Of a stretch of DNA of 64,000 bases, positions 1-64,000 are shown piece after piece. Within the stretch, counting starts at the first letter, position 1. Each line of letters begins with the position of its first letter. The position numbers and the translations under genes were made by a program. This DNA comes from Catellatospora methionotrophica. GTDB taxonomy: Bacteria; Actinomycetota; Actinomycetes; Mycobacteriales; Micromonosporaceae. The stretch is from the NCBI RefSeq assembly GCF_011297335.1, contig NZ_JAAOTJ010000006.1:1-64000 (forward strand), read 5' to 3'. The notes under the pieces were generated by a model. It ran no database searches, was not told the origin of the DNA, and was given only the letters and a program-made list of their open reading frames with translations.

Positions 1-2
1 GC

Positions 3-323
3 GCATCGACCGGGCACGGCAACCCGTACCTGGCCCGCGCCCTGGGGCAGATCGCCGTCAGCGCCGCCCGGACCAGCACATTCCTCGGCGAACGCTATCG
101 GCGTATCGCCCGCCGTCGAGGCCCGAAACGCGCCATCGTCGCGGTCGGCCGCTCCGTGCTGACCGTCATCTGGCATCTGATGTCAGACCCCGAGGCCGCA
201 TTCCGTGACCTCGGGGCCGACTTCTACGACAACCGCACCAACCCGGCCAGACGGGCACGCAACCACATCACCGCGCTGCAAAGCCTCGGCTACAAGGTCA
301 CCATCGAACCGGCAGCCGCCTGA
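3..323 (+). CDS. IS110-family transposase, C-terminal part (cut by window edge)
   Basis: Reading frame 3 is open from the window edge to a TGA and gives 106 residues. It begins with a GNPYLARAL motif and continues through a basic helical stretch (YRRIARRRGPKRAIVAVG) to an aromatic tail ending in DFYDN. This is the C-terminal half of the IS116/IS110/IS902 transposase domain, whose members are DEDD recombinases. The N-terminal catalytic part lies outside the window, so it cannot be told whether the element is intact. IS110 elements normally lack terminal inverted repeats, and none is seen in the 86 bp before the next gene. The insertion sits directly downstream of the fatty-acid operon. Confidence is in the family, not in activity. 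Confidence 0.75.
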   Translation, partial: ASTGHGNPYLARALGQIAVSAARTSTFLGERYRRIARRRGPKRAIVAVGRSVLTVIWHLMSDPEAAFRDLGADFYDNRTNPARRARNHITALQSLGYKVTIEPAAA

Positions 324-409
324 CCGCGATACAACGACAAACCCTGTCCCGGCTCCGCTGCGCTACGCCGAGACGCTGCCGCCTGCCCACTCACCCTCAA
401 GTTTTCGGA

Positions 410-1819
410 CTAGAGGGGGATGTTGCTGTGGGCGCCTCGGGCGGTGGGGGCGGCGGCGAGGGCTTCGGCTACGCGGCGGCGGGTTTCGGTGGGTTTGATG
501 ACGTCGTCGACCACGCCGATGTCGACGGCGCGGTTGACGCCGCCCGCAGTGCGGGTCTGGTCTTCGATCAGGCCGGTACGCAGGGCTTCGCGCTCGTCGG
601 GCGGGGCCGCGGCGAGCTTGCGGCGGTGCAGGATGTTCACGGCCGCGCCCGCGCCCATGACGGCGACCTCGGCGTTCGGCCACGCGAACACGGCGCTCGC
701 GCCGAGCGAGCGCGAGTTCATCGCGATGTACGCCCCGCCGTACGCCTTGCGGGTCACCACGGTCACCCGGGGCACGACCGCCTCGGCGAAGGCGTGCAGC
801 AGCTTCGCGCCGCGGCGCACCACGCCGTCCCACTCCTGGCCGAGTCCGGGCAGGTAGCCGGGCACGTCCACCAGGACGACCAGGGGCACGCCGAGCGCGT
901 CGCACATGCGCACGAAGCGGGCGGCCTTCTCCGCACCGGCCGAGTCGAGGCAGCCGCCCAGGCGCAGCGGGTTGTTGGCGACGACGCCGACGGTGCGCCC
1001 GGCGAACCGGCCGAGCACGGTCACCACGTTGGGCGCCCATTTGGCGTGCAGTTCCACGCCGGGTTCGTCGAGCAGCGCCTTGACGACAGGCCGGACGTCG
1101 TACGCCCGGTTGGCCGCGGCGGGCATCGAGACGCTGAGGTCCCGGTCGTCGGTGACGTCGGCGGGGGACAGCCTGCCCTGGCGGCCGAGCAGCCGGGCGA
1201 GCCGGCGTGCCTGGCTGAGCGCGGTCGCGTCGTCGGGGCAGGTGAGGTGGACGACACCGGAGCGGCGGCCGTGCGCGTCGGGGCCGCCCAGGCTCTCCAT
1301 GTCGACCTCTTCGCCGGTGACGGAGCGGACGACCTCGGGGCCGGTGACGAAGATCCGGCCCGCGTCACTCATGATCACGATGTCGGTCAGCGCCGGGCCG
1401 TACGCCGCGCCGCCCGCGGCCGGGCCGAGCACCACGGACAGCTGAGGGACCCGCCCGGAGGCTCGGACCATCGCGGCGAAGACCTGGCCCACGCCGTCCA
1501 GCGCGACGACGCCCTCGGCGAGCCGGGCACCGCCGGAGTGCCACAGCCCGACCACGGGGATGCGCTCCCGGACCGCGGTGTCGATGGTGTCCACGATGTG
1601 CTGGCAGCCCTCGACACCCATCGCGCCGCCCATCACGGTGGCGTCGGTGGCGAAGGCGACCGCGGGCACGCCCTCGATCTCGCCCCGGGCGCTGAGCACC
1701 CCGGAGCCGTCGGCCCCGGCCAGGGTGCGCACCGTGCCCTCGTCGAACAGCGCCCGCAACCGCACCAGCGGGTCGCGGTGGTCGACGCCCCGGTCGGCTG
1801 CCGCCGAGATCGTGGTCAT
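410..1819 (-). CDS. accD: acyl-CoA carboxylase carboxyltransferase (beta) subunit
   Basis: The 469-residue protein has the full carboxyltransferase fold of propionyl/acetyl-CoA carboxylase beta chains. The N-terminal half carries VVGLWHSGGARLAEG and GPAAGGAAYGPALTD, an oxyanion-hole glycine pair. The C-terminal half carries VDVPGYLPGLGQEW and KAYGGAYIAMNS. It would transfer carboxyl groups from biotin to acetyl- or propionyl-CoA, giving malonyl- or methylmalonyl-CoA for the fatty-acid synthase genes upstream. It is slightly shorter than typical PccB (about 530 residues), as is usual for AccD6-like members of fas operons. It is the last gene of the operon, 108 bp after fabF, with a hairpin in the gap. 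The ATG is preceded by CGAGGAGACCCGT. The biotinylated alpha subunit is not in this window. Acetyl-CoA is the likely substrate by context only. Confidence 0.9.
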   Translation of the reverse strand: MTTISAAADRGVDHRDPLVRLRALFDEGTVRTLAGADGSGVLSARGEIEGVPAVAFATDATVMGGAMGVEGCQHIVDTIDTAVRERIPVVGLWHSGGARLAEGVVALDGVGQVFAAMVRASGRVPQLSVVLGPAAGGAAYGPALTDIVIMSDAGRIFVTGPEVVRSVTGEEVDMESLGGPDAHGRRSGVVHLTCPDDATALSQARRLARLLGRQGRLSPADVTDDRDLSVSMPAAANRAYDVRPVVKALLDEPGVELHAKWAPNVVTVLGRFAGRTVGVVANNPLRLGGCLDSAGAEKAARFVRMCDALGVPLVVLVDVPGYLPGLGQEWDGVVRRGAKLLHAFAEAVVPRVTVVTRKAYGGAYIAMNSRSLGASAVFAWPNAEVAVMGAGAAVNILHRRKLAAAPPDEREALRTGLIEDQTRTAGGVNRAVDIGVVDDVIKPTETRRRVAEALAAAPTARGAHSNIPL

Positions 1820-1853
1820 ACGGGTCTCCTCGGGCGGGGACGGGTGAACGAAA

Positions 1854-1887
1854 CGACGCCCAGGCGCCTCACGGCACCTGGGCGTCG
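1854..1887. terminator. hairpin between fabF and accD
   Basis: A 15-bp stem (CGACGCCCAGGCGCC against GGCACCTGGGCGTCG, one mismatch) with a 4-nt loop lies in the 108-bp gap between fabF and accD. There is no U-run after it on the minus strand. It may attenuate read-through into accD, or mark a processing site, rather than end the operon. Confidence 0.5.
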
Positions 1888-1927
1888 CCTGGCTGTGACC
1901 GGCGGCCGAACTGCTCGGCCGACCGGC

Positions 1928-3154
1928 TCAGGGCCGCGTGAACAGGAGGGCGACGTTGTGCCCACCGAAGCCGAACGAGTTGTTCAGCGCCGCCGCGATC
2001 TGCAGCGGGCGGGCCTTGTGCGCCGCCACGTCCATGGTCAGGGCGTCGTCGGGGTCGTCGAGGTTGATCGTCGGCGGCACGACACTGTCGCGGATCGCCA
2101 GGATCGTCGCGATCGACTCCAGCGCGCCCGCCGCGCCGAGCAGGTGCCCGGTCATCGACTTCGTCGCGGTCAGCACGGGGTGCTCACCCAGCGCCGAGCG
2201 CAGTGCCGCGATCTCCGCGATGTCGCCGACCGGGGTCGACGTCGCATGGGCGTTGACGTGTACGACGTCGGCCTTGTCGACGCCCGCGTCGCGCAGCGCC
2301 TTCGTGATGGCCTTGGCCGCGCCCGTGCCCTCGGGGTGGGGCTGCACGATGTCGTACCCGTCGGAGGTCATGCCCGCCCCGGCCAGCCGCGCGTAGATCC
2401 GCGCACCGCGGGCCACGGCGTGGTCGGCCCGCTCCAGGATCAGGATGCCCGCGCCCTCGCCCAGGACGAAGCCGTCACGGCCCTTGTCCCACGGGCGGGA
2501 GGCCTTCTCCGGCTCGTCGTTGCGCGTCGACATGGCGCGCATCGAGGCGAAACCGGCAATCGGCAGGGGGTGGATGACGGCCTCGGTGCCACCGGCGATG
2601 ACGACGTCGGCCCGGCCGGACCGGATCATGTCCAGACCCCAGGCGACGGCCTCGGCTCCGGTCGCGCACGCGCTGGTCGGCGCGTGTACGCCGGCCTGCG
2701 CGCCGTACTCCAGACCGACGAAGGCGGCCGGACCGTTCGGCATCAGCATCGGCACCGTGTGCGGGCTGACCCGCCGCGCGCCGGACGCCTCCAGGATGTC
2801 GTCCTGGGCCAGCAGGGTCTGTGCGCCGCCGATGCCGGAGCCGACAACAACGCCGAGCCGCTCTTTGTCGAGGCCGGCGTCGGCCAGGCCGGCGTCGGCC
2901 CACGCCTCGGCAGCGGCGATGAGCGCCACGGCCTCGGAGCGGTCCAGCTTGCGCAGCCGTACGCGGTCGATGACCTCGCTCGGCTCCACCGCCAGCTGGG
3001 CGGCGATCTTCACTGTCAGCTGATCGGCCCACTCCTGGGTCAGCTTGCTGACCCCGGAGCGGCCCGCCAGCATCGCGTCCCAGGTCGACGCCACGTCTCC
3101 GCCGAGCGGGGTGGTGGCGCCGATGCCGGTGACGACAACGTCAGGCTTGGTCAC
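1928..3154 (-). CDS. fabF: beta-ketoacyl-ACP synthase II
   Basis: This 408-residue KAS enzyme elongates acyl-ACP by condensing it with malonyl-ACP in the cytosol. The catalytic Cys lies in PTSACATGAEAV. The two active-site histidines lie in VNAHATSTPVGD and KSMTGHLLGAAGALE, and the C-terminal glycine loop is NNSFGFGGHN. Length and motifs match FabF and mycobacterial KasA. The GTG start is followed by the usual KPDVVVTGIGATTPLGGD beta strand. It starts 15 bp after acpP, in the order fabD-fabH-acpP-fabF, so the genes are almost certainly cotranscribed. The single ketosynthase here (no kasB copy) resembles Streptomyces rather than Mycobacterium. Confidence 0.96.
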   Translation of the reverse strand: MTKPDVVVTGIGATTPLGGDVASTWDAMLAGRSGVSKLTQEWADQLTVKIAAQLAVEPSEVIDRVRLRKLDRSEAVALIAAAEAWADAGLADAGLDKERLGVVVGSGIGGAQTLLAQDDILEASGARRVSPHTVPMLMPNGPAAFVGLEYGAQAGVHAPTSACATGAEAVAWGLDMIRSGRADVVIAGGTEAVIHPLPIAGFASMRAMSTRNDEPEKASRPWDKGRDGFVLGEGAGILILERADHAVARGARIYARLAGAGMTSDGYDIVQPHPEGTGAAKAITKALRDAGVDKADVVHVNAHATSTPVGDIAEIAALRSALGEHPVLTATKSMTGHLLGAAGALESIATILAIRDSVVPPTINLDDPDDALTMDVAAHKARPLQIAAALNNSFGFGGHNVALLFTRP

Positions 3155-3169
3155 GTCAATCTCGCAACT

Positions 3170-3412
3170 TCAGGAGTTGGCGACGATGAAGGAGACAGCG
3201 TCGCCGACGGTCTTCAGGTTCTGGACCTCGTCGTCCGGGATCTTCGCGCCGAACTTCTCCTCGGCGGCCACGACGACCTCGACCATGGAGAGCGAGTCGA
3301 CGTCGAGGTCCTCGGTGAACGACTTCTCCTCGGAGACGTCGTCGGGGTTCACGCCGGCGACCTCTTCGAGGATCTCGGCCAGGCCGGTGACGACCTCTTC
3401 GCGCGTAGCCAT
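3170..3412 (-). CDS. acpP: acyl carrier protein
   Basis: An 80-residue acidic protein with the phosphopantetheine attachment motif DVDSLSMVE, Ser40 being the modified residue. It carries the growing acyl chain as a thioester between FabD, FabH and FabF. The size and helix pattern are those of a type II fatty-acid ACP, and its place between fabH and fabF argues against a polyketide ACP. The start is an ATG preceded by GGGAAACCAAGTTCC. It lies 58 bp downstream of fabH in the same operon. Confidence 0.96.
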   Translation of the reverse strand: MATREEVVTGLAEILEEVAGVNPDDVSEEKSFTEDLDVDSLSMVEVVVAAEEKFGAKIPDDEVQNLKTVGDAVSFIVANS

Positions 3413-3470
3413 GGAACTTGGTTTCCCTTCGGTTGGTGGAACTTATGGTGAGAAAAGCCAGGGGTGGGGC

Positions 3471-4415
3471 TCAGGGGCAGCGGACTACCTGACCGGCGTA
3501 GGTCAGGCCGCCGCCGAAGCCGACGAGCAGCACCGGCGAACCGGACTTCACCTCGCCGCGCTCGATCATCTTGGACAGCGCCAGCGGGATGCTCGCCGCC
3601 GAGGTGTTGCCCGACTCGATGATGTCGCGGGACAGCACCGCCGGGTCCACGCCGATCTTGCGGGCCAGCGGCTCGATGATGCGCAGGTTGGCCTGGTGGG
3701 GCACGAAGCCGCCCAGGTCACCGGGGGCCACCCCGGCCTTCTCGCAGGCCGCGAGCGCCACCTGCGGGGCGGTGCCGGTGGCCCAGCGGAAGACCTTCTG
3801 GCCCTCCTGCACGATGTACGGCTGCCAGCCCTCGATCGCGATAGCGTCGCTGGGCTCGCTGCCCCAGACCACGGGGCCTACACCGGGCTCCTCGCCCTCG
3901 GCGGTCCCGGACAGGACAGCCGCGCCCGCGCCGTCCGCGAAGATCACGCAGGTGCTGCGGTCGGACCAGTCGGTGATCTGCGACAGCTTCTCCGCGCCGA
4001 TCACGAGGGCGTGCTTGGCCGCGCCCGCGCGGATCGCGTGGTCGGCATTGGCCAGTGCGTACGAGAAGCCCGAGCACGCGGTGTTCAGGTCGAACGCGGC
4101 CGCCCCGGCGATGCCGAGCTTGTCGGCGACCCGGCAGGCCACGTTCGGGCTGCGGTCGATCGAGGAGCAGGTCGCCACGATCACCAGGTCGATGTCGGTG
4201 GCACTCAGACCGGACGCGGCGAGCGCCTTCTCCGCGGCGAACCCGGCCATGTCGGCGACGGTCTCGGTGTCGGCGATACGCCGCTCCTTGATGCCGACGC
4301 GGGACTGGATCCACTCGTCGTTGGTGTCGACCATCTGCGCCAGATCGTCGTTGGTCACGACGCGCGACGGCTGGTAGTGCCCGAATGCGAGGATCTTGCT
4401 GCCGTTAACGGTCAT
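3471..4415 (-). CDS. fabH: beta-ketoacyl-ACP synthase III
   Basis: A 314-residue initiating ketosynthase that condenses an acyl-CoA primer with malonyl-ACP. The catalytic triad is visible: Cys114 in LNTACSGFSYAL, His in FVPHQANLRI, and Asn in IESGNTSAAS. The C-terminal VLLVGFGGGLTYA strand is intact. The ATG at 4415 overlaps the fabD stop in an ATGA, so translation is coupled to fabD; the longer open frame upstream is only antiparallel shadow of fabD. In actinomycetes this enzyme usually accepts branched primers such as isobutyryl-CoA, giving iso and anteiso fatty acids. That specificity is inferred, not visible. Confidence 0.96.
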   Translation of the reverse strand: MTVNGSKILAFGHYQPSRVVTNDDLAQMVDTNDEWIQSRVGIKERRIADTETVADMAGFAAEKALAASGLSATDIDLVIVATCSSIDRSPNVACRVADKLGIAGAAAFDLNTACSGFSYALANADHAIRAGAAKHALVIGAEKLSQITDWSDRSTCVIFADGAGAAVLSGTAEGEEPGVGPVVWGSEPSDAIAIEGWQPYIVQEGQKVFRWATGTAPQVALAACEKAGVAPGDLGGFVPHQANLRIIEPLARKIGVDPAVLSRDIIESGNTSAASIPLALSKMIERGEVKSGSPVLLVGFGGGLTYAGQVVRCP

Positions 4416-5377
4416 GATTGCTCTCCGATACGGGCTTGCGGGGTGGACTCGGGCGACCCCGGTGCGCTGTGGCGCGAGATGAGGTCCTTCGCGGCGGCCA
4501 GATCGTCCGGCGTGTTCAGCGTGACGATCTCCGGCGTGCCGGGCTTCAGCTCGCGCTTGACCAGCCCGGCGAGGGTGCCCGCGGGCGGCAGCTCGATGAC
4601 GGCGGTGACGCCGCGCTCGGCCAGGCCGCGCATGCACAGGTCCCACCGGACCGGTGCGGTGACCTGGCGGACCAGACGGCCGAGCATGTCCTGACCGTCG
4701 GTCACAGCCGCGCCGTCGGCGTTGGACAGCTGCGGGCGCTGGGCGTCGGCCGTGGCCACGGTGCTCGCGACGGCGGCCAGGGCCGCCTCGGCCGGTGCCA
4801 TGAACGGAGTGTGGAACGCCCCCGCGACCTGCAGCTTGATGACCCGGGTACGGGCCGGCGGCGCGGCGGCGAACTTGTCGAGCGCGTCGAGCGCGCCCGC
4901 GATGACGATCTGCCCCGCGCCGTTGCGGTTGGCCGCGTACAGGCCGTGCGCCTCCAGGGCGGCCAGCAGTTCGGCCTCGTCGCCGCCGAGCACGGCGGCC
5001 ATGCCGGTGGGCTCCAGCGCGCAGGCGGCGGCCATTTCGCGGCCACGTACCCCGGCCAGCGTGATCGCCGCGTCGGGCGTCAGGATCCCGGCCAGCGCGG
5101 CCGCGCCGAGCTCGCCGACGCTGTGCCCGGCCACGACCGACACACCGGCCATCGGCAGCTGGTCGGCGGCCAGCAGCGCGGCGGCGATCAGCAGGGGCTG
5201 TGTCTTCGCGGTGTCCTTGATCTCCTCGGCGTCGGCCGCGGTGCCCAGGTGCACCAGGTCGACTCCGGCGAGGCCGGACCACCAGTGCAGACGGTCAGCG
5301 GCGCCGTCGAGGTCGAGCCACGGCGTGAGGAATCCGGGTTTCTGGGCACCCTGGCCCGGGGAGAGTACGGCGAGCAC
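4412..5377 (-). CDS. fabD: malonyl-CoA:ACP transacylase
   Basis: A 321-residue acyltransferase that loads malonyl groups from malonyl-CoA onto AcpP. The nucleophile elbow GHSVGELGAAA carries the active serine, and the catalytic His is in VAGAFHTPFMAPAE. The N-terminal LSPGQGAQKPG loop is typical of FabD. The start codon is GTG with an AGGG-type ribosome site about 9 nt before it. It is the first gene of the five-gene fatty-acid operon; a 118-bp gap separates it from the fasR-like regulator encoded upstream on the same strand. Confidence 0.95.
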   Translation of the reverse strand: MLAVLSPGQGAQKPGFLTPWLDLDGAADRLHWWSGLAGVDLVHLGTAADAEEIKDTAKTQPLLIAAALLAADQLPMAGVSVVAGHSVGELGAAALAGILTPDAAITLAGVRGREMAAACALEPTGMAAVLGGDEAELLAALEAHGLYAANRNGAGQIVIAGALDALDKFAAAPPARTRVIKLQVAGAFHTPFMAPAEAALAAVASTVATADAQRPQLSNADGAAVTDGQDMLGRLVRQVTAPVRWDLCMRGLAERGVTAVIELPPAGTLAGLVKRELKPGTPEIVTLNTPDDLAAAKDLISRHSAPGSPESTPQARIGEQS

Positions 5378-5445
5378 GTCTTCAACCCTGAGGGATCACG
5401 GACCCGCACGCTGTTGCCGGGGATGACTAAATCCTCCTACCGATG

Positions 5446-5462
5446 TTGTGGGTACTCCACAA
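5446..5462. promoter_or_regulatory. inverted repeat in the fasR-fabD gap, candidate FasR operator
   Basis: TTGTGG and CCACAA half-sites flank GTACT in the 118-bp gap between the regulator and fabD, about 70 bp upstream of the fabD start. In Streptomyces the PucR-type FasR is reported to bind the fabD promoter. This repeat is the only strong dyad in the gap, so it is the natural candidate operator. Binding is inferred. Confidence 0.45.
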
Positions 5463-5495
5463 AGATCGGCGCACAGTGGCGGAATTATGTCCTGT

Positions 5496-6695
5496 TCATG
5501 TCGGCTTAGTGAGCTGTTCGCCCTGCGTACCGGGCTCCAGGCGACCCAGCGCAAGGGCGATCTTGAGGGTGAACGCGTCACGCGGAGTCAGTGGGCCGAA
5601 GCCTGTGACCTCGGCCACTCGGCGCAGTCGGTAACGCACCGTGTTCGGGTGGACGAACAGTGCTCGCGCCGTCGCCTCCAGCGCGCCACCGTGCACGAGG
5701 AACGCGTCCAGCGTCTCCAGCAGCTCCCCGCTGGTCCGCGCGAGCGCCCCGTACGCCGAGTGGCGCAGGATGCGCCGCGCCTCCCCGTCACCGGCCAGGG
5801 CCCGTTCGGGCAGCAGATCGTCGGCGGCCACCGGCCGGGGCGCGGCGGGCCACGCGGGCGCGGCCCGGTAACCCGCCATCGCCGACCGGGCCGACTCGGT
5901 GGCCGCCTCCAGCGACGGCACCGCCGGGCCGACCACGACCGGGCCCTCGCCGAACGCGGGCAGCAGCCGCTCGGCGACCGACACCGGATCGCCCGCCCCA
6001 CCCATCACCACGACCAGCCGGTCGCCGTGCACACCGCCCAGCACCTCCACGTCGGCGCGCCGGGCGGCCCGGTGCACACCGTGCAGCACGATCGCGGCCT
6101 CGCCGCCGGGGGAGCGGCCCACCACCACCGCGACCGGCGGCGCGTCGGTCCAGCCCAGCGCGGCGGCCCGGCTGGCCAGCACGTCGGCGGAGTCGCCGCG
6201 CAGCAGCGCGTCGACCAGCAGCGCCTGTAGCCGCGCGTCCCACGCGCCGCGCGACTCGGCCGCGCGGGCGTACACCCGGGCCGCGGCGAACGCGACCTCG
6301 CGGGAGTAGCGCAGCACCGCCTCGCGCAGCTGCTGCTCCTCGCCGTCAGCGGCCAGGTGCGGCACCTGCTCCTCGACGACGTCGATGGTGACCTTGATCA
6401 GGGCGACCGTCTGCTGCAGGTTGATGCTGCGGGCGAGCGCCCGCGGCGCGACGTCGAAGACCTCGTCGGAGACCGCCTGCGGCCCGCCCCGCGTGCCCGC
6501 GCCGGTGCGCAGCCACTGCACCAGGGACTGGACCCCCGCCTGGGCCACCAGCATGACCCAGGACCGCTGGTCGGCCGGCAGCTCGCGGAACCACGGCAGC
6601 GACTCGTCCATGCGGGACACGCTGGCGGTGGCCAGGGCACCGGCGGACCGCTCGATCTGCCGCAGGGTCGCGGCCAGCGGCTCGCCGTCGGTCAT
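5496..6695 (-). CDS. fasR: PucR/CdaR-type transcriptional regulator of the fatty-acid operon
   Basis: A protein of about 399 residues with a C-terminal PucR-type helix-turn-helix (residues about 335-380, ATARALFVHPNTVRYRLRRV) and a central GGDEF-like CdaR region. It matches in position and architecture the activator FasR (SCO2386-like) and mycobacterial Rv2242, both encoded next to fabD. It probably activates fabD-fabH-acpP-fabF, and perhaps accD, by binding the gap before fabD. I chose the ATG at 6695 because a perfect TAATAT hexamer lies 7 nt before it, the layout of a leaderless message; an ATG at 6704 lies inside that hexamer and a start at 6740 has no ribosome site. No ligand-binding prediction is possible from the sequence. 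Confidence 0.85.
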   Translation of the reverse strand: MTDGEPLAATLRQIERSAGALATASVSRMDESLPWFRELPADQRSWVMLVAQAGVQSLVQWLRTGAGTRGGPQAVSDEVFDVAPRALARSINLQQTVALIKVTIDVVEEQVPHLAADGEEQQLREAVLRYSREVAFAAARVYARAAESRGAWDARLQALLVDALLRGDSADVLASRAAALGWTDAPPVAVVVGRSPGGEAAIVLHGVHRAARRADVEVLGGVHGDRLVVVMGGAGDPVSVAERLLPAFGEGPVVVGPAVPSLEAATESARSAMAGYRAAPAWPAAPRPVAADDLLPERALAGDGEARRILRHSAYGALARTSGELLETLDAFLVHGGALEATARALFVHPNTVRYRLRRVAEVTGFGPLTPRDAFTLKIALALGRLEPGTQGEQLTKPT

Positions 6696-6790
6696 GTGCC
6701 CCATATTAGGGAGCTTGCGCGCTCCCGGGCTCCGGCTCACGCGGCACGCCCCCGGGACCGGCCCGGCCCGGCCGGGATCACGGCCCGCCG

Positions 6791-6859
6791 CCCGGCCGCC
6801 AGCCCGCTTTCACGGTGCCCGGCCGCCAGCCCGCTTTCACGGTGCCCGGCCGCGCGGTG
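6791..6859. repeat. 27-bp tandem repeat, two full copies and a partial third
   Basis: The unit starting CCCGGCCGCCAGCCCGCTTT occurs exactly at 6791-6817 and 6818-6844, then breaks off after CCCGGCCGCGCGGTG. It is followed (6864-6960) by three imperfect copies of a GCTCGCGCGGTGCGC unit. The whole 319-bp gap between fasR and the lppM-like gene is simple-sequence, extremely GC-rich DNA with no convincing gene. Confidence 0.85.
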
Positions 6860-7014
6860 CGCGGGTCTGCTCGCGCGGTGCGCGGTGCGCGGTGACACGA
6901 CGCGACAGGCGCTCGCGCGGTGCGCGGTGACGCGACGCGATGGGCCGCTCGCGCGGTGCGCCCGCCGCGGAGCGGGTGAGCAGGCTCCGGGGACGGGCGC
7001 GCCGCCGCGTGCGG

Positions 7015-7827
7015 TCACGGCTGCGGATACCCGTCCGTGCCGCCCTGCTGCGGCGTGGGATGGGTCGACGTCGCCGGGTTCGCGCCGACTGGCTGACGCA
7101 CGGTTGCGGGGTCGAACGACGTCGCGGCCGGATCGGCCAGGGCGGGAGCCGCCTTGCGGCGGGTGAGCCAGACGGACAGCAGCACGATGCCGACGATCAC
7201 GGCGAGCCCGAGCACGCCGCCGACGATCGCGACGACCAGCCACGGGAAGGCGCTGCCCTCCTCGGCCACGGCGCGCAGCTCGTTCTTGCCGCCCAGTGCC
7301 ACGTTCCAGCGCACAGTGTCGCCGTCCACGACCGCCTTGGCGTCGTGCTCGACGACCTTGCCGGGGAAGGTGACCGCGAAGCTGATCTGCAGGCTGCTCA
7401 GGAACGGCTTGACCATCTCGGCCTGCGGCCCGAGGCCGTCCGCGCCGGTGTCGAGGTCGGCGGTGAACAGGTACTTGCCGTTCGCGTGGGTGATCGAGGG
7501 CGCGCCCTTCTCACCGGTGTTGAACTCGGTGAGCGGCAGGTCGTCGTAGACGATCTTCTTGCCGTAGTACTTGCCGTCGTCGTAGACCTCGGTGCGGGTG
7601 CCCTTCGGCAGCTCCGTGAGACTGTCCCCGGCCTCGGCGAAGGCCTGCTCCGGGCTCTTGCCGCTGAGCTGCAGCACCGACTTGTCCAGCGCCATGATGA
7701 TCGTGCCATCGACGGTGTCGTCGCTGTTGACGGTCATGTTCATGTCGAGCTTCATGCAGCCGGTGAGGCTGAACGCCGCCACGGCGAGCACGGCCAGCGT
7801 GCGCAGGGGTTTGCGGGGCAGTCGCAT
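7015..7827 (-). CDS. LppM-like lipoprotein with C-terminal membrane anchor
   Basis: A 270-residue protein with a lipoprotein signal: basic RKPLR, a hydrophobic run, then the lipobox LTGC, so Cys25 or so would be lipidated. Residues about 25-190 form a beta-rich extracytoplasmic domain beginning MKLDMNMTVNSDDTVDG, a pattern seen in actinobacterial LppM proteins. A second membrane segment (WLVVAIVGGVLGLAVIVGIVLLSV) and a proline-rich cytoplasmic tail follow. Mycobacterial LppM has been linked to phagosome traffic, but its molecular role is not clear, and no enzyme motif is present here. A CATACT hexamer 6 nt before the ATG supports this start. Confidence 0.75.
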   Translation of the reverse strand: MRLPRKPLRTLAVLAVAAFSLTGCMKLDMNMTVNSDDTVDGTIIMALDKSVLQLSGKSPEQAFAEAGDSLTELPKGTRTEVYDDGKYYGKKIVYDDLPLTEFNTGEKGAPSITHANGKYLFTADLDTGADGLGPQAEMVKPFLSSLQISFAVTFPGKVVEHDAKAVVDGDTVRWNVALGGKNELRAVAEEGSAFPWLVVAIVGGVLGLAVIVGIVLLSVWLTRRKAAPALADPAATSFDPATVRQPVGANPATSTHPTPQQGGTDGYPQP

Positions 7828-7883
7828 CGGGCCAGTATGTGGCACCTGCGCCCCGGCCGGAAGCCGGGGCGCGGGTGCTGACG

Positions 7884-8543
7884 TCAGATGGTGCGACGGA
7901 AGGCGTACGCGATGGCGAAGACGCCGAGCGCGATGACCACGACGACCGCGCCGTTGAGACCGACGAAGCGCTGCCAGTCGCCGACCATGGCACGGATGTC
8001 CGGCTCGGCGGTCGCCGACTCGACCAGTCCGCCGCCCACGCCGCCGCCCTCGGCCGGCGGGGCCGTGCCCAGCAGGACCCCGGCGCCGCGCAGCGAGGCG
8101 TCCATGGTGAAGCGGCCCAGGAACCAGGCGGCGGTTACCTTGCGCTTGTCGGGCTGCGCGGCCGGCCGGAACACCCGGGGCCCGCCCGCGGCCAGCGGGT
8201 ACAGGTCGTAGGTCTGCTTGTCGACGCCGTTGACTGCGCTCAGCACGGTGAACTTCGGGCCGAGCTTGTCGGCAGGCAGGCCCTTGAGCGTCGAGGTGCC
8301 GCCGGCCAGCCAGTCGACCTCGCCCGCCATCGCCGTGAACGGCCGCTGGTGGGAGTCGGAGCGCAGCACGATGGGCGCGCCCAGCGTGTCGGAGGAGATG
8401 GTGATGCTCCGCACCGTCGGCGACGGGCTCGGCTTGGGCGACGGCGTCGGCGCACCGAACGCGGGCGCGCCGATCAGCAGCATGGCTGCCGCGCACAGTC
8501 CTGCCGCGATCTTCACGATGGTGCCCTTCACGATGCCCTGCAT
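7884..8543 (-). CDS. secreted, membrane-anchored protein of unknown function
   Basis: 219 residues. An N-terminal signal peptide (AAGLCAAAMLLIGAPAFGA) is followed by a Pro/Ser linker, an extracytoplasmic domain of about 140 residues, and a C-terminal transmembrane helix (LNGAVVVVIALGVFAIAYAF) ending in RRTI. No lipobox and no known catalytic motif are visible. It is transcribed away from a CopC-type copper protein and shares a 225-bp promoter region with it, so a role in metal handling or at the cell surface is possible. It lies 56 bp upstream of the lppM-like gene and may share its transcript. The family is not recognised. Confidence 0.6.
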   Translation of the reverse strand: MQGIVKGTIVKIAAGLCAAAMLLIGAPAFGAPTPSPKPSPSPTVRSITISSDTLGAPIVLRSDSHQRPFTAMAGEVDWLAGGTSTLKGLPADKLGPKFTVLSAVNGVDKQTYDLYPLAAGGPRVFRPAAQPDKRKVTAAWFLGRFTMDASLRGAGVLLGTAPPAEGGGVGGGLVESATAEPDIRAMVGDWQRFVGLNGAVVVVIALGVFAIAYAFRRTI

Positions 8544-8768
8544 GGCCCGCCCCGTTTCGCTGCGTCACCTGGTGCCAGTGTGACTGGTGGTACCTCTTTT
8601 AGACCCGCGAGAAACCTGTCAGGTTGCTGCTCGGATAGTCACGTTTCGGACACGGAAGCGATGCTGTCCGGATCCGGGGCCGTTCCACGCGATTCGCCGG
8701 GAACTGAACAGGCCGGTAACGTCGACCAACTGCGGATTGCGGTGGATCATAACGAGGCGGAGGCGATC

Positions 8769-9374
8769 GTGGCGGACAGTCGGCAGCGGACCGGACAGCA
8801 CCGGGCCGCTAGGCGGGGCGCGGCGGCGCTCGCCGTCCTGATGGGACTGGGCGCGCTGCTGCTCGGCGCGACGCCCGCCTGGGCACACAATGCCCTGGTG
8901 GAGGCCTCTCCGAAGAAGGACGCGAAGCTGAGCGAGGCCCCCGCGGCGGTGAAACTGACCTTCCTCGCCACGCTGAAGAGCGATGGGACGAAGCTCACGG
9001 TGACCGGTCCGGACGCGGCCGTCGCGTCGGGCCCGGTGACGGTCAGCGGCAAGGCGGTGTCCGCGCCGTTCACCGGTGCCGCGGGCGGTGTCTACACGGT
9101 GGCGTACGAGGTGCTGTCGAAGGACGGTCACGTCGTGAAGGGCTCGTACAAGTTCACGCTGACGGTGGCCGAGAGCGCCGCGCCGAGCCCGTCGCCGGTC
9201 ACCGAGTCGGCGCAGGCCAGCCCGTCGGCCAGCCTGGCGGCGGCGAGCACCGCCCCGGTCGCCGACACGGAGTCCGGCGATCCGTGGTGGCCGTGGGTCG
9301 GCGGGGCCACGGTGGCGGGCCTGCTGGTCGGCGGCGTCGTGAACCTCGTCAAGAAGCGCCGCGAGAAGGTCTGA
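8769..9374 (+). CDS. copC: CopC-domain copper-binding protein, membrane-anchored
   Basis: 201 residues. The signal peptide ends AWA, so the mature chain would begin HNALVEASPKKDAKL: the N-terminal His is a copper ligand in CopC proteins. The second conserved piece SKDGHVVKGSYKFT holds another likely ligand His. The beta-sandwich domain (residues about 40-130) is followed by an Ala/Ser/Pro linker and a C-terminal membrane helix with a KKRREK stop-transfer. It probably binds Cu(II) outside the membrane. A CopD importer domain, often fused or adjacent, is absent here. The GTG start has GAGGCGGAGG 6-15 nt before it. Confidence 0.85.
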   Translation: MADSRQRTGQHRAARRGAAALAVLMGLGALLLGATPAWAHNALVEASPKKDAKLSEAPAAVKLTFLATLKSDGTKLTVTGPDAAVASGPVTVSGKAVSAPFTGAAGGVYTVAYEVLSKDGHVVKGSYKFTLTVAESAAPSPSPVTESAQASPSASLAAASTAPVADTESGDPWWPWVGGATVAGLLVGGVVNLVKKRREKV

Positions 9375-9391
9375 ACCCCACCCCGTCCTTA

Positions 9392-9456
9392 ATAGACGCT
9401 GGCCTATCTCGTCGAAAACGACACGCGTTTTTTCGATGAGATAGGCCAGCGTCTAT
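9392..9456. repeat. intergenic palindrome, family 1 (copy 1), likely bidirectional terminator
   Basis: A 65-bp inverted repeat whose outer arms are ATAGACGCTGGCCTAT. The stem continues through CTCGTCGAAAAC paired with GTTTTTTCGATGAG around a short loop. It lies between two convergent genes (copC and gltX). The same arms recur at 14544-14608, also 65 bp long, with compensating changes inside the stem. The inner A-run and T-run could serve as U-tracts in either direction. Confidence 0.85.
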
Positions 9457-9475
9457 GTGAAAAGGGGGCGGGCGG

Positions 9476-10903
9476 TCAGGCCGCGGCAGCCTCCAGGCGG
9501 CGCAGGGTGCGCTCGCGGCCCAGCACCTCCAGCGACTCGAACAGCGGCAGGCCGACCGAGCGCCCGGTGACCGCGACGCGGACCGGGGCCTGCGCCTTGC
9601 CGAGCTTCAGCCCGTGCGCCTCGCCGACGGTGACCAGGGTGTTCTTCAGTGACTCGGCATCCCAGGACGGCAGCTCGCGCAGCGCGGCGATGACGTCGGG
9701 CAGGATCCCCGCGTCCTTGGACGCCTTGGCCCAGGACGCCTCGTCGAGCAGGGGCTCGTCGAGGAACAGGAAGTCCACGTACGACGGGACCTCGGACAGC
9801 ACCGTGATGCGGGTCTGCACCAGCTCGGCGACCTGTGCGAACACGGCCGGGTCGTACGCGTCCGGCGACCACGGGGGCGGCGTGATCCCGTACCCCCGCT
9901 CCTCGCGCTCCTGCGGCGTGGGGAACGGCCCGGTCAGCCACGGCGTGCAGACCTCGGTGAACTCCGCGACCGACAGCGCCCGGATGTACTCGCCGTTGAA
10001 CGCGCGCAGCTTCTTCTCGTCGAAGAACGCGGGGGACGGGTTGACCTCGTCGAGGCGGAACTCGTCCTCGATCACCGACCATGCCACGATCTCCCGGTCG
10101 CCGCTGGGCGCCCAGCCGAGCAGCATCAGGTAGTTGCGCATGGCGGCGGCGAGGTAGCCCTCGTCGCGGTACATCTCCAGGGCGACCTTGTCTCGGCGCT
10201 TGGACAGCTTCTGCCGCTTCTCGTTGACCACGACCGGCACGTGCGCCCACACCGGCGGGGTCTTGCCCAGCGCCTCCCAGAGCAACTGCTGCTTGGGCGT
10301 GTTGGGCAGGTGCTCCTCGGCGCGGATCACGTGGGTGATCCCCATGGTCATGTCGTCGACGACGTTGGCCAGCAGGAACACCGGCGAGCCGTCGCCGCGC
10401 GCGATGACGAAGTCCTCGAGGAGCTTGTTCTCGAAGGTCGGCTCGCCGCGGATCAGGTCGACGACCTTCGTCACGCCCTCGTCGGGGGTGCGGAAGCGCA
10501 GCGCCCGGCCCTCGCCCGCGCTCAGGCCCCGGTCGCGGCAGAAGCCGTCGTAGCCGGAGTACTTGTTCTCGGTGCGGGCCTGCACGTCGTCGCGGGTGCA
10601 GTCGCAGTAGTAGGCCTTGCCCGCGTCGAACAGCTGCTGGGCGGCCTTGGTGTGCTCCGCGTGGTACGCCGACTGGAACAGCGGGCCCTCGTAGGTGTCG
10701 CGGGCGATGCCGATCCACTCCAGCGCGGACAGGATGCCCTCGGTCCACTCGGGGCGGTTGCGCGCGGCGTCGGTGTCCTCGATGCGCAGCACGAACACTC
10801 CGCCCTGCTGCTTGGCGAAGACCGCGTTCTGCAGCGCCGAGCGGGCGCCGCCGACGTGGAACATACCGGTCGGGGAAGGGGCGAATCGCACACGTACCGT
10901 CAC
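9476..10903 (-). CDS. gltX: glutamyl-tRNA synthetase
   Basis: A 475-residue class I aminoacyl-tRNA synthetase that charges tRNA-Glu. The HIGH-type signature lies in [20 protein letters not shown] at the N-terminus, and the KMSKS-type loop is KLSKRRD. It is full length, with the C-terminal anticodon-binding domain present. I place the start at the GTG before [12 protein letters not shown] because a TACGCT hexamer sits 7 nt upstream, as in a leaderless message. A GTG 39 bp further upstream has no such signal. If amidotransferase GatCAB is present elsewhere, the enzyme may also mischarge tRNA-Gln, which cannot be judged here. Confidence 0.93.
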
Positions 10904-10964
10904 GGCCTCCAGCGTACGGCGCGACCCGGGGTGCTCCGCCACCAGGTTTGCCGTCCGGTGGATA

Positions 10965-11000
10965 CGCGAAGGCCCACCCCGCGCGGGGTGGGCCTTCGCG
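10965..11000. terminator. perfect 36-bp palindrome after the GT39-like gene
   Basis: CGCGAAGGCCCACCCCGC is followed immediately by its reverse complement. It lies just past the stop of the minus-strand glycosyltransferase and before gltX. There is no T-run, so termination would rely on the stem alone, which is common in high-GC actinomycetes. Confidence 0.75.
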
Positions 11001-11010
11001 TGCTCGGGCG

Positions 11011-12720
11011 CTACTGCTGGGCGGGCGAGGGCTGCTCGCGGACCAGCAGGGCGACCGCGACGCCCTGGGTGCGCTGGGCGAACACCGTGGTGAACTCGTC
11101 ACGCAGCAGCTCGGCGCGGGCGACCGGCATGGCCGCGAACAAGTCTTGGTCGGGCGCGGAGGTCACCAGCCAGAGCCGGGTGACGCCCTTGGCGCACTCG
11201 GCCGGGTCGGCGCACTCGACGGCCTCGAAGCTGCCCCGGTCCTGGCCGCGCACGGACACGAACACGTCCCTGGGCCCGTCGAGGTCGCGCAGCTCGTAGG
11301 TCATCCCACGGCGGAAGGTCCGCGGGCCGCCGTAGGGCTCGCCGCCGTAGGCGATGGCGTCGCCCGGCAGCAGTCGCGGCCGCATGATCTCGGCGGCGGT
11401 ACGCAGGTCCGCCTGGTTCCCGGCGGGCAAGGTGCGCGCCTCGACCTGTCCGGGCACCCCGAGCAGGGCCAGCGCCGCCAGCACGCCGAACGACACGGCC
11501 CAGGCGGGCCCGTCCCCGGCGAGCGCCCGCGCCGGCCGGACGGTAACGCCCCTGGCCGACCCTGCGCCGCGCTCCGCCGATCCACCGGTCGCGGCTCCCG
11601 CGCCGAGGACCGTCTTCGCGCTGCGTTGCCCGGCGGCGGCCGCGCTGCGCGCCGCCGTGGTGGGCGGGACCGGCGACACCGCGCGGGCCGCCGCGGCGCG
11701 GGCCGCCGGGGTCAGCGCGGCGACCCGTGCCGAGGCGTGCCGCAGCGTGCAGGCGGCCAGCAGCACCCAGGCGGGCACCGTGAACAGCAGGTACCGCGAC
11801 AGCATCATGTTGATCACGGGAGTGAGCGCCAGCACGGAGGCGGGCGGCAGCAGGGCCCAGGCCAGCAGGAACCGGCGGCGCGGCTCGGCCAGGCGCACCG
11901 ACAGCAGCGCCAGCGCCAGCACCGCGAGGCCGATCCACAGCGAGCCGAAGGTGCTGGTGATGAACTCGCGGATCGACTCCTCGCCGCGGTCGCCGATCCA
12001 GCCGATCTGACCGGTCTGCCGCTTGCCCAGCCACAGCAGCGGCAACACGGGCAGCCCGCCGAGCACGGTGGCGGCGACCCAGTTGCGCAGCGCCACCGAG
12101 CGCACCCCCGCCGCGCCGACGACGGCGACCGCGTAGGCCGCCAGCACCGTCAGCGCGACCAGGTGCGACCAGCCGAGGGCCGCCACGACCAGGGTGTACG
12201 GCACCCAGCGCCGCCACCGTTCCGGCTGCTCCAGGGCGCGCAGCAGCGCGAGCGCGCCGGCCACGGTGAACGCCAGCGCGAACGCGTACGGCCGGGCCTC
12301 CTCGCCGTAGCGGGAGACGGCGGGCAGCAGCGCGAACAGCAGCCCGGCGACCAGTCCCGCGCCGGGGGAGAACAGCCGCCTGCCGAGCGCGCCGATCAGG
12401 CCCGCCGCAGCGGCCATCGCCAGCGCGGAAGGCAGCCGCAGGCTGGTCAGGCTATCGCCGAACAGGGCGACCCACGCGCGGGTGAACAGGTAGAACGGCG
12501 CGAACACCGCATCTACCTTGGACAGCAGGAGTTGCAGCTGGTCGGTGGAGAGCGAGGCCGCCCACCAGGTGGCGTACTCGTCGCGCCAGAGTGCGCGCCG
12601 GTCGTGCCCGACGAGCACGACTAACAGGGTGACCAGCGCGGGGATCGTGATCGGAAGGCCGCGGGCGAGCCGGGAGCCGAACGGGGCCGCCTCGAGGGCG
12701 TGCGGTTGTGGGCGGGTCAA
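11011..12720 (-). CDS. GT39-like (ArnT/PMT family) membrane glycosyltransferase
   Basis: 569 residues with about ten membrane segments and a large extracytoplasmic C-terminal region. The catalytic acid pair of GT-C enzymes is visible in the first outer loop as [10 protein letters not shown]. The second loop has [11 protein letters not shown], typical of dolichyl/polyprenyl-phosphate-mannose-dependent transferases. It would move a sugar from a polyprenyl phosphate to an exported acceptor (protein, lipid or cell wall); the acceptor is unknown. An Ala-rich linker (about residues 345-415) interrupts the membrane domain. I prefer the TTG start because AGGGGG lies 8 nt before it; a GTG 84 bp upstream is possible. 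It is divergent from the Stealth gene. Confidence 0.75.
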
Positions 12721-12818
12721 GCGTTGACCCCCTGACAGCGGAAAACGGCAGTCAACATGAATGTCCTTATTATCCAAATACGCAGCCTTATGCGGCTTAT
12801 ACACTATGTTGGGTTGTT
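12721..12818. promoter_or_regulatory. AT-rich divergent promoter region (GT39-like / Stealth)
   Basis: This 98-bp stretch is markedly AT-rich for the window and separates two divergent envelope-sugar genes. Rightward, TACACT (12800-12805) can act as a -10 about 13 nt before the Stealth GTG. The leftward ribosome site AGGGGG is at its other end. No clear operator dyad was found. Confidence 0.45.
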
Positions 12819-14489
12819 GTGAAGCAGATTGTCAAACGCCTCCTGCCGAGACCCGCCCTGCGTGCCGCCGCCTACCGGCTCCCGCTGCGCCAACGGGTCC
12901 GCATCGCCAAGCTGCTCGTCGGTGGGACGGCCCGCACCCGGACCCCCGGCACCGCGAACCCGGCCACCGGGTCCTCGCCCGCCCATGCGTGGCACGACAA
13001 TCTGCAGACCGTGATCGCGCTGCTGGAAGCCGACAACGTCGACTACTTCTGCGTGCCGCACACCGACCCCCGGCGCAGCGCCGTCGCCGTCGCCGCCGAG
13101 CACCGCGCCCAGGTGCTGCGCCTGCTGCGCGGCCGGTCCGGCAGCGACGCGGTGATCCGCACACTCGACACCGCCGGACGCCGGGTCAGCCCGCAGCGCT
13201 GCGCGATCGTGCAGGTCTACCGGCCCGCCACGGGCCCGTCGGTCACGCCGCTGACCGAGGGCGCGTACGCCTGCGAGATCGAGTTCTGGTCGACCGTGAA
13301 GCAGCAGGGCTGGCAGGCCCCGCGCCAGGTCGGCCCCCGCAACCACAAGGTCGGCACCGTCATCAGCGTGGACAACCCCACGCAGTACGTCGCCGCCGCG
13401 CGCCTGTCGGCGTTCGTGCCCCGCGACACCGAACCCCGCTACCGCAGCCGCGCCGTGTACGCCGAGCCCGGCCCCAACGACGTGCAGTTCCCCATCGACG
13501 TCGTGTTCACCTGGGTCGACGGCGACGACCCCGCCTGGCGCAGCCGCAAGGCCCAGGCCCTCGGCGAGGACCCCGACGACTCGTTCGCCGGGCTGGCCAC
13601 CAACGCGTCCCGGTTCACCTCACGCGACGAGCTGCTCTACTCGATGCGCTCGCTGCACGCGTTCGCGCCGTGGGTCAACCACATCTACCTGGTGACCGAC
13701 GACCAGACACCGTCCTGGCTCGACCCGACCTCGCCGTACGTCACGCTGGTCTCGCACAAGGAGATCTTCGGCGACGTCGGCGTGCTGCCGACCTTCAACT
13801 CGCACGCCATCGAGTCGCGGCTGCACAGGGTGCCCGGCCTGTCCGAGCACTTCCTCTACTTCAACGACGACATGATCCTGGGCCGCCCCGTGCTGCCGAC
13901 CCAGTTCTTCTTCGCCAACGGCGTGGCCAAGTTCTTCCCGTCCAGCTCGCTGGTGGACGTGAACCCGCCCGCACCCGCCGACGCGCCCGTGGACGTCGCC
14001 GCGAAGAACAACCGCCGCCTGCTGCAGACCCGCTTCGGCACCCAGCTCTACCAGAAGATGCGGCACGTGCCGTACCCGCTGCTGCGCGGCGTGCTGGAGG
14101 AGATCGAGACCGAGCTGCGCGAGGAGTCCCACGCCACCGCCTCGCACCAGTTCCGCGACCGCGGCGACCTGTCCATCCCGTCGTCGCTGGCGCACTACTG
14201 GGCGCACAGCACCGGGCGTTCGGTGCCCGGCTCGATCAGCCACACCTACATCGACCTGGGCCGCCTGATCGCGCCGATCATGCTGGCGCGGCTGGTCCGC
14301 CAGCGCAACGTCGACGTCTTCTGCCTCAACGACACCAACTCGGCCGACGGCGAGATGGACGAGCAGACGGCGATGGTCCGCGACTTCATGGAGGCCTACT
14401 TCCCGTTCCAGGCCCCCTGGGAGCAGACCGGCCGCATGGACCTCACCCAGCGCACCGCCCAACCCGCCACCGCCGCGCTCGCCGGCTGA
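12819..14489 (+). CDS. Stealth-family sugar-phosphate (hexose-1-P) transferase
   Basis: 556 residues containing the four conserved Stealth regions. CR1 is IDVVFTWVDGDDPAWR (from about 226). CR2 is RFTSRDELLYSMRSL through NHIYLVTDDQTPSWLD (about 267-305). The CR3 area includes FLYFNDDMILGRP (about 345) and the stretch after it. CR4 is FCLNDTNS to FPFQAPWEQ (about 500-540). Family members transfer sugar-1-phosphate to make phosphodiester-linked polysaccharides, as in capsule polymerases and the human GlcNAc-1-phosphotransferase. The first 220 residues are less conserved. The GTG start has no ribosome site, but a -10-like TACACT lies close upstream, suggesting a near-leaderless message. It is a possible partner of the divergent GT39-like enzyme in surface glycan assembly. 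Confidence 0.85.
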   Translation: MKQIVKRLLPRPALRAAAYRLPLRQRVRIAKLLVGGTARTRTPGTANPATGSSPAHAWHDNLQTVIALLEADNVDYFCVPHTDPRRSAVAVAAEHRAQVLRLLRGRSGSDAVIRTLDTAGRRVSPQRCAIVQVYRPATGPSVTPLTEGAYACEIEFWSTVKQQGWQAPRQVGPRNHKVGTVISVDNPTQYVAAARLSAFVPRDTEPRYRSRAVYAEPGPNDVQFPIDVVFTWVDGDDPAWRSRKAQALGEDPDDSFAGLATNASRFTSRDELLYSMRSLHAFAPWVNHIYLVTDDQTPSWLDPTSPYVTLVSHKEIFGDVGVLPTFNSHAIESRLHRVPGLSEHFLYFNDDMILGRPVLPTQFFFANGVAKFFPSSSLVDVNPPAPADAPVDVAAKNNRRLLQTRFGTQLYQKMRHVPYPLLRGVLEEIETELREESHATASHQFRDRGDLSIPSSLAHYWAHSTGRSVPGSISHTYIDLGRLIAPIMLARLVRQRNVDVFCLNDTNSADGEMDEQTAMVRDFMEAYFPFQAPWEQTGRMDLTQRTAQPATAALAG

Positions 14490-14543
14490 GACAGCCGCCC
14501 CGCCGGGCTGGGCAGGGCCGGGCGGGGCCGCACCTCGTTTCAC

Positions 14544-14608
14544 ATAGACGCTGGCCTATTACATCGAAAACGAGCCTCGTTTTTTCGATGTAATAGGCCA
14601 GCGTCTAT
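14544..14608. repeat. intergenic palindrome, family 1 (copy 2), likely bidirectional terminator
   Basis: A 65-bp inverted repeat with the same outer arms (ATAGACGCTGGCCTAT) as the copy at 9392-9456. The inner stem reads TACATCG paired with CGATGTA, where copy 1 has CTCGTCG paired with CGATGAG. The paired changes keep the stem, which argues for selection on structure. It lies between the convergent Stealth and ABC-transporter genes. Confidence 0.85.
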
Positions 14609-14701
14609 TTACGACGGGACGGTGTGCGCGGCAAGCGGAACGGGGCGCGTAGCCGCCCGGATCCCGGAAGTTGCGGCAAGGGTGTTGCGGGGAGGGGGTC
14701 G

Positions 14702-16528
14702 TCAGGCGGGGTCGGGGGTGGCGAGGAACTGGTGGGCGGCCAGTTCGCGGTAGAGGGGGCTGGTGTCGAGGAGTTCGGTGTGGCGGCCGGTGGCCACGAC
14801 GGTGCCGTGCTCCAGGACCACGATCTGGTCGGCGTCCACGACGGTGGACAGGCGGTGCGCGACGATCAGCAGCGTGCGGCCCTCCGCGACGGTGTCGATG
14901 GCGGAGCGCAGGGCGGCCTCGTTGCGCGCGTCGAGGTTGCTGGTCGGCTCGTCCAGCAGCAGGATCGGCGGCGCGGCCAGCAGCGTACGGGCGATCGCCA
15001 GGCGCTGCCGCTCCCCACCGGACAGCAGCACACCGCCCTCGCCGACCTGCGCGTCGAGCCCCAGCGGGGTGCGGTCGACGAGCTCGTCGAGGTTGACCGC
15101 GACCAGCACCGCCCGCATCTGCTCCTCGGTCGCGTCGGGCGTGGCCAGGCGCAGGTTCTCCCGCAGCGTCCCGGCCAGCACCGGCGACTCCTGCTCGACG
15201 TAGCCGAGCCGGGACCGCAGCGTGTCATGGCTCAGCTCGCGTACGTCAACGCCGTCGACCCGCAGGCTGCCCGAGGTCACCTCGTAGAAGCGCTCGACCA
15301 GTGACAGCAGCGTCGACTTGCCCGCCCCGGACGGCCCGACCAACGCGGTACGCGTACCGACCGGGGCTCGGAAGCTGACCTCCCGCAGCACCGGCTCGCC
15401 GACCCGGCCCTCGGCGTCGGTGTAGCCGAAGCCGACCCGGTCGAATTCGATCGCGGGTGCGCCCGACTCGGCGCGGGCCGGTCGCCCCGCGGCGGGCTGT
15501 GGCGGAACGGGGCCCGAGGCCGGGGCGACGGTCGCCGGATCACCGGCGCCCTCCAGCGGGATGACCAGCACCTCCTCCATGCGCTGGAGCGCGCCGAGGC
15601 CGGCCTGGAGCTGGGTGTACGCGTTGAGCGCCTGACCGAGCGGCATCACCAGGAAGAACACGAACAGCACGAAGGCGACCAGGTCCCCGACGGTGATCGC
15701 GCCGGAGGCGACCCGTGCCCCGCCGACGCCCAGCACCAGCAGGAACGAGCCCTGGATGGTGGTCACCATGGCGGGCTGCACGATCGCCTGCAACCGGGCG
15801 ATCCGCACCCCGGCGTGGTACGCCTGCTCGGCGCTGTGCGACACGGTCGTGGTCTCGCGGGCCTCGGCGCGGCTGGCGCGGATGGTGCGCGCCGCGGTGA
15901 TGGACCGTTCGACGGCGGCGGTCATCTCACCGATGCGGGCCTGCGCGTCGCGGGACATGCCGCGCACCTTGCGGGCGAAGAAGATGCCGCCGGACAGCCC
16001 GATGACCAGGCCGATCAGGGTGACGCCGAACAGCAGCGGGTCCAGCAGCACCATCGCGGTCGCCGCGCCGAGCACCATGATCGCGCCGCTGACGGTGTCG
16101 AACAGGCCCGAGGTGACCACGGCGCGCAGCAGCGTGGTGTCCGCGCCGACGCGCGACAGCAGGTCACCGGTGCGGCGCTGGTCGTACTCGGCGATGGGCA
16201 GGCGCAGCAGGTGGCCCGCCAGGCGGCGGCGGGACGTGAGGACCAGGCCCTCCGCGGTGCGCTGGAGCAGGAAGTGCCGGAAGCCGTCCACGGCGGCGAC
16301 GCCGACCAGGGCGGCCACCAGACCGAGCACGCTGGCGCTGATCGGGGTGCCCGCGCCGAGCCCGTCGAGCACGTCGCGGGTCAGCACCGGCTGCAGCAGG
16401 GTGCCCGCAGTGGTGACCAGCGACAGGGCGGCGACGATGATCAGCGAGGAACGGTGGGACCGCAGGTACGGCCAGAGGGTGCGCAGGCCGACCTGGGGCT
16501 CTGCGGCGGAGGGGGCTTCCGGGGGCAT
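14702..16528 (-). CDS. ABC exporter, fused membrane and ATPase domains
   Basis: 608 residues: a six-helix transmembrane domain (about 1-310), a short linker, and a nucleotide-binding domain. Walker A is GPSGAGKST, the signature is LSGGERQRLAIA, Walker B is ILLLDEPTSNLD, and the switch His is in VAHRLSTV. This is a type IV (MsbA/LmrA-like) half-transporter that would act as a homodimer to export a lipid, drug or peptide. The substrate cannot be told from the sequence. The ATG is 6 nt after a TAGTGT hexamer, consistent with a leaderless start. Its 3' end faces the Stealth gene, but the two genes have separate promoters. Confidence 0.9.
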   Translation of the reverse strand: MPPEAPSAAEPQVGLRTLWPYLRSHRSSLIIVAALSLVTTAGTLLQPVLTRDVLDGLGAGTPISASVLGLVAALVGVAAVDGFRHFLLQRTAEGLVLTSRRRLAGHLLRLPIAEYDQRRTGDLLSRVGADTTLLRAVVTSGLFDTVSGAIMVLGAATAMVLLDPLLFGVTLIGLVIGLSGGIFFARKVRGMSRDAQARIGEMTAAVERSITAARTIRASRAEARETTTVSHSAEQAYHAGVRIARLQAIVQPAMVTTIQGSFLLVLGVGGARVASGAITVGDLVAFVLFVFFLVMPLGQALNAYTQLQAGLGALQRMEEVLVIPLEGAGDPATVAPASGPVPPQPAAGRPARAESGAPAIEFDRVGFGYTDAEGRVGEPVLREVSFRAPVGTRTALVGPSGAGKSTLLSLVERFYEVTSGSLRVDGVDVRELSHDTLRSRLGYVEQESPVLAGTLRENLRLATPDATEEQMRAVLVAVNLDELVDRTPLGLDAQVGEGGVLLSGGERQRLAIARTLLAAPPILLLDEPTSNLDARNEAALRSAIDTVAEGRTLLIVAHRLSTVVDADQIVVLEHGTVVATGRHTELLDTSPLYRELAAHQFLATPDPA

Positions 16529-16717
16529 GTCCCGACACTAGCTCCAGCACCACAGTCACCGTCCTGAGCACCGCGTTCGCCGCCGCCGCACACGCGGAGC
16601 CGGATCCCCCGCGAACCCTGACGCGGCCGCCGACCGGATGCCCTCCGGCCTGACGGGACAGCCGCCCGGATGCCCTCCGGCGGTATCGGCCGCCGTCGAC
16701 CGTGTTCGCCGCGCCGG

Positions 16718-16733
16718 GGGAAAACGTTTACCC
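16718..16733. promoter_or_regulatory. LacI-type operator candidate overlapping the ThuA-gene promoter
   Basis: GGGAAAACGTTTACCC is a near-perfect dyad centred on CG, the typical core of LacI-family operators. Its right end overlaps a TACCCT hexamer that is 7 nt before the ATG of the ThuA-like gene, so a bound repressor would block the -10. The preceding 190 bp contain two direct copies of CCGGATGCCCTCCGGC (16634-16649 and 16666-16681) and no gene. Confidence 0.5.
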
Positions 16734-16741
16734 TGTTCGCC

Positions 16742-17401
16742 ATGCGTAGCGCGTTGATCGTCCGCGGTGGTGCCGACTTCCACGACCCCGTCGGCACCAC
16801 CGACAGCTTCCTGCCGTTCCTCAAGGAACAAGGGTTCACCGTCGAGACCGCCGACGACCTGTCCGTGTACGACGACGCCGCCCTGCTCGCCCGCACCGAC
16901 CTGATCGTCAACTGCTGGACCGCCGGCGGCGACGCGTTCACCCCCGACCACGCGGCCAACCTGGACCAGGCCGTACGCGCCGGCACCGGGCTCGCGGGCT
17001 GGCACGGCGGCATCGTCGCCGCGTTCGCTGAACGCCGCTACCAGTGGCTCACCGGTGGCTGGTTCACCTGCCACCCCGGCGACTTCGTCCCGCACACCCT
17101 CACCGTGCGGCCCGAACGCGCCGATCACCCGATCGTGGCCGGGATCAGCACCGTCGCCCTGCATACCGAGCGCTACTGGATGCTGGCCGACCCGCTCAAC
17201 GACGTCCTCGCCACGGTCACGTTCGGCGTCGAGGACGGCGAGCCGTGGCACGAGCCGGTGACCCACCCGGCGGTGTACACCCGGCAGTGGGGCCTGGGCC
17301 GGATCTTCGTCTCCACCGTCGGGCACCACCTGCCCGACCTCGACGTCCCCGAGATCCGCACCCTCACCGAACGCGGCCTGCGCTGGGCCGCCCGCGGCTG
17401 A
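16742..17401 (+). CDS. ThuA-like (trehalose-utilisation, GATase1-fold) protein
   Basis: 219 residues of the ThuA domain. The characteristic pieces are IVRGGADFHDP, TDLIVNCWTAGG, LAGWHGGIVAAF, TERYWMLADP and the late VYTRQWGLGRIFVSTVGHH. The fold is that of class I glutamine amidotransferases, but the nucleophile Cys elbow is replaced (GWHGG), as in other ThuA proteins. Related proteins occur in sugar catabolic operons and some are reported to act on oxidised sugars, so the enzymatic role is uncertain. The LacI-type operator candidate over its promoter fits carbohydrate control. Its stop is 6 bp from the stop of the convergent M48 peptidase. Confidence 0.8.
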   Translation: MRSALIVRGGADFHDPVGTTDSFLPFLKEQGFTVETADDLSVYDDAALLARTDLIVNCWTAGGDAFTPDHAANLDQAVRAGTGLAGWHGGIVAAFAERRYQWLTGGWFTCHPGDFVPHTLTVRPERADHPIVAGISTVALHTERYWMLADPLNDVLATVTFGVEDGEPWHEPVTHPAVYTRQWGLGRIFVSTVGHHLPDLDVPEIRTLTERGLRWAARG

Positions 17402-17407
17402 GCGCGC

Positions 17408-18760
17408 TCACCACGATGCGGCGATGATCCGGCGGTAGCGCTCCTCGAAGGCCGCCAGCTCGACGTCGATCGCGGCCGCTTCGGCCTCGCCCAGCACGAC
17501 CTGCGGGTCGCGGTGCGGCTGCGCCGCGATGACGCGGTGGCGCAGCTCAGCCGGGGGATGGCCGGTGAACGGCGACGCGTCGCGGCGCAGCGTGAGCTGG
17601 CGCAGCCGGGCCTGCCGTGGCGCGATCGCGGCACGGGCCGACTCGACCGCCTCCCGCCAGCCCTGCATACCCGCACCGCCGCGAGCCCGGCTCCCGATGA
17701 TCCCGACGTAGACGTGGGCACAGCTCGCCATGTCGGTCAGGGTGAGCGCCGCCGTGCTGCCGGCGGCCCGCGCGGCCAGGTCGTCGGCGTAGTACTCCGC
17801 GTGCTGGCAGGCGCGCGCGCCGAGCACGTTCAGCCCCAGGTGCAGCAGCCAGCTCAGTCGCGAGAGCAGCCAGAACACGGGCGCCACGACCAGCTCGACC
17901 ACTTTCACGGCCAGCTCCATCAGGCCGTCGAACTCCGTACGGCCGAACAGTTCACGGGGGTCGAGCAGCTGGGCGACGTACGCGAAGAAGGTCAGTGCGG
18001 GCTGCTTGCGCAGGCTGCGCCGGTGGTCGTTGTTGATGAGATGGCCCAGCTCGTGTGCGATCAGGGCCACCCGCTCCTGCGGGCGCAGCGCCGTCCACAG
18101 CGGCAGCCCGAGTGTCAGCACCCGCCGCCGCGCGAACCCCACCACGGCGACGGACGCGTTCCACTCGGGGCTGAGTACCAGCACGTGCGGCATCGGCGCG
18201 CCGACGGTCTGCGCCACGCGGTCGAGCAGGGCGAACAGCCGCGGCTGCCGGTCCCGGGTGATCTCGTCGTACGGGCTGTGCACGTCGCGCAGGCGGCCCA
18301 GCCGCGGCCGGCACAGCACCGCGAAGCCGACCATGATGAGGCCGATCAGCTTGACCAGGAAGTGGCCGGCGATCACCAGCCACACGCCGCCCGCGGCGAG
18401 CCCGAGCAGCAGCGCGGCCAGCACCAGCGAGACCGTCGTCAGCGCGACGCCGACGACGCCGGACCGCGGCCGGGTCAGCGGCCGGCCCGACAGCTGCGCG
18501 AACAGGTCCCGGTTCAGCCCGTACCCGATCCGGCGCGCCCAGCGCTCCTGCAGGTTGGCAAGCCGTCCCAGCAGCGGGTTCGGGGTGTACACGCCGAGGT
18601 TCCACTCGCAGCGCGCACACCACGGCGCCTCGCCGGGCTCCACGGCCAACGTGGTCTGACACTGCGGGCACAGGCCGCTCTCGACGGCGATGATCGACAC
18701 GGCGGCGATGCTGTCACCCACCCCCCACCCCGTCAACGGCACAAATCGCCCTGCCGCCAC
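17408..18760 (-). CDS. M48-family membrane zinc metalloprotease with N-terminal zinc ribbon
   Basis: About 430-450 residues. The N-terminus has a CPQC...CARC zinc ribbon. Two membrane helices follow (about 90-140). The M48 catalytic motif HELGHLINND comes next, with the third zinc ligand Glu likely in ACQHAEYYADDLAA after another hydrophobic stretch. HtpX/Ste24-like enzymes cleave membrane proteins in quality control, though this lineage is not characterised. The start is uncertain: GTG codons at 18760, 18721 and 18700 are all in frame, only the first has a GGAGAGG site close by, and all keep the zinc ribbon. The C-terminus ends convergent to the ThuA gene. Confidence 0.8.
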   Translation of the reverse strand: MAAGRFVPLTGWGVGDSIAAVSIIAVESGLCPQCQTTLAVEPGEAPWCARCEWNLGVYTPNPLLGRLANLQERWARRIGYGLNRDLFAQLSGRPLTRPRSGVVGVALTTVSLVLAALLLGLAAGGVWLVIAGHFLVKLIGLIMVGFAVLCRPRLGRLRDVHSPYDEITRDRQPRLFALLDRVAQTVGAPMPHVLVLSPEWNASVAVVGFARRRVLTLGLPLWTALRPQERVALIAHELGHLINNDHRRSLRKQPALTFFAYVAQLLDPRELFGRTEFDGLMELAVKVVELVVAPVFWLLSRLSWLLHLGLNVLGARACQHAEYYADDLAARAAGSTAALTLTDMASCAHVYVGIIGSRARGGAGMQGWREAVESARAAIAPRQARLRQLTLRRDASPFTGHPPAELRHRVIAAQPHRDPQVVLGEAEAAAIDVELAAFEERYRRIIAASW

Positions 18761-18818
18761 ACCTCTCCGGCCTCAGCCATCCCCACCACGCCGTCCCGCA
18801 AAGCGCAGTCCCGCGCAT

Positions 18819-18879
18819 GATCGTTGTTTCGTGTCACTTTCTGCGGCCCGAGCCCAGGTTCTGACCTGAAACGGCGATC
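18819..18879. repeat. intergenic palindrome, family 4 (copy 1)
   Basis: Arms GATCGTTGTTTCGTGTCA and TGACCTGAAACGGCGATC pair imperfectly around about 25 nt. The same arms recur at 22578-22642 and 48663-48723. It lies in the gap between the M48 gene start and the aceE end. Confidence 0.75.
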
Positions 18880-18934
18880 TTCGCCGCCGCCGCCCGACGA
18901 GGACGTCGACGACGACGCCCGTGTCAAATCAGTG

Positions 18935-18969
18935 CGAAGGCCCCGCAACACCAGGTCGCGGGGCCTTCG
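18935..18969 (-). terminator. probable aceE terminator
   Basis: CGAAGGCCCCGC pairs with GCGGGGCCTTCG around an 11-nt loop, about 70 bp after the aceE stop. No T-run follows. It is flanked by two repeat-family palindromes, giving three stem-loops in 210 bp. Confidence 0.7.
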
Positions 18970-18974
18970 TGGTG

Positions 18975-19028
18975 AGGAAGGGCACCTTCCTTACCGGTAC
19001 GTATAGCGGTAAGGAAGGTGCCCTTCCT
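18975..19028. repeat. intergenic palindrome, family 2 (copy 1)
   Basis: AGGAAGGGCACCTTCC... with its exact complement: 22-bp perfect arms and a 10-nt loop, ending 9 bp past the aceE stop. The motif GGAAGGGCACCTTC is itself nearly self-complementary, so alternative shorter hairpins can form. Other copies are at 60393-60448 and (degenerate) 47540-47587. Confidence 0.85.
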
Positions 19029-19037
19029 TCGGTTCGG

Positions 19038-21773
19038 TTAGGAGTCGCCGCCGGTTTCGCCGGCGGGAGCCGCCAGGACGTCGTCGATGGCGTACTTGCG
19101 GGCCGCCTCGGCCGGGGCGGTCGCGGGGACCTCACCGGCGCGGGCGAGCTGGGCCAGGACCGCCACGGCGATCGACTCGGCGTCGACGTTGAAGTGGCGG
19201 CGCAGGGCCGAGCGGGTGTCCGACATGCCGAACCCGTCGGTGCCCAGCGACGTGTAGTCGCCCGGGACCCAGCGCGCGATCAGGTCCGGGACGGCGCGCA
19301 TCCAGTCGGACACGGCCACCTTCGGGCCCGGCGCGTTCTCCAGGGCGCGGGTCACGTACGGCACCTTGGCGGGCTGGTCCGGGTGGAGCAGGTTGTACCG
19401 CTCGGTGTCGATCGCGTCGCGGCGCAGCTCGGTCCAGCTGGTCGCCGACCACACGTCGGCGGACACGCCCCAGTCCTCGGCCAGCAACTGCTGGGCACGC
19501 AGCGCCCAGTGCAGGCCGACGCCCGACGCCATGATCTGCGCCTTCGGGCCCTCGACCGTCGCGGGCGCGTACCGGTACAGGCCCTTGAGCAGGCCCGCCA
19601 CGTCCACGTCGGCGGGCTCCGCCGGGTGCACGTACGGCTCGTTGTAGACGGTCATGTAGTAGAAGATGTCCTCCGGCGTCTCGCCGTACATCCTCTTCAG
19701 GCCGTCCTCGACGATGTACGAGATCTCGAAGCCGAACGCCGGGTCGTACGCCACCGCGGCCGGGTTGGTCGCCGCGATGAGGTGCGAGTGACCGTCCTCG
19801 TGCTGCAGGCCCTCGCCGTTGAGCGTGGTGCGGCCCGCGGTCGCGCCGAGCAGGAAGCCGCGCGTCATCTGGTCCGCCGCCGCCCACAGGCCGTCGGCCG
19901 TACGCTGCCACCCGAACATCGAGTAGAAGATGTACACCGGGATCATCGGCTCGCCGTGCGTGGCGTACGCGCTGCCCGCGGCCGTGAACGAGGCGACCGA
20001 GCCGGCCTCGTTGATGCCCTCGTGCAGGATCTGCCCGGCCGTGGACTCCTTGTAGGACAGGAACAGCTCCCGGTCCACCGAGGTGTACGTCTGGCCGTGC
20101 GGCGAGTAGATCTTCGCGGTCGGGAACAGCGAGTCCATGCCGAAGGTGCGCGCCTCGTCGGGGATGATCGGCACCCAGCGGTGGCCGATCACCTTGTCCT
20201 TCATCAGGTCCTTGAACAGCCGGACGAAGGCCATCGTGGTGGCGATCTTCTGCTTGCCGGAGCCCTTCTTCAGGTCCGCGTAGACCTTGTGCTCGGGCAG
20301 CTGCAGCGGGACGTGCTTGGTGTTGCGCGAGGGCATCGAGCCGCCCAGCGCCGCACGCCGCTCCATCAGGTAGCCGATCTCATCGCTCTTGGCACCCGGG
20401 TGGAAGTACGGCGGCTCGTACGGGTTCGACTCCAGGGCCGAGTCCGGGATGTCGAGGAAGAGACGGTCGCGGAAGCTCTTCAGGTCGTCCAGCGTCAGCT
20501 TCTTCATCTGGTGCGTGGCGTTGCGGCCCTCGAAGTGCGAGCCCAGCGTCCAGCCCTTGATGGTCTTGGCGAGGATGACCGTCGGCTGACCGGTGTGCTC
20601 GGTCGCGGCCTTGTAGGCGGCGTAGAGCTTGCGGTAGTCGTGGCCGCCGCGCTTGAGACCCCAGATCTCGTCGTCGGACATCGTCTCGACCATCTTGCGG
20701 GTCCGCGGGTCGCGGCCGAAGAAGTGCTCGCGCACGTACGCGCCGGACTCCGCCTTGTAGGTCTGGTAGTCACCGTCGGGCGTCACGTTCATCAGGTTGA
20801 CCAGCGCGCCGTCGGTGTCCTGGGCGAGCAGCGGGTCCCACTCGCGACCCCAGACGACCTTGATGACGTTCCAGCCGGCGCCCCGGAAGAACGCCTCCAG
20901 CTCCTGCATGACCTTGCCGTTGCCGCGGACCGGCCCGTCGAGGCGCTGCAGGTTGCAGTTGATGACGAAGGTGAGGTTGTCCAGCTCCTCGCGCGCGGCC
21001 AGGCCGATCGCGCCCAGGGTCTCCGGCTCGTCCATCTCGCCGTCGCCGAGGAAGGACCATACTCGCTGGTCGGAGGTGTCCTTGATGCCGCGGTGGTGCA
21101 GGTAGCGGTTGAACCGCGCCTGGTAGATCGCGTTCAGGCCGCCCAGGCCCATGGACACCGTGGGGAACTCCCAGAAGTCCGGCATCAGGCGCGGGTGCGG
21201 GTACGACGGCAGGCCGCCGCCCGGGTGTGTCAGCTCCTGGCGGAAGCCGTCGAGCTGGTGCTCGGTCAGGCGTCCTTCCAGGTACGCGCGCGCGTACATA
21301 CCGGGGGAGGCGTGGCCCTGGTAGAAGATGTGGTCGCCGCCACCGGGGTGGTTCTTGCCCCGGAAGAAGTGGTTGAAGCCGACCTCGTAGAGCGAGGCGG
21401 ACGACGCGTAGGTCGAGATGTGCCCGCCGACGCCGACGCCGGGGCGCTGCGCCCGGTGCACGGTCATGGCCGCGTTCCACCGGATGTACGCGCGCAGCCG
21501 GCGCTCGATGTGCTCGTCGCCGGGGAACCACGGCTCCCGCTCGCTGGGGATCGTGTTGATGTAGTCGGTCGTGGTCAGCGGGGGGACGCCGACCTGCCGC
21601 TCACGAGCCCGCTCCAGCAGGCGCAACATGACGTACCGGGCGCGCTTGGCGCCTCGCTCGTCGATCACTCCGTCGAGCGACTCCACCCACTCGGCCGTCT
21701 CCTCGGGATCGATGTCCGGGAGCTGGCTCGGCAGGCCGTCGCTGATCACCGGGCGCTTGCGTTCGGTGGCCAC
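19038..21773 (-). CDS. aceE: pyruvate dehydrogenase E1 component, homodimeric type
   Basis: 911 residues, the length of AceE enzymes. The thiamine diphosphate motif is [17 protein letters not shown]...NLTFVINCN (about 230-275). The N-terminal region YISTH-like [22 protein letters not shown] is also typical. It decarboxylates pyruvate and passes the acetyl group to the lipoyl E2, linking glycolysis to acetyl-CoA. E2 and E3 are not in the window. The GTG start has GAGGGAA 7-13 nt upstream. From memory, aceE lies near fasR, DUF3052 and ahpE in Mycobacterium and Streptomyces too, so its place here is ancestral. The promoter faces a small membrane-protein gene across 202 bp. Confidence 0.96.
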
Positions 21774-21975
21774 AGGCGTTCCCTCGTAGTTGTAGTGATG
21801 ATCGGACTAGACACAGAGTTTGTCTGTTCGACCCATCCTGCCCCTCCGGTGGGGGATTCGTCACGCGTACCGCCCTGCGATGCGACACGCGACACGCATA
21901 CTGACCAGTAACATTTGGGTCGGTTTCACGACCGGGGGAGCGCTCCAGTGGCGTACGCCGATTAGATTGCCGCTC

Positions 21976-22533
21976 ATGCGACGACTCCTCGGTCTCCTCC
22001 TCATCGCATGGGGCTTCCTGCTCGCCGTCAACACGACCTTCCCTCTCCTGGCCGACCTGGGCGGCGAAAAGGTGACGGCAGGGGTCAACGGTGATGAGTG
22101 GACATGTGATCCGGACTTCCTGGCCCCGCCGTACGCGGGCATCTACGGCAACTGCGAGCTCAGCTGGGTGAACGGCCCGCTGCGCGACAGCGGCCGGGTG
22201 GTCGGCCCGGATGTCGCCGACGCCGTCGAGGCGAACAAGACCGCGGTCCCGGCGGTCGCGATCACCGGCATGGAGGGGTACGCCTTCCTGCCGCCCACGG
22301 GCCTGGAGCACATCGTCGGCTTCATCGCCCCGCTGGTGATCGTCTTCGGCCTCATCCTGCTGTTCGCCCCCCGCAGGCGCCGCCGTCGCGGCCGAGGCGG
22401 CCACTCCCACGGCCACCACGACCACGACGATGACGACGACTACGACAGCGACGACTCCGGCGACTCGGGCGACTCCGGCGGCGACAGCGGAGGCGGCGAC
22501 AGCGGAGGCGGCGACGGCGGAGGCGGCGACTGA
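21976..22533 (+). CDS. small membrane protein with Asp/Ser/Gly-rich tail
   Basis: 185 residues. A first hydrophobic helix (LLGLLLIAWGFLLAVNTTFPLL) is followed by an outer domain of about 85 residues with two cysteines, then a second helix (IVGFIAPLVIVFGLILLF). The tail is unusual: RRRRRRGRGG, then HSHGHHDHDDDDDYDSDD, then repeated GGDS units. The His/Asp cluster could bind metal ions and the repeats look like slippage-prone simple sequence. No family is recognised. A TAGATT hexamer 7 nt before the ATG suggests a leaderless start. It is divergent from aceE. Confidence 0.6.
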   Translation: MRRLLGLLLIAWGFLLAVNTTFPLLADLGGEKVTAGVNGDEWTCDPDFLAPPYAGIYGNCELSWVNGPLRDSGRVVGPDVADAVEANKTAVPAVAITGMEGYAFLPPTGLEHIVGFIAPLVIVFGLILLFAPRRRRRRGRGGHSHGHHDHDDDDDYDSDDSGDSGDSGGDSGGGDSGGGDGGGGD

Positions 22534-22577
22534 CCCCCACCCCCGCCTCCCGGCCCCACCCCCTGGCCACCCCTTCC

Positions 22578-22642
22578 AAGATCGGCGTTTCGGGTCACAA
22601 AGTGAGGTCCGACCCCACTTTTTGACCGGAGACGCCGATCTT
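22578..22642. repeat. intergenic palindrome, family 4 (copy 2)
   Basis: AAGATCGGCGTTTCGGGTCA pairs with TGACCGGAGACGCCGATCTT, extended by AAAGTG/CACTTT, giving a stem of about 27 bp. It has the same arms as copies at 18819 and 48663. It lies between the membrane-protein gene and yjbQ, both on the plus strand, where a terminator is expected. Confidence 0.8.
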
Positions 22643-22695
22643 TCTGTGGCGAGCGGCGGTGCGCGGCAGCGGGGACGGGCGTTTAGGGTGGGCGG

Positions 22696-23100
22696 GTGCG
22701 TAGTGAAGTGCTGACAGTGCGGACCGGGAACCGGGCGGCGGTCGTGGACATCACCGATGAGGTCGCGGCGTTCGTGCGGGAGCTGGGCGACGGGCTGGTG
22801 CATGTCTTCGTGCCGCACGCGACGGCCGGGGTGGCGATCATCGAGACCGGTGCGGGCAGTGACGACGACCTGCTCACGGCGCTGGAGCACGTGCTGCCCG
22901 CCGACAACCGCTGGCAGCACCGGCACGGCTCGCCGGGCCACGGGCGCGACCACGTGCTGCCCGCGTTCGTCGCGCCGTACGCGAGCCTGCCGGTCCTGAA
23001 CGGACGCATCGCGCTGGGCACCTGGCAGTCGATCTGCCTGGTGGACACCAACGGCGACAACCCCACCCGTCAGGTGCGCCTGTCCTTCCTCGCGGGCTGA
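22696..23100 (+). CDS. YjbQ/UPF0047 family protein
   Basis: 134 residues, covering the whole single-domain family. Characteristic pieces are VFVPHATAGVAIIETGAG, the WQHRHGSPGHGRDHVLPAF loop and LNGRIALGTWQSICLVDTNGDNPTRQVRLSF. The conserved His and Asp residues form the putative active site. Members have thiamin phosphate synthase side activity in vitro, but their real role is unknown. A TAGGGT hexamer 6 nt before the GTG indicates a leaderless message. It is monocistronic by position; the next gene has its own promoter. Confidence 0.85.
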   Translation: MRSEVLTVRTGNRAAVVDITDEVAAFVRELGDGLVHVFVPHATAGVAIIETGAGSDDDLLTALEHVLPADNRWQHRHGSPGHGRDHVLPAFVAPYASLPVLNGRIALGTWQSICLVDTNGDNPTRQVRLSFLAG

Positions 23101-23128
23101 AACTTCCACGGTCCCGCTGAAGGGGCGA

Positions 23129-23158
23129 TTGACACTCCGGAAACGCGGCGGCAATAAT
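23129..23158 (+). promoter_or_regulatory. sigma-70-type promoter of the cellulase gene
   Basis: TTGACA (23129-23134) and AATAAT (23153-23158) are separated by 18 bp, close to the housekeeping consensus. Transcription would begin near 23165, just before the dyad at 23172, and about 95 nt before the GTG start. Confidence 0.7.
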
Positions 23159-23171
23159 TCATGGGCGCAGA

Positions 23172-23185
23172 TGGGAGCGCTCCCA
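23172..23185. promoter_or_regulatory. CebR/CelR-type operator
   Basis: The perfect 14-bp palindrome TGGGAGCGCTCCCA is the known binding site of the LacI-family cellobiose repressors CebR (Streptomyces) and CelR (Thermobifida). It lies directly downstream of the -10 of the cellulase promoter, so repressor binding would block initiation until cellobiose or a related oligosaccharide appears. Confidence 0.9.
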
Positions 23186-23261
23186 GGTCAATTGGCGCAT
23201 TTCCCCTGCTCACGCCCCGCTTTCGATGCAACACCGATCGCTCCATCGAAAGGACCTCCCA

Positions 23262-25826
23262 GTGCGTAGACCCGTGCTGATCGCGCTGGCCGCCGTGGCC
23301 GGGCTCGTGTCGACGAGCCTGACCGCGGCCGCCGCCTCGGCCGATCCTCCCGAGCAGATCGTCAACGGCACCTTCACCTCCGGCCACGCCCCCTGGTGGG
23401 GGACGTCGAACATCACGCTCGACTCCAGCGGCGGGCAGCTGTGCGCCGACATCCCCGGCGGCACCGTCAACCCGTGGGACGTGATCATCGGTCAGGACAA
23501 CGTGCCGCTGGTCGCGGGGGAGACCTACAGCTACACCTTCACCGCGAGCGCGACGCCCGACAAGGTCGGCAAGGCGCTCATCCAGCTCCCGGTGGACCCG
23601 TGGACGCAGTTCCTGGCCGCGAATCCGCTGATGACCGGCACTGCCACCGGCTACTCGTACACCTTCACCGCGCCCGTCTCCCTTCCGAACGCGCAGGTGG
23701 CGTTTCAGATCGGTGGCAGTGCCTCCCCCTGGCGGCTCTGCCTCGACGACGTCTCGCTCAAGGGCGGCGCCGAGCCCGAGGTGTACGAGCCCGACACCGG
23801 CCCGCGGGTGCGGGTCAACCAGGTCGGCTACCTGACCAGGGGCCCGAAGAACGCCACCGTCGTCACCGAGGCGACCGCTGCCCTGCCGTGGCAGCTCAAG
23901 AACGCGGGCGGCAGCGTCGTGGCCAGCGGCAGCAGCACCCCGCGCGGCGTCGACGCCAGCTCCGCCCAGAACGTCCACTCGATCGACTTCAGCGCGTACG
24001 CGGTCGCGGGCACCGGCTTCACCCTGGTCGCCGACGGCGAGACGAGCCGCCCGTTCGACCTGGCCGGCAACCTCTACAGCGGCCTGCGCGACGACGCGCT
24101 CAAGTTCTTCTACACCCAGCGCTCCGGCGTCGAGATCCTGGACAGCCTGCGGCCCGGCTACGGCCGCCCGGCGGGTCACGTCGGCGTCGCGCCGAACAAG
24201 GGCGACACGTCCGTGCCGTGCCAGCCGGGCGTCTGCGACTACTCGCTGGACGTCTCCGGCGGCTGGTACGACGCCGGTGACCACGGCAAGTACGTCGTCA
24301 ACGGTGGCATCTCGGTGTTCCAGCTGGTCAACGAGTTCGAGCGGGGCAAGTGGGCGGCGACCGCCCAGGCCTTCCCGGACGGCCAGCTGAACCTGCCGGA
24401 GAGCGGCAACGGCGTGCCCGACATCCTCGACGAGGCGCGCTGGCAGCTGGAGTTCCTGCTGAAGATGCAGGTCCCGGCGGGTAAGCCGCTGGCCGGCATG
24501 GCCCACCACAAGATCCACGACAGCGAGTGGACCGGTCTGCCGCTGCTGCCCCACCTCGACGACAAGCAGCGCGAGCTGCACCCGCCGTCGACCGCGGCGA
24601 CCCTGAACCTGGCCGCCGCGGCGGCGCAGGCGGCCCGCGTATACGCCCCGTACGACCCGGCCTTCGCGGCCCGCAACCTGGCAGCGGCCCGCACCGCCTA
24701 CGCGGCGGCGGTGGCCCACCCGGCGATCCTCGCCAGCCCGGCCGACGGCACCGGCGGCGGCACCTACGACGACGTCGAGGTGTCCGACGAGTTCTACTGG
24801 GCGGCGTCCGAGCTCTACCTGACCACGGGCGAGAGCCAGTACCAGGCCGCGGTGACCGGCTCGCCGCTGCACACCGCCGACGTGTGGAGCAGCAACGGCT
24901 TCGGCTGGCAGTCGCTGGCCGCGCTGGGCCGCCTCGACCTGGCCACGGTGCCCAGCGCGCTGCCCGGCCGGGCAGCGGTGCGCGCCTCGGTGGTGACCGG
25001 CGCGGAGGAGTACCTGGCCGCGCTGGCGGCGCACCCGTACGGCGTGCCGTACCAGCCTGCGAACAACGCCTACGACTGGGGCTCCAACAGCGGGATCGCC
25101 AACAACCTGGTGGTGCTGTCGGCGGCGTACGACATCACGGGCCGGGACCGGTTCGCCGACGCGGTGGCCCAGGGCGCGGACTACCTGTTCGGCCGCAACG
25201 CGCTGAACATGTCGTACGTGACCGGCTACGGCGAGGCCAACGCGCACAACCAGCACAGCCGCTGGTACGCCCACCAGCTCAACCCCGAGCTGCCCAACCC
25301 GCCGAAGGGCACCCTGGCCGGCGGCCCGAACTCGTCCATCCAGGACCCGCTGGCGCAGCAGAAGCTGACCGGCTGCGTCGGGCAGTTCTGCTACCTCGAC
25401 GAGATCGACTCGTGGTCCACCAACGAGCTGACCATCAACTGGAACGCCCCGCTGGCCTGGGTGGCGGCCTTCCTCGCCGGTCAGGGTGACGGCGCGTCGG
25501 CACCCGCTCCGGCCTGCAAGGTGACCTACACCAAGCACAGCCAGTGGAACGACGGGTTCAACACCCAGATCACCGTCAAGAACACCGGCTCGACGGCGGT
25601 CAACGGCTGGACGCTGCGCTGGTCGTTCCTCGGCGCGCAGTCGATCGACGACATCTGGAGCGCCTCGGCGACCCAGTCCGGTGCGACCGTCAGCGCGTCG
25701 AACCTGCCCTTCAACAAGGTCATCGCGCCCGGGAAGTCGGTGACCTTCGGGTTCGTCGGCGACCCCGCGAGCGGTCCCAACCCGAACCCGGCCCTGTTCA
25801 CCCTGAACGGCGCCGCCTGCTCGTAA
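23262..25826 (+). CDS. secreted GH9 endoglucanase with CBM4, Ig-like and CBM2 modules
   Basis: 854 residues. Signal peptide 1 to about 28. A CBM4/9 module (about 30-165) begins [17 protein letters not shown]. An Ig-like CelD_N domain (about 183-270) begins [18 protein letters not shown]. The GH9 catalytic domain (about 275-745) has the base Asp in [13 protein letters not shown], the conserved His in [10 protein letters not shown] and the acid Glu in [13 protein letters not shown]. The C-terminal CBM2 (about 749-854) has the paired Cys and cellulose-binding Trp residues. This order matches actinomycete processive or E1-type GH9 cellulases. It cuts beta-1,4-glucan outside the cell. The GTG follows GAAAGGACCTCCCA. 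Control by a CebR-type repressor is strongly suggested by the operator. Confidence 0.95.
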
Positions 25827-25845
25827 CTCCTCCTCCCCGGAAAAC

Positions 25846-25881
25846 GGGGCGGTCGCGGCACACCCACGCCGCGGCCGCCCC
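25846..25881 (+). terminator. cellulase terminator hairpin
   Basis: GGGGCGGTCGCGGC pairs with GCCGCGGCCGCCCC around 8 nt, 20 bp after the GH9 stop. No T-run follows. Confidence 0.7.
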
Positions 25882-25928
25882 TCCGCATTGGTGCGCTTGC
25901 CCGGAGCCGGTGTGGGTAGCCTCAGCTC

Positions 25929-26012
25929 ATGAGCGGGCGAATCGCCGCACCGGCCGACCGGGCGGGTGCGGGCACGCACGCCCACCACGAGCGCAGCGAG
26001 GAGACGGCATGA
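25929..26012 (+). CDS. possible 27-residue leaderless upstream ORF coupled to the DUF4139 gene
   Basis: An ATG 6 nt after a TAGCCT hexamer opens a frame of 27 codons (MSGRIAAPADRA...) whose TGA overlaps the next ATG in an ATGA. The hexamer-start spacing equals that of other leaderless genes here, so ribosomes may begin at this ATG and pass to the larger gene. The peptide has no recognisable function, and the frame may be chance. Confidence 0.35.
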   Translation: MSGRIAAPADRAGAGTHAHHERSEETA

Positions 26013-27577
26013 GCCTGAGCACGGACGGTTCCGAACTCGTCGACGCCCCGATCGTCGCGGTCACGGTGTTCCCGGACCGGGCCCGGGTGACCCGGCGCGG
26101 CACGGTGACCCTGACCCCGGGCGAGCACCGCGTCCCGTACGGACCCCTGCCGCTCGGCCTGCTGCGCGACTCGGTGCGGGTGTCCGGGCACGGCCCGGCG
26201 ACCGTCGCCGGGGTGAACGTGGTGACCCGCCGCGAGCCGGTGACCTCCGACGCCGCGGTCACCGCGCTGGAGGCGGAGCTGCGCGAGATCGAGGCGGCCA
26301 TCGCCGTGCTCGACGACGCCGACAAGGTCGCCACCGCACGGGAGCGTTTCCTGGGCCGGCTGGCCATGCGCGGGGCCGGGACGCTGGCCACCGGCGAGCC
26401 GACCGCCGCGAGCAGCTTCGCCGACGGCCTCGACGAGCAGCTCACCGCCCTGCACGCGGGGCGCCGTACCCGTGACCGGGAACGGCTGGACCTGCACCGC
26501 CGCCGGGACGCGGCCGAGCGCCGCCTGATGGACCTGCGCGGCAGCACCCGCCCCGACCGGCTGGTCGCCGAGGTGCTGCTGGAGGTCGACGGCGACGGCG
26601 AGATCGAGCTGGAACTGTCGTACGTGGTGCCGGGCGCGAGCTGGAGCAGCGGCTACGACCTGCGGCTGGCCGGGGAGAACCTGAACCTGACCTGGCACGG
26701 CATGATCACCCAGCGCACCGGCGAGGACTGGCCGGAGTGCGCGCTCAAACTGTCCACGGCCCGGCCCGCGGGCGCGCTCGAAGTACCCGAACTGGACCCC
26801 TGGTACGTCGACGTGCTGCGCCCGATGCCGGTCGTCTACGCGGCGGCCGCGATGTCGATGTCCGCCCCGCCGCCGCCCGCTCCCGGAGCCGCGATGCCGA
26901 CGATGATGCCCAAGGCGCGGGCCGCGGTGCGCGACACCACCGCGAGCGTCGAGGAGGGGCCGGTCGCGGCGACGTACACCCCGCTCAAGCCGGTGGCCGT
27001 GCCCGCCGACGGCACCACGCACCGCACCCTGATCGCGCGCTTCGACCTGGCCGCCCGCCTGGACCACATCACCGCGCCGGTCCGCGCCGAGGAGGCGACG
27101 CTGCGCGCGATCGTGCCCAACACGTCCGGGCACACCCTGCCCGGCGGGGCCGCCGCCCTGTTCCACGAGGGCGACTTCGTCGGCTCGACCCGCCTGGAGC
27201 CCTGGGCCCCGCAGGAGGAGCGCGAACTGGCCCTCGGCGTCGACGACCGGGTCCGCGTCGAACGCGAGCTGGTTCGCCGCGCCGCCAGCAAGGCGACCCT
27301 CGGCTCCACCCGCCGCACCGACGCCGAATACAGGATCACGGTCGCCAACCACAGCCCCCGCCAGGTCAGCGTGACCGTGCTGGACCAGCTCCCGGTCTCC
27401 CGCGACCCTCAGATCACGGTCAAGGAGCTGGGCGCCAGACCGGAGCCCGCCGAGCGCTCCGAACTGGGCGTATACACCTGGAAGCTGACCCTGGCGCCCA
27501 ACACCACCCAGGAGATCCACTTCGCCCTGCGGGTCGAGTCCGCCAAGGGCGTCGACCTCGCCGGCTGGCGCGACTGA
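26009..27577 (+). CDS. DUF4139/DUF4140 (mucoidy-inhibitor-A-like) protein
   Basis: 522 residues. The N-terminal DUF4140 domain (about 14-110) begins APIVAVTVFPDRARVTRRG. A charged helical stretch (about 85-190), probably coiled coil, comes next. The DUF4139 domain (about 200-520) includes LSYVVPGASWSSGYDLR and the ending YTWKLTLAPNTTQEIHFALRVE. The family was named from a Pseudomonas/Azotobacter mucoidy phenotype and its molecular function is unknown. No signal peptide or membrane segment is seen, so it is probably cytosolic. A GAGGAGACGGC ribosome site precedes the ATG. The proline-rich, Met-rich insert around residues 280-310 (AAAMSMSAPPPPAPGAAMPTM) is unusual. Confidence 0.8.
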   Translation: MSLSTDGSELVDAPIVAVTVFPDRARVTRRGTVTLTPGEHRVPYGPLPLGLLRDSVRVSGHGPATVAGVNVVTRREPVTSDAAVTALEAELREIEAAIAVLDDADKVATARERFLGRLAMRGAGTLATGEPTAASSFADGLDEQLTALHAGRRTRDRERLDLHRRRDAAERRLMDLRGSTRPDRLVAEVLLEVDGDGEIELELSYVVPGASWSSGYDLRLAGENLNLTWHGMITQRTGEDWPECALKLSTARPAGALEVPELDPWYVDVLRPMPVVYAAAAMSMSAPPPPAPGAAMPTMMPKARAAVRDTTASVEEGPVAATYTPLKPVAVPADGTTHRTLIARFDLAARLDHITAPVRAEEATLRAIVPNTSGHTLPGGAAALFHEGDFVGSTRLEPWAPQEERELALGVDDRVRVERELVRRAASKATLGSTRRTDAEYRITVANHSPRQVSVTVLDQLPVSRDPQITVKELGARPEPAERSELGVYTWKLTLAPNTTQEIHFALRVESAKGVDLAGWRD

Positions 27578-27602
27578 CGGCGGCGGGCAGGGCGTCGGCG
27601 GC

Positions 27603-28514
27603 TCAGTGGCAGGCGCCGACGCCCTGGTCCTGGAAGGTGCTGCCGGCCGGGGTGACGAACTTCCAGGTGTAGGAGTCCTGGTAGAGCGAGAGCTTCAGGA
27701 CGCCGAAGGTGTCGGCGTTGCGGGCGCGCGAGTTGGCGGCGATGCCGTCCTTGCTGAAGCCGTTGAGACCGCCGCCGCCGGTGCCGACCGTGAACTGGCG
27801 TACGCCCTTGGCCTTGTCCAGCTCGCCGTCGGGGGTCTGCGGGGCGAAGCGCTCGTAGTGGTGGTTGTGGCCGTTGAGGACGACCTCGACGCCGTGGTCG
27901 TACAGGAGCTGGAAGAACGGCTTCACGCGCGGGTCGGAGCCGTGCTTCCAGCCGGACGTGAACAGCGGGTGGTGCCACATCGCCACGGTGCACTTCGCGT
28001 CCGAGGACTCCAGGGTCTCGCGCAGCCAGTCGGCCTGCTCCGCGTCGCCCTCGCAGTCGATCACGTCGCAGGACGAGTTGAGCACCACGACCTGCCAGCC
28101 GCCCAGCTCGTACGCGTACCAGCCCTTGCCCTTCTCGCCCGCGGCCTCGCCGAAGTAGTCGTAGTACGGGCCGCCGTCGTCGGTGCGCATGTCGTGGTTG
28201 CCGATGGCGGGGCGGGTGCGGTCCTTGTGCCGGCCCCAGTGGGGCTCGTAGCACTTCTGGAACTGCTCGGCGGTGCCGGCCACGTACGCGTTGTCGCCGA
28301 GGGTGAACACGGTGCCGGGGATGCGGTCCAGGAGTTTGGCCGTGGCCTCGTCGCCGTCGCTCAGGCAGCTGCCGATGTCACCGGCCCCGACCAGCACCGC
28401 GGGTTCCGCCGCGGCGGGTGCGGCCTGGGCGGCCGGTGGCAGGACGGCGAGCGTGGCGCACAGGCCGAGTCCGGCGAGCAGCAGGCGGCGGGCACGGGGG
28501 GACCGGGGAGTCAT
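27603..28514 (-). CDS. secreted metallophosphoesterase (purple-acid-phosphatase-like)
   Basis: 303 residues. The signal peptide runs to about residue 32 (LAGLGLCATLAVLPPAAQA). The calcineurin-like metal sites are all present: GAGDIGSC, TLGDNAYVAG, IGNHDMR, MWHHPLF and NGHNHHYERFAP. It would hydrolyse phosphate esters outside the cell, perhaps in phosphate scavenging; no Pho-box was recognised. Four or more cysteines suggest disulfides. A CATAAT hexamer 7 nt before the ATG fits a leaderless start. It is convergent with the DUF4139 gene (25-bp gap) and divergent from the fused E1 gene. Confidence 0.85.
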   Translation of the reverse strand: MTPRSPRARRLLLAGLGLCATLAVLPPAAQAAPAAAEPAVLVGAGDIGSCLSDGDEATAKLLDRIPGTVFTLGDNAYVAGTAEQFQKCYEPHWGRHKDRTRPAIGNHDMRTDDGGPYYDYFGEAAGEKGKGWYAYELGGWQVVVLNSSCDVIDCEGDAEQADWLRETLESSDAKCTVAMWHHPLFTSGWKHGSDPRVKPFFQLLYDHGVEVVLNGHNHHYERFAPQTPDGELDKAKGVRQFTVGTGGGGLNGFSKDGIAANSRARNADTFGVLKLSLYQDSYTWKFVTPAGSTFQDQGVGACH

Positions 28515-28615
28515 GACGCAGATTATGGGTAAATCTGGATAAATCGTCCAACTTGCGGAGTGGTGTGGCGTGTCCGATCACCGATCCGGGTGGTCGCTCC
28601 TATGTCCTCTGAGTA

Positions 28616-30934
<2,319 letters not shown>

Positions 30935-30968
30935 CGCCCCGCCGCGCCGCGCGTCACGCGCGGTGCGG

Positions 30969-31051
30969 CCAAGATCACTCGACTCGCCTGGCAGGTGGGC
31001 GAAAAGCCGTCCAAGATACGCACAGGCGCCCGGCAAGTCCGATGACCTTGG
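30969..31051. repeat. intergenic palindrome, family 3 (copy 1)
   Basis: CCAAGATCACTCGACTCGCC and GGCAAGTCCGATGACCTTGG are imperfect inverted arms around 43 nt. The same arm sequence (GATCxCTCGACTTGCC) recurs at 50348-50416. Both copies lie just after a plus-strand gene. The following 195 bp up to the DUF3052 gene hold its promoter region and no other gene. Confidence 0.7.
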
Positions 31052-31246
31052 GCGGAACGGGGCGGCGCGGGGCGCTCGGGTAGGGGGCCGGGCCGCGATT
31101 TTGGCGACCCGCCGAGGCCGCCACTTGCGCTGGGCGCTAGAACTGTGTGGACTACCCGCAGTCGGCTGTGACGCCGACGACAATAATCGAGAGGCACCGC
31201 GGGCCAACCGCGGGTGTTCCCGAAAACGAAGAGGAGGCACAAGACA

Positions 31247-31690
31247 GTGAGCGCGACCGCTGGTCAGGCCGCCGAGGGCGTACGCAGCCTGGCGGACCGG
31301 TTCGGCATCGAGCCGGACATGGTGGTCATGGAGATGGGCTACGACGACGACGTCGACGCCGAACTCCGTGACGCCCTGGCCGACGCATGCGGATCAGATC
31401 TGGTGGACGAGGACACCGACGAGGTGGTCGACGCGGTCCTGGTGTGGTACCGCGAAGACGACGGTGACCTGTTCGAACTGCTTACCGACGCCATCTCCCC
31501 GCTCGCCGAGAGCGGCGTGGTGTGGCTGCTGACCCCGAAGTCGGGTCGGCCAGGGCACGTCGAGCCCAGTGAAATCGCCGAGGTGGCACCCACCGCGGGA
31601 CTCTCCCAGACTTCCACCCTCAGCGCCGGCAAGGACTGGAGCGCGGCGCGGCTGGTGGCACCGAAGGCGGCCCGCGCGTCCAAGCGCTGA
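31247..31690 (+). CDS. DUF3052 family protein
   Basis: 147 residues, full length for the family. It begins with SLADRFGIEPDMVVMEMGYDDDVD and continues through a strongly acidic stretch to VVWLLTPKSGRPGHVEPSEIAEVAPTAGL and a basic tail. The role is unknown; orthologues (Rv2239c type) are conserved across actinobacteria next to aceE and ahpE, as here. The GTG has GAGGAGG 9-15 nt before it. It is followed 102 bp later by ahpE. Confidence 0.85.
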   Translation: MSATAGQAAEGVRSLADRFGIEPDMVVMEMGYDDDVDAELRDALADACGSDLVDEDTDEVVDAVLVWYREDDGDLFELLTDAISPLAESGVVWLLTPKSGRPGHVEPSEIAEVAPTAGLSQTSTLSAGKDWSAARLVAPKAARASKR

Positions 31691-31792
31691 CCTCCGCCGC
31701 GGTTCTCGAGCGGCCTGCCCCGAGCGGCAGGCCGCCAGGTAGCTTTGCGACCATGGAAGGTGAATCTTCACCGACTGTGGAGGCAGAACACC

Positions 31793-32251
31793 ATGCCTAT
31801 CGAGGCCGGCGCGCAGGCGCCCGATTTCGTCCTGAAGGACCAGAACAATCAGGAAGTACGCCTGTCGGACTTCCGTGGCACGAAGAACGTGCTGCTGGTC
31901 TTCTACCCGCTCGCCTTCACCGGCACCTGCCAGGGCGAGCTGTGCGAGATCCGCGACAACCTCAACGACTTCGTCAACGAGGACACCCAGGTGCTGTCGA
32001 TCAGCGTCGACTCGGTGTTCGCGCACAAGGTGTGGGCCACCGAGCAGGGCTACGAGTTCCCGCTGCTGGCCGACTTCTGGCCGCACGGCGGGGTGGCCCA
32101 GGAGTACGGCGTCTTCAACGACGAGCGGGGCTTCGCCAACCGGGGCACGTTCGTCATCGACAAGGCGGGCGTCGTCCGATACGCGGAGATGAACCTGCCC
32201 GGTGAGGCCCGCGACCAGGACGCCTGGCGCAAGGCGCTCGAAGCGCTCTGA
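31793..32251 (+). CDS. ahpE: AhpE-type one-cysteine peroxiredoxin
   Basis: 152 residues with the thioredoxin fold. The peroxidatic Cys lies in FYPLAFTGTCQGELCEIRD, a variant of the PxxxTxxC motif; another Cys five residues on could resolve it. The late GTFVIDKAGVVRYAEMN strand is typical. It would reduce hydroperoxides and peroxynitrite using mycoredoxin/mycothiol, by analogy with mycobacterial AhpE. The ATG follows TGGAGGCAGAACACC. A TAGCTT hexamer at 31740-31745 suggests transcription begins near 31752, giving a 40-nt leader and a promoter separate from the DUF3052 gene. Confidence 0.9.
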   Translation: MPIEAGAQAPDFVLKDQNNQEVRLSDFRGTKNVLLVFYPLAFTGTCQGELCEIRDNLNDFVNEDTQVLSISVDSVFAHKVWATEQGYEFPLLADFWPHGGVAQEYGVFNDERGFANRGTFVIDKAGVVRYAEMNLPGEARDQDAWRKALEAL

Positions 32252-32261
32252 GCCGGTTCGT

Positions 32262-32299
32262 TGATCACGTCCTGGTCCGGGCGGGCCGGGACGTGATCA
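32262..32299. terminator. hairpin after ahpE
   Basis: TGATCACGTCCTGGTCC pairs with GGGCCGGGACGTGATCA (two mismatches), starting 11 bp after the ahpE stop. It separates ahpE from the tRNA gene. Confidence 0.7.
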
Positions 32300-32378
32300 T
32301 GGCGTGGCGCGTAACTCCCGCGAAGGCGGGGTCGCCCGTCAGGTACGATTCTCCGGTTCGTGTCGGCGCAAGCCGAGC

Positions 32379-32450
32379 GGGCGTGTAGCTCAGCGGGAGA
32401 GCATCCGCCTTACAAGCGGAGGGTCGCAGGTTCGAACCCTGCCACGCCCA
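32379..32450 (+). tRNA. tRNA-Val (anticodon TAC)
   Basis: 72 nt fold into a complete cloverleaf: acceptor GGGCGTG/CACGCCC, D stem GCTC/GAGC, anticodon stem TCCGC/GCGGA with loop CTTACAA, and T stem GCAGG/CCTGC with loop TTCGAAC. The discriminator is A and no CCA is encoded. Confidence 0.97.
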
Positions 32451-32455
32451 CAGTC

Positions 32456-32488
32456 CAGGAGCAGATATTTTACCTGCTCCTGCTGTTT
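32456..32488 (+). terminator. tRNA-Val terminator
   Basis: CAGGAGCAG pairs with CTGCTCCTG around 9 nt and is followed by CTGTTTTC, a classical intrinsic terminator and one of few here with a T-run. Confidence 0.8.
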
Positions 32489-32767
32489 TCTCGTGGTCCT
32501 CAGTGCGGTCAAGCTTTCGCCGCAGTTGACCGCCGCAGATCCTGAGTTGCCGCCGCTAGTTGCACGGACGTTGCACGCAAGATCGACATAGACCTGATCG
32601 GCGTGGAGGAACCCGCGGTTTAGGAAGGGCATGTCCTCGGCGACTCGGTATGGCGTCGACCTGCGTGGACATGCTCCGCCGAACTGTGGCCAACCAAGAT
32701 CATTCCGTAAATGTTCCGCAGAATTCTCGCTGCCGGTTCAGCGACCCGCGTACCTGGTGGCCAGGTG
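32489..32767. other. lower-GC stretch after tRNA-Val, no gene recognised
   Basis: No reading frame here has a recognisable family or codon bias. It contains a direct repeat GTTGCACG at 32559-32566 and 32570-32577. Decayed mobile DNA next to the tRNA is likely but not shown. Confidence 0.4.
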
Positions 32768-33322
32768 TTACCACTCGAAGATCTTCCATTCCCGTCGCGG
32801 AATCCAGCTTTCGCTGGTATCCCAGCAGCGGTCAGCCCATGCCGCCGCAACCAGCACAGGTCGGCTCAGCACAACGTCGCCAGCTCGTTGAGCCCGCAGC
32901 ACCAACCCGAGCTGTGGCGAGCACGGATCGGCGCACTGCGAGTATCGCAACTCCATACCCTGCGTCATGAGGTAGGCCGTGAACTCATCCTCCAGGCGTG
33001 AGGGCGTCTGCCCCACCAGGCGTATCCCTTCATGGATTACCTGTGGGCCACGAAGTGCGTTAACCGCAATGGCCGCCAGCCCGGTCGACTTGTCGTAGTA
33101 GGCGGTAACCGCTGGCCCAGGGGAGTCCCTGTCGGTGAAATCCGTCCAATCTTCGCGCTCCGCGGCGCTTTGCCAACTGGCGACGCTGAAGAGGCCATGC
33201 ATCGCCGCCTCGGCCTGGTTGTGCGTCATGCCGAACTCCAACGGGCCGACACGTTCGAAAGGCGTAAACGACCAAGTAGGTCGTTGCGCTTCCGTCAGGA
33301 TGGCCCAAACCTCCGTCGCCAT
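32768..33322 (-). CDS. hypothetical protein with GPLEFGM motif
   Basis: 184 residues, no signal peptide or membrane helix. The pattern FERVGPLEFGMTHNQAEAAM is seen in small actinobacterial proteins of unknown function, some encoded beside toxin or immunity genes; that link is only a recollection. The second half has IHEGIRLVGQTPSRLEDEF and a Trp-rich end (WIPRREWKIFEW). The ATG has GGAGGGAAGT directly upstream. GC content and codon use are clearly lower than in neighbours, suggesting transfer. It is divergent from the leucine-rich-repeat gene across 165 bp. Confidence 0.6.
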   Translation of the reverse strand: MATEVWAILTEAQRPTWSFTPFERVGPLEFGMTHNQAEAAMHGLFSVASWQSAAEREDWTDFTDRDSPGPAVTAYYDKSTGLAAIAVNALRGPQVIHEGIRLVGQTPSRLEDEFTAYLMTQGMELRYSQCADPCSPQLGLVLRAQRAGDVVLSRPVLVAAAWADRCWDTSESWIPRREWKIFEW

Positions 33323-33487
33323 ACTTCCCTCCGATGGAAGTGCCATACCTCGCCAGGCTGCGGAGGCATGGTAACGGCCGGAGCGGGCTGCCCCTGCTGC
33401 TGTCGGCGGCTGAGAGCCACGATGAACTGGTGAGGCCCGGCGGCAGCGTGACCCTAAAAACGCAGCAAGCCGCGTTAGGTTGTCGCT

Positions 33488-34486
33488 GTGGAACGCGACA
33501 TGACAAATGTGACGGTCGGCGGCCTGCTGAAGGCGTCCGGGGTCGTGGAGGTCGGCTCGCCACTTGATGTCGCCGCAGTCAGACAAGATCTACCGGCAGC
33601 CCGCTTGATCCAATTCAGCGATCCTCTGACGGATGACGAGTTCAGGACGCTGGGAGAGCTGACGCGGAGCTCTCCCGAGGTCGAACTGCGGGCTTACAGC
33701 GTCTACGAGCCGGTGACCCTCGACTTCCTCCGCCACTTCCCCCATCTGCGCCGCCTGAGCTTGGACCAACACTGCCTCACCGACGTCTCGGCGTTGAACG
33801 AACTGCTGCCTGATCTCCAATCACTCGAACTCGGCGAGACGTACCGGGCGCTCGATCTGCGCCCGCTCCGGCTGCGTGGGCTGCGCCGGCTGGGAGTGAC
33901 AGGACATCGAAGCGGACTCGCCGACCTGGTCGACGGCAATCCGGGTCTTCGGTCGTTGTCGCTGCGAGGACTCCCAGTGGATCAACTACTGGGCGACGTG
34001 GAGCTGCCGAAGCTTGAAGAGCTGAACCTGAGACTCGGCTCGATCAATGAGCTGAGCTGGGTGTGCCGATTCCAGAGCCTCAGACAACTCATGCTCTGGA
34101 GGGTACGCGGGGTTGCCGAACTTAGTGCGCTCGCGCGGCTGCCAGAACTCAGATGGCTCTGGCTGGACACCCTCAAAGCAGTGGAACGACTGCCGGACCT
34201 CTCGGCCTCAAGAAACCTGGTCCGAGTCGATCTCGAAAATCTGTCCAGCATGCGCACGGAGGATGCGCTGGCGGGCCTTGCTCGGGCAGAAGGACTGGAA
34301 GAGCTTGGCCTATACCAAGGCCGTATACCGGTGACGGCGCTCAACGCGCTGGTGGGGCATCCGCGCCTGAAGCGCATCGTGCTCGGGCTTGGCAGTGAGC
34401 GCCGTAATCGGGAGGCTTCGACTGTCATAGACCTGCCGAGCCCGATGTCGGTCTACGCGTATGCGCAGCGGAACGCCGTCTACTGA
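33488..34486 (+). CDS. leucine-rich-repeat-like protein
   Basis: 332 residues with many LRR-like units of about 22-25 residues (LRRLSLDQHCLTDVSALNELLPDL, LRSLSLRGLPVDQLLGDVELPKLEELNLRLGSINELSWVC, LRQLMLWRVRGVAELSALARLPELRWLWLD). There is no signal peptide or membrane helix, so it is a cytosolic protein-binding solenoid. Such proteins occur as free-standing genes on actinobacterial islands, and an immunity or defence partner role is possible but not shown. A TAGGTT hexamer 6 nt before the GTG supports that start; an in-frame ATG lies 12 nt later. GC content is visibly low. The stop is 26 bp before the orphan tRNA-Tyr fragment. Confidence 0.65.
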   Translation: MERDMTNVTVGGLLKASGVVEVGSPLDVAAVRQDLPAARLIQFSDPLTDDEFRTLGELTRSSPEVELRAYSVYEPVTLDFLRHFPHLRRLSLDQHCLTDVSALNELLPDLQSLELGETYRALDLRPLRLRGLRRLGVTGHRSGLADLVDGNPGLRSLSLRGLPVDQLLGDVELPKLEELNLRLGSINELSWVCRFQSLRQLMLWRVRGVAELSALARLPELRWLWLDTLKAVERLPDLSASRNLVRVDLENLSSMRTEDALAGLARAEGLEELGLYQGRIPVTALNALVGHPRLKRIVLGLGSERRNREASTVIDLPSPMSVYAYAQRNAVY

Positions 34487-34512
34487 AGCCGCTGCTACGG
34501 TTCGGCGGCGAT

Positions 34513-34564
34513 CTGTAAATCCGTCGCGAAAGCTTCAGAGGTTCGAATCCTCTACCCGCCACCA
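34513..34564 (+). pseudogene. 3' half of a tRNA-Tyr gene, likely integration-site (att) scar
   Basis: The sequence runs from CTGTAAAT, the tyrosine anticodon loop (GTA), through a long variable arm to the T arm (AGAGG TTCGAAT CCTCT), acceptor strand ACCCGCC and an encoded ACCA. The 5' half (acceptor GGCGGGT, D arm, 5' anticodon stem) is missing: upstream sequence belongs to the LRR gene and its 3' end. This is the product left when an element integrates into a tRNA 3' end. The intact tRNA-Tyr is not in this window. Confidence 0.8.
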
Positions 34565-34571
34565 CCAGCAC

Positions 34572-34616
34572 AAACGCGGCTCTGACCATAAGACCGGTCG
34601 GGGCCGCGTTTCGTTT
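34572..34616 (+). terminator. terminator downstream of the tRNA-Tyr fragment
   Basis: AAACGCGGC pairs with GCCGCGTTT, followed by CGTTTG. It was probably the terminator of the original tRNA-Tyr gene and remains attached to the 3' half. About 175 bp without a gene follow before cutA. Confidence 0.7.
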
Positions 34617-34792
34617 GGGGGCCAGGTGTGTCCGGCTGAGTCCGGCCGTCTACGGCGGGTGCTGGGGAACATAGGGGGGAACACGCTAGCCGCGCGTGTC
34701 CCTGGTTTTAAAGATCAGGTGGCACCTAGTTCCCCGTCTGCCGTCGGCCCGCACCCGGAGATCATGAAGGCTTCGCCCGGGTCGAACGGCGC

Positions 34793-35116
34793 TTACGCCG
34801 TCTTGACGGCAGTTTGTGCCCACGCGATGCAGGCAGGTGCGGCCGCTGTCACGGAAACGGCGGTGATCTGAGGGTTCTGCCAGGGATGGTGTGCGGCGAG
34901 GTACCTCTCGACCTCCGGGTACCGGTCCTCCGTCGTGATGAACACGGCCTGCCATTCCTGGCCGGTGCCATACTCCCCGAGATGCCAGAACACCGATGTC
35001 ACCGGTCCGACGACCTGTGCGGATGCGGCCAGTCTGGCCTGCACCACCGCGCCTGCGAGGGCGACCGCGTCGTCGTGGTGTTCCGTTGCCGTGGTCACCT
35101 GAATCAGCCCAGTCAT
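34793..35116 (-). CDS. cutA: CutA1-like divalent-cation tolerance protein
   Basis: 107 residues, the full CutA1 domain. It begins IQVTTATEHHDDAVALAGAVVQARLAASAQVVGPVTSVFWH and ends with AVSVTAAAPACIAWAQTAV. CutA1 proteins are small trimeric ferredoxin-like folds in the cytosol, linked to copper tolerance and possibly signalling, with no settled activity. The glutamine in GEYGTGQEWQAVF and the ITTEDRYPEVERYL helix match the family. It has an ATG start without a strong ribosome site. It lies right of the tRNA-Tyr scar and its base composition is moderate. Confidence 0.85.
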   Translation of the reverse strand: MTGLIQVTTATEHHDDAVALAGAVVQARLAASAQVVGPVTSVFWHLGEYGTGQEWQAVFITTEDRYPEVERYLAAHHPWQNPQITAVSVTAAAPACIAWAQTAVKTA

Positions 35117-35619
35117 GCCGACAGCTTCTCATCGGAGCTGTGCCCAGCTGATGCCCCAAGTCCGGTGCAGAACAGGTCGCGGCTTTGGGACCGTTCCACG
35201 ACGCGGTGACGGAGTCGTGAAGCCGGCGCGCCGCGCTGTCAGCTATCACGGCCGGACAGGTCCGGCCGCCTGGGGCGGTTCACCGGGCCTGAGCAGTGCT
35301 TGCCCGGACGGGGTGACGGCATCCGTGCCGAAGACCGACCGGAGGCGGTGCAGTTCGGCTTCGGTGCCGATGGCGGCACGGTGTTCGGGCGCTCGATGTA
35401 GTTGCGGACGGCTGATGCGAGCCAGGCGTAGTTCACGCCGAAGCCCTGGACGACGGTCTCCGTTCGGGGACGGCAATTCGGTGGCCCGAGCACGGTGAGG
35501 CGTACACCCTTTCGTGTCGGCGCAGCCGAGCGGGCCACAGTGATCCACTGTGGGGTTGGCGCCCCGGTCGAAGAGGATCCGCTTAACGGTCGCCGAACGT
35601 AGATCCCGGCCCCGACGGG
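35117..35619. other. 503-bp gap with possible ankyrin-like remnant
   Basis: No intact gene is convincing. On the minus strand near 35530-35610 the frame reads ATVKRILFDRGANPTVDH, which resembles one ankyrin repeat (LLLDRGADPTV), but it soon loses any pattern. This may be the wreck of an ankyrin-repeat gene; the evidence is one repeat only. Confidence 0.3.
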
Positions 35620-36450
35620 TCAGCGGCGCGCGGCGGCGATCAGCGCCAAAGCGTCCGGTCCCTCCACCGCGAATCGCCACAGATGATCGAGCGCGCGGCC
35701 GTACGCCGCCGACTCATCCTCCGAGCAGACCAGCTCCGACGTGATCGTCTCTACTACGGCCGTGGAGTCGTACAGCTGGAAGCTGTTCTGCGGCGTGATC
35801 GGCAGCAGTGCGGAGAACGGCAGGATCCCGAACCGTACGTGCGGCAGGTCGACCGCGCTCGCCAACCGGTCCAGCTGCAGCCGCGTCACATCCGGCGGGC
35901 ACAGCCGCCAGTGCAGCACCGGCTCCGCGAGCAGGAACGTGAACCGCTTGCTGGTGTCGTACAGGTGCCGTTGCCGCTCCAACCGGGCCGCTACTGCGGC
36001 GTCGACGTCGTCGACGGCCAGGCCGTGCAGGTCCACCATTTCGCCGATGATCCTGCGGGCGTACGCGGCAGTCTGTAGCAGGCCCGGCACGTACACCGTC
36101 TCGAAGTGGGCGACGGTCGCGGACTGCGCGACCAGGTCGTTGTAGGACCGCTGCACCGGTGCGACACCCGCGCGCATCCGGCGGTGCCAGTCGCGGTGTA
36201 CGTCGCGTACCTCTGACAGCAGTTCGCTGAGTTCGTCTGCGGCGGCTGGTGCACCGCAGGCTGCCGCCCATGCGCCGAGGTCGGCGAGCGACGGGGCTTG
36301 CTTGCCGTGCTCCAGGCGCGACACCTTCGATGCCGCCCAGTTGAGTGCGGCGGCGAGCTCCTTGCCGGACAGCCCGGCTGCCTCGCGCAGCGAACGTAGG
36401 CGGTCGGCGAGGCCACCGGGCTGGATCAGCAGGTCTTCAATCGTGGGCAT
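35620..36450 (-). CDS. XRE-family regulator with DUF5753 domain
   Basis: 276 residues. An XRE helix-turn-helix (about 14-70, LRSLREAAGLSGKELAAALNWAASKVSRLEHGKQAPS) is followed by a DUF5753 domain (about 95-270) with YNDLVAQSATVAHFETVYVPGLLQTAAYA. Actinomycete genomes carry dozens of these, and the best-studied relatives (BldB/WhiJ-type networks) affect development. It is the last gene of a three-gene minus-strand unit, 11 bp after the DUF6879 gene. It probably controls the small genes around it. The tandem repeats at 37327 in the divergent promoter are candidate sites. Confidence 0.85.
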   Translation of the reverse strand: MPTIEDLLIQPGGLADRLRSLREAAGLSGKELAAALNWAASKVSRLEHGKQAPSLADLGAWAAACGAPAAADELSELLSEVRDVHRDWHRRMRAGVAPVQRSYNDLVAQSATVAHFETVYVPGLLQTAAYARRIIGEMVDLHGLAVDDVDAAVAARLERQRHLYDTSKRFTFLLAEPVLHWRLCPPDVTRLQLDRLASAVDLPHVRFGILPFSALLPITPQNSFQLYDSTAVVETITSELVCSEDESAAYGRALDHLWRFAVEGPDALALIAAARR

Positions 36451-36461
36451 GTGACTCCGGG

Positions 36462-37004
36462 CTATGCGTCGGCACCAACCGGGGTGGAGGTGCTGTGGTG
36501 GACTGCCAGGTCCCGCCACGCTCGCGCCTGCGACACAGTATCGGAGTCGGTGACGATGTCGGACGTCAGGCGGCGCCCGTCGTCGTCGAACGTCATCACG
36601 ACCAGCCACGTGTCGTCGAACAGCCACCAGTCGCGGTTGCCCGCAGCCGGCAGCAGTCCGACCTCGTGGGCACGTGCGCGCGTCATGTACCTGATGCTCT
36701 CCCCGGCCGCAGTGTTCCACGTGCCGATCCACCGCTCCCAGCGCTGGTAGTCGGTCGGTGGTTCCTCATGCACGCGGACGCGCCCGACGGTGCGCCCGGC
36801 GGCCGTGTGCGCCCGGATCTGGTCGTACCAGTCGGTCAGTCCTGGCACCTCGGTCGGTGGCTGCGGGTCGCCGGACCGCCAGCGGGCGAAGGTCGCCGCC
36901 TCGCTCGGTTCGAGGTACGCCCGCTGCAGCTCCAGCCGGAACGCGCTGGCGCGGAAACGGCCGAATACGGCGGCGAACTCCTCGTCAGTGAGCGACACGG
37001 TCAC
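36462..37004 (-). CDS. DUF6879 family protein
   Basis: 180 residues. The pattern is LELQRAYLEPSEAATFARWRSGDP near the N-terminus, then GRTVGRVRVHEEPPTDYQRWE, and late NRDWWLFDDTWLVVMTFDDDGR. This family is regularly encoded beside XRE/DUF5753 regulators in actinomycetes. Its function is unknown, and it may be an effector or partner held by the regulator. The start overlaps the stop of the upstream 65-residue gene by 4 bp, so the two are coupled. Confidence 0.75.
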   Translation of the reverse strand: MTVSLTDEEFAAVFGRFRASAFRLELQRAYLEPSEAATFARWRSGDPQPPTEVPGLTDWYDQIRAHTAAGRTVGRVRVHEEPPTDYQRWERWIGTWNTAAGESIRYMTRARAHEVGLLPAAGNRDWWLFDDTWLVVMTFDDDGRRLTSDIVTDSDTVSQARAWRDLAVHHSTSTPVGADA

Positions 37005-37198
37005 GCCCCGCGCAGGCGGTCGAGCACGTTCGCCGGGACGAACACGGCGTCCTCGCCCTCGGCGAGCTGCCGGAGCTGGGCGCGGTCGTCGTCGGTGAGC
37101 TTGACGCCCTGGACGACGTAGCCGCCGTCAACGGCGTAGAGCGCCGGGCAGCCGCCGCCGCCGGAACTTGCGTCTTTCCACAGGAACTGCAACTGCAT
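37001..37198 (-). CDS. small protein of the XRE/DUF6879 module
   Basis: 65 residues (MQLQFLWKDASSGGGGCPALYAVDGGYVVQG...). Similar small proteins, beginning MQLQFLGKD, often precede DUF6879 genes; that is from memory. I use the ATG at 37198 because GAGGAGCAGG precedes it; a GTG at 37264 would add 22 residues. It is the first gene of the minus-strand unit. Confidence 0.65.
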   Translation of the reverse strand: MQLQFLWKDASSGGGGCPALYAVDGGYVVQGVKLTDDDRAQLRQLAEGEDAVFVPANVLDRLRGA

Positions 37199-37326
37199 GA
37201 CCTGCTCCTCAGGTAGCCATTTGTCCATGTCGATGGTTGCAGCGGATTGCGCGATTTGCAACACCTCCCCTCACGTGGTGCGGGATGGGGTGGCGCTCCC
37301 GAACGGACCTGGCGTGCACAAGTCTA

Positions 37327-37346
37327 CTGGCAATTGCTGGCAATTG
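37327..37346. promoter_or_regulatory. tandem 10-bp repeats at the divergent promoter
   Basis: CTGGCAATTG occurs twice back to back, immediately before a -35-like TTGACT (37348-37353). GACACT is spaced 17 bp further on as -10 for the rightward small genes. A second TTGC/GCAA dyad lies near 37247-37261 on the leftward side. These are candidate operators for the XRE regulator. Confidence 0.5.
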
Positions 37347-37493
37347 CTTGACTTGCTGTGCTCGGGTGTGGACACTCAGACAAGCACCGGAGGGAACTGG
37401 GTTCACTCTCAGGTCGACCCCTCCGGCTTCCAGTCGGCCCGCAGCGATGTGACCGCACCCGCTCGCTGCGGTGCCCCTCCCAAGGAGGCCACG

Positions 37494-37703
37494 ATGGACG
37501 TGTTGTTCACCGCGATCGTCTTTGCTCTGGCTGGCGGATTAACAGGCTGGATGCTGCGGAAGCGTTCGGCGCTCTGGTGCCAGGAGTGCGGCAACCCGCT
37601 GCCCCGACGACACCGTGCGGGCGAGGGGTGTCACGCCGACCGTCCGGCGCTGATCGCCGCGTACGCCACCCAGCTCGCTGCGGAACCAGGCACCCGGCCG
37701 TGA
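37494..37703 (+). CDS. small membrane protein with CxxC...C motif
   Basis: 69 residues. An N-terminal membrane helix (VLFTAIVFALAGGLTGWML) is followed by a basic patch and WCQECGNPLPRRHRAGEGCH, which could bind zinc. A strong AAGGAGG site precedes the ATG. It is the first of three coupled small genes divergent from the XRE module; the function is unknown. Confidence 0.65.
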   Translation: MDVLFTAIVFALAGGLTGWMLRKRSALWCQECGNPLPRRHRAGEGCHADRPALIAAYATQLAAEPGTRP

Positions 37704-37906
37704 GCACCTTGACCGCGCTCTTGCCGATCACCGACGCCGCTGCGGCCCGGCTGCAGCGTCAGCTCCACGAGCACGCGGCGTCCGCGGCCGGCCGCTGTCG
37801 GGTCTGCGGCCGCCGCCGGTGCCTGCCCTGGCAGGACGCGTACGCCGAGCTTGCCGCAGCGGGCCGGATCACGCCGCTGCGCCTGAACGCGGGGCGAGTG
37901 GCGTGA
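37700..37906 (+). CDS. small CxxC protein, second of the coupled trio
   Basis: 68 residues. The GTG overlaps the previous stop in GTGA. The core reads HAASAAGRCRVCGRRRCLPWQDAYAEL, with three cysteines that could hold a metal. No family name is recognised; coupling on both sides indicates a real gene. Confidence 0.6.
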   Translation: MSTLTALLPITDAAAARLQRQLHEHAASAAGRCRVCGRRRCLPWQDAYAELAAAGRITPLRLNAGRVA

Positions 37907-38244
37907 CCGAGCAACTGACGTACGAGCTGCCCGACGACCACCCGGACCCGCAGGTCGGTGACGTGCTGCGGGTGCCGCACTACCTGGTCGACCGCGAGCC
38001 CGTGCTGGTCGCGGTCCGGACGGTCAATGCGCTGCTGTCGTTGCAGCCGCCGGCGTGGTGGGTCCATGGCATGGACCGTGCGGGCTACGGCGTACGGGTC
38101 TACGTCCACCGGCAGCACCCGCAGCGTGCCGCCAAGGTGGCAGCCGTGGGATCCGCACCGCTCGCTAGACGAGGAGCCGGTACTCCCACCCTTCGCGCCA
38201 GGCGAACGGGCTGCCGATCTGGTCGTCCAGCCGGACTCCGTTGA
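37903..38244 (+). CDS. hypothetical protein, third of the coupled trio
   Basis: About 113 residues. The GTG overlaps the previous stop in GTGA. The first 80 residues (TEQLTYELPDDHPDPQVGDVLRVPHYLVDREPVLVAVRTV) have normal composition. The last 27 codons run antisense to the end of the phosphatase gene and are Arg-rich, so the true C-terminus may have been changed by a frameshift or rearrangement. Function unknown. Confidence 0.5.
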   Translation: MTEQLTYELPDDHPDPQVGDVLRVPHYLVDREPVLVAVRTVNALLSLQPPAWWVHGMDRAGYGVRVYVHRQHPQRAAKVAAVGSAPLARRGAGTPTLRARRTGCRSGRPAGLR

Positions 38245-38704
38245 TCCGTTCGTCCAAGGCCCAGGCCGTGGCGACATGGCCGATGACCAGCACCCGCTGT
38301 CCCGACCAGCGCGAGGGCAGGTCGTCGAGGAATCCGCCGACCCGGGCGACGGCCTGCCGCCAGCTCTCCCCGCCCGGATAGGGCTCGTCGAGGTAGACCA
38401 GCTTGTCCTGGTGCAGCTGGGCCGCTGGCATACCGTTGAACCGGCCGTAGTCGCACTCGCGCAGCCGCCAGTCGTGCAGGATCGGCACGCCGGTGGTGCC
38501 GAAGGCGATGTCGGCGGTCTCCGTCGCGCGGCGGAGGTCGGAGGTGAAGACCGCGGTGATGCCGTCGCCGCGGCGGCGTTCGCCCAGTTCCGCGGCGAGT
38601 GCCCGGCCGCGTGCGGAGAGCCTGCCGGGCAGCCAGCCGGTCGCCAGGCCGAGGTCGTTGTCCTCACTCCACGAGTGCGTCTCGAACACGATCTCCGTCA
38701 CCAT
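38165..38704 (-). CDS. histidine-phosphatase-superfamily protein with altered RHG motif
   Basis: 179 residues of the phosphoglycerate-mutase-like fold. The late conserved pieces are present: TSDLRRATETADI (second Arg), WRLRECDYGRFNG (acid Glu) and VLVIGHVATAWAL (second His). At the N-terminus the usual RHG reads ETHS: the phospho-accepting His is kept but the flanking Arg that binds phosphate is not. It may therefore act on an unusual substrate or be weak. A TAGGGT hexamer 7 nt before the ATG fixes the start. Its 3' end overlaps the convergent small gene by 80 bp. Confidence 0.75.
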   Translation of the reverse strand: MVTEIVFETHSWSEDNDLGLATGWLPGRLSARGRALAAELGERRRGDGITAVFTSDLRRATETADIAFGTTGVPILHDWRLRECDYGRFNGMPAAQLHQDKLVYLDEPYPGGESWRQAVARVGGFLDDLPSRWSGQRVLVIGHVATAWALDERINGVRLDDQIGSPFAWREGWEYRLLV

Positions 38705-38793
38705 GGCCGCGACCCTAGCCGGATATCGCTCGCGGCAGTGCCCCGTGGACGCCGTTCCCGCTGGGGCGCCGGCGTCCACGGGTGGGGACAGCG

Positions 38794-39402
38794 TCAGCAG
38801 AAGTCGGTGCCGCCTTCGTAGCTGGACTTCAGGTAGGCGCCGTCACCGGCGATCATCGCGAAGACCTTCTTGTTCTGGTCGAGGTCGAACAGGATGCCCC
38901 GCCCGTTGGCGGTGGTGACCAGGTACGCCGCGCCGCCGCTGAGTTCCTTGCCGAGGTTGCCGTAGATCGACGACACGGCGGCCAGGGTCATGCCGAGCCG
39001 GGCCCCGGACGGCGTGGGGATCGTCTTGGACCGGTTGACCGCGATGTACAGCTCTCCGTCGGGGCGGAACTGCAGCTGGATGTCCTTCCAGACGCCGGTG
39101 CCGGTGGCGGTGGTGTTCACCGGGCAGGTCTCCGCGCCGGTGGCGACCTTGTCGAGCAGGCCGCCGGCCTTGAGCGCCTCCAGGTTCGCGCCGATCAGGT
39201 ACGGGCCCGCGCCGTCGACCGTGAAGTTGATCGCGGGGGAGGGCGACGGCGACGCCGCCGGGCTCACCGCCGCGCTGGGAGAGGCCTCGGCGGACACGCT
39301 GGGCTGCGCGCTCGGCGAGGGGGTGGTCGGGGCGGGATCGTCGTCGCCGCAACCGGCGAGGACGGTGAGGGCGAGCAGGGCAAGGCAGGCACGACGCAGC
39401 AT
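38794..39402 (-). CDS. lipoprotein of unknown function
   Basis: 202 residues. The signal peptide has the lipobox LAGC (Cys18 or so), followed by a long Ser/Pro/Ala linker of about 45 residues and a compact domain. The domain begins INFTVDGAGPYLIGANLEALKAGG and contains the LGMTLAAVSSIYG pattern seen in small secreted actinobacterial proteins. It is probably anchored outside the membrane. It lies downstream of the large operon ending at 39492, separated by an 89-bp gap with a small CACGGCC/GGCCGTG hairpin. Confidence 0.7.
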   Translation of the reverse strand: MLRRACLALLALTVLAGCGDDDPAPTTPSPSAQPSVSAEASPSAAVSPAASPSPSPAINFTVDGAGPYLIGANLEALKAGGLLDKVATGAETCPVNTTATGTGVWKDIQLQFRPDGELYIAVNRSKTIPTPSGARLGMTLAAVSSIYGNLGKELSGGAAYLVTTANGRGILFDLDQNKKVFAMIAGDGAYLKSSYEGGTDFC

Positions 39403-39491
39403 GTGCTGAGTGGAGCCGATCAGCGTTTGTTGCGCTATCAGCAAACCGACTCACGTTGCGCACCTCACGGCCGACGGCCGTGCCGGACCGG

Positions 39492-41138
39492 TCAGCGGGC
39501 GTACGCGGACAGGAAGTGGTCGCGGAAGGTGTCCATGCGCCAGACGGGGGCGGTGGGGCCGGGTTTGAGGCCGTCCTGCCAGGACCAGGAGGTGATCCGG
39601 GCGAGGATGGCGGGGTCGCGGGCGACGATCGTGATCGGCGCGTCGCGGCTGGCGCGCTGGCCGGAGACCGACGGGGAGGGCTGGTGGTCGCCGAGGAACA
39701 CCAGCACGAGGTCGTCGCCGCCGTAGGTCTCCACGTAGGAGACGAGCGTGTCGACGGAGTACGTGATGGCGTTGCGGTAGGCGTGGCGTACCCGGTCGCG
39801 GTCGCGTTTCTCGACGATCTCGGCGGGGTCGTCGGATCCGGCGGCGGTGTCGTACACGGAGCCGTCGCCGACCGCGTCCCAGGGCAGCGTCTTCGGCACC
39901 GGCTCCCAGGGGGAGTGGCTGGAGATGAGTGGGATGACCGCCATCACGGGCAGGTGGCCGGGGGCGCGTTCGCGCTGCTGGAAGGTGTGCAGGGTGTACT
40001 GGTCGGGCATGGTCGCGAAGCTGTAGCGCGGGCCTTTGTAGCCGAGGTCGGGGGCGGTGTAGAGCTGGTCGTAGCCGTAGACGGCGCCTTCGGGCCACGC
40101 GGTGGTGGTGGCGGGCATGACGGCGACGGTGCGCCACCCGGCGCGGCCGAACGCGGCGGGCAGGGTGAACCGGTCGCTGGCCATCATGGTGGTGTAGCGC
40201 TGCTGGTTGTCGATCCATACGCCGGACAGGAGGGTGGACTGGGCCAGCCAGCTGCCGCCGCCGGTGGTCGGTGAGGTGAGCCAGGCGCTGCGGGCGGTGT
40301 ACCCGGCGGCGCGCAGCCGGTCGTTGCCCGCGTCGAGGGCGGGGCCGACCTGCGCGGACAGTTCGGGGTCGTCGATCGCGACGCGGCCGTAGCTCTCCAC
40401 GAACGCGACGACGACGTCCTTGCCGCGCAGTGCGGTGAGCAGGTCTCCGGCGGGCGTGGCCCGGTAGGCGTCGGTGGACAGCAGCGCGCCGAACACCTGC
40501 TCGTCCTGCGCGCCCGTACGCACCTGGATCACCTGGTCGTAGGAGTCGCGGGCGGCGACCGGAACGCCGGGCACGAGCTGGACCCCGGCCAGGGCGCAGG
40601 CGGCCCACGCGGCGGTGAGCGTGGCGACGGTGCGGGTGGTGGCGGTGCGGTGGCGCAGGGCGAGGCGGGTGGCGTGCCGGTAGGCGGCGACGACGAGCAG
40701 CAGCAGGCCCAGGGCGAGCAGCAGCGCGCCCGCGACGGCGGCCCACATGGCGGCGGGGCCGCTGGACTGGCGCAGGTAGTCGGCTCCGGCGACGAGGAAC
40801 GGCCAGTCGAGCACGGGGTGGAACGGGCGGTCGAGCACCGCCGAGAAGCCCAGGCTGATGATCTTCAGGATGGTCAGCACGCCGAGCAGGACCCCGGCCA
40901 CCGGGACGGCGACGCGCCGGAACCGGGTCGGCAGCAGCACGGCCAGCGCGACGGCGGCCAGGCCGTCGATCGGGATGCGCAGCAACGCCGCCGGGGTCAG
41001 CCGCCCCAGCTCGTTCGGCACGACGAGCAGCGCCAGCAGGAGCACCACCGCCGCCCCGAGCAGCACCTTTCGTATCCTGCGCGGAGGCGCGGGCGCCGGG
41101 ACGTCGGTTGCCTCGCTGACCCGTGGTGCGTCGAGCAT
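39492..41138 (-). CDS. membrane-anchored sulfatase / LtaS-like phosphotransferase
   Basis: 548 residues. Four or five membrane helices (about 25-190) are followed by an extracytoplasmic alkaline-phosphatase-fold domain. Visible motifs are DVVVAFVESYG (first metal site), SPTTGGGSWLAQSTLLSG (candidate nucleophile Thr/Ser), PLISSHSPW and VFLGDHQP (late metal Asp-His). The layout matches lipoteichoic-acid-synthase-like and phosphoethanolamine-transferase-like proteins that move phospho-groups onto surface glycolipids. The start overlaps the ribA stop (TGATG). As last gene of the pterin/lipid operon, it could finish an exported product. Confidence 0.75.
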   Translation of the reverse strand: MLDAPRVSEATDVPAPAPPRRIRKVLLGAAVVLLLALLVVPNELGRLTPAALLRIPIDGLAAVALAVLLPTRFRRVAVPVAGVLLGVLTILKIISLGFSAVLDRPFHPVLDWPFLVAGADYLRQSSGPAAMWAAVAGALLLALGLLLLVVAAYRHATRLALRHRTATTRTVATLTAAWAACALAGVQLVPGVPVAARDSYDQVIQVRTGAQDEQVFGALLSTDAYRATPAGDLLTALRGKDVVVAFVESYGRVAIDDPELSAQVGPALDAGNDRLRAAGYTARSAWLTSPTTGGGSWLAQSTLLSGVWIDNQQRYTTMMASDRFTLPAAFGRAGWRTVAVMPATTTAWPEGAVYGYDQLYTAPDLGYKGPRYSFATMPDQYTLHTFQQRERAPGHLPVMAVIPLISSHSPWEPVPKTLPWDAVGDGSVYDTAAGSDDPAEIVEKRDRDRVRHAYRNAITYSVDTLVSYVETYGGDDLVLVFLGDHQPSPSVSGQRASRDAPITIVARDPAILARITSWSWQDGLKPGPTAPVWRMDTFRDHFLSAYAR

Positions 41139-41791
41139 CAGCGGGCCGGGCGGAGCTGGAGGGTGTGCGCGGCGTGGCGGGCCTTGGTGGCCAGGTAGCC
41201 GGCATTGGCTGGGGACAGGTGCACGGCGGTGGGCACGCGTTCGGTCACCGCGACCCCCAGGCGGGTGAGCTGTTCGGCCTTGTCGGGGTTGTTGGACAGC
41301 AGCGCGACGCGGGACACGTCGAGGGCGTGCAGCATCTGCGCGGCGACCGTGTAGTCGCGGGCGTCCTCGTCGTGGCCGAGGGCGACGTTGGCCTCGTAGG
41401 TGTCCAGGCCGGTGTCCTGTAGCGCATAGGCCTCCATCTTGGCGTACAGGCCGATGCCGCGTCCCTCCTGCCGCAGGTACAGCAGGAATCCTCCGGCGAT
41501 CGTGATGCGCTCGGCGGCTTCGCGCAGCTGCGGGCCGCAGTCGCAGCGCTGGCTGCCGAACACGTCGCCGGTCAGGCACTCGCTGTGCGGGCGCACCAGC
41601 GGCACGGGCAGGTCGTCGGCGTCGCGGCGCAGGGTCGTGGCGTGGTCGCCGAGGCCGATGGCCAGGTGCTCGCGGCCGTCGACGAGCCCGGTGAACGTGA
41701 CGACCCGCGCTGTGGTGCTGTAGCCGTCGGGGAACCGCAGCGGGACCTGGACCTGCGTACGCACTGTCGCCGGGGGCAGCATGGCGGTCAC
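41138..41791 (-). CDS. ribA: GTP cyclohydrolase II
   Basis: 217 residues, a stand-alone GCH II without the DHBP-synthase domain found in the usual actinobacterial RibBA. Zinc ligands are the three Cys of CLTGDVFGSQRCDCG. The catalytic stretch is LRQEGRGIGLYAKMEAYALQD and the late loop is LLSNNPDKAEQL. The Tyr of EAYALQ aligns with E. coli RibA Tyr105, a position reported to differ in FAPy-forming homologues, so canonical GCH II chemistry is expected. The GTG overlaps the upstream stop in GTGA; an ATG 9 nt later is possible. A second RibA in an operon with envelope genes suggests a pathway other than bulk riboflavin. Confidence 0.9.
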   Translation of the reverse strand: MTAMLPPATVRTQVQVPLRFPDGYSTTARVVTFTGLVDGREHLAIGLGDHATTLRRDADDLPVPLVRPHSECLTGDVFGSQRCDCGPQLREAAERITIAGGFLLYLRQEGRGIGLYAKMEAYALQDTGLDTYEANVALGHDEDARDYTVAAQMLHALDVSRVALLSNNPDKAEQLTRLGVAVTERVPTAVHLSPANAGYLATKARHAAHTLQLRPAR

Positions 41792-42495
41792 CGGCCTTCG
41801 GAGTCGGCGCTGTCGAACCGGGGCGACAGCGCGTAGCGCAGCAGCACGACGTCGCCGATCTGCTGGACGTCGGCGAGTTTCGCGCGCCGTCCGGGGTTGA
41901 AGGGGAAGTCGCCGTCGTTGACGAAGCGGCTGGCGCGGGAGTCGCCGACGAAGAACGGCGCGACGACCAGGTGCAGCTCGTCGGCGAGGTCGGCGGTCAG
42001 GAACTGGGTGTGGATGGTGCCGCCGCCCTCGACCATCAGGCGGCATACGCCGCGCTCGTACAGGTCCTCGGTGACGTGGCGCAGGTCGACGGGCAGGCCG
42101 CCGTCGACGACGGTCGCGACGCCGTCGAGCAGGGTGCGGGCGTGCGCGACGCGCGGGGTGGCGCAGTAGACGATCTTCTCGGCGTCGCCGGCGGTGAAGA
42201 ACGCGGCCGTGGGGTCGAGTTTGGCCTTCTCGGTGACGGTCACCTTGATCGGGCACTCGGGCAGGCCCTGGGCCGTGCGGGCGTCGCGGCGGGCCTGCGT
42301 GCGGACCATCAGGCGCGGGTTGTCGCGGCGCACCGTACGCGCGCCGACCAGGATCGCGTCGCAGGATGCGCGGACCGCGTCGACCCGGTCGAAGTCGGCG
42401 GCGTTGGACAGCAGCAGCCGCTCGTCGGTCGCGCCGTCGAGGTAGCCGTCGATCGACATGCTGCAGCTGAGCAGGACGTACGGGCGCTCACGCAT
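41788..42495 (-). CDS. RibD C-terminal (dihydrofolate-reductase-fold) reductase
   Basis: 235 residues, the RibD_C domain alone with no deaminase. Family pieces are SMSIDGYLDGA, CDAILVGARTVRRDNPRL, and the NADPH-binding LMVEGGGTIHTQFL. Stand-alone members reduce the ribosyl side chain of a pyrimidine or similar heterocycle. Together with the adjacent GTP cyclohydrolase II it could make a reduced ribitylamino-pyrimidine-like compound. It is coupled to both neighbours by short overlaps. Confidence 0.88.
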   Translation of the reverse strand: MRERPYVLLSCSMSIDGYLDGATDERLLLSNAADFDRVDAVRASCDAILVGARTVRRDNPRLMVRTQARRDARTAQGLPECPIKVTVTEKAKLDPTAAFFTAGDAEKIVYCATPRVAHARTLLDGVATVVDGGLPVDLRHVTEDLYERGVCRLMVEGGGTIHTQFLTADLADELHLVVAPFFVGDSRASRFVNDGDFPFNPGRRAKLADVQQIGDVVLLRYALSPRFDSADSEGR

Positions 42496-43447
42496 GCTTG
42501 CTCCTGGTCCGTGCCAGCAGGACGGCGGCGCCGGGCAGCGCGGCGACCAAGCCCAGCACGCCGTACGTGACGGCCGCCGCGACGCCCTGCGTGGAGGTCA
42601 TGCCGGCGGCGGCGAACGCCCAGGCGGCGACGCCCTCGCGGGGTCCCCAGCCGGCGATGTTCAGCGGCAGCGCCATGGCCAGCAGGGCCAGCTGCGTCAG
42701 CGGCACCAGCAGGGTCACCGGCGCGTCCGAGCCCGCGGTGCGGGCCGCGATGACGAACATGATCAGCTGTCCGGCCACGACGACCGCCGAGGCGAATCCG
42801 ATGCCGACCCAGCGCCGCCGGGTGAGCAGCACCTCACGCACATCGGCGTACGCGGTGCGCAGCGCGGCCGCCCAGCGGGCCGACCGGCCACGGGCCAGGG
42901 CCCGGACGCCGAGCGCGACGGCCAGCGCGGTCGCCGCGACGACGGCGACGACCAGCGGCATGCGGTCGCGGACCGGGGACGGGAGCACCAGCAGCATCAG
43001 CAGCGAGGCGGCGATCTGCACGGTCAGCCCGATGGTGCGCTCCAGCACGACGGCCCGCACGGCCAGGCGCACGTCGCTGATGTCGAGGCCGTGGCGCACC
43101 GCGCGGTGCACGTCGCCGACGACCCCGCCGGGCAGCGTCGTGTTGAGGAACAGCGAGCGGTAGTACGCCTTGACGGCCTGGAGCAGCGGCAGGCGCACGC
43201 CGAGGCCCTCGGCGACGAGGCTCCACCGCCAGGCGCAGCACACGGTGCTCAGCGCGCCGAGGCCGAGCGCGGCCAGCAGCGCGGGCCGGTCGACCAGGCG
43301 GACGCCGTCGAGGAACGGCCCTGTGCCGACCTGCCACACCAGCAGCGCGAGGATGAGCACTCCGGCGGCGGCGCGCGCCCAGGCCCCGAGGCGTCCCGCG
43401 GCACGGCCCGAAGGCCGCGGGCGGACCCCTGTCACGGCACGGTGCAA
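42488..43447 (-). CDS. UPF0104/YbhN (lysylphosphatidylglycerol-synthase-like) membrane protein
   Basis: 319 residues with about eight membrane helices. The family loop SLFLNTTLPGGVVGDVHRAVRHG is followed by AVVLERTIGL. The second half has LPLNIAGWGPREGVAAWAF. This family covers the flippase-like domain of MprF and many stand-alone membrane proteins thought to move lipid-linked molecules; no synthase domain is attached. The TTG start has GGAGG 5 nt upstream. The 79-bp gap to the glycosyltransferase contains a weak TCCAGAAA/TTTCTAGA hairpin. Its end overlaps the start of the reductase gene by 8 bp. Confidence 0.85.
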   Translation of the reverse strand: MHRAVTGVRPRPSGRAAGRLGAWARAAAGVLILALLVWQVGTGPFLDGVRLVDRPALLAALGLGALSTVCCAWRWSLVAEGLGVRLPLLQAVKAYYRSLFLNTTLPGGVVGDVHRAVRHGLDISDVRLAVRAVVLERTIGLTVQIAASLLMLLVLPSPVRDRMPLVVAVVAATALAVALGVRALARGRSARWAAALRTAYADVREVLLTRRRWVGIGFASAVVVAGQLIMFVIAARTAGSDAPVTLLVPLTQLALLAMALPLNIAGWGPREGVAAWAFAAAGMTSTQGVAAAVTYGVLGLVAALPGAAVLLARTRSKHA

Positions 43448-43526
43448 CGCGACCTCCTGTCCAGAAACTTCTTCCTTTCTAGAGGCATCGTCCCCGCGTG
43501 TCTGTGGATTTATACACACAGCGCCG

Positions 43527-44576
43527 TCATCGGGCCAGCGGGGAGAGCGCCGCGCCGACCTGATCGGCGGTGTGGGCCCAGCCGGTGAGCCCGCCGCGCC
43601 GCGCCTGGGCCGCCTGCCGGAGCCGTTCGCGCAGCCCGGGGTCGGTGAGCCAGCGGCGCAGCGCGTCGGCGAGCGCCGCGCTGTCGGGCGGGACGAGCAG
43701 GCCCGGCACGGTGCCGTCCGGGGCCGCGCCGAGCGCCTCCGGCAGGCCCTGCACGTCGGTGGCCAGCACGGGGATGCCCCGAGCCAGCGCTTCGGTGACG
43801 ACCATGCCATAGCTCTCCCCGTGCGAGGGCAGCACGAGCAGGTCCGCCGCGTCGTATGCCGCGTCCAGCCCGCCTCCCGTGCGCACGCCCGCGAAGGTGA
43901 TCCGGTCGGCGACCGGGTGGGCCCGCAGGCGTGCCGCGTACGCCGGGTCGCGCTCCGGCGAGCCGACGAGCACGCAGCTCCAGGGTAACCCGGTGAGCGT
44001 GTCCAGGGCGTCGAGAAGCAGGTCGTGGCCCTTGTGTGGGGCGAGCGCGGCCACGCAGAGCAGCCGCGTCCCGGCCGCTGTGGCGGGGGCCGGGGGAGCG
44101 GGGTCGACGCCGGGCGGGGCCGCGTGGACGTGGGCGGGCGGCAGGGCGTACGCCTCGATGGCCCGCCGGCGGCACCAGTGGCTGGTGGTGACGACGGCGG
44201 CCGCGCCCCGCAGCACCCGGGCCTCACCGGGCCGCAGGTCCGGGTCGGCGTCACCGAACAGCATGTGCGCGAGCACGACGGGCCGCAGCCGGGGCGTGCA
44301 CGCGGCGAGCACGTCCGGCGCGGCGACGGCCACGAGCCCGTCGAGCAGCACGACCGCGCCGTCGGGCAGCGTCGCCAGCACCCCGGCGAGCCGGTCCAGG
44401 TCGGTCGCCGTGGGATACGGCCACGCGCCGGGCACCGGGTGTTCGTGCACGGTCCAGCCGGACGCGGCCAGGCCGTCGCAGACCCGCCGGTCGTAGACGT
44501 TGCCGCCGCTCGGCGCGGCCGGATCGTCCACGCCGCCCGGCAGGACGACGTGGACGGCGTTCACCGGCCGCCCCAT
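43527..44576 (-). CDS. GT4-family glycosyltransferase
   Basis: 349 residues with the two-domain GT-B fold. The N-terminal VHVVLPGGVDDPAAPSGGNVYDRRV loop and the C-terminal donor-binding LLVLPSHGESYGMVVTEALARGIPVLATDVQGLPE (with the EX7E motif) are clear. LCVAALAPHKGHDLLLDAL starts the second domain. It would transfer a sugar from a nucleotide sugar onto a lipid or small-molecule acceptor at the inner face of the membrane; donor and acceptor are unknown. The start may instead be the GTG at 44564, which has GGGGCGG before it. It lies between the PTPS-like and UPF0104 genes in the operon. Confidence 0.85.
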   Translation of the reverse strand: MGRPVNAVHVVLPGGVDDPAAPSGGNVYDRRVCDGLAASGWTVHEHPVPGAWPYPTATDLDRLAGVLATLPDGAVVLLDGLVAVAAPDVLAACTPRLRPVVLAHMLFGDADPDLRPGEARVLRGAAAVVTTSHWCRRRAIEAYALPPAHVHAAPPGVDPAPPAPATAAGTRLLCVAALAPHKGHDLLLDALDTLTGLPWSCVLVGSPERDPAYAARLRAHPVADRITFAGVRTGGGLDAAYDAADLLVLPSHGESYGMVVTEALARGIPVLATDVQGLPEALGAAPDGTVPGLLVPPDSAALADALRRWLTDPGLRERLRQAAQARRGGLTGWAHTADQVGAALSPLAR

Positions 44577-44640
44577 GCGGATCTTGTGCGCTCGGGGCTG
44601 CGGGGGCGACCCGAATCGCACGAGATCCGGATTCGCGTGC

Positions 44641-45039
44641 TCACAGGGGCCGTTCGTAGCTCGCCCAGGCGATGTGCGACTCGTGCAGCGTCACCGCGAT
44701 GCCGGACAGGCCGCGCGCGTTGTCGCCGAACGCGCCCGCGTGCACGCGGGCCGCCAGCCGGTCCGCGATGACCTGGGCCAGCTTCTCGGTCGTGGTGTTG
44801 ACGCCCGCGAACGCCGGGTCGTCGTCGAGGTTGCGCAGGTTCAGCGCGCCGACGATCGTGTTCAGCTCCTGCGACGCGGCGGCGATGTCGACCACGATGT
44901 CGTCGGCGTCGAGTGCGGCGCGCTTGAACGTCGCGTCGACGACGAACGTCGCGCCGTGCAGGCGCTGCGCGGGGCCGAAGACCTCGCCCCGGAAACTGTG
45001 GGCGATCATCATGTGGTCGCGGACCGTCACGCTGAACAT
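44641..45039 (-). CDS. PTPS/QueD-fold protein lacking catalytic residues
   Basis: 132 residues, clearly of the 6-pyruvoyltetrahydropterin synthase/QueD family ([59 protein letters not shown]). Key residues differ. The HGH zinc pair reads HGA. The catalytic Cys four residues before it is Ala. The Asp-His dyad expected before the second LN reads Asn-Leu. Canonical pterin synthesis is therefore unlikely: the protein may bind a pterin-like ligand, form a scaffold, or do different chemistry. GGAGAG precedes the ATG, and a GTG 6 nt earlier overlaps the upstream stop. Confidence 0.8.
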
Positions 45040-45041
45040 GG

Positions 45042-46022
45042 TCACTCTCCGTCGTAGCTGATGGTGTGGCACAGGGCGGGCAGGGTGCCGTCGGCGAGGC
45101 CGGACAGCACCTCGGGTAGGCGGTCGAAGCGGGACTCGCCGGACAGCAGCGCGTCGAAGGCCGGGTCGCGCAGCAGGTCCAGGGCGATGGCGAGCCGGTC
45201 GGTGTAGGAGCGGCGCGCGGCGCGGGCCGGGGAGACCGTGCCGACCTGGCTGGCACGGATGCTCAGCCGTCCGGAGTGGAAGGCGCCGCCCAGGGACAGG
45301 CTCACCGCGCGGTCGCCGTACCAGCTCAGCTCGACGACGGTGCCCTCCGGGGCGAGCAGGTCCAGGGCGCGTTGCAGCCCGGCGGCGCTGGCGGAGGCGT
45401 GGAAGACCAGGTCGCAGCCGCCCTCGGCGGCCTCGGGCGAGGTGAACGCGACGCCGAGCGCCGCCGCGACCGCAGCCCGCTGCGGGTCGAGGTCGACCAG
45501 TCGCACCGAGACTCCGGGGAAGCGGGCCAGCAGCGCCGCGACGCAGCAGCCGACCATGCCCGCGCCCAGCACCGCGATCCGGTCGCCGACCAGCGGCGCG
45601 CCGTCCCACAGGGCGTTGACCGCGGTCTCCACGGTGCCCGCGAGCACGGCGCGGCGGGCGGGCACGCCGTCGGGGACGGGCACCACGGCCGAGGCCGGGA
45701 CGACGAAGCGGGTCTGGTGCGGGTACAGGCAGAACACGGTGCGGCCGAGCAGCTCCGGTGGGCCCTGCTCGACGACGCCGACGTTGAGGTAGCCGTACTT
45801 CACCGGGCCGGGGAAGTCGCCCTCCTGGAACGGGGCACGCATCACGGCGTACTGGTTCGGCGGCACCTCGCCCCGGAAGACCAGCGTCTCGGTGCCCCGG
45901 CTCACGCCCGTGTGGACGGTGCGCACCAGCACCTCACCGGGGCCCGGAGCAGGCAGTGCGACACGGCGGATCTCGCCCGCGCCGGGCGAGGCGGTCCAGA
46001 AGGCACGCGCGTAGGATGCCAT
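45042..46022 (-). CDS. MDR-superfamily dehydrogenase, zinc-site variant
   Basis: 326 residues of the medium-chain dehydrogenase fold. The N-terminal [20 protein letters not shown] replaces the zinc-binding Cys of classical alcohol dehydrogenases, as in BchC-like relatives. The Rossmann motif is [18 protein letters not shown], with an acidic strand end (VDLDPQRA) that favours NAD(H). It would oxidise or reduce a hydroxyl on a biosynthetic intermediate. GAGGAGAGGAAGCCG before the ATG is one of the strongest ribosome sites here. It is the first gene of the seven-gene operon and shares a 43-bp gap with the divergent phosphatidyltransferase. Confidence 0.82.
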
Positions 46023-46065
46023 CGGCTTCCTCTCCTCGATCACGGTCGAACCTAACGGAGGTACG

Positions 46066-46827
46066 GTGCCGCCGGTGAGACCGGGCCCGGTGATCGGGCT
46101 GTTCCTCCAGTTCGCCATGCTCGCGCTGCTGTCGGCGGCGGTCGGCCTCGGACACGCCGGATGGGCGGCCGGGATCGCGTACGCCGTCGGATCGGGCGCG
46201 CTGCTCACCCGTGCCATGCACACTGCGGGACTGGTCGCGTTCGGACCCGCAGACCTGGTCACGCAGACCCGCGCGGCGCTCGTCGGCTGCGTCACGGCGC
46301 TGACCGCCGTCTCGTTCACCGGTGACGTGCCGGTGCCGGTGCTGGTCGGGATCACGGTCGTGGCGCTGGTGCTCGACGCCGTCGACGGCAAGGTCGCCCG
46401 GAGCACCGCCACCGCCTCGGCGTTCGGCGCGCGGTTCGACATGGAGGTCGACGCGTTCCTGATCCTGGTGCTGAGCTGCTACGTCGCCCCGTCGGCCGGG
46501 TGGTGGGTGCTGGCGATCGGCGCGATGCGCTACGTCTACGTCGTGGCGACCTGGCTGCTCCCGTGGCTGCGCGCCCCGCTGTTCACGCGGTACTGGCGCA
46601 AGGTGGTGGCCGCGATCCAGGGCATCGTCCTGGTGGCCGCCGCCGCGGACGTGCTGCCCCGGCCACTGGTCGCCGTCGCGCTCGCGGGCGCGCTCGCCCT
46701 GCTCACCGAGTCCTTCGGCCGCGACGTGGTCTACCTCTGGCGACGCCGCGCCGGAGCGCTACCGCAGGCGCGCGTAGACGTCGCCGGATCGGCCGAGGGG
46801 ACGGAAGCGCTGGTCCAGAAGCTGTAG
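46066..46827 (+). CDS. CDP-alcohol phosphatidyltransferase family enzyme
   Basis: 253 residues with about six membrane helices. The diagnostic motif is complete: DAVDGKVARSTATASAFGARFDMEVD, that is D-x2-DG-x2-AR-x8-G-x3-D-x3-D. It would replace CMP of a CDP-alcohol with a hydroxyl acceptor, making a phospholipid-like product; the acceptor is unknown. A GGAGG site precedes the GTG. The 43-bp divergent gap to the MDR gene means shared control with the operon. Its last 69 bp overlap the convergent FkbM gene. Confidence 0.87.
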   Translation: MPPVRPGPVIGLFLQFAMLALLSAAVGLGHAGWAAGIAYAVGSGALLTRAMHTAGLVAFGPADLVTQTRAALVGCVTALTAVSFTGDVPVPVLVGITVVALVLDAVDGKVARSTATASAFGARFDMEVDAFLILVLSCYVAPSAGWWVLAIGAMRYVYVVATWLLPWLRAPLFTRYWRKVVAAIQGIVLVAAAADVLPRPLVAVALAGALALLTESFGRDVVYLWRRRAGALPQARVDVAGSAEGTEALVQKL

Positions 46828-47514
46828 CAGGTCGGCTGCGGTCAGCCACCGCTCGGCCGCGAAGCGCATGGTCTCGACGGGGGCGTAGTTGTACTCGTAC
46901 CCGCCCGCGCGTGCGCCGAGCTGCTCCACGAGGTCCAGCACGGTGAGCGCGGCGTCGTGGGCGAACGGCAGGTACTCGAAGGACAGGGCGCGCAGCGGCC
47001 GGGACAGGCCCCGCAGCACGTCCGCTTCGAAACCCTCGACGTCGATCTTGCAGAAGGCCGGTTCGCCGTGCGTCGCGATGAGATCGTCCAGGGTGACCAC
47101 CTCGACCTCGACCGCGCGGTCCCAGCGGACGTCGGCGAACCGGTCGTCGGCGGCGGTCACCGACGCGATCCACTCGTGCGACAGCGAGGACACCGTCGGC
47201 GTCGCCGACGACAGCGCCAGCGACGCCGTACCCGGCCGTGCCCCGACCGCCGTGGGCAGGATGACCACCCCCGGATCGCGCCCGAAGAACAGCCGCAGGG
47301 CCCGCAGGCAGTCCGGCTGCGGCTCGATCGCCACCACCCGCGCCCCGAGCCGCCGCCACGGCCGCACCCGGCTCCCCACGTGCGCCCCCACATCGAACGC
47401 CAGGTCCCCGGCCCCCAGGAACTGCCCGTAGAACCGCCGCATCCGCCGATGCCGCCCCGGAATCCCGTGATACATCACGAGAGACCGCCCCATCCCCCAA
47501 ACCCGCTTGAGCAT
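46759..47514 (-). CDS. FkbM-family SAM-dependent methyltransferase
   Basis: 251 residues. The SAM motif is LAFDVGAHVGSRVRPWRRLGARVVAIEPQPDCLRAL, and the FkbM signature is VTLDDLIATHGEPAFCKIDVEGFEADVLRGL. Family members O-methylate sugars or natural products; the target here is unknown. A TAAGGT hexamer 5 nt before the ATG suggests a leaderless start. Its 3' end overlaps the convergent phosphatidyltransferase gene by 69 bp, so the two transcripts are antisense at their ends. Confidence 0.85.
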   Translation of the reverse strand: MLKRVWGMGRSLVMYHGIPGRHRRMRRFYGQFLGAGDLAFDVGAHVGSRVRPWRRLGARVVAIEPQPDCLRALRLFFGRDPGVVILPTAVGARPGTASLALSSATPTVSSLSHEWIASVTAADDRFADVRWDRAVEVEVVTLDDLIATHGEPAFCKIDVEGFEADVLRGLSRPLRALSFEYLPFAHDAALTVLDLVEQLGARAGGYEYNYAPVETMRFAAERWLTAADLLQLLDQRFRPLGRSGDVYARLR

Positions 47515-47539
47515 GGCCGACCTTAACCCCGAAAGAAAA

Positions 47540-47587
47540 GGGAAGGGCACCTTCACATCGCGATAGGCAGTGCGAGGCGCCCTTCCC
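47540..47587. repeat. intergenic palindrome, family 2 (degenerate copy)
   Basis: GGGAAGGGCACCTT and AGGCGCCCTTCCC can pair with two or three mismatches around about 20 nt. The arms match the GGAAGGGCACCTTC copies at 18975 and 60393. This copy lies between divergent genes, where a terminator is not expected. Confidence 0.6.
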
Positions 47588-47667
47588 CACCTCGGCGGTG
47601 CCTCGGAGCAGGGGCGGGCCGAGGTAATCCGCTCGTCGGGCGGGTCGGCGGGTGGGATCGTGGGGCC

Positions 47668-48600
47668 GTGATCGAGTTCCCCGACCGGATGCGGCGGACC
47701 GCGCTGAGCAGAGGGGCGGCGGGCCGGGAGTGGCTGGCGGCGCTGCCGGAACGGCTCGCGTACCTGTGCGAGGCCTGGTCGCTGAGGCCTGGGGCGGTGC
47801 TGGACGGCGGGTCGGCGGCGCTGGTGGTGCTGGCGCGCAGGGGCGACGGCACCGATGCGGTGCTGCGGCTCGGGCCGCCTGGGGACGGGTTCGCGGGGCA
47901 GGTGCGCACCATCGGGGTGGCAGGCGGGCACGGGTACGTCCGGCTGTACGCCCACGATCTCGAACGTGACGCCGCGCTGCTGGAAGCGCTCGGCCCGGCG
48001 CTGGGGACCACCGCGCGCTCGGCCGAGCACGCGCTCGACGTGCTGGCCGCGACGCTGCGGCAGGCGTGGCTCGTGCCACGGCCGCCGGACGCGGCCGTGC
48101 CGCCGGGGACGGACAAGGCCAGCACGCTCGCCAAGCTGATCATCGAGCTGTGGCCGCAGACCGGCCGTCCCTGCCCGGCCGAGGTTGCCGAGCGTGCCGT
48201 CGGGTACGCCCGCCGCCGCGCGGCCGCCTTCGACCTGGACGGCAGCGTGGTCTGCCACGGTGATCCGCACCCGGACAACGCGCTCGCGGTGCTGACGCCC
48301 CGGCCCGGCGCGGAGTCGGGGTATGTCTTCGTCGACCCGGACGGCTTCCTCTGCGACCCGGCGTACGACCTGGGGGTCGCGGTGCGCGGCTGGACGGATG
48401 AGGTGCTCGCGGCGGCGGACCCGGTCGGGCTGGTACGGGACTACTGCGCACGGCTGGCGGCGGCGACCGGAGTGGACGAGCAGGCGATCTGGGAGTGGGG
48501 CTTCACTGAGCGCGTCTCGTCGGGCCTCTACATGATCCGGTACGGCGCACCGGCCGAGGGGCGCGAGTACCTCGTGTCGGCCGCCCGGCTGCTCGGCTGA
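47668..48600 (+). CDS. APH(6)-like (aminoglycoside/hydroxyurea) phosphotransferase
   Basis: 310 residues resembling streptomycin 6-kinases. The catalytic loop VVCHGDPHPDNALAVL and the metal motif VFVDPDGFLCDPAYDLGVAVRGW are intact. The N-terminal WSLRPGAVLDGGSAALVVLARRGDGTDAVLRL is the lobe that contacts ATP. It may phosphorylate an aminoglycoside or an unrelated small hydroxyl compound; resistance is not certain from sequence. The start is a GTG without a clear ribosome site. It is monocistronic, bounded by repeat-family hairpins on both sides. Confidence 0.8.
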   Translation: MIEFPDRMRRTALSRGAAGREWLAALPERLAYLCEAWSLRPGAVLDGGSAALVVLARRGDGTDAVLRLGPPGDGFAGQVRTIGVAGGHGYVRLYAHDLERDAALLEALGPALGTTARSAEHALDVLAATLRQAWLVPRPPDAAVPPGTDKASTLAKLIIELWPQTGRPCPAEVAERAVGYARRRAAAFDLDGSVVCHGDPHPDNALAVLTPRPGAESGYVFVDPDGFLCDPAYDLGVAVRGWTDEVLAAADPVGLVRDYCARLAAATGVDEQAIWEWGFTERVSSGLYMIRYGAPAEGREYLVSAARLLG

Positions 48601-48662
48601 GGCGGCGCCGGGCGGGGCGGCGGAGCACGGCGGGGGCGCGGGTCGCGTCGGGCGCGGCTGGA

Positions 48663-48723
48663 GATCGCTGTTTCGTGTCAGAACGTTGGGCGACACCGCA
48701 CCTTTTGACCCGAAACGACGATC
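48663..48723. repeat. intergenic palindrome, family 4 (copy 3)
   Basis: GATCGCTGTTTCGTGTCA pairs with TTTTGACCCGAAACGACGATC. The same arms occur at 18819 and 22578. It follows the kinase gene on the plus strand. The remaining 180 bp to the amylase gene hold its promoter, including AT-rich GAATATT near 48815 and a CTTG-n12-CAAG dyad; no other gene is seen. Confidence 0.75.
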
Positions 48724-48903
48724 ATGAAAGGGGAGGGGGCGGAAAGATCTTGCGTAGGGGGCGTCGTGCCGTTTCGGGGCGGATGCGTTGACTTCGATGA
48801 AAGTTCTTGTGAATATTGCGGCAAGGTTTCAGGGTGGTTTCGAGCCGTGTCTCCTGTTCCGCTGCGCGACGATCCGTCCCCCTCGTACGTCCGGAGTGTT
48901 CTC

Positions 48904-50340
48904 ATGCAACGACGCAGACTTCTCCCTCTGGCGCTGGCGGCGGTTCTGGCCGCCATGCTGCCTGTCCCGATCGCCAGCCCCGCCGCGGCGGCGCCGTCGG
49001 GCAGCAAGGACGTGATCGTCCAGCTGTTCGAGTGGAACTGGCCCTCGGTCGCGGCCGAGTGCACCAGCTTCCTCGGCCCGCGCGGCTACGGCTACGTGCA
49101 GGTGTCCCCGCCCCAGGAGCACGTGCGCGGCCAGCAGTGGTGGGTCGCGTACCAGCCGGTCAGCTACCGGGTCGAGTCCCGCAAGGGCACCCGCGCCCAG
49201 TTCCAGTCGATGGTCACGACCTGCCACAACGCGGGCGTGAAGGTCATCGTCGACGCGGTGGTCAACCACATGACCGGCGTCGGCTCGGGCACCGGCTGGG
49301 CGGGCTCGACGTACACGTCGTACACCTACCCGGGCAGCTACCAGACGCAGGACTTCCACCACTGCGGGCGCAACGGCAACGACGACATCGTCAACTACGG
49401 CGACCGCTACGAGGTGCAGAACTGCGAGCTGGTCAACCTCGCCGACCTGAAGACCGAGAGCGACTACGTGCGTACGAAGCTCGCCGGTTACCTCAACGAC
49501 CTGCTGACCCTCGGCGTGGACGGGTTCCGCTGGGACGCCAGCAAGCACATGCCCGCCGCCGACATCGCCGCGATCAAGGGCAAGCTGTCGCGTTCGGTCT
49601 ACCACGTGCAGGAGGTCATCTACGGCGGGGGCGAGCCGGTCCAGCCGACCGAGTACACCGGCAACGGCGACGTGCACGAGTTCCGCTACGGCAAGGACCT
49701 GGGCCGGGTGTTCCGGCACGAGAGGCTGTCGTACCTGAAGAACTTCGGCGAGCCGTGGGGGCACATCGCCACCGCCAAGGGCGCCGTGTTCGTCGACAAC
49801 CACGACACCCAGCGCGAGGGTGGCGACATCCTCACCTACAAGGACAACGGCGCCTACGCGCTCGCGAACGCGTTCATGCTGGCCTGGCCGTACGGGTCGC
49901 CGACGGTGATGAGCAGTTACGAGTTCAGCAACAAGGACCAGGGTCCGCCGTCGGACGCCAACGGCAAGACGAACAACGCGACGTGTTTCGCGGGCGGCTG
50001 GCGGTGCGAGCACCGCTGGCAGGCCATCGCGAACATGGTCGGCTTCCACAACGCGGTCAAGGGCACCACGGTCGTGAACTGGTACGACAACGGCAACAAC
50101 CACATCGCGTTCGGCCGCAACGGCAAGGGCTACCTGACGATCAACGACGAGGACGGGGCGGTCAACGGGCGGTCGTACCAGACCAACCTGCCCGCGGGCC
50201 GCTACTGCGACGTGATCCACGGGGAGAAGAGCGGCTCCACCTGCACCGGCCCGGTGATCACGGTCGACGCGAACGGCTGGTTCGTCGCCAACGTGGCCGC
50301 CCACGACGCCATCGCCATCCACGCCAACGCCAAGATCTAG
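48904..50340 (+). CDS. secreted GH13 alpha-amylase
   Basis: 478 residues. Signal peptide to about residue 31 (ending AAAA). The catalytic (beta/alpha)8 barrel shows the four GH13 regions: VIVDAVVNHM, GVDGFRWDASKHM (nucleophile Asp), the acid Glu of VHVQEVIYG, and VDNHDTQR. A C-terminal beta domain closes the protein. No starch-binding module is attached, unlike many Streptomyces amylases. It would hydrolyse alpha-1,4-glucans outside the cell. The ATG has GGAG 9 nt before it; a longer upstream frame lacks a signal peptide. A CTTG...CAAG dyad upstream is a weak candidate for a MalR-type site. Confidence 0.93.
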   Translation: MQRRRLLPLALAAVLAAMLPVPIASPAAAAPSGSKDVIVQLFEWNWPSVAAECTSFLGPRGYGYVQVSPPQEHVRGQQWWVAYQPVSYRVESRKGTRAQFQSMVTTCHNAGVKVIVDAVVNHMTGVGSGTGWAGSTYTSYTYPGSYQTQDFHHCGRNGNDDIVNYGDRYEVQNCELVNLADLKTESDYVRTKLAGYLNDLLTLGVDGFRWDASKHMPAADIAAIKGKLSRSVYHVQEVIYGGGEPVQPTEYTGNGDVHEFRYGKDLGRVFRHERLSYLKNFGEPWGHIATAKGAVFVDNHDTQREGGDILTYKDNGAYALANAFMLAWPYGSPTVMSSYEFSNKDQGPPSDANGKTNNATCFAGGWRCEHRWQAIANMVGFHNAVKGTTVVNWYDNGNNHIAFGRNGKGYLTINDEDGAVNGRSYQTNLPAGRYCDVIHGEKSGSTCTGPVITVDANGWFVANVAAHDAIAIHANAKI

Positions 50341-50347
50341 TACGCCT

Positions 50348-50416
50348 CCTTGATCGCTCGACCTGCCCCATCCGGGTGGTCTTCCGCCCGGGTGCCGGGC
50401 AAGTCGAGCGATCTTG
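50348..50416. repeat. intergenic palindrome, family 3 (copy 2)
   Basis: CTTGATCGCTCGACCTGCCC and GGGCAAGTCGAGCGATCTTGG form a stem of about 20 bp, with an inner CCGGGTG/CGCCCGG stem. It starts 8 bp after the amylase stop. The arms match those at 30969-31051. Confidence 0.8.
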
Positions 50417-50451
50417 GCCGAGGCCGGGCCGGGCGTGGCACGCTGGACGGC

Positions 50452-51276
50452 ATGGACGAGGCCGCTGACGTCGGACTGTTCGGCCCCGGGTCGGTGACCT
50501 GGCGGGTCCATGGCGAGCCGGTGCTCTGGGTGGCCGGGGTGCGCTCGCTGTTCCTGCAGGCCCTGCACCCGCGGGCCATCGCCGGGGTGGTGCAGAACTC
50601 CAGCTACAAGGTCGAGCCGTGGGGCCGCCTGATGCGCACCGCCGACTACGTCGGCACCGTCATCTTCGGCACCACCGCCCAGGCCCGCGCCGCCGGGCGG
50701 CGTATCCGGGGCGTGCACGCCCGGATGCGGGCGACCGACCGGCACACCGGCGAGACGTACCGCATCGACGAACCCGAGCTGCTGCGCTGGGTGCACGTCA
50801 CCGAGGTCGAGTCGTTCGTCAGCACGGCCCGCCGGGCGGGTCTGGCGCTGAGCGCCGCCGACGTCGACGGGTACTACACCGAGCAGCGCCGCGCCGCCAA
50901 GCTGGTCGGGCTGGACCCGGACACGGTGCCGGGCACGGCGGCCGAGGTCGACGCGTACTACCGGCGGATGCGCCCCCAGCTTGCGCTGACCCGCGAAGCC
51001 CTGGACACGCTGTTCTTCCTGATGGTGCCGCCGCTGCCGTGGCACCTCGGGCTGACCCCGGCCCGGCTGGTCTACACGGGCCTGGCCGCGACCGCCTTCT
51101 CCCTGCAGCCGGGCTGGGCCCGCCGCGTCTACGGCACCCTGGGCCTGCCCACGACCGACCTGTCCGCCTCGGTCTCGGTCCGCGCGCTGCGCCTGACCAT
51201 GCGCGCCCTGCCCGAGCGTTTCCAGCACGGCCCCATCTACCGCGAGGCCATGGCCCGCGCCGCCCTGGCCGCCTGA
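50452..51276 (+). CDS. MpaB/DUF2236 family oxygenase-like protein
   Basis: 274 residues of the DUF2236 (MpaB, latex-clearing-protein-related) family. Characteristic pieces are GPGSVTWRVHGEPVLWVAGVRSLFLQALHP near the N-terminus, VIFGTTAQARAAGRRIRGVHARM, and LLRWVHVTEVESFV with its conserved His. Members bind haem or iron and some oxidise meroterpenoids or rubber, but most bacterial ones are uncharacterised. No signal peptide is seen. The ATG lies 36 bp after a family 3 palindrome. Convergent with the next gene, 15 bp apart. Confidence 0.8.
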   Translation: MDEAADVGLFGPGSVTWRVHGEPVLWVAGVRSLFLQALHPRAIAGVVQNSSYKVEPWGRLMRTADYVGTVIFGTTAQARAAGRRIRGVHARMRATDRHTGETYRIDEPELLRWVHVTEVESFVSTARRAGLALSAADVDGYYTEQRRAAKLVGLDPDTVPGTAAEVDAYYRRMRPQLALTREALDTLFFLMVPPLPWHLGLTPARLVYTGLAATAFSLQPGWARRVYGTLGLPTTDLSASVSVRALRLTMRALPERFQHGPIYREAMARAALAA

Positions 51277-51291
51277 CCCACCCCGCCGCCG

Positions 51292-51927
51292 TCAGGGCCA
51301 GGCCGGGGACGGGGGCTGGAGCTGCTGGGCGGCGGGGGAGACGCGGGGGTCGCCGGCGCGGAAGGCGTGCCACCAGCGGCTGCCGTCGGCGGCGAAGGAG
51401 GTCAGCGGGACCGTCGAGCCGTCGGCGCGTTCGACCGCCAGGCGCTCGAAGTGGATGTCGCCCTCGATGCAGTACGCCATGTCGCCGCCCGGCTCCTCGC
51501 GGCCGCACTCGCTGAACCAGTACATGCTGTGCGCGGCGCGGCCGGTCGCGGCGAGCACCAGGCTGACCGTGGCGGGCCAGGACCGGGTGAGCTCGGGGTC
51601 GTCGAGGAAGCTCCACCCGTACATCGGGTTCGACCAGCCGGCCGAGGCGAGGAACGCGTCGGCGGCCGCGGCGTCGGGCAGTTCGATGGCGTGGCCGTAG
51701 TCGCGGCTGTGCGACCGGTCCGCGCGCAGCAGCACCCGCATCAGGCGTACGCCGGTGAACACCAGGGCCCGGCGGGTGTCCGGGTCGGCCGGGCCGTGTT
51801 CGGGCAGCGCGAGCACGTGCAGCAGCAGGCGCACCGTACGGCCGGGCCAGTTCACCCGCAGGCCCACCACATCGGACTCGTTGAGCGCCGTGTTGCACCC
51901 GGCGAGCAGGGAACGATCGTGGAGCAT
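51292..51927 (-). CDS. hypothetical protein, family not recognised
   Basis: 211 residues without signal peptide or membrane helix. Notable pieces are NTALNESDVVGLRVNWPGRTVRLLLHVLALPE, a Trp/Tyr-rich centre (ASAGWSNPMYGWSFLDDPELTRSW) and MAYCIEGDIHFERLAVERADG. Codon use matches the neighbourhood. It is divergent from the VOC gene across about 140 bp; no role can be suggested. Confidence 0.6.
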   Translation of the reverse strand: MLHDRSLLAGCNTALNESDVVGLRVNWPGRTVRLLLHVLALPEHGPADPDTRRALVFTGVRLMRVLLRADRSHSRDYGHAIELPDAAAADAFLASAGWSNPMYGWSFLDDPELTRSWPATVSLVLAATGRAAHSMYWFSECGREEPGGDMAYCIEGDIHFERLAVERADGSTVPLTSFAADGSRWWHAFRAGDPRVSPAAQQLQPPSPAWP

Positions 51928-52066
51928 GGCGCCATCATCGCGCAGCGATCGACCCGAGCGCACCGTCCCGGCTGCCCGGATCGGCCCCGTCGGTCAGCCG
52001 AACGGGGCGGTCCGGTCGGCACCCGCAGTGGTCGCCCTGAGCCGCGGATGGCCCTAAGGTGGCGGC

Positions 52067-52825
52067 ATGCGAGTGAGGGGATACGCGCCCGCCACCCCGT
52101 GCTGGGCCGAGTACATGACCGCGGACCCGGCCGGGGCGTCGGCGTTCTACAGCGGGTTGTTCGGATGGACGCCAGGTGAGGTGTTCGCGCTCGACGGCCG
52201 TGCCGTCGCGGGAATGCTGCCGGGTGAGCCCGGCCGGCCGTCGACGTGGCTGTGCTACGTGTCGGCGCTCGCCGCCGAGGACGGCGTGGCGGCGGTGCTC
52301 GACGCCGGCGGCTCGGTGCTGGTCCCGGCACACGACCGCGGCCCGCGCGGGCGGGCGGCACTGGTCGCCGACAGCGCGGGCGCGGTCTTCGGGCTGTGGC
52401 AGCGCGGCACGTCCGGTGGTGCGGAGGCGGCTGCCGAGCCTGCCACGATGTGCTGGACCGAGGTCGTGACCTGGGACGAGGCGACCGCGGTCGCCTTCTA
52501 CGGCAGGGCGTTCAACTGGTCGGAGCGCAAGAGTGAGATCGCCGAGGGCGTCGACCACATCGAGTGGTTCGTTGAGAGCCGCACGGTCGGCGGGCTGTCC
52601 GTGATGGACGAGCGTTACCCGGCCGGAACCCCGTCGCACTGGCGGGTCACCTTCGAGGTCGAGGACTGCGCCGCGACGATCGCGCGCTGCGTCGAGCTCG
52701 GCGGGGCGGTGCTCACCGGGCCGCTGGACCTGCCGGTGGGGCACTACGCGATGCTGGCCGACCCGCAGGGGGCCACGTTCGGCGTGATCGCGCTGTCCGA
52801 CGCGATCCTGGACACCCGGGTGTGA
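52067..52825 (+). CDS. two-domain VOC (glyoxalase-fold) protein
   Basis: 252 residues made of two VOC domains, about 1-120 and 125-250, each beginning with a related motif (PCWAEYMTADPAGASAFYSGLFGW and MCWTEVVTWDEATAVAFYGRAFNW). This matches actinobacterial proteins such as CFP-30B. Metal-binding residues differ between the two halves, so enzymatic activity is uncertain; ligand binding is equally possible. A TAAGGT hexamer 6 nt before the ATG fits a leaderless start. Confidence 0.85.
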   Translation: MRVRGYAPATPCWAEYMTADPAGASAFYSGLFGWTPGEVFALDGRAVAGMLPGEPGRPSTWLCYVSALAAEDGVAAVLDAGGSVLVPAHDRGPRGRAALVADSAGAVFGLWQRGTSGGAEAAAEPATMCWTEVVTWDEATAVAFYGRAFNWSERKSEIAEGVDHIEWFVESRTVGGLSVMDERYPAGTPSHWRVTFEVEDCAATIARCVELGGAVLTGPLDLPVGHYAMLADPQGATFGVIALSDAILDTRV

Positions 52826-52861
52826 TCCGGGTGCGCCCCACGGCGGGGGCGCACCCGGATC
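52824..52861. terminator. bidirectional terminator between VOC and C39-like genes
   Basis: GATCCGGGTGCGCCC pairs perfectly with GGGCGCACCCGGATC around 8 nt, overlapping the end of the VOC gene and ending 7 bp before the stop of the convergent gene. Confidence 0.85.
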
Positions 52862-52867
52862 GCCGGT

Positions 52868-54208
52868 TCACCAGTTGGTCGAGCCCGCGACCACCGGCCA
52901 CGGCTTCCACCACGGCTTGATCAGGTAGGCGACGCCACCCGAGCCGGAGGCCACCGTGCCGTTCGCGCGGTAGCGCTTGGTACGCAGCCAGATCTGCTCG
53001 AACTGCTCACGCGGGTAGATGTTGCGGACCGCGTCGTTGCTCGACGACGCCGGGTCGTTGATGATCACGTCGCCGTCGGCGGTGAAGCCGACGATGACGA
53101 ACAGGTGCCCGGACGTGCCGTAGCCCGCCCCGTCCAGCTCCGTGGACAGGAACGACTGGCTGGTGATCACCGGGATGCCGGCCTTGATGAAGCGCTCCGC
53201 CTCGTCGAGGGAGTGCAGGCGGGTCACCTTGGCGTCCAGGCCCGGGAACGACGCGGCGTACGCCGTGTTGAAGGGCCAGTTGCCCGCGCCCTCGTAGGCG
53301 TAGTCGTAGGTCATCCGGGCCGCGTGGTCGACCTGCGGGTCGGCGTAGGACGGGTCGACCCAGGAGGTGTCCTGCGCCGACGGGCCCCGGCCGTAGTACT
53401 CGACGACCATCGAGGTCGACGTCGGCGAGCACCAGGCCTCGCCGCCGCCGTCGTACTCCGGGTACTCCCCGGTGTGGATGTTCTGCGAGAAGCGCGGCAC
53501 GGCCAGCTCGGTGCCCCAGGCGATGCCGCCCGCGCTCGGGGTGACGGTGAACCGGTCCGGCACGTTGGAGCTCATCGCGCCGAGCATCCACACCCGCGGC
53601 GAGCGCCACTGGCCCGGTGCCCGGTACAGGGTCAGGCGCAGCTGGTAGGCGTGCAGCAGCACGCCGTTGTCGGCGTCGTCGATGGAGAAGGTGTCGGTCC
53701 AGATCGTCGACCAGGGGTCACCCTGGCCGTCGACGGTGGTGCGCTTGATGTCGCCGTCGCCGGACGCCCAGCGGCCCATGGTGTACCAGGGCGTCTGCCC
53801 GCCGGTGTTGTAGGTGCCCTGCATCTCGACCTGGATCCAGGTGCCCGCCGGGGTGTCGGCGTTCCACGAGGCGACCAGTTCGGTGGCGTCGAAGCCGACC
53901 TCGGTCACCGGCGAGGTCCAGGTGGAGTAGTTCCAGCTCTTGGTGACGCCGGTGTACGGATCGGCGTAGTCGGCCGTGCCGGCCGGCAGCAGCATGGTGA
54001 TCCCGGTGCGCACGCCGGGGATGGCCAGGGTGCCCTGGTGGGTGCCCTGGCGCCAGTCGGCGTAACGGGACCACTCCTGGAAGGTGACCTGCTCGTCGTG
54101 CGTGGGCGGCGCGGCCGCGGCGGGCGCGCCGGCGGCGGCGGACAGCGCCGCGAGGCTGAGCGCGGTGAGGCCGGCGACGACGGCCGCCCGCAGGCGTGAT
54201 CTGGCCAT
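52868..54208 (-). CDS. secreted C39-like (papain-fold) peptidase family protein
   Basis: 446 residues. A Tat-less signal peptide runs to about residue 35. Residues about 40-220 form a beta-rich domain with many Trp residues (TTWTSPVTEVGF, TWIQVEMQG). The C-terminal peptidase C39-like domain (about 235-430) has the nucleophile Cys in GGEAWCSPTSTSMV and the His in SGHLFVIVGFTADGDVIINDPA, whose Asn/Asp completes the triad. It would cleave proteins or peptidoglycan peptides outside the cell; no ABC transporter is attached, unlike bacteriocin C39 proteases. An ATG 30 bp further upstream would put a longer, less typical tail before the signal peptide. Confidence 0.82.
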   Translation of the reverse strand: MARSRLRAAVVAGLTALSLAALSAAAGAPAAAAPPTHDEQVTFQEWSRYADWRQGTHQGTLAIPGVRTGITMLLPAGTADYADPYTGVTKSWNYSTWTSPVTEVGFDATELVASWNADTPAGTWIQVEMQGTYNTGGQTPWYTMGRWASGDGDIKRTTVDGQGDPWSTIWTDTFSIDDADNGVLLHAYQLRLTLYRAPGQWRSPRVWMLGAMSSNVPDRFTVTPSAGGIAWGTELAVPRFSQNIHTGEYPEYDGGGEAWCSPTSTSMVVEYYGRGPSAQDTSWVDPSYADPQVDHAARMTYDYAYEGAGNWPFNTAYAASFPGLDAKVTRLHSLDEAERFIKAGIPVITSQSFLSTELDGAGYGTSGHLFVIVGFTADGDVIINDPASSSNDAVRNIYPREQFEQIWLRTKRYRANGTVASGSGGVAYLIKPWWKPWPVVAGSTNW

Positions 54209-54327
54209 GGATACTCCGCGGAAGTGGGGGATGGACATTCACCCGCCACTATCGCCCTTGAAGTTAACTTTCGCCAGACCCTAGTTGTCCGAAGATTTCT
54301 TCATTCGGTACGCGGGGGCGGCCGCGA

Positions 54328-55050
54328 TCAGGCGGTCGCGTTGGCGACCGAGGGCTCCGGGGCCTCCTCCTGGGGCGCGCCCGTCCTCCGCCTGCGGCGG
54401 CGCAGCAGCCAGCTCACCGCGCCGACGAGGCTGGTGACCACGGCCGACCAGGTGCCCCAGTGGGTGAGCACCTGCCACGCGGTGAACGCCATCGTGCGGC
54501 GCACCTGCACCGTCAGCGCCACCTCGTGCGTGATGACGTGCCCGTTGCTCAAGGGCACCTCCAGGTATGCGGTGAGCAGCAGCTTGTCGGTCGGCTGCTT
54601 CGGATGCACCAGCCAGGTCCACAGCATCTGCACGTCGCTGCCGGTGGTGGCGTTGACCGACTCCGACGGCGTGATCTCCACGTCCTCGGCGTTGCCGCGC
54701 AGCGTCGCCTTGACCGTGGGACCGACCTCGACGGGCCCGGCCGCGGTCTTCCGGGTGCCCTCCAGCATCGCGTTGATCTTCTGGGTCAGCTTCTCGCCCT
54801 CGCCGACCGCCAGCCCGATCCGCTGCGTCTGCTCCACGTCGAGCGCCGCGGGCGCCTGCCAGTAGGCCTGCCGGGTGACCAGCTCCCGGGCCGCGTTGTC
54901 GACGTCCTTGAAAGCCCCCGAGCCGGGAGCCACCTGGCCGGGGGAGGGCATCTGGGTGGAGTCGTCGCCCGATCCGCTCGCGCAGGCGGCCAGTACGGCG
55001 ACGGCGGCGGCGGTGGCCACGGCCAGCAGCGCTCGCGTTCCGATGTGCAT
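54328..55050 (-). CDS. lipoprotein with C-terminal membrane helix
   Basis: 240 residues. The lipobox LAAC follows a hydrophobic run (Cys23 or so). The outer domain includes an amphipathic VEQTQRIGLAVGEGEKLTQKINAMLEG helix. The C-terminus has a hydrophobic helix (VVTSLVGAVSWLL) followed by RRRRRR. Tethered at both ends, it would form a loop outside the membrane. No family is recognised. It precedes the C39-like gene on the same strand by 119 bp, in which I see no gene. Confidence 0.65.
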   Translation of the reverse strand: MHIGTRALLAVATAAAVAVLAACASGSGDDSTQMPSPGQVAPGSGAFKDVDNAARELVTRQAYWQAPAALDVEQTQRIGLAVGEGEKLTQKINAMLEGTRKTAAGPVEVGPTVKATLRGNAEDVEITPSESVNATTGSDVQMLWTWLVHPKQPTDKLLLTAYLEVPLSNGHVITHEVALTVQVRRTMAFTAWQVLTHWGTWSAVVTSLVGAVSWLLRRRRRRTGAPQEEAPEPSVANATA

Positions 55051-55115
55051 GGTGAACGGCTCCTCCCCGAAGAATCCGTCACATCATGGCATCCGTCGAT
55101 AACGCCGAGGTCACC

Positions 55116-55859
55116 TCACGGCCGCTGCTCGCGCACTCTCGACCGCAACGCGTCGATGCTCTGCTCGGGCAGCCCGGCTCCGGTCAGGTATGCCCGCACC
55201 GAGCCGTGCCGCTCGCGCAACTGCGCCAGGAAGGTGCGCATCACCTCGGCGGGCGTGCTGGCCAGGTACGGCTCCAGCGGGCCCTTGTCCGGCCGGTGCT
55301 GCCGCTGCCAGGCGAGGTAGCGCTCCATACCCTGCTCGGTCAGCTCGTAGTCGGCGGCGATGTCCGCATCGGACACCCCCGCCAGCTCCAGCACCAGGGC
55401 GATCACCACGCCGGTGCGGTCCCGGCCGCCCCAGCAGTGCACGACCACCGGCCCCTCGGCGGCTGCGATCAGCGCGATCGCCCGCGCGATGTCGGCCGCC
55501 GCGTGCTCGGCGGTCTCGTGGTAGCGCGCCAGCAGGAACGCCACCACGCCCGCCTCGGCGGAGTAGTCCTCGGCCCGCCACACCGGGTTGTTCAGCGGCA
55601 CGTTGTGCCAGTCCTCGCAGCACCAGGCGGGGGCCCGCCCGAAGCGCTCCAGCTCCACCGGATGCCGCAGGTCGATCACGGTACGCACCCCGAACCGCGC
55701 GAACCGCTCCCGGTCGGCCTCGCCCAGCGCGGTCAGCGTGTCTGACCGGAACAGCACCCCCCGGCGCACCTCGCCCCCGTCGGTGGTGGCCAGCCCGCCC
55801 ACGTCCCGGAAGTTGAACAGCGGACTGTCGAAGTCCACCAGCCGCGACCGCTCGCTCAT
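55116..55859 (-). CDS. tyrosine-phosphatase-family protein (paralogue 2)
   Basis: 247 residues. The P-loop is HCWGGRDRTGVV, the active Cys being followed by the arginine of CX5R. The N-terminal NFRDVGGLATTDGGEVRRGVLFRSDTL matches Y_phosphatase3 (PTP-LMW-like) members such as mycobacterial PtpB, which act on phosphotyrosine or phosphoinositides. The start overlaps the stop of the first paralogue in ATGA. Both are similar in length and motif order, so they are a tandem duplication with coupled translation. Confidence 0.85.
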   Translation of the reverse strand: MSERSRLVDFDSPLFNFRDVGGLATTDGGEVRRGVLFRSDTLTALGEADRERFARFGVRTVIDLRHPVELERFGRAPAWCCEDWHNVPLNNPVWRAEDYSAEAGVVAFLLARYHETAEHAAADIARAIALIAAAEGPVVVHCWGGRDRTGVVIALVLELAGVSDADIAADYELTEQGMERYLAWQRQHRPDKGPLEPYLASTPAEVMRTFLAQLRERHGSVRAYLTGAGLPEQSIDALRSRVREQRP

Positions 55860-56605
55860 GCTTCCAGCAGCCGATCGCGCAGCCGGGCCACCCGGTCGCG
55901 GTGCAGGCCCGCACTTACCAGGTACTCGGTCACCGAGCCGTGGTGGCGGCGCAGCCCCTGCAGGGTCATCAGCATCGCCTCAGCCGGGGTGTACGTGAAG
56001 AACGGCGGCGTGGCGACGTCGTTCTCGTTCGGGAAGGCCGTACGCACCCACTGGCTGAACATCGGGGCGCTGCGCTCGGTCAGCGCGTAGTCGTAGGCGA
56101 TCTGCTCGTCGGGCACGCCCAGCAGGTCCAGGGTCAGCGCCACGATCAGGCCGGTGCGGTCCTTGCCCGCCACGCAGTGCACCACGGTCGGGCCGTGGTC
56201 GTCGTCGGTGAGCATGCCGATCACCCGCGCGATGTCGGCCCTGCCGTGATACGCCAGCTCCAGGTAGCGTTCCGCCAGCCAGCGCGGGACACCGATCTCC
56301 GCGGTGTAGGTGGAGTGGTCCCAGAGCGGATGTTCGAGGTGGTTGTGCCGCCACACCACCCGCGTCCACTCCGGCACCCGGCCCATCGAGGCGACCTCGG
56401 CGGGCCGGCGCAGGTCGATCACGGTGCGGATGCCGAGCGCCGTGAACGCGTCGCGGTCCTCGGCGCCCAGCCTGCTGAGCGTGTCGGACCGGTACACCGT
56501 GCGCCGGCGTACGGTGCGGCCGTCGACGGTGGTCAGGCCGCCGAGGTCACGGAAGTTGAAGACGGCGGCGAAGGCGATGCTGCGCTCAACGGGCGTGGTG
56601 GTCAC
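55856..56605 (-). CDS. tyrosine-phosphatase-family protein (paralogue 1)
   Basis: 249 residues with P-loop HCVAGKDRTGLI and N-terminal FNFRDLGGLTTVDGRTVRRRTVYRSDTL. It aligns along its length with the next gene, differing in the residues after the Cys (VAGK against WGGR), which may change substrate choice. A TACGGT hexamer 6 nt before the GTG supports this start; a longer frame to 56656 has no such signal. It is the first gene of the pair. Confidence 0.85.
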   Translation of the reverse strand: MTTTPVERSIAFAAVFNFRDLGGLTTVDGRTVRRRTVYRSDTLSRLGAEDRDAFTALGIRTVIDLRRPAEVASMGRVPEWTRVVWRHNHLEHPLWDHSTYTAEIGVPRWLAERYLELAYHGRADIARVIGMLTDDDHGPTVVHCVAGKDRTGLIVALTLDLLGVPDEQIAYDYALTERSAPMFSQWVRTAFPNENDVATPPFFTYTPAEAMLMTLQGLRRHHGSVTEYLVSAGLHRDRVARLRDRLLEA

Positions 56606-56669
56606 CCCGATACCGTAATCAAGGTCACGCGGCGCGGTGTAGCGCGACCGCATCACATCCTCGATCGGG

Positions 56670-57458
56670 TCAGCCGAGTTGAACCGAACGTTTGGCCAGG
56701 CCCATCCAGAAGCCGTCGATGACCGTACGCTGCGAGGACAGGTCCGCCTCGCCCGCGCCCAGAGTGACGAACAGCGGCGCGAAGTGCTCGGTGCGCGGGT
56801 GCGCCATCACGCCGGACGGCGCCTTGTGCAGGAAGTCGAGCAGCCCGTCGATGTCGCCGCCGTCCAGCGCCTGCCTGCCCCAGTCGTCGAACTCCGCCGA
56901 CCAGCCCTGCACCGGCGCGTCGAAGCCCAGGTGCAGGTACGGCATCGCGGCCCGCAGGTTGTGCGTGAAGAAACCGCTGCCGACGATGAGCACGCCCTCG
57001 TCGCGCAGCGGCGCGAGCTTGCGGCCGATCTCCATCAGCCGCCGCGGGTCGAGCGTGGGCATGGAGATCTGCAGCACCGGCACGTCGGCCTCGGGGAACA
57101 TCTCGACCAGCGGCACGTACGCGCCGTGGTCCAGCCCCCGGTCAGGCACGTCGGCCACCGGCGTGTCCGGCCCGCGCAGCAGCGCGCGCACCTTCGCGGC
57201 CAGCTCGGGAGCGCCCGGGGCCGGGTACTTCACCTCGTAGTAATGCTGCGCGAAGCCGCCGAAGTCGTAGTAGAGCGGCACGGTGCTGGTGGCGCCGATG
57301 GCCAGCGGGGCGTTCTCCCAGTGCGCGGAGACGACCAGGATCGCGGTCGGCCGGGGCAGGTCACCGGACCAGTCCGCCAGTTGCCGGGTCCACAGCGGGT
57401 CGTCGGCCAGCGGCGGCGCGCCGTGACTGAGGTAGAGCGTAGGCATGCGAGTGCTCAT
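56670..57458 (-). CDS. LigB-family (4,5-DOPA dioxygenase-like) extradiol dioxygenase
   Basis: 262 residues. Conserved pieces include YLSHGAPPLADDPLW, VVSAHWENAPLAIG, LDHGAYVPLVEMFPEADVPV and VGSGFFTHNLRA. The His residues of the first three and the late TEHFAPLFVTLGAG are the expected iron ligands. YgiD-type members cleave catechols such as DOPA; the substrate here is unknown. The ATG start is standard. It is the most upstream minus-strand gene, divergent from cimA across 486 bp. Confidence 0.88.
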   Translation of the reverse strand: MSTRMPTLYLSHGAPPLADDPLWTRQLADWSGDLPRPTAILVVSAHWENAPLAIGATSTVPLYYDFGGFAQHYYEVKYPAPGAPELAAKVRALLRGPDTPVADVPDRGLDHGAYVPLVEMFPEADVPVLQISMPTLDPRRLMEIGRKLAPLRDEGVLIVGSGFFTHNLRAAMPYLHLGFDAPVQGWSAEFDDWGRQALDGGDIDGLLDFLHKAPSGVMAHPRTEHFAPLFVTLGAGEADLSSQRTVIDGFWMGLAKRSVQLG

Positions 57459-57573
57459 CCCCCGAGATTACTTGACCATTCAACTAAATGTCGAGTGGCC
57501 GCAGTCACCGCCCAGCACGCGCCGCCGGCCTCCCCCGCCCCGCCCCGCCCCGCGCCGCCCGCCTCTGCCCTGC

Positions 57574-57636
57574 CGCAACTCTTAAAGAGTCGCGGCGTCG
57601 ACGGCGATCGGAAGGCGCGACTCTTTAAGAGTTGCG
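57574..57636. repeat. perfect 21-bp-arm palindrome (family 5, single copy)
   Basis: CGCAACTCTTAAAGAGTCGCG and its exact complement are separated by 21 nt. Each arm itself contains a shorter dyad (ACTCTTAAAGAGT), so cruciform or nested hairpins are possible. It lies between divergent genes, where terminators are not needed. Confidence 0.8.
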
Positions 57637-57770
57637 ACAGGGGTGGGGGGTCTTGGGCTCGTCCCGTCGCGCAGGTCATCGGCGTGATTGGGGGGTTTGG
57701 GGGCGACACGGCTTCCCGGCATGCGGGAGCTTGCTGGTCTGGGGGCTGCGAAAGTGGGACGCTACCCAAC

Positions 57771-57803
57771 GTGATCCGCCTCGTACTGATTATTGGCACC
57801 TAG
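57771..57803 (+). CDS. cimA leader peptide, rich in branched-chain residues
   Basis: A GTG opens a 10-residue peptide, MIRLVLIIGT, with six Ile, Leu or Val in ten residues, then TAG. Isoleucine codons occur next to each other (ATT ATT). It lies 45 bp before a terminator hairpin and 142 bp before the citramalate synthase. This is the arrangement of amino-acid-controlled transcription attenuation: ribosome stalling at Ile codons would prevent terminator formation. Other evidence, such as an antiterminator, was not resolved. Confidence 0.8.
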   Translation: MIRLVLIIGT

Positions 57804-57847
57804 CGCGCCGGCCGCACCTGGGCAACCAGGCCCCTCGCCGACGCGCA

Positions 57848-57880
57848 GACCTCCCGCGACCGCGGGGGGTCTTTTGTTTT
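57848..57880 (+). promoter_or_regulatory. attenuator terminator of cimA
   Basis: GACCTCCCGCG and CGCGGGGGGTC form a GC-rich stem followed by TTTTGTTTT, a classical intrinsic terminator inside the leader of cimA. It is the only strong U-tract terminator directly before a start codon in the window. Confidence 0.85.
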
Positions 57881-57944
57881 GCACCACTTCCCGGTTCTCA
57901 CGTCGGCGCCCGCCAGGCGGACGCCACACAGGAGGTCACACGAC

Positions 57945-59540
57945 ATGCAGATCTTCGACACCACGCTGCGCGACGGAGCCCAGCGCGAGGGCATCACCTA
58001 CTCGGTAGCCGACAAACTCGCGGTGGCACGCCTGCTCGATCAGTTCGGGGTCGGGTTCATCGAGGGCGGGTGGCCTGGTGCGGTGCCCAAGGACACCGAG
58101 TTCTTCGAACGGGCGCGCACCGAGCTGGAGTTGCAGAACGCGGTGCTGGTCGCGTTCGGCTCGACCCGCAAGGCGGGCGTCGCGGCGGCCGACGACGCGC
58201 AGCTCGCGGGGCTGCTCGCCGCGCAGACACCGGCGGTCTGCCTGGTCGCCAAGTCCGACGTACGCCATGTCGAGCGCGCGCTGCGCACCACCCGCGAGGA
58301 GAACCTCGCCATGGTGGCCGACAGCGTGACCCACCTGCGCGGTCACGGCCGCCGGGTGTTCGTCGACTGCGAGCACTTCTTCGACGGCTTCCGCTTCGAC
58401 CCGGAGTACACCGCCGCGGTGGTGCGGGCGGCGCTGGACGCGGGCGCGGAGCGGGTGGTGCTCTGCGACACCAACGGCGGCATGCTGCCCTCGCAGATCA
58501 GCAAGGCCATCGCCGACCTCGTCGCGCGGCTGGGCGTCTCGCCGGAGCTGTTCGGCATGCACGCGCAGAACGACACCGCGTGCGCCGTCGCCAACACGAT
58601 CGCCGCGGTCGAGGCGGGCGTACGCCACGTGCAGGGCACCGCGAACGGCTACGGGGAGCGCCCCGGCAACGCCGACATCTTCGCCATCGTGGCGAACCTG
58701 CAGCTCAAGCTCGGTATGACCGTCCTACCGGACGGCTGCCTGGAACAGATGGCGCACGTGTCGCACGCCATCGCCGAGATCGCCAACATCGCACCCGACT
58801 CCCACCAGGCATACGTCGGGTCCGCAGCGTTCGCCCACAAGGCGGGTCTGCACGCGAGCGCGATCAAAGTCGACCCGGCCCTCTACAACCACGTGGACCC
58901 GGCCGTGGTCGGCAACGACATGACGATCCTCGTCACCGAGATGGCCGGCCGGGCCAGCATCGAGCTCAAGAGTCGCGAGCTCGGCCTGGACCTGGCCGGC
59001 CAGCCGGACACCCTGTCGAAGGTGACGCACCGGGTGAAGGAGCTGGAGGCGGCGGGCTGGTCCTTCGAGGCCGCCGACGCGTCCTTCGAGCTGCTGGTGC
59101 GCCAGTCCCTGGGTGAGCAGACGACCCCGTTCACGCTGGAGTCGTACCGGGTGATCGTCGAGCACCGCGAGGACGGCGCGGTGGTCAGCGAGGCGACCGT
59201 GAAGCTGCGGGTGCGGGGCGAGCGCGTCATCGCCACCGCGGAGGGCAACGGCCCGGTGAACGCCCTGGACCAGGCGCTGCGCCAGGCGCTGGAGCGGCAC
59301 TTCCCGCAGCTGACCGGGCTGGAGCTGGCCGACTACAAGGTGCGCATCCTGGCGGGCTCGCACGGCACCGAGGCGGTCACGCGGGTGCTGGTGGAGACGG
59401 TGGACACCGACGGGCGTGACTGGACCACGGTCGGCGTGCACGAGAACGTGGTGGAGGCGAGCTGGCGGGCCCTGGTCGACGCGCTGGCGTACGGCGTCGC
59501 GGCCGCGGGCGGGGACCGCAAGGCGCGTTCGCGGCGCTGA
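57945..59540 (+). CDS. cimA: citramalate synthase
   Basis: 531 residues. The DRE-TIM barrel (about 1-280) begins QIFDTTLRDGAQREGITYS, which holds the metal-binding Asp. The HAQNDTACAVAN and GTANGYGERPGNADI motifs follow. The region AFAHKAGLHASAIKVDPALYNHVDP is typical of the CimA branch rather than LeuA. A C-terminal regulatory LeuA-dimer domain (about 415-525) binds the end product. It condenses pyruvate and acetyl-CoA to citramalate, starting isoleucine synthesis without threonine. The ATG follows GGAGG. The Ile/Leu/Val leader and attenuator upstream agree with end-product control. Confidence 0.92.
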   Translation: MQIFDTTLRDGAQREGITYSVADKLAVARLLDQFGVGFIEGGWPGAVPKDTEFFERARTELELQNAVLVAFGSTRKAGVAAADDAQLAGLLAAQTPAVCLVAKSDVRHVERALRTTREENLAMVADSVTHLRGHGRRVFVDCEHFFDGFRFDPEYTAAVVRAALDAGAERVVLCDTNGGMLPSQISKAIADLVARLGVSPELFGMHAQNDTACAVANTIAAVEAGVRHVQGTANGYGERPGNADIFAIVANLQLKLGMTVLPDGCLEQMAHVSHAIAEIANIAPDSHQAYVGSAAFAHKAGLHASAIKVDPALYNHVDPAVVGNDMTILVTEMAGRASIELKSRELGLDLAGQPDTLSKVTHRVKELEAAGWSFEAADASFELLVRQSLGEQTTPFTLESYRVIVEHREDGAVVSEATVKLRVRGERVIATAEGNGPVNALDQALRQALERHFPQLTGLELADYKVRILAGSHGTEAVTRVLVETVDTDGRDWTTVGVHENVVEASWRALVDALAYGVAAAGGDRKARSRR

Positions 59541-59637
59541 CCTGGGGGTTGGCCGGATTCGTGAAAGGATACTACGCAGTAATTGCAAGATATGTAAACT
59601 CTTGACATTGATGAGCGTGGTTGGCACAGTGCCTCGC

Positions 59638-60387
59638 ATGTCTCGACGTTTCCCCCGCAACGCCCTCGTCCGGGCGTTCACCGTGCTGGTGATGGCGGCC
59701 ATCGGATCGGTGGCCGCCATCACCGTCGGCGCGTCCCCCGCGTACGCCGACGGCTGCTACACCTGGGGCCGTTCCCTGTCCTCGGGCATGTCCGGAGAGG
59801 ACGTCCGCCAGTTGCAGATCCGCGTCGCGGGCTGGCCGGGCTACAACAACACCATCGGCATCGACGGCGTCTTCGGTGGCGAGACCCGTGACGCGGTCGT
59901 CCGCTTCCAGCAGGCGTACGGCCTCGGCGCGGACGGCATCGCCGGACCGCAGACCTTCAGCAAGATCTACGCGCTGCAGGACGACGACTGCACGCCGATC
60001 CACTTCAGCTACGCCGAGCTGAACAAGTGCAACACGACCTGGGCAGGCGGCGCGGTCTCGGCCGCCACGGCCAAGTCCAACGCGCTGCGCGCGATGTGGC
60101 GCCTGGAAGCGCTCCGGCACGCCCTCGGCGACCAGGCCCTGCGCGTCACCTCCGGCTTCCGCAGCACCGCCTGCAACAACTCCGCGGGCGGCGTCTCCGG
60201 CAGCCGCCACCTCTACGGCGACGGCGTCGACCTCGGCTCCGGCCCGGCCTCCCTGTGCACCATCGGCAAGCAGGCCCGCTACCACGGCTTCACCGGCATC
60301 CTCGGCCCCGGCTACCCCGACCACTCCGACCACATCCACACCGACGCCCGCAGCGGCATCCTCTGGTCCGCCTCGCAGTGCTTCTGA
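59638..60387 (+). CDS. secreted peptidoglycan-binding M15-type peptidase
   Basis: 249 residues. Signal peptide to about 35 (ending AYA). A PG_binding_1 domain (about 45-100) begins GMSGEDVRQLQIRVAGW and ends GADGIAGPQTFSKI. The M15 peptidase domain (about 130-249) has SGFRSTACN, the zinc motif SRHLYGDGVDLG and the late DHIHTD. It would cut cell-wall peptide stems (VanY/D,D-carboxypeptidase-like). TTGACA at 59602-59607 with CACAGT 17 bp later is a promoter candidate placing the start just before the ATG; the AT-rich block 59563-59600 lies upstream. Confidence 0.88.
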   Translation: MSRRFPRNALVRAFTVLVMAAIGSVAAITVGASPAYADGCYTWGRSLSSGMSGEDVRQLQIRVAGWPGYNNTIGIDGVFGGETRDAVVRFQQAYGLGADGIAGPQTFSKIYALQDDDCTPIHFSYAELNKCNTTWAGGAVSAATAKSNALRAMWRLEALRHALGDQALRVTSGFRSTACNNSAGGVSGSRHLYGDGVDLGSGPASLCTIGKQARYHGFTGILGPGYPDHSDHIHTDARSGILWSASQCF

Positions 60388-60392
60388 CCGGA

Positions 60393-60448
60393 CCGAAGGA
60401 AGGGCACCTTCTTATCGCCATGGCGATAAGAAGGTGCCCTTCCTTCGG
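60393..60448. repeat. intergenic palindrome, family 2 (perfect copy)
   Basis: 56 bp of perfect inverted repeat with no loop: CCGAAGGAAGGGCACCTTCT... meets its complement at 60420/60421. Inside each arm, AAGGAAGGGCACCTTCTT is itself nearly self-complementary. It begins 6 bp after the M15 gene stop. Other copies are at 18975 and 47540. Confidence 0.88.
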
Positions 60449-60528
60449 CTAGGGCGGCGGCGAGGGCGGCGGTAGGCTGCGCGGCACGCACCTCTGACGG
60501 CCCGGTCCGTCCGACCTGGAGGAACCCC

Positions 60529-60996
60529 GTGAGCGACAACCCCTACCGAGCACCGGCCCCGCCCGCGGCACCCGTCCCGGTGCAGCCCGCGGCATACGAC
60601 CCGGCCGTGCCCGCCGTCGCCGCCGGGTCCGATTCTTCGCCGAACGCCCCGGCGCAGGCCAGGCGGCCGGTCGAGGCCGGGTCGGTGTGGCGGGGCATCT
60701 TCACCATGCTCGGCGCGCACGCGCTGACCATGGTGGTGGGCCTGGTCGCGGGGGTGGTGTTCGGGCGGGAGAGTGACTACGGCCCGCTGGCGGACGGGGA
60801 CCAGGCCTACGTGTTCGTGGTCGTCGGCGTCTTCGCGCAGTTCATCCTGGGGATCGTCGCCCTGGTCACGGGCATCGGCGGCATCATCCGCAGGGACGGC
60901 GGCAAGGGCTCGGGCCTGCTCATCGGCTGGGTCGCGGGCATCCCGGCCAGCCTGATCGCCGGTATCGTCATCACGGCGTCACTGGCCAACATGTAG
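60529..60996 (+). CDS. small membrane protein with Pro/Ala-rich N-terminus
   Basis: 155 residues. A Pro/Ala-rich cytoplasmic stretch (about 1-50, SDNPYRAPAPPAAPVP) is followed by three membrane segments, the last two being FVVVGVFAQFILGIVALVTGIGGII and GLLIGWVAGIPASLIAGIVITASLA. The layout resembles DUF4190-type actinobacterial membrane proteins of unknown role. A GGAGG site precedes the GTG. It is convergent with the LD-carboxypeptidase gene. Confidence 0.65.
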   Translation: MSDNPYRAPAPPAAPVPVQPAAYDPAVPAVAAGSDSSPNAPAQARRPVEAGSVWRGIFTMLGAHALTMVVGLVAGVVFGRESDYGPLADGDQAYVFVVVGVFAQFILGIVALVTGIGGIIRRDGGKGSGLLIGWVAGIPASLIAGIVITASLANM

Positions 60997-61013
60997 CCAC
61001 CCGCGCGGACCGG

Positions 61014-61937
61014 TCAGGCGGTGGCGGCGGCGACGGTCAGGGTGCCGGAGTCGGCATCGAGGACCGCGCGCGTGCCCAGGGGGACTGCGGTGTGCTGGGT
61101 GCCGTGGCCGATCGGCAGGCCGCCGAGGACCGGCAGGCCCAGGTCGAGCAGGCGCTCGGTGAGCACGTCGGCGATGGTGACCGGCCAGGCGTCGGCGCAG
61201 TCGGTGAACTGGCCGACGGCGATGCCCGCGACGCCGTCGAGCGCGCCGCTGCGGCGCAGGTGGGTCAGCATCCGGTCGACGCGGTACGGGTACTCGCCGA
61301 CGTCCTCGATCAGCAGGATCGCGCCGGTCAGGTCCGGCAGGTGCGGCGTCCCGAGCGTGCTGACCAGCAGCGACAGGTTGCCGCCGAGCAGCGTGCCTTC
61401 GGCGCGGCCGCCGGTGCGTACGCCATGGGTGTCCTCGGCGGGGTCGGCGGCGACGACCACCGGCTCCCCGCTCATCAGCGCGTGGCGCGCGCCGAGCGCG
61501 GTCGCCGAGTCCGCGCCCTTGTCGAACTGCGCCGCGACCGGCCCGTGCACGGTGGCCAGCCGCGCGCCGCGCCACAGTGCCAGGTGCAGGGCGGTGATGT
61601 CGGAGAATCCCATGACCACCTTCGGATCACGGCGTACGGCGTCGAGGTCGACGCGGTCGGTGATGCGCTGCGCGCCGTAGCCGCCGCGGGTGCACAGCAC
61701 CGCCCTGACCTGCTCGTCGCCGAGCGCGTCGTTGAGGTCGCCGAGCCGCTCGTCGTCGGTGCCGCCGAAGTAACCGTGCCGGGCCAGCACGTGCGGGTAG
61801 ACCCGGGGCGCGAGACCCCAGCCGGTCAGCACCGCCACGGCCGCCTCGACGCGCTCGGCGGGCACCGGCCCCGAGGGTGACACCAGCGCGACGGTGTCGC
61901 CGGGCCGGAGGGTCGCGGGGTGCAGCGTGGCGGTCAT
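61014..61937 (-). CDS. S66 family LD-carboxypeptidase
   Basis: 307 residues. It begins RPGDTVALVSPSGPVPAERV. The nucleophile Ser lies in MGFSDITALHLAL, and the His lies in the later PLGTRAVLDAD area or the GHGTQHTAVPLG loop. CTRGGYGAQRITDRVDL is also typical of the MccF/LdcA family. It would cut the LD-bond of tetrapeptide stems in peptidoglycan recycling, or act on a peptide antibiotic as MccF does. A TAGGCT hexamer 8 nt before the ATG is in keeping with a leaderless start. It is divergent from the membrane nuclease gene. Confidence 0.85.
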   Translation of the reverse strand: MTATLHPATLRPGDTVALVSPSGPVPAERVEAAVAVLTGWGLAPRVYPHVLARHGYFGGTDDERLGDLNDALGDEQVRAVLCTRGGYGAQRITDRVDLDAVRRDPKVVMGFSDITALHLALWRGARLATVHGPVAAQFDKGADSATALGARHALMSGEPVVVAADPAEDTHGVRTGGRAEGTLLGGNLSLLVSTLGTPHLPDLTGAILLIEDVGEYPYRVDRMLTHLRRSGALDGVAGIAVGQFTDCADAWPVTIADVLTERLLDLGLPVLGGLPIGHGTQHTAVPLGTRAVLDADSGTLTVAAATA

Positions 61938-62018
61938 GGGCGCAGAGCCTAACGCCGTGCACGGAACCTTCACAAAGCCAACACCTAGTTGACCATGAAA
62001 ATGCATAGCATCCCGTGC

Positions 62019-62975
62019 ATGAAACGGTTCGTTCTGCGCGTGCTGCCCTGGGTGCTGGCGCTGCCGGCGGCGGCGTGGGCCGTGTTCCGGATCGCGGGCT
62101 GGGACGACGGTTACCCGATGGCGCAGCTGATGGCGTTCACGCCGTACGTCGCGGCGGGTGCGCTGGTGCCGCTCGCGGTGCTGCTCGGGTGGCGGCGCTG
62201 GGCGGCGGCCGGGCTGGCCGGGGTGACCGCGCTCGCGCTGGCCGTGGTGGTGCTGCCGCGCTGGTTCGCCGACGGCGACCCGACGGCCGGGGCGGCGGGC
62301 ACACCGCTGCGGGTGATGAGCGCCAACGTGCTGGTGGGCTCGGCGGGGTCGGCGGAGCTGGTCGCGCTCGTGCGGGCACATCGGGTGGACGTGCTCGCGC
62401 TGCAGGAGGTGACCCCGGACTTCCTGGCGGCGGCGGACGCGGCGGGGCTGGGCGGTGAGCTGCCGTACCGGGCGGACCACTCCGTGCCCGGCGTCGAGGG
62501 CTCGGCGCTGCTGTCGCGGTATCCGTTGCGCGACGGCGGGATGCGCGTCAACCCGGGCGGGTTCCGGCAGGCGTACGCCGAGGTCGTGGTGCCGGGCGGG
62601 GGCAGTGTGCTGGTCGAGTCGGCGCACCCGCTGGCGCCCTGGGCCGACTTCGTCACGCCGCTGTGGGCGCGCGGCGTCGAGGGCCAGCCGCGGGCCACGC
62701 CGGACGGGCCGGTGCGGGTGCTGCTCGGCGACTTCAACGCCACCCTCGACCACCACCTGCTGCGCGACCTGATCGGCTCCGGTTACCGGGACGCGGCCGA
62801 CGTGCTGGGGCGGGGCCTGTCCGGCACCTGGGGCCCGTACGACGGGGACCCGATCCCGCCGGTGACGCTGGACCGGGTGCTCGCCGACCGGCGGGTGGGC
62901 GTCAAGGACTTCCAGGTGCTCGAACTGCCGCACAGCGACCACCGGCCGGTGTACGCCGAGCTGGTCCTGCCCTAG
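62019..62975 (+). CDS. membrane-anchored endonuclease/exonuclease/phosphatase-family protein
   Basis: 318 residues. Three N-terminal membrane helices (about 1-85) are followed by an EEP domain. The domain shows RVMSANVLVGSA (metal Asn), ALQEVTPDFL (metal Glu), VLLGDFNATLDHH and ELPHSDHRPVYAEL, all typical metal-site motifs. The catalytic side faces outside, so it may cut extracellular DNA, phospholipid or a phosphodiester. ATG codons at 61995 and 62001 are alternative starts; the first helix remains intact at 62019. Confidence 0.82.
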   Translation: MKRFVLRVLPWVLALPAAAWAVFRIAGWDDGYPMAQLMAFTPYVAAGALVPLAVLLGWRRWAAAGLAGVTALALAVVVLPRWFADGDPTAGAAGTPLRVMSANVLVGSAGSAELVALVRAHRVDVLALQEVTPDFLAAADAAGLGGELPYRADHSVPGVEGSALLSRYPLRDGGMRVNPGGFRQAYAEVVVPGGGSVLVESAHPLAPWADFVTPLWARGVEGQPRATPDGPVRVLLGDFNATLDHHLLRDLIGSGYRDAADVLGRGLSGTWGPYDGDPIPPVTLDRVLADRRVGVKDFQVLELPHSDHRPVYAELVLP

Positions 62976-62988
62976 CCCGCGCCGCTGT

Positions 62989-63037
62989 TTGAGCGAACGC
63001 TCAAGCCTGCTAGGCTAGCGTTTGATCGACCGCTCAA
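62989..63037. promoter_or_regulatory. two TetR-type operators
   Basis: TTGAGCGAACGCTCAA (62989-63004) is a perfect 16-bp palindrome, and TTGATCGACCGCTCAA (63022-63037) is a near copy 33 bp further on. A CTAGGCTAGCG stretch lies between. They sit about 220-270 bp before the TetR gene, so the message would carry a long leader, or an unseen small gene lies in the gap (63038-63257, where I see none). Confidence 0.75.
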
Positions 63038-63257
63038 ATATGTGGCACGGGCCGTGTTTCCTTAGGGGATCGTCCTGACTCGACACTGCCGGGCGCACCG
63101 GCAACTGTTTTGTCAGACCGGTGCGAGAAGGTCTGCGCGTCCCGCACAGTCGGGGACGCGACAGTACGGGCGGTGCCGGCCACATTGGCAACGGGGGGTG
63201 GCCGGCACCGCCCGCACGCGCGTCGGTCATGCACTGGCCCAGGATCGAGGGAGCGGC

Positions 63258-63893
63258 ATGTCCGACACGAAGCAGCGGTTGCTCGACGGCGCCATGGAGA
63301 CGCTGCGCAAGCAGGGGATCGCGGGCGTCTCGGCCCGCAACATCGCCGGGGCGGCGGGAGTCAACCAGGCGCTCGTCTTCTACCACTTCGGCAGCGTGGA
63401 CGACCTGCTCGTGGCGGCGTGCACGGCCGCGACCGCCGAGCGCGTCGCGGCGTACCGGGACCGCTTCGCGACCGTCGGCTCGCTGCGTGAACTGCTCGAC
63501 GTCGGCCGCGCGCTGCACGAGGAGGAGCGCGAGCTGGGCAACGTCGCCGTGCTGGCGCAGATGCTGGCCGGGGCGCAGCACGACGAGAAGCTGGCCCGGG
63601 TCACCGCCGAGGCGCTCGGCATGTGGACCACCGAGATCGAGTCGGTGCTGACCCGCGTGCTGGCGGGTTCGCCGTTCGCCGAGATGGCCGACGTGCCCGG
63701 ACTGGCCGGTGCGATCTCGGCCTCGTTCGTCGGGCTGGAGCTGTACGAGGGTGTCGACCACCCCGCCGCGCAGCGCGCGATGGCGGCGCTGGAGCAGCTG
63801 GGCGCGCTGCTGGAGGTCGTCGAGGAGCTGGGGCCGGTGGCCCGCCGGGCACTGCGGAGCAAGGTCAGCAAGGCGGCCGCCCGCCGGGCTTGA
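63258..63893 (+). CDS. TetR-family transcriptional regulator
   Basis: 211 residues. The N-terminal helix-turn-helix (about 5-50) reads KQRLLDGAMETLRKQGIAGVSARNIAGAAGVNQALVFYHFGSVDDLL. The remainder is a helical ligand-binding domain with no recognised ligand signature. A GAGGGAG site precedes the ATG. Two operator-like palindromes upstream suggest autoregulation, and perhaps control of the membrane nuclease gene just before them. Target and inducer are unknown. Confidence 0.88.
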   Translation: MSDTKQRLLDGAMETLRKQGIAGVSARNIAGAAGVNQALVFYHFGSVDDLLVAACTAATAERVAAYRDRFATVGSLRELLDVGRALHEEERELGNVAVLAQMLAGAQHDEKLARVTAEALGMWTTEIESVLTRVLAGSPFAEMADVPGLAGAISASFVGLELYEGVDHPAAQRAMAALEQLGALLEVVEELGPVARRALRSKVSKAAARRA

Positions 63894-63940
63894 GCCTGGC
63901 CGCTGAGAGGTCCCGCCGGGGCCGGGCTAACCTCGTCAGC

Positions 63941-64000
63941 GTGGCGACCGCACTGGTGATCGAGAACGACCCGACCGACGACCTGCGCCGACTCGGCGAC
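63941..64000 (+). CDS. class I glutamine-amidotransferase-like protein, N-terminal fragment
   Basis: Twenty codons before the window ends: a GTG then ATALVIENDPTDDLRRLGD. This start is typical of GMP-synthase-like class I glutamine amidotransferase proteins in actinomycetes. A TAACCT hexamer 7 nt before the GTG matches the leaderless layout seen elsewhere. The catalytic part is outside the window. Confidence 0.65.
   Translation, partial: MATALVIENDPTDDLRRLGD

Follow-up and report, generated by a model that had tools for sequence, protein, structure and literature searches.

A conserved gene cluster of soil actinomycetes appears to turn GTP into a sugar-decorated compound separate from vitamin B2

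What could a bacterium make with a run of genes that joins GTP- and flavin-type ring chemistry to a glycosyltransferase and to membrane proteins of lipid chemistry? The question is raised by a locus of Catellatospora methionotrophica, found in a 64,000-nucleotide stretch of contig NZ_JAAOTJ010000006.1 that was analysed as a whole (the window; Table 1). A cluster carried by many soil actinomycetes appears to turn GTP into a compound that bears sugar, may be tied to the membrane and is made apart from vitamin B2. We put at about one in two the probability that the window locus is a member of this actinomycete PTPS-IV cluster and encodes a biosynthetic pathway that starts from GTP and is not that of riboflavin.

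Table 1. Genes of the locus and the divergent intergenic gap, with positions in the window.
Feature	Position	Strand	Basis and remarks
MDR dehydrogenase, BchC-like	45042..46022	-	presumably without usual zinc ligands
PTPS-IV subfamily T-fold protein	44641..45039	-	FGPAQ signature
GT4-family glycosyltransferase	43527..44576	-	Pfam Glycos_transf_1
UPF0104 / LPG_synthase_TM flippase-like membrane protein	42488..43447	-	Pfam PF03706; TTG start assumed
RibD_C-type pyrimidine reductase, without deaminase domain	41788..42495	-	Pfam RibD_C
GTP cyclohydrolase II (GCHII)	41138..41782	-	Pfam; Tyr at E. coli position 105, Cys3 zinc site intact
LtaS-like polytopic membrane phosphotransferase/sulfatase-fold protein	39492..41138	-	Pfam Sulfatase; start codon assumed
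CDP-alcohol phosphatidyltransferase, divergent	46066..46827	+	Pfam CDP-OH_P_transf; GTG start assumed
Divergent intergenic gap, 43 bp, presumed promoter-bearing	46023..46065		sequence

A first-pass annotation of this DNA had described seven minus-strand genes with short gaps or overlaps, and a divergent CDP-alcohol gene across a 43-bp gap. All eight genes, the divergent one included, lie where it had put them, the gap has the length given, and the families named are borne out by Pfam, each passing its cut-off except the dehydrogenase, which falls just below (ADH_zinc_N, 29.4 bits against 31.8). Open reading frames were called with a home-made caller, and by reading of the sequence the co-directional run comprises seven genes, from 46022 to 39492 on the minus strand. 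With the start codons that we chose, and on which these lengths depend, gaps of 2, 64 and 79 bp separate the MDR, PTPS, GT4 and UPF0104 genes in turn; UPF0104 overlaps RibD_C by 8 bp, a 5-bp gap follows between RibD_C and GCHII, and GCHII overlaps the LtaS-like gene by 1 bp (TGATG). A promoter and terminator scan from 39300 to 47000 found no terminator-like or sigma-70-like site. Gene order is conserved in Catellatospora sichuanensis, where the proteins are 80-95% identical (95% for the PTPS protein).

The eight families do not occur together only here; as the first-pass annotation had supposed, the set recurs across actinomycetes. Its counterpart in Streptomyces coelicolor is SCO6650-SCO6655, and a PTPS-like gene was matched in 57 of 394 Actinomycetia genomes. 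The dehydrogenase-PTPS-glycosyltransferase core is kept in 134 of 138 loci, which were selected for holding PTPS-IV, are phylogenetically non-independent and come from two source collections that may share species; taken singly, MDR is directly upstream of PTPS-IV in 135/138 and GT4 directly downstream in 137/138. Since both neighbours are in place in 134/138 loci, the grouping is beyond chance, and chance juxtaposition was rejected. The eighty named loci are those that matched the query best, 46 of them titled Streptomyces; a genus (g28) is termed Streptomyces-type here because 57/59 of its loci are nearest by DNA to a named Streptomyces locus (Actinacidiphila for 2/59). GCHII was not found in 25/138 loci, some of which are cut by contig ends. 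A methyltransferase is carried by most lineages read and not by the window lineage; a search of the host genome at E 1e-6, which had no positive control and so shows little, gave no homologue.

The PTPS protein passes the Pfam PTPS cut-off (82.9 bits) and falls under that of NCBIfam QueD (36 bits against 89). It matches PDB 3d7j, which is SCO6650 of S. coelicolor, with E 9e-70, and its structure model (pLDDT 95) has a TM score of 0.97 to the same entry. FGPAQ occupies residues 21-25 and is invariant across 18 aligned members; this signature in a PTPS fold, together with the GCHII and RibD_C neighbours, places the protein in PTPS-IV. PTPS and QueD enzymes function with a catalytic Cys, an Asp-His pair and three zinc His, a set that the window protein does not have. 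Among the 138 PTPS-IV proteins the catalytic Cys is replaced by Ala in 137 (1 gap) and the third zinc His by Ala in 136 (1 Val, 1 gap), and the His71 position is Tyr in 130 and Leu in the window; the pterin-anchoring Glu is kept in 138/138. No published activity for PTPS-IV was found in the literature, despite the crystal structure 3d7j, and nothing useful was found there on SCO6650, on the cluster product or describing the cluster.

Of the other two core proteins, the dehydrogenase scores 49 bits against NCBIfam bchC, below the cut-off of 291, and has weak PDB matches to alcohol and polyol dehydrogenases (best E 1.5e-5). The motifs SRGTE, KYGYL and PHQ are conserved in it, and, judging by motif from its sequence, we take it to be without the usual zinc ligands. 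The glycosyltransferase scores 105 bits against Glycos_transf_1 and in one locus (L099) is fused to a methyltransferase-like domain.

Outside the core, the UPF0104 protein scores 103 bits against LPG_synthase_TM, the CDP-alcohol protein 41 bits against CDP-OH_P_transf and the LtaS-like protein 34 bits against Sulfatase. CDP-alcohol phosphatidyltransferases share the active-site motif DG-x2-AR-x8-G-x3-D-x3-D, which is intact in 126 of the 127 homologues found, and the window protein, being among the former, belongs to the family. The LtaS-like protein has no NCBIfam match and no PDB sequence match; the best folds for its AlphaFold model (pLDDT 85) are Listeria LtaP/LtaS, with E 6e-11 for LtaP but TM scores of 0.37 (query) and 0.48 (target). 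LtaS uses a catalytic Thr, a Glu and a metal-binding Asp-His; here E248, D484 and H485 are invariant and T291 nearly so. The LtaS-like gene was found in only 32/138 loci and is therefore accessory; an earlier count of 111/118 was discarded because the seed set contained fused CDP-alcohol-LtaS proteins.

These counts bear on a first alternative, in which the MDR-PTPS-GT4 core, supplied by GCHII, would make a glycosylated pterin or pyrimidine that is soluble and secreted, in the manner of the cyanobacterial pterin glycosides, and the CDP-alcohol, UPF0104 and LtaS genes would do unrelated membrane work nearby. The core is indeed the most constant part of the cluster, the LtaS-like gene is scarce, and three loci (L095, L096, L098) keep the core with homologues of the membrane genes absent from the sequence read; GCHII, creatininase and RibD_C were not found at these loci in the 11.5-19.9 kb fetched for each, which counts against the main reading. 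However, UPF0104 is present in 113/118 and the CDP-alcohol gene in 112/118 well-flanked loci, mostly adjoining the core in the loci mapped, and in 13/138 loci the CDP-OH domain and the LtaS-like protein share one open frame. We regard a soluble product as less likely than a membrane-processed one. The first-pass annotation had counted the membrane genes as part of the set, a claim that is supported in part: the shared frame favours it, but the LtaS-like gene is accessory.

Returning to a membrane-processed product, the GTP-opening enzyme of the window scores 186 bits against Pfam GTP_cyclohydro2 and 256 against NCBIfam PRK00393 (cut-off 148), and 188 against the equivalog-domain model TIGR00505 ribA, under its cut-off of 206. 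Three zinc Cys and Tyr105 are functional residues of GCHII; the window enzyme has all three Cys (CCC) and a Tyr at E. coli position 105, residues from which it is predicted to release formate. The RibD_C protein (Pfam, 140 bits) has as its nearest NCBIfam model rib_reduct_arch (142 bits, under the cut-off of 186), a reductase acting before deamination. GCHII residue classes were counted by profile search, in place of an earlier alignment table; Arg at the Tyr105 column (L044, L088, L089, L092) was rejected as a GCHII variant, as these rows were RibD_C matches. By this count, loci with Tyr-type GCHII have a RibD-type reductase in 23/23 cases and creatininase in 0/23, and non-Tyr loci have a creatininase-family gene in 89/90. 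As far as our searches show it is new that the entry module of the cluster comes in two forms. In a tree built from 69 of the 113 GCHII sequences of the cluster, the Tyr label switches only twice, so that the swap is backed by few independent events. MftE is a better match to the creatininase-family proteins (134-149 bits) than ArfB is (37 bits), all under cut-off. GCHII and RibD_C are fused in two loci (L097, L099).

Within the Streptomyces-type genus, a close RibD_C homologue is present in 54/67 cluster-positive against 18/83 cluster-negative genomes. Thirteen cluster-positive genomes are without one, and all 9 readable loci have a divergent RibD_C in the cluster (L047, missed by the profile search, was scored by tblastn); among 27 control genomes that we chose, 26 have no cis RibD_C, and in the remaining one the sole close copy lies in the cluster. 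The reductase is not specific to the PTPS-IV cluster, because close homologues also occur in 50/337 PTPS-IV-negative genomes of the class, and some of these, 65-67% identical, have no other cluster genes alongside (L194-L196). The trans copy of the Streptomyces-type genomes lies near another GCHII in 5/5 cases (L180-L184), and in L180 it carries a deaminase-like domain and adjoins a Tyr-type GCHII; it may therefore serve riboflavin only, was rejected as a dedicated cluster partner and is at best a shared supply.

Alternatively, PTPS-IV could complete a split GTP cyclohydrolase I, taking the product of GCHII through an Amadori rearrangement and ring closure to dihydroneopterin monophosphate. 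The GCHI reaction goes via the same type of intermediate, and PTPS-IV has the same T-fold and retains the ring-anchoring Glu. Reduction to ribityl by the RibD-type enzyme would, however, block the rearrangement, and the reductase gene tracks the cluster; we consider this route improbable.

Less credible again is a second, differently regulated supply of riboflavin or of flavin for secretion. GCHII and RibD_C are riboflavin-pathway families, close RibD_C homologues elsewhere come with a deaminase, and PMC9478397 argues that S. meliloti makes riboflavin by parallel routes. Against this, SCO6655 expression is anticorrelated (r = -0.61) with the flux predicted for its riboflavin step (PMC2853524), there is no deaminase, lumazine synthase or riboflavin synthase among the eight genes, and PTPS-IV, MDR and GT4 would be left unexplained. 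Moreover, a reading of the host sequence places a separate ribD-ribE-ribBA-ribH-like operon on another contig (C11), so the cluster was rejected as the host's only source of riboflavin genes. On this point the specialised-pathway idea of the first-pass annotation is supported: the locus holds a conserved, specialised GTP-based set, with the riboflavin operon elsewhere.

The F420 pathway shares the ribitylamino-pyrimidine precursor. A role in F420/deazaflavin synthesis, given as unpublished for archaeal PTPS-IV (PMC5041015), was rejected as hardly conceivable in actinomycetes, being contradicted by the distribution of CofH/FbiC, which among 36 genomes of our choosing is over cut-off in 19/20 PTPS-IV-negative genomes and not in 7/16 PTPS-IV-positive ones.

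For comparison with known systems, the window has a Tyr-type GCHII and RibD_C instead of a creatininase-family gene, which in S. coelicolor is expected between SCO6650 and SCO6655. The Streptomyces cluster has a Met-type GCHII at what we take, by numbering, to be the place of SCO6655; of the S. coelicolor GCHII paralogues SCO6655 and SCO2687, studied in the Bandarian laboratory, the former is reportedly formamide-releasing. ArfC reduces ahead of deamination, as does the reductase family whose model is nearest to the window protein. The archaeal ArfA-ArfB-ArfC route and bacterial BrbF resemble the cluster in separating ring opening from deformylation, and in S. meliloti BrbF, annotated as a creatininase, takes the formyl group off the formamide that is also proposed here (PMC9478397). 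In the AGeNNT neighbourhood analysis of PTPS-IV, which has the same FGPAQ signature as the window, PF00925 and PF01872 adjoin a cluster node made up of 561 sequences; the passages concerned (PMC5445326) label PF00925 as GTP cyclohydrolase I/FolE2 and say nothing of a core with dehydrogenase and GT4, of membrane genes or fusions, or of two entry modules. Unlike the Arf and BrbF systems, the window cluster continues with PTPS-IV, MDR and GT4, and the cluster's creatininase-family proteins score below the ArfB cut-off. In toxoflavin biosynthesis, too, GCHII and a RibD-type enzyme are recruited to a specialised product; the window differs in having PTPS-IV, GT4 and membrane genes, and to our knowledge none of its eight genes belongs to the families of the N-N bond-forming part.

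Computation shows which genes are present and conserved, that there are two entry modules and several fusions, and that the riboflavin operon is separate; beyond this we propose a pathway whose every reaction, step order, product and lipid link are predicted. The Tyr-form GCHII would open GTP and free formate, giving 2,5-diamino-6-ribosylamino-pyrimidinone phosphate; in other lineages the non-Tyr enzyme would go no further than the formamide, leaving the rest of the step to a creatininase-family formamidase. The RibD-type reductase would convert ribosyl to ribityl and, because the set is without a deaminase, the 2-amino-4-oxo edge would be retained. PTPS-IV may bind this edge via the Glu that is invariant in it, and jointly with the BchC-like dehydrogenase it may remodel the ring or the side chain in a reaction unlike that of PTPS/QueD. 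GT4 would attach a sugar, and the CDP-alcohol transferase, UPF0104 and the LtaS-like protein would act in lipid attachment or handling at the membrane. We infer a product derived from a diaminopyrimidinone or pterin, glycosylated and membrane-processed, with a putative lipid link. The fullest form of the proposal is a widespread actinomycete pathway to a lipid-linked glycosylated diaminopyrimidinone or pterin of a new surface or signalling class, in which a T-fold enzyme, having lost the catalytic residues of PTPS, has acquired a new reaction, and two GTP-opening modules serve across lineages; it is tentative and, taken whole, unlikely.

The swap between Tyr-GCHII with reductase and non-Tyr GCHII with a creatininase-family protein suggests a substrate for tests of PTPS-IV, and the fusions suggest which enzymes work together. 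Experiments in S. coelicolor can therefore test directly what this conserved T-fold protein does and, possibly, whether a new class of metabolite exists, and the product of the cluster is worth isolating.

All eight genes claimed by the first-pass annotation between 39492 and 46827 are present, and the stated families were found from the sequence and with Pfam/NCBIfam. All start codons were chosen by us, least securely for the UPF0104, LtaS-like and CDP-alcohol genes. The eight genes and their order are kept in Catellatospora sichuanensis (L100) at 80-95% protein identity, which probably places the window in Catellatospora or a close relative of it; the flanking genes are likewise syntenic there, so that this comparison alone gives no cluster edges.

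Genes of the cluster, in window coordinates
Gene	Position	Strand	Remark
MDR (BchC-like dehydrogenase)	46022-45042	-	family as first annotated
PTPS-like	45039-44641	-	family as first annotated
GT4 glycosyltransferase	44576-43527	-	family as first annotated
UPF0104	43447-42488	-	TTG start, less sure
RibD_C	42495-41788	-	family as first annotated
GTP cyclohydrolase II (GCHII)	41782-41138	-	family as first annotated
LtaS-like	41138-39492	-	start less sure
CDP-alcohol phosphatidyltransferase	46066-46827	+	GTG start, less sure

Elsewhere in the window, an aminoglycoside/hydroxyurea phosphotransferase family gene lies at 47668-48597 (+; Pfam APH_6_hur, 41 bits). The block 32001-36000 has the lowest G+C (0.649) of sixteen 4-kb blocks and contains, by eye, a leucine-rich-repeat-like and a helix-turn-helix-like ORF; it is possibly a recent acquisition. 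Two neighbouring ORFs at 55119-56653 (-), each with an FNFRD-GGL stretch, look like a tandem duplication.

The gene families co-occur across actinomycetes and not only here, as the first-pass annotation had suggested. At E <= 1e-15, the window PTPS protein was matched in 57 of 394 genomes of Actinomycetia and in 67 of 150 genomes of genus g28, which is taken for Streptomyces because a named Streptomyces locus is the nearest for 57 of 59 g28 loci. Among contigs of named genomes, at least 567 relatives were confirmed. The 138 loci compared (about 20 kb read at each, less at contig ends) comprise the window, the best 80 of those relatives, and 57 loci from 56 of the 57 positive genomes besides the window's (one match each, both for G009). 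In 134 of them the MDR gene lies directly upstream and the GT4 gene directly downstream of the PTPS gene; in the other four, the locus meets a contig edge (L094), the MDR gene is displaced (L081, L091) or no GT4 match was found (L106). Where the sequence extended at least 7 kb downstream and 5 kb upstream (118 loci), 113 loci had UPF0104, 112 the CDP-alcohol gene, 109 a SAM methyltransferase (Pfam Methyltransf_25), 104 GCHII, 85 a creatininase-family gene and 38 RibD_C. L118, on a contig titled as a Burkholderiaceae MAG, has an actinomycete-type cluster in which the PTPS is 76% identical and the CDP-alcohol and LtaS domains share a frame; its assignment is probably a binning error.

The cluster methyltransferase is missing from the window cluster, and a search of the host genome at E 1e-6, run without a positive control, gave no homologue. 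An FkbM-type methyltransferase gene (Pfam Methyltransf_21; 46759-47442, -) is convergent with the CDP-alcohol gene, overlaps its 3' end by about 69 bp and is syntenic in C. sichuanensis; it might be a stand-in, though it is of a different family.

The window PTPS protein carries FGPAQ, the signature of the PTPS-IV subfamily, in whose neighbourhood PF00925 and PF01872 have been found (PMC5445326). It matches the S. coelicolor member SCO6650 (PDB 3d7j) over the full length with E 9e-70, and its predicted model superposes with TM 0.97. Residues at the 138 loci were compared with E. coli QueD, in which His16, His31 and His33 bind zinc, Cys27 is catalytic and Glu110 anchors the pterin. His16 and His31 are each kept in 137 loci (one gap each) and Glu110 in all 138. 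The position of His33 is Ala in 136, that of Cys27 Ala in 137, that of Asp70 Asn in 103, and that of His71 Tyr in 130 and Leu in the window. Since Glu110 is kept and the catalytic residues are replaced, this fold has most likely retained the binding of a 2-amino-4-oxo ring without carrying out the PTPS or QueD reaction. The 2008 structure paper on SCO6650 reportedly came to a similar conclusion, with zinc and the triad absent and the pterin site preserved.

The genes that would open GTP come in two sets. Of the 113 cluster GCHIIs found, 23 have Tyr where E. coli GCHII has Tyr105, and 90 have Met, His, Leu or Gln there. Every Tyr-type locus has RibD_C and none a creatininase-family gene (Pfam Creatininase); 89 of the 90 non-Tyr loci have the latter (exception L082), 13 of the 90 with an additional divergent RibD_C (53-71 bits). 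GCHII was not found in the other 25 of the 138 loci, of which nine have RibD_C and two a creatininase gene. Tyr-to-Met at this position is reportedly the change that makes the S. coelicolor paralogue SCO6655 stop at the formamide. BrbF, a creatininase by annotation, deformylates this formamide in S. meliloti (PMC9478397). On our reading, both sets would deliver the diaminopyrimidinone. A tree covering 69 of the 113 proteins shows just two changes of the Tyr label, and therefore few independent events lie behind the swap. For two creatininase-family proteins tested, the nearest NCBIfam family was MftE, with every score under cut-off. The MDR-PTPS-GT4 core is also present at L095, L096 and L098, but GCHII, creatininase and RibD_C were all missing from the sequence fetched there, a caution against regarding such a GTP-opening set as universal.

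A RibD_C reductase may also be supplied from elsewhere in the genome. When the window RibD_C was searched in 41 genomes, the four without a homologue at E <= 1e-15 were all g28; they are the genomes of L047, L050, L054 and L059, the four loci of that genus that carry a divergent RibD_C inside the cluster. The pattern of cis replacing trans was predicted from these four and then checked in 150 g28 genomes. A homologue at E <= 1e-40 was present in 54 of 67 cluster-positive versus 18 of 83 cluster-negative genomes (odds ratio 15, Fisher p 3e-13, not phylogeny-corrected). Loci were fetched for all 13 cluster-positive genomes without a close homologue, which may be one clade, and for 27 of the 54 with one. 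An in-cluster RibD_C was found in all nine of the 13 loci that reach the right place, the remaining four ending 0.6-2.8 kb downstream; 26 of the 27 controls had none in cis. In the 27th (L242, G475:C154, Streptomyces-type) the only close homologue lies directly downstream of the PTPS-IV gene, and no GCHII, creatininase or UPF0104 was found in 12 kb.

Class-wide, a close homologue occurs in 46 of 57 PTPS-IV-positive genomes. A dedicated partnership is nevertheless weakened, because 50 of 337 PTPS-IV-negative genomes also have one, because the trans gene is near another GCHII in five of five g28 loci (L180-L184), and because that of L180, beside a Tyr-type GCHII, is fused to a deaminase-like domain. 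In L194-L196, from PTPS-IV-negative genomes, the homologue (65-67% identity) stands alone. The trans RibD_C may be a riboflavin-synthesis enzyme that the cluster only shares.

The cluster itself had been proposed to be separate from riboflavin synthesis, an idea that would have been weakened were these the sole ribA/ribD copies. They are not: GCHII genes number three in the host genome, which also has 16 RibD_C matches (15 over cut-off) and, on contig C11, an operon of ribD-type (362 aa), riboflavin-synthase-like, ribBA (412 aa) and lumazine-synthase-like (146 aa) genes, read from sequence with its GCHII and RibD_C assigned by the family searches. The window gene is the single PF01242 match in the host. 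The third GCHII gene lies on contig C54 (L201, 7266-7883, -); inspection by eye of 15 kb there revealed no further riboflavin gene.

Fusions link further members. GCHII and RibD_C form a single protein in L097 and L099, each domain over its Pfam cut-off; L099 also joins GT4 to a methyltransferase domain that scores 23.6 against a cut-off of 27 and groups with the cluster methyltransferases by BLAST. By BLAST with the window proteins, the CDP-alcohol transferase and LtaS-like protein share one open frame in 13 of the 138 loci, are separate in 19 (including the window), and are both missing in 11; 95 have the CDP-alcohol gene without the LtaS-like. In the L043 fusion Pfam detects the CDP-alcohol domain alone. 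These fusions connect the divergent gene at 46066 with the gene at the other end of the set, 39492. For the LtaS-like protein, the predicted model (pLDDT 85) best matches Listeria LtaP and LtaS, with modest TM.

The best reading of the whole is a pathway in which GTP would be opened and deformylated and a reduction would then give a ribityl diaminopyrimidinone that keeps its amino edge, with no deamination step proposed because the set has no deaminase. This compound would be bound by PTPS-IV and altered with the BchC-like dehydrogenase, glycosylated by GT4, methylated in most lineages read, and attached to or moved across the membrane, the steps past the reductase being the least supported. 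The main rival is that the product is a soluble glycoside rather than membrane-joined. PTPS-IV, its GCHII/RibD_C neighbourhood and the SCO6650 structure are already in print; in searches of open-licence papers we found no product and no account of the whole cluster, the module swap or the fusions.

PTPS-IV has been stated, as unpublished work, to be involved in archaeal F420 (PMC5041015). Such a role was rejected for this cluster: among 36 genomes chosen by us, 19 of the 20 without PTPS-IV and 9 of the 16 with it had CofH/FbiC over cut-off, so that the two dissociate in both directions.

Predicted flux is anticorrelated with the expression of SCO6655 (r = -0.61) and with that of SCO2687 (-0.52), in a table most of whose genes rise in stationary phase according to the authors, section 6 of that paper not discussing either singly (PMC2853524). 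SCO6652, by its gene number presumably the cluster methyltransferase, shows log2 values of 0.8, 4.3 and 4.1 at 24, 48 and 72 h relative to early mycelium (PMC3610822). Given this anticorrelation and rise, expression fits a product of development or of stationary phase better than a vitamin.
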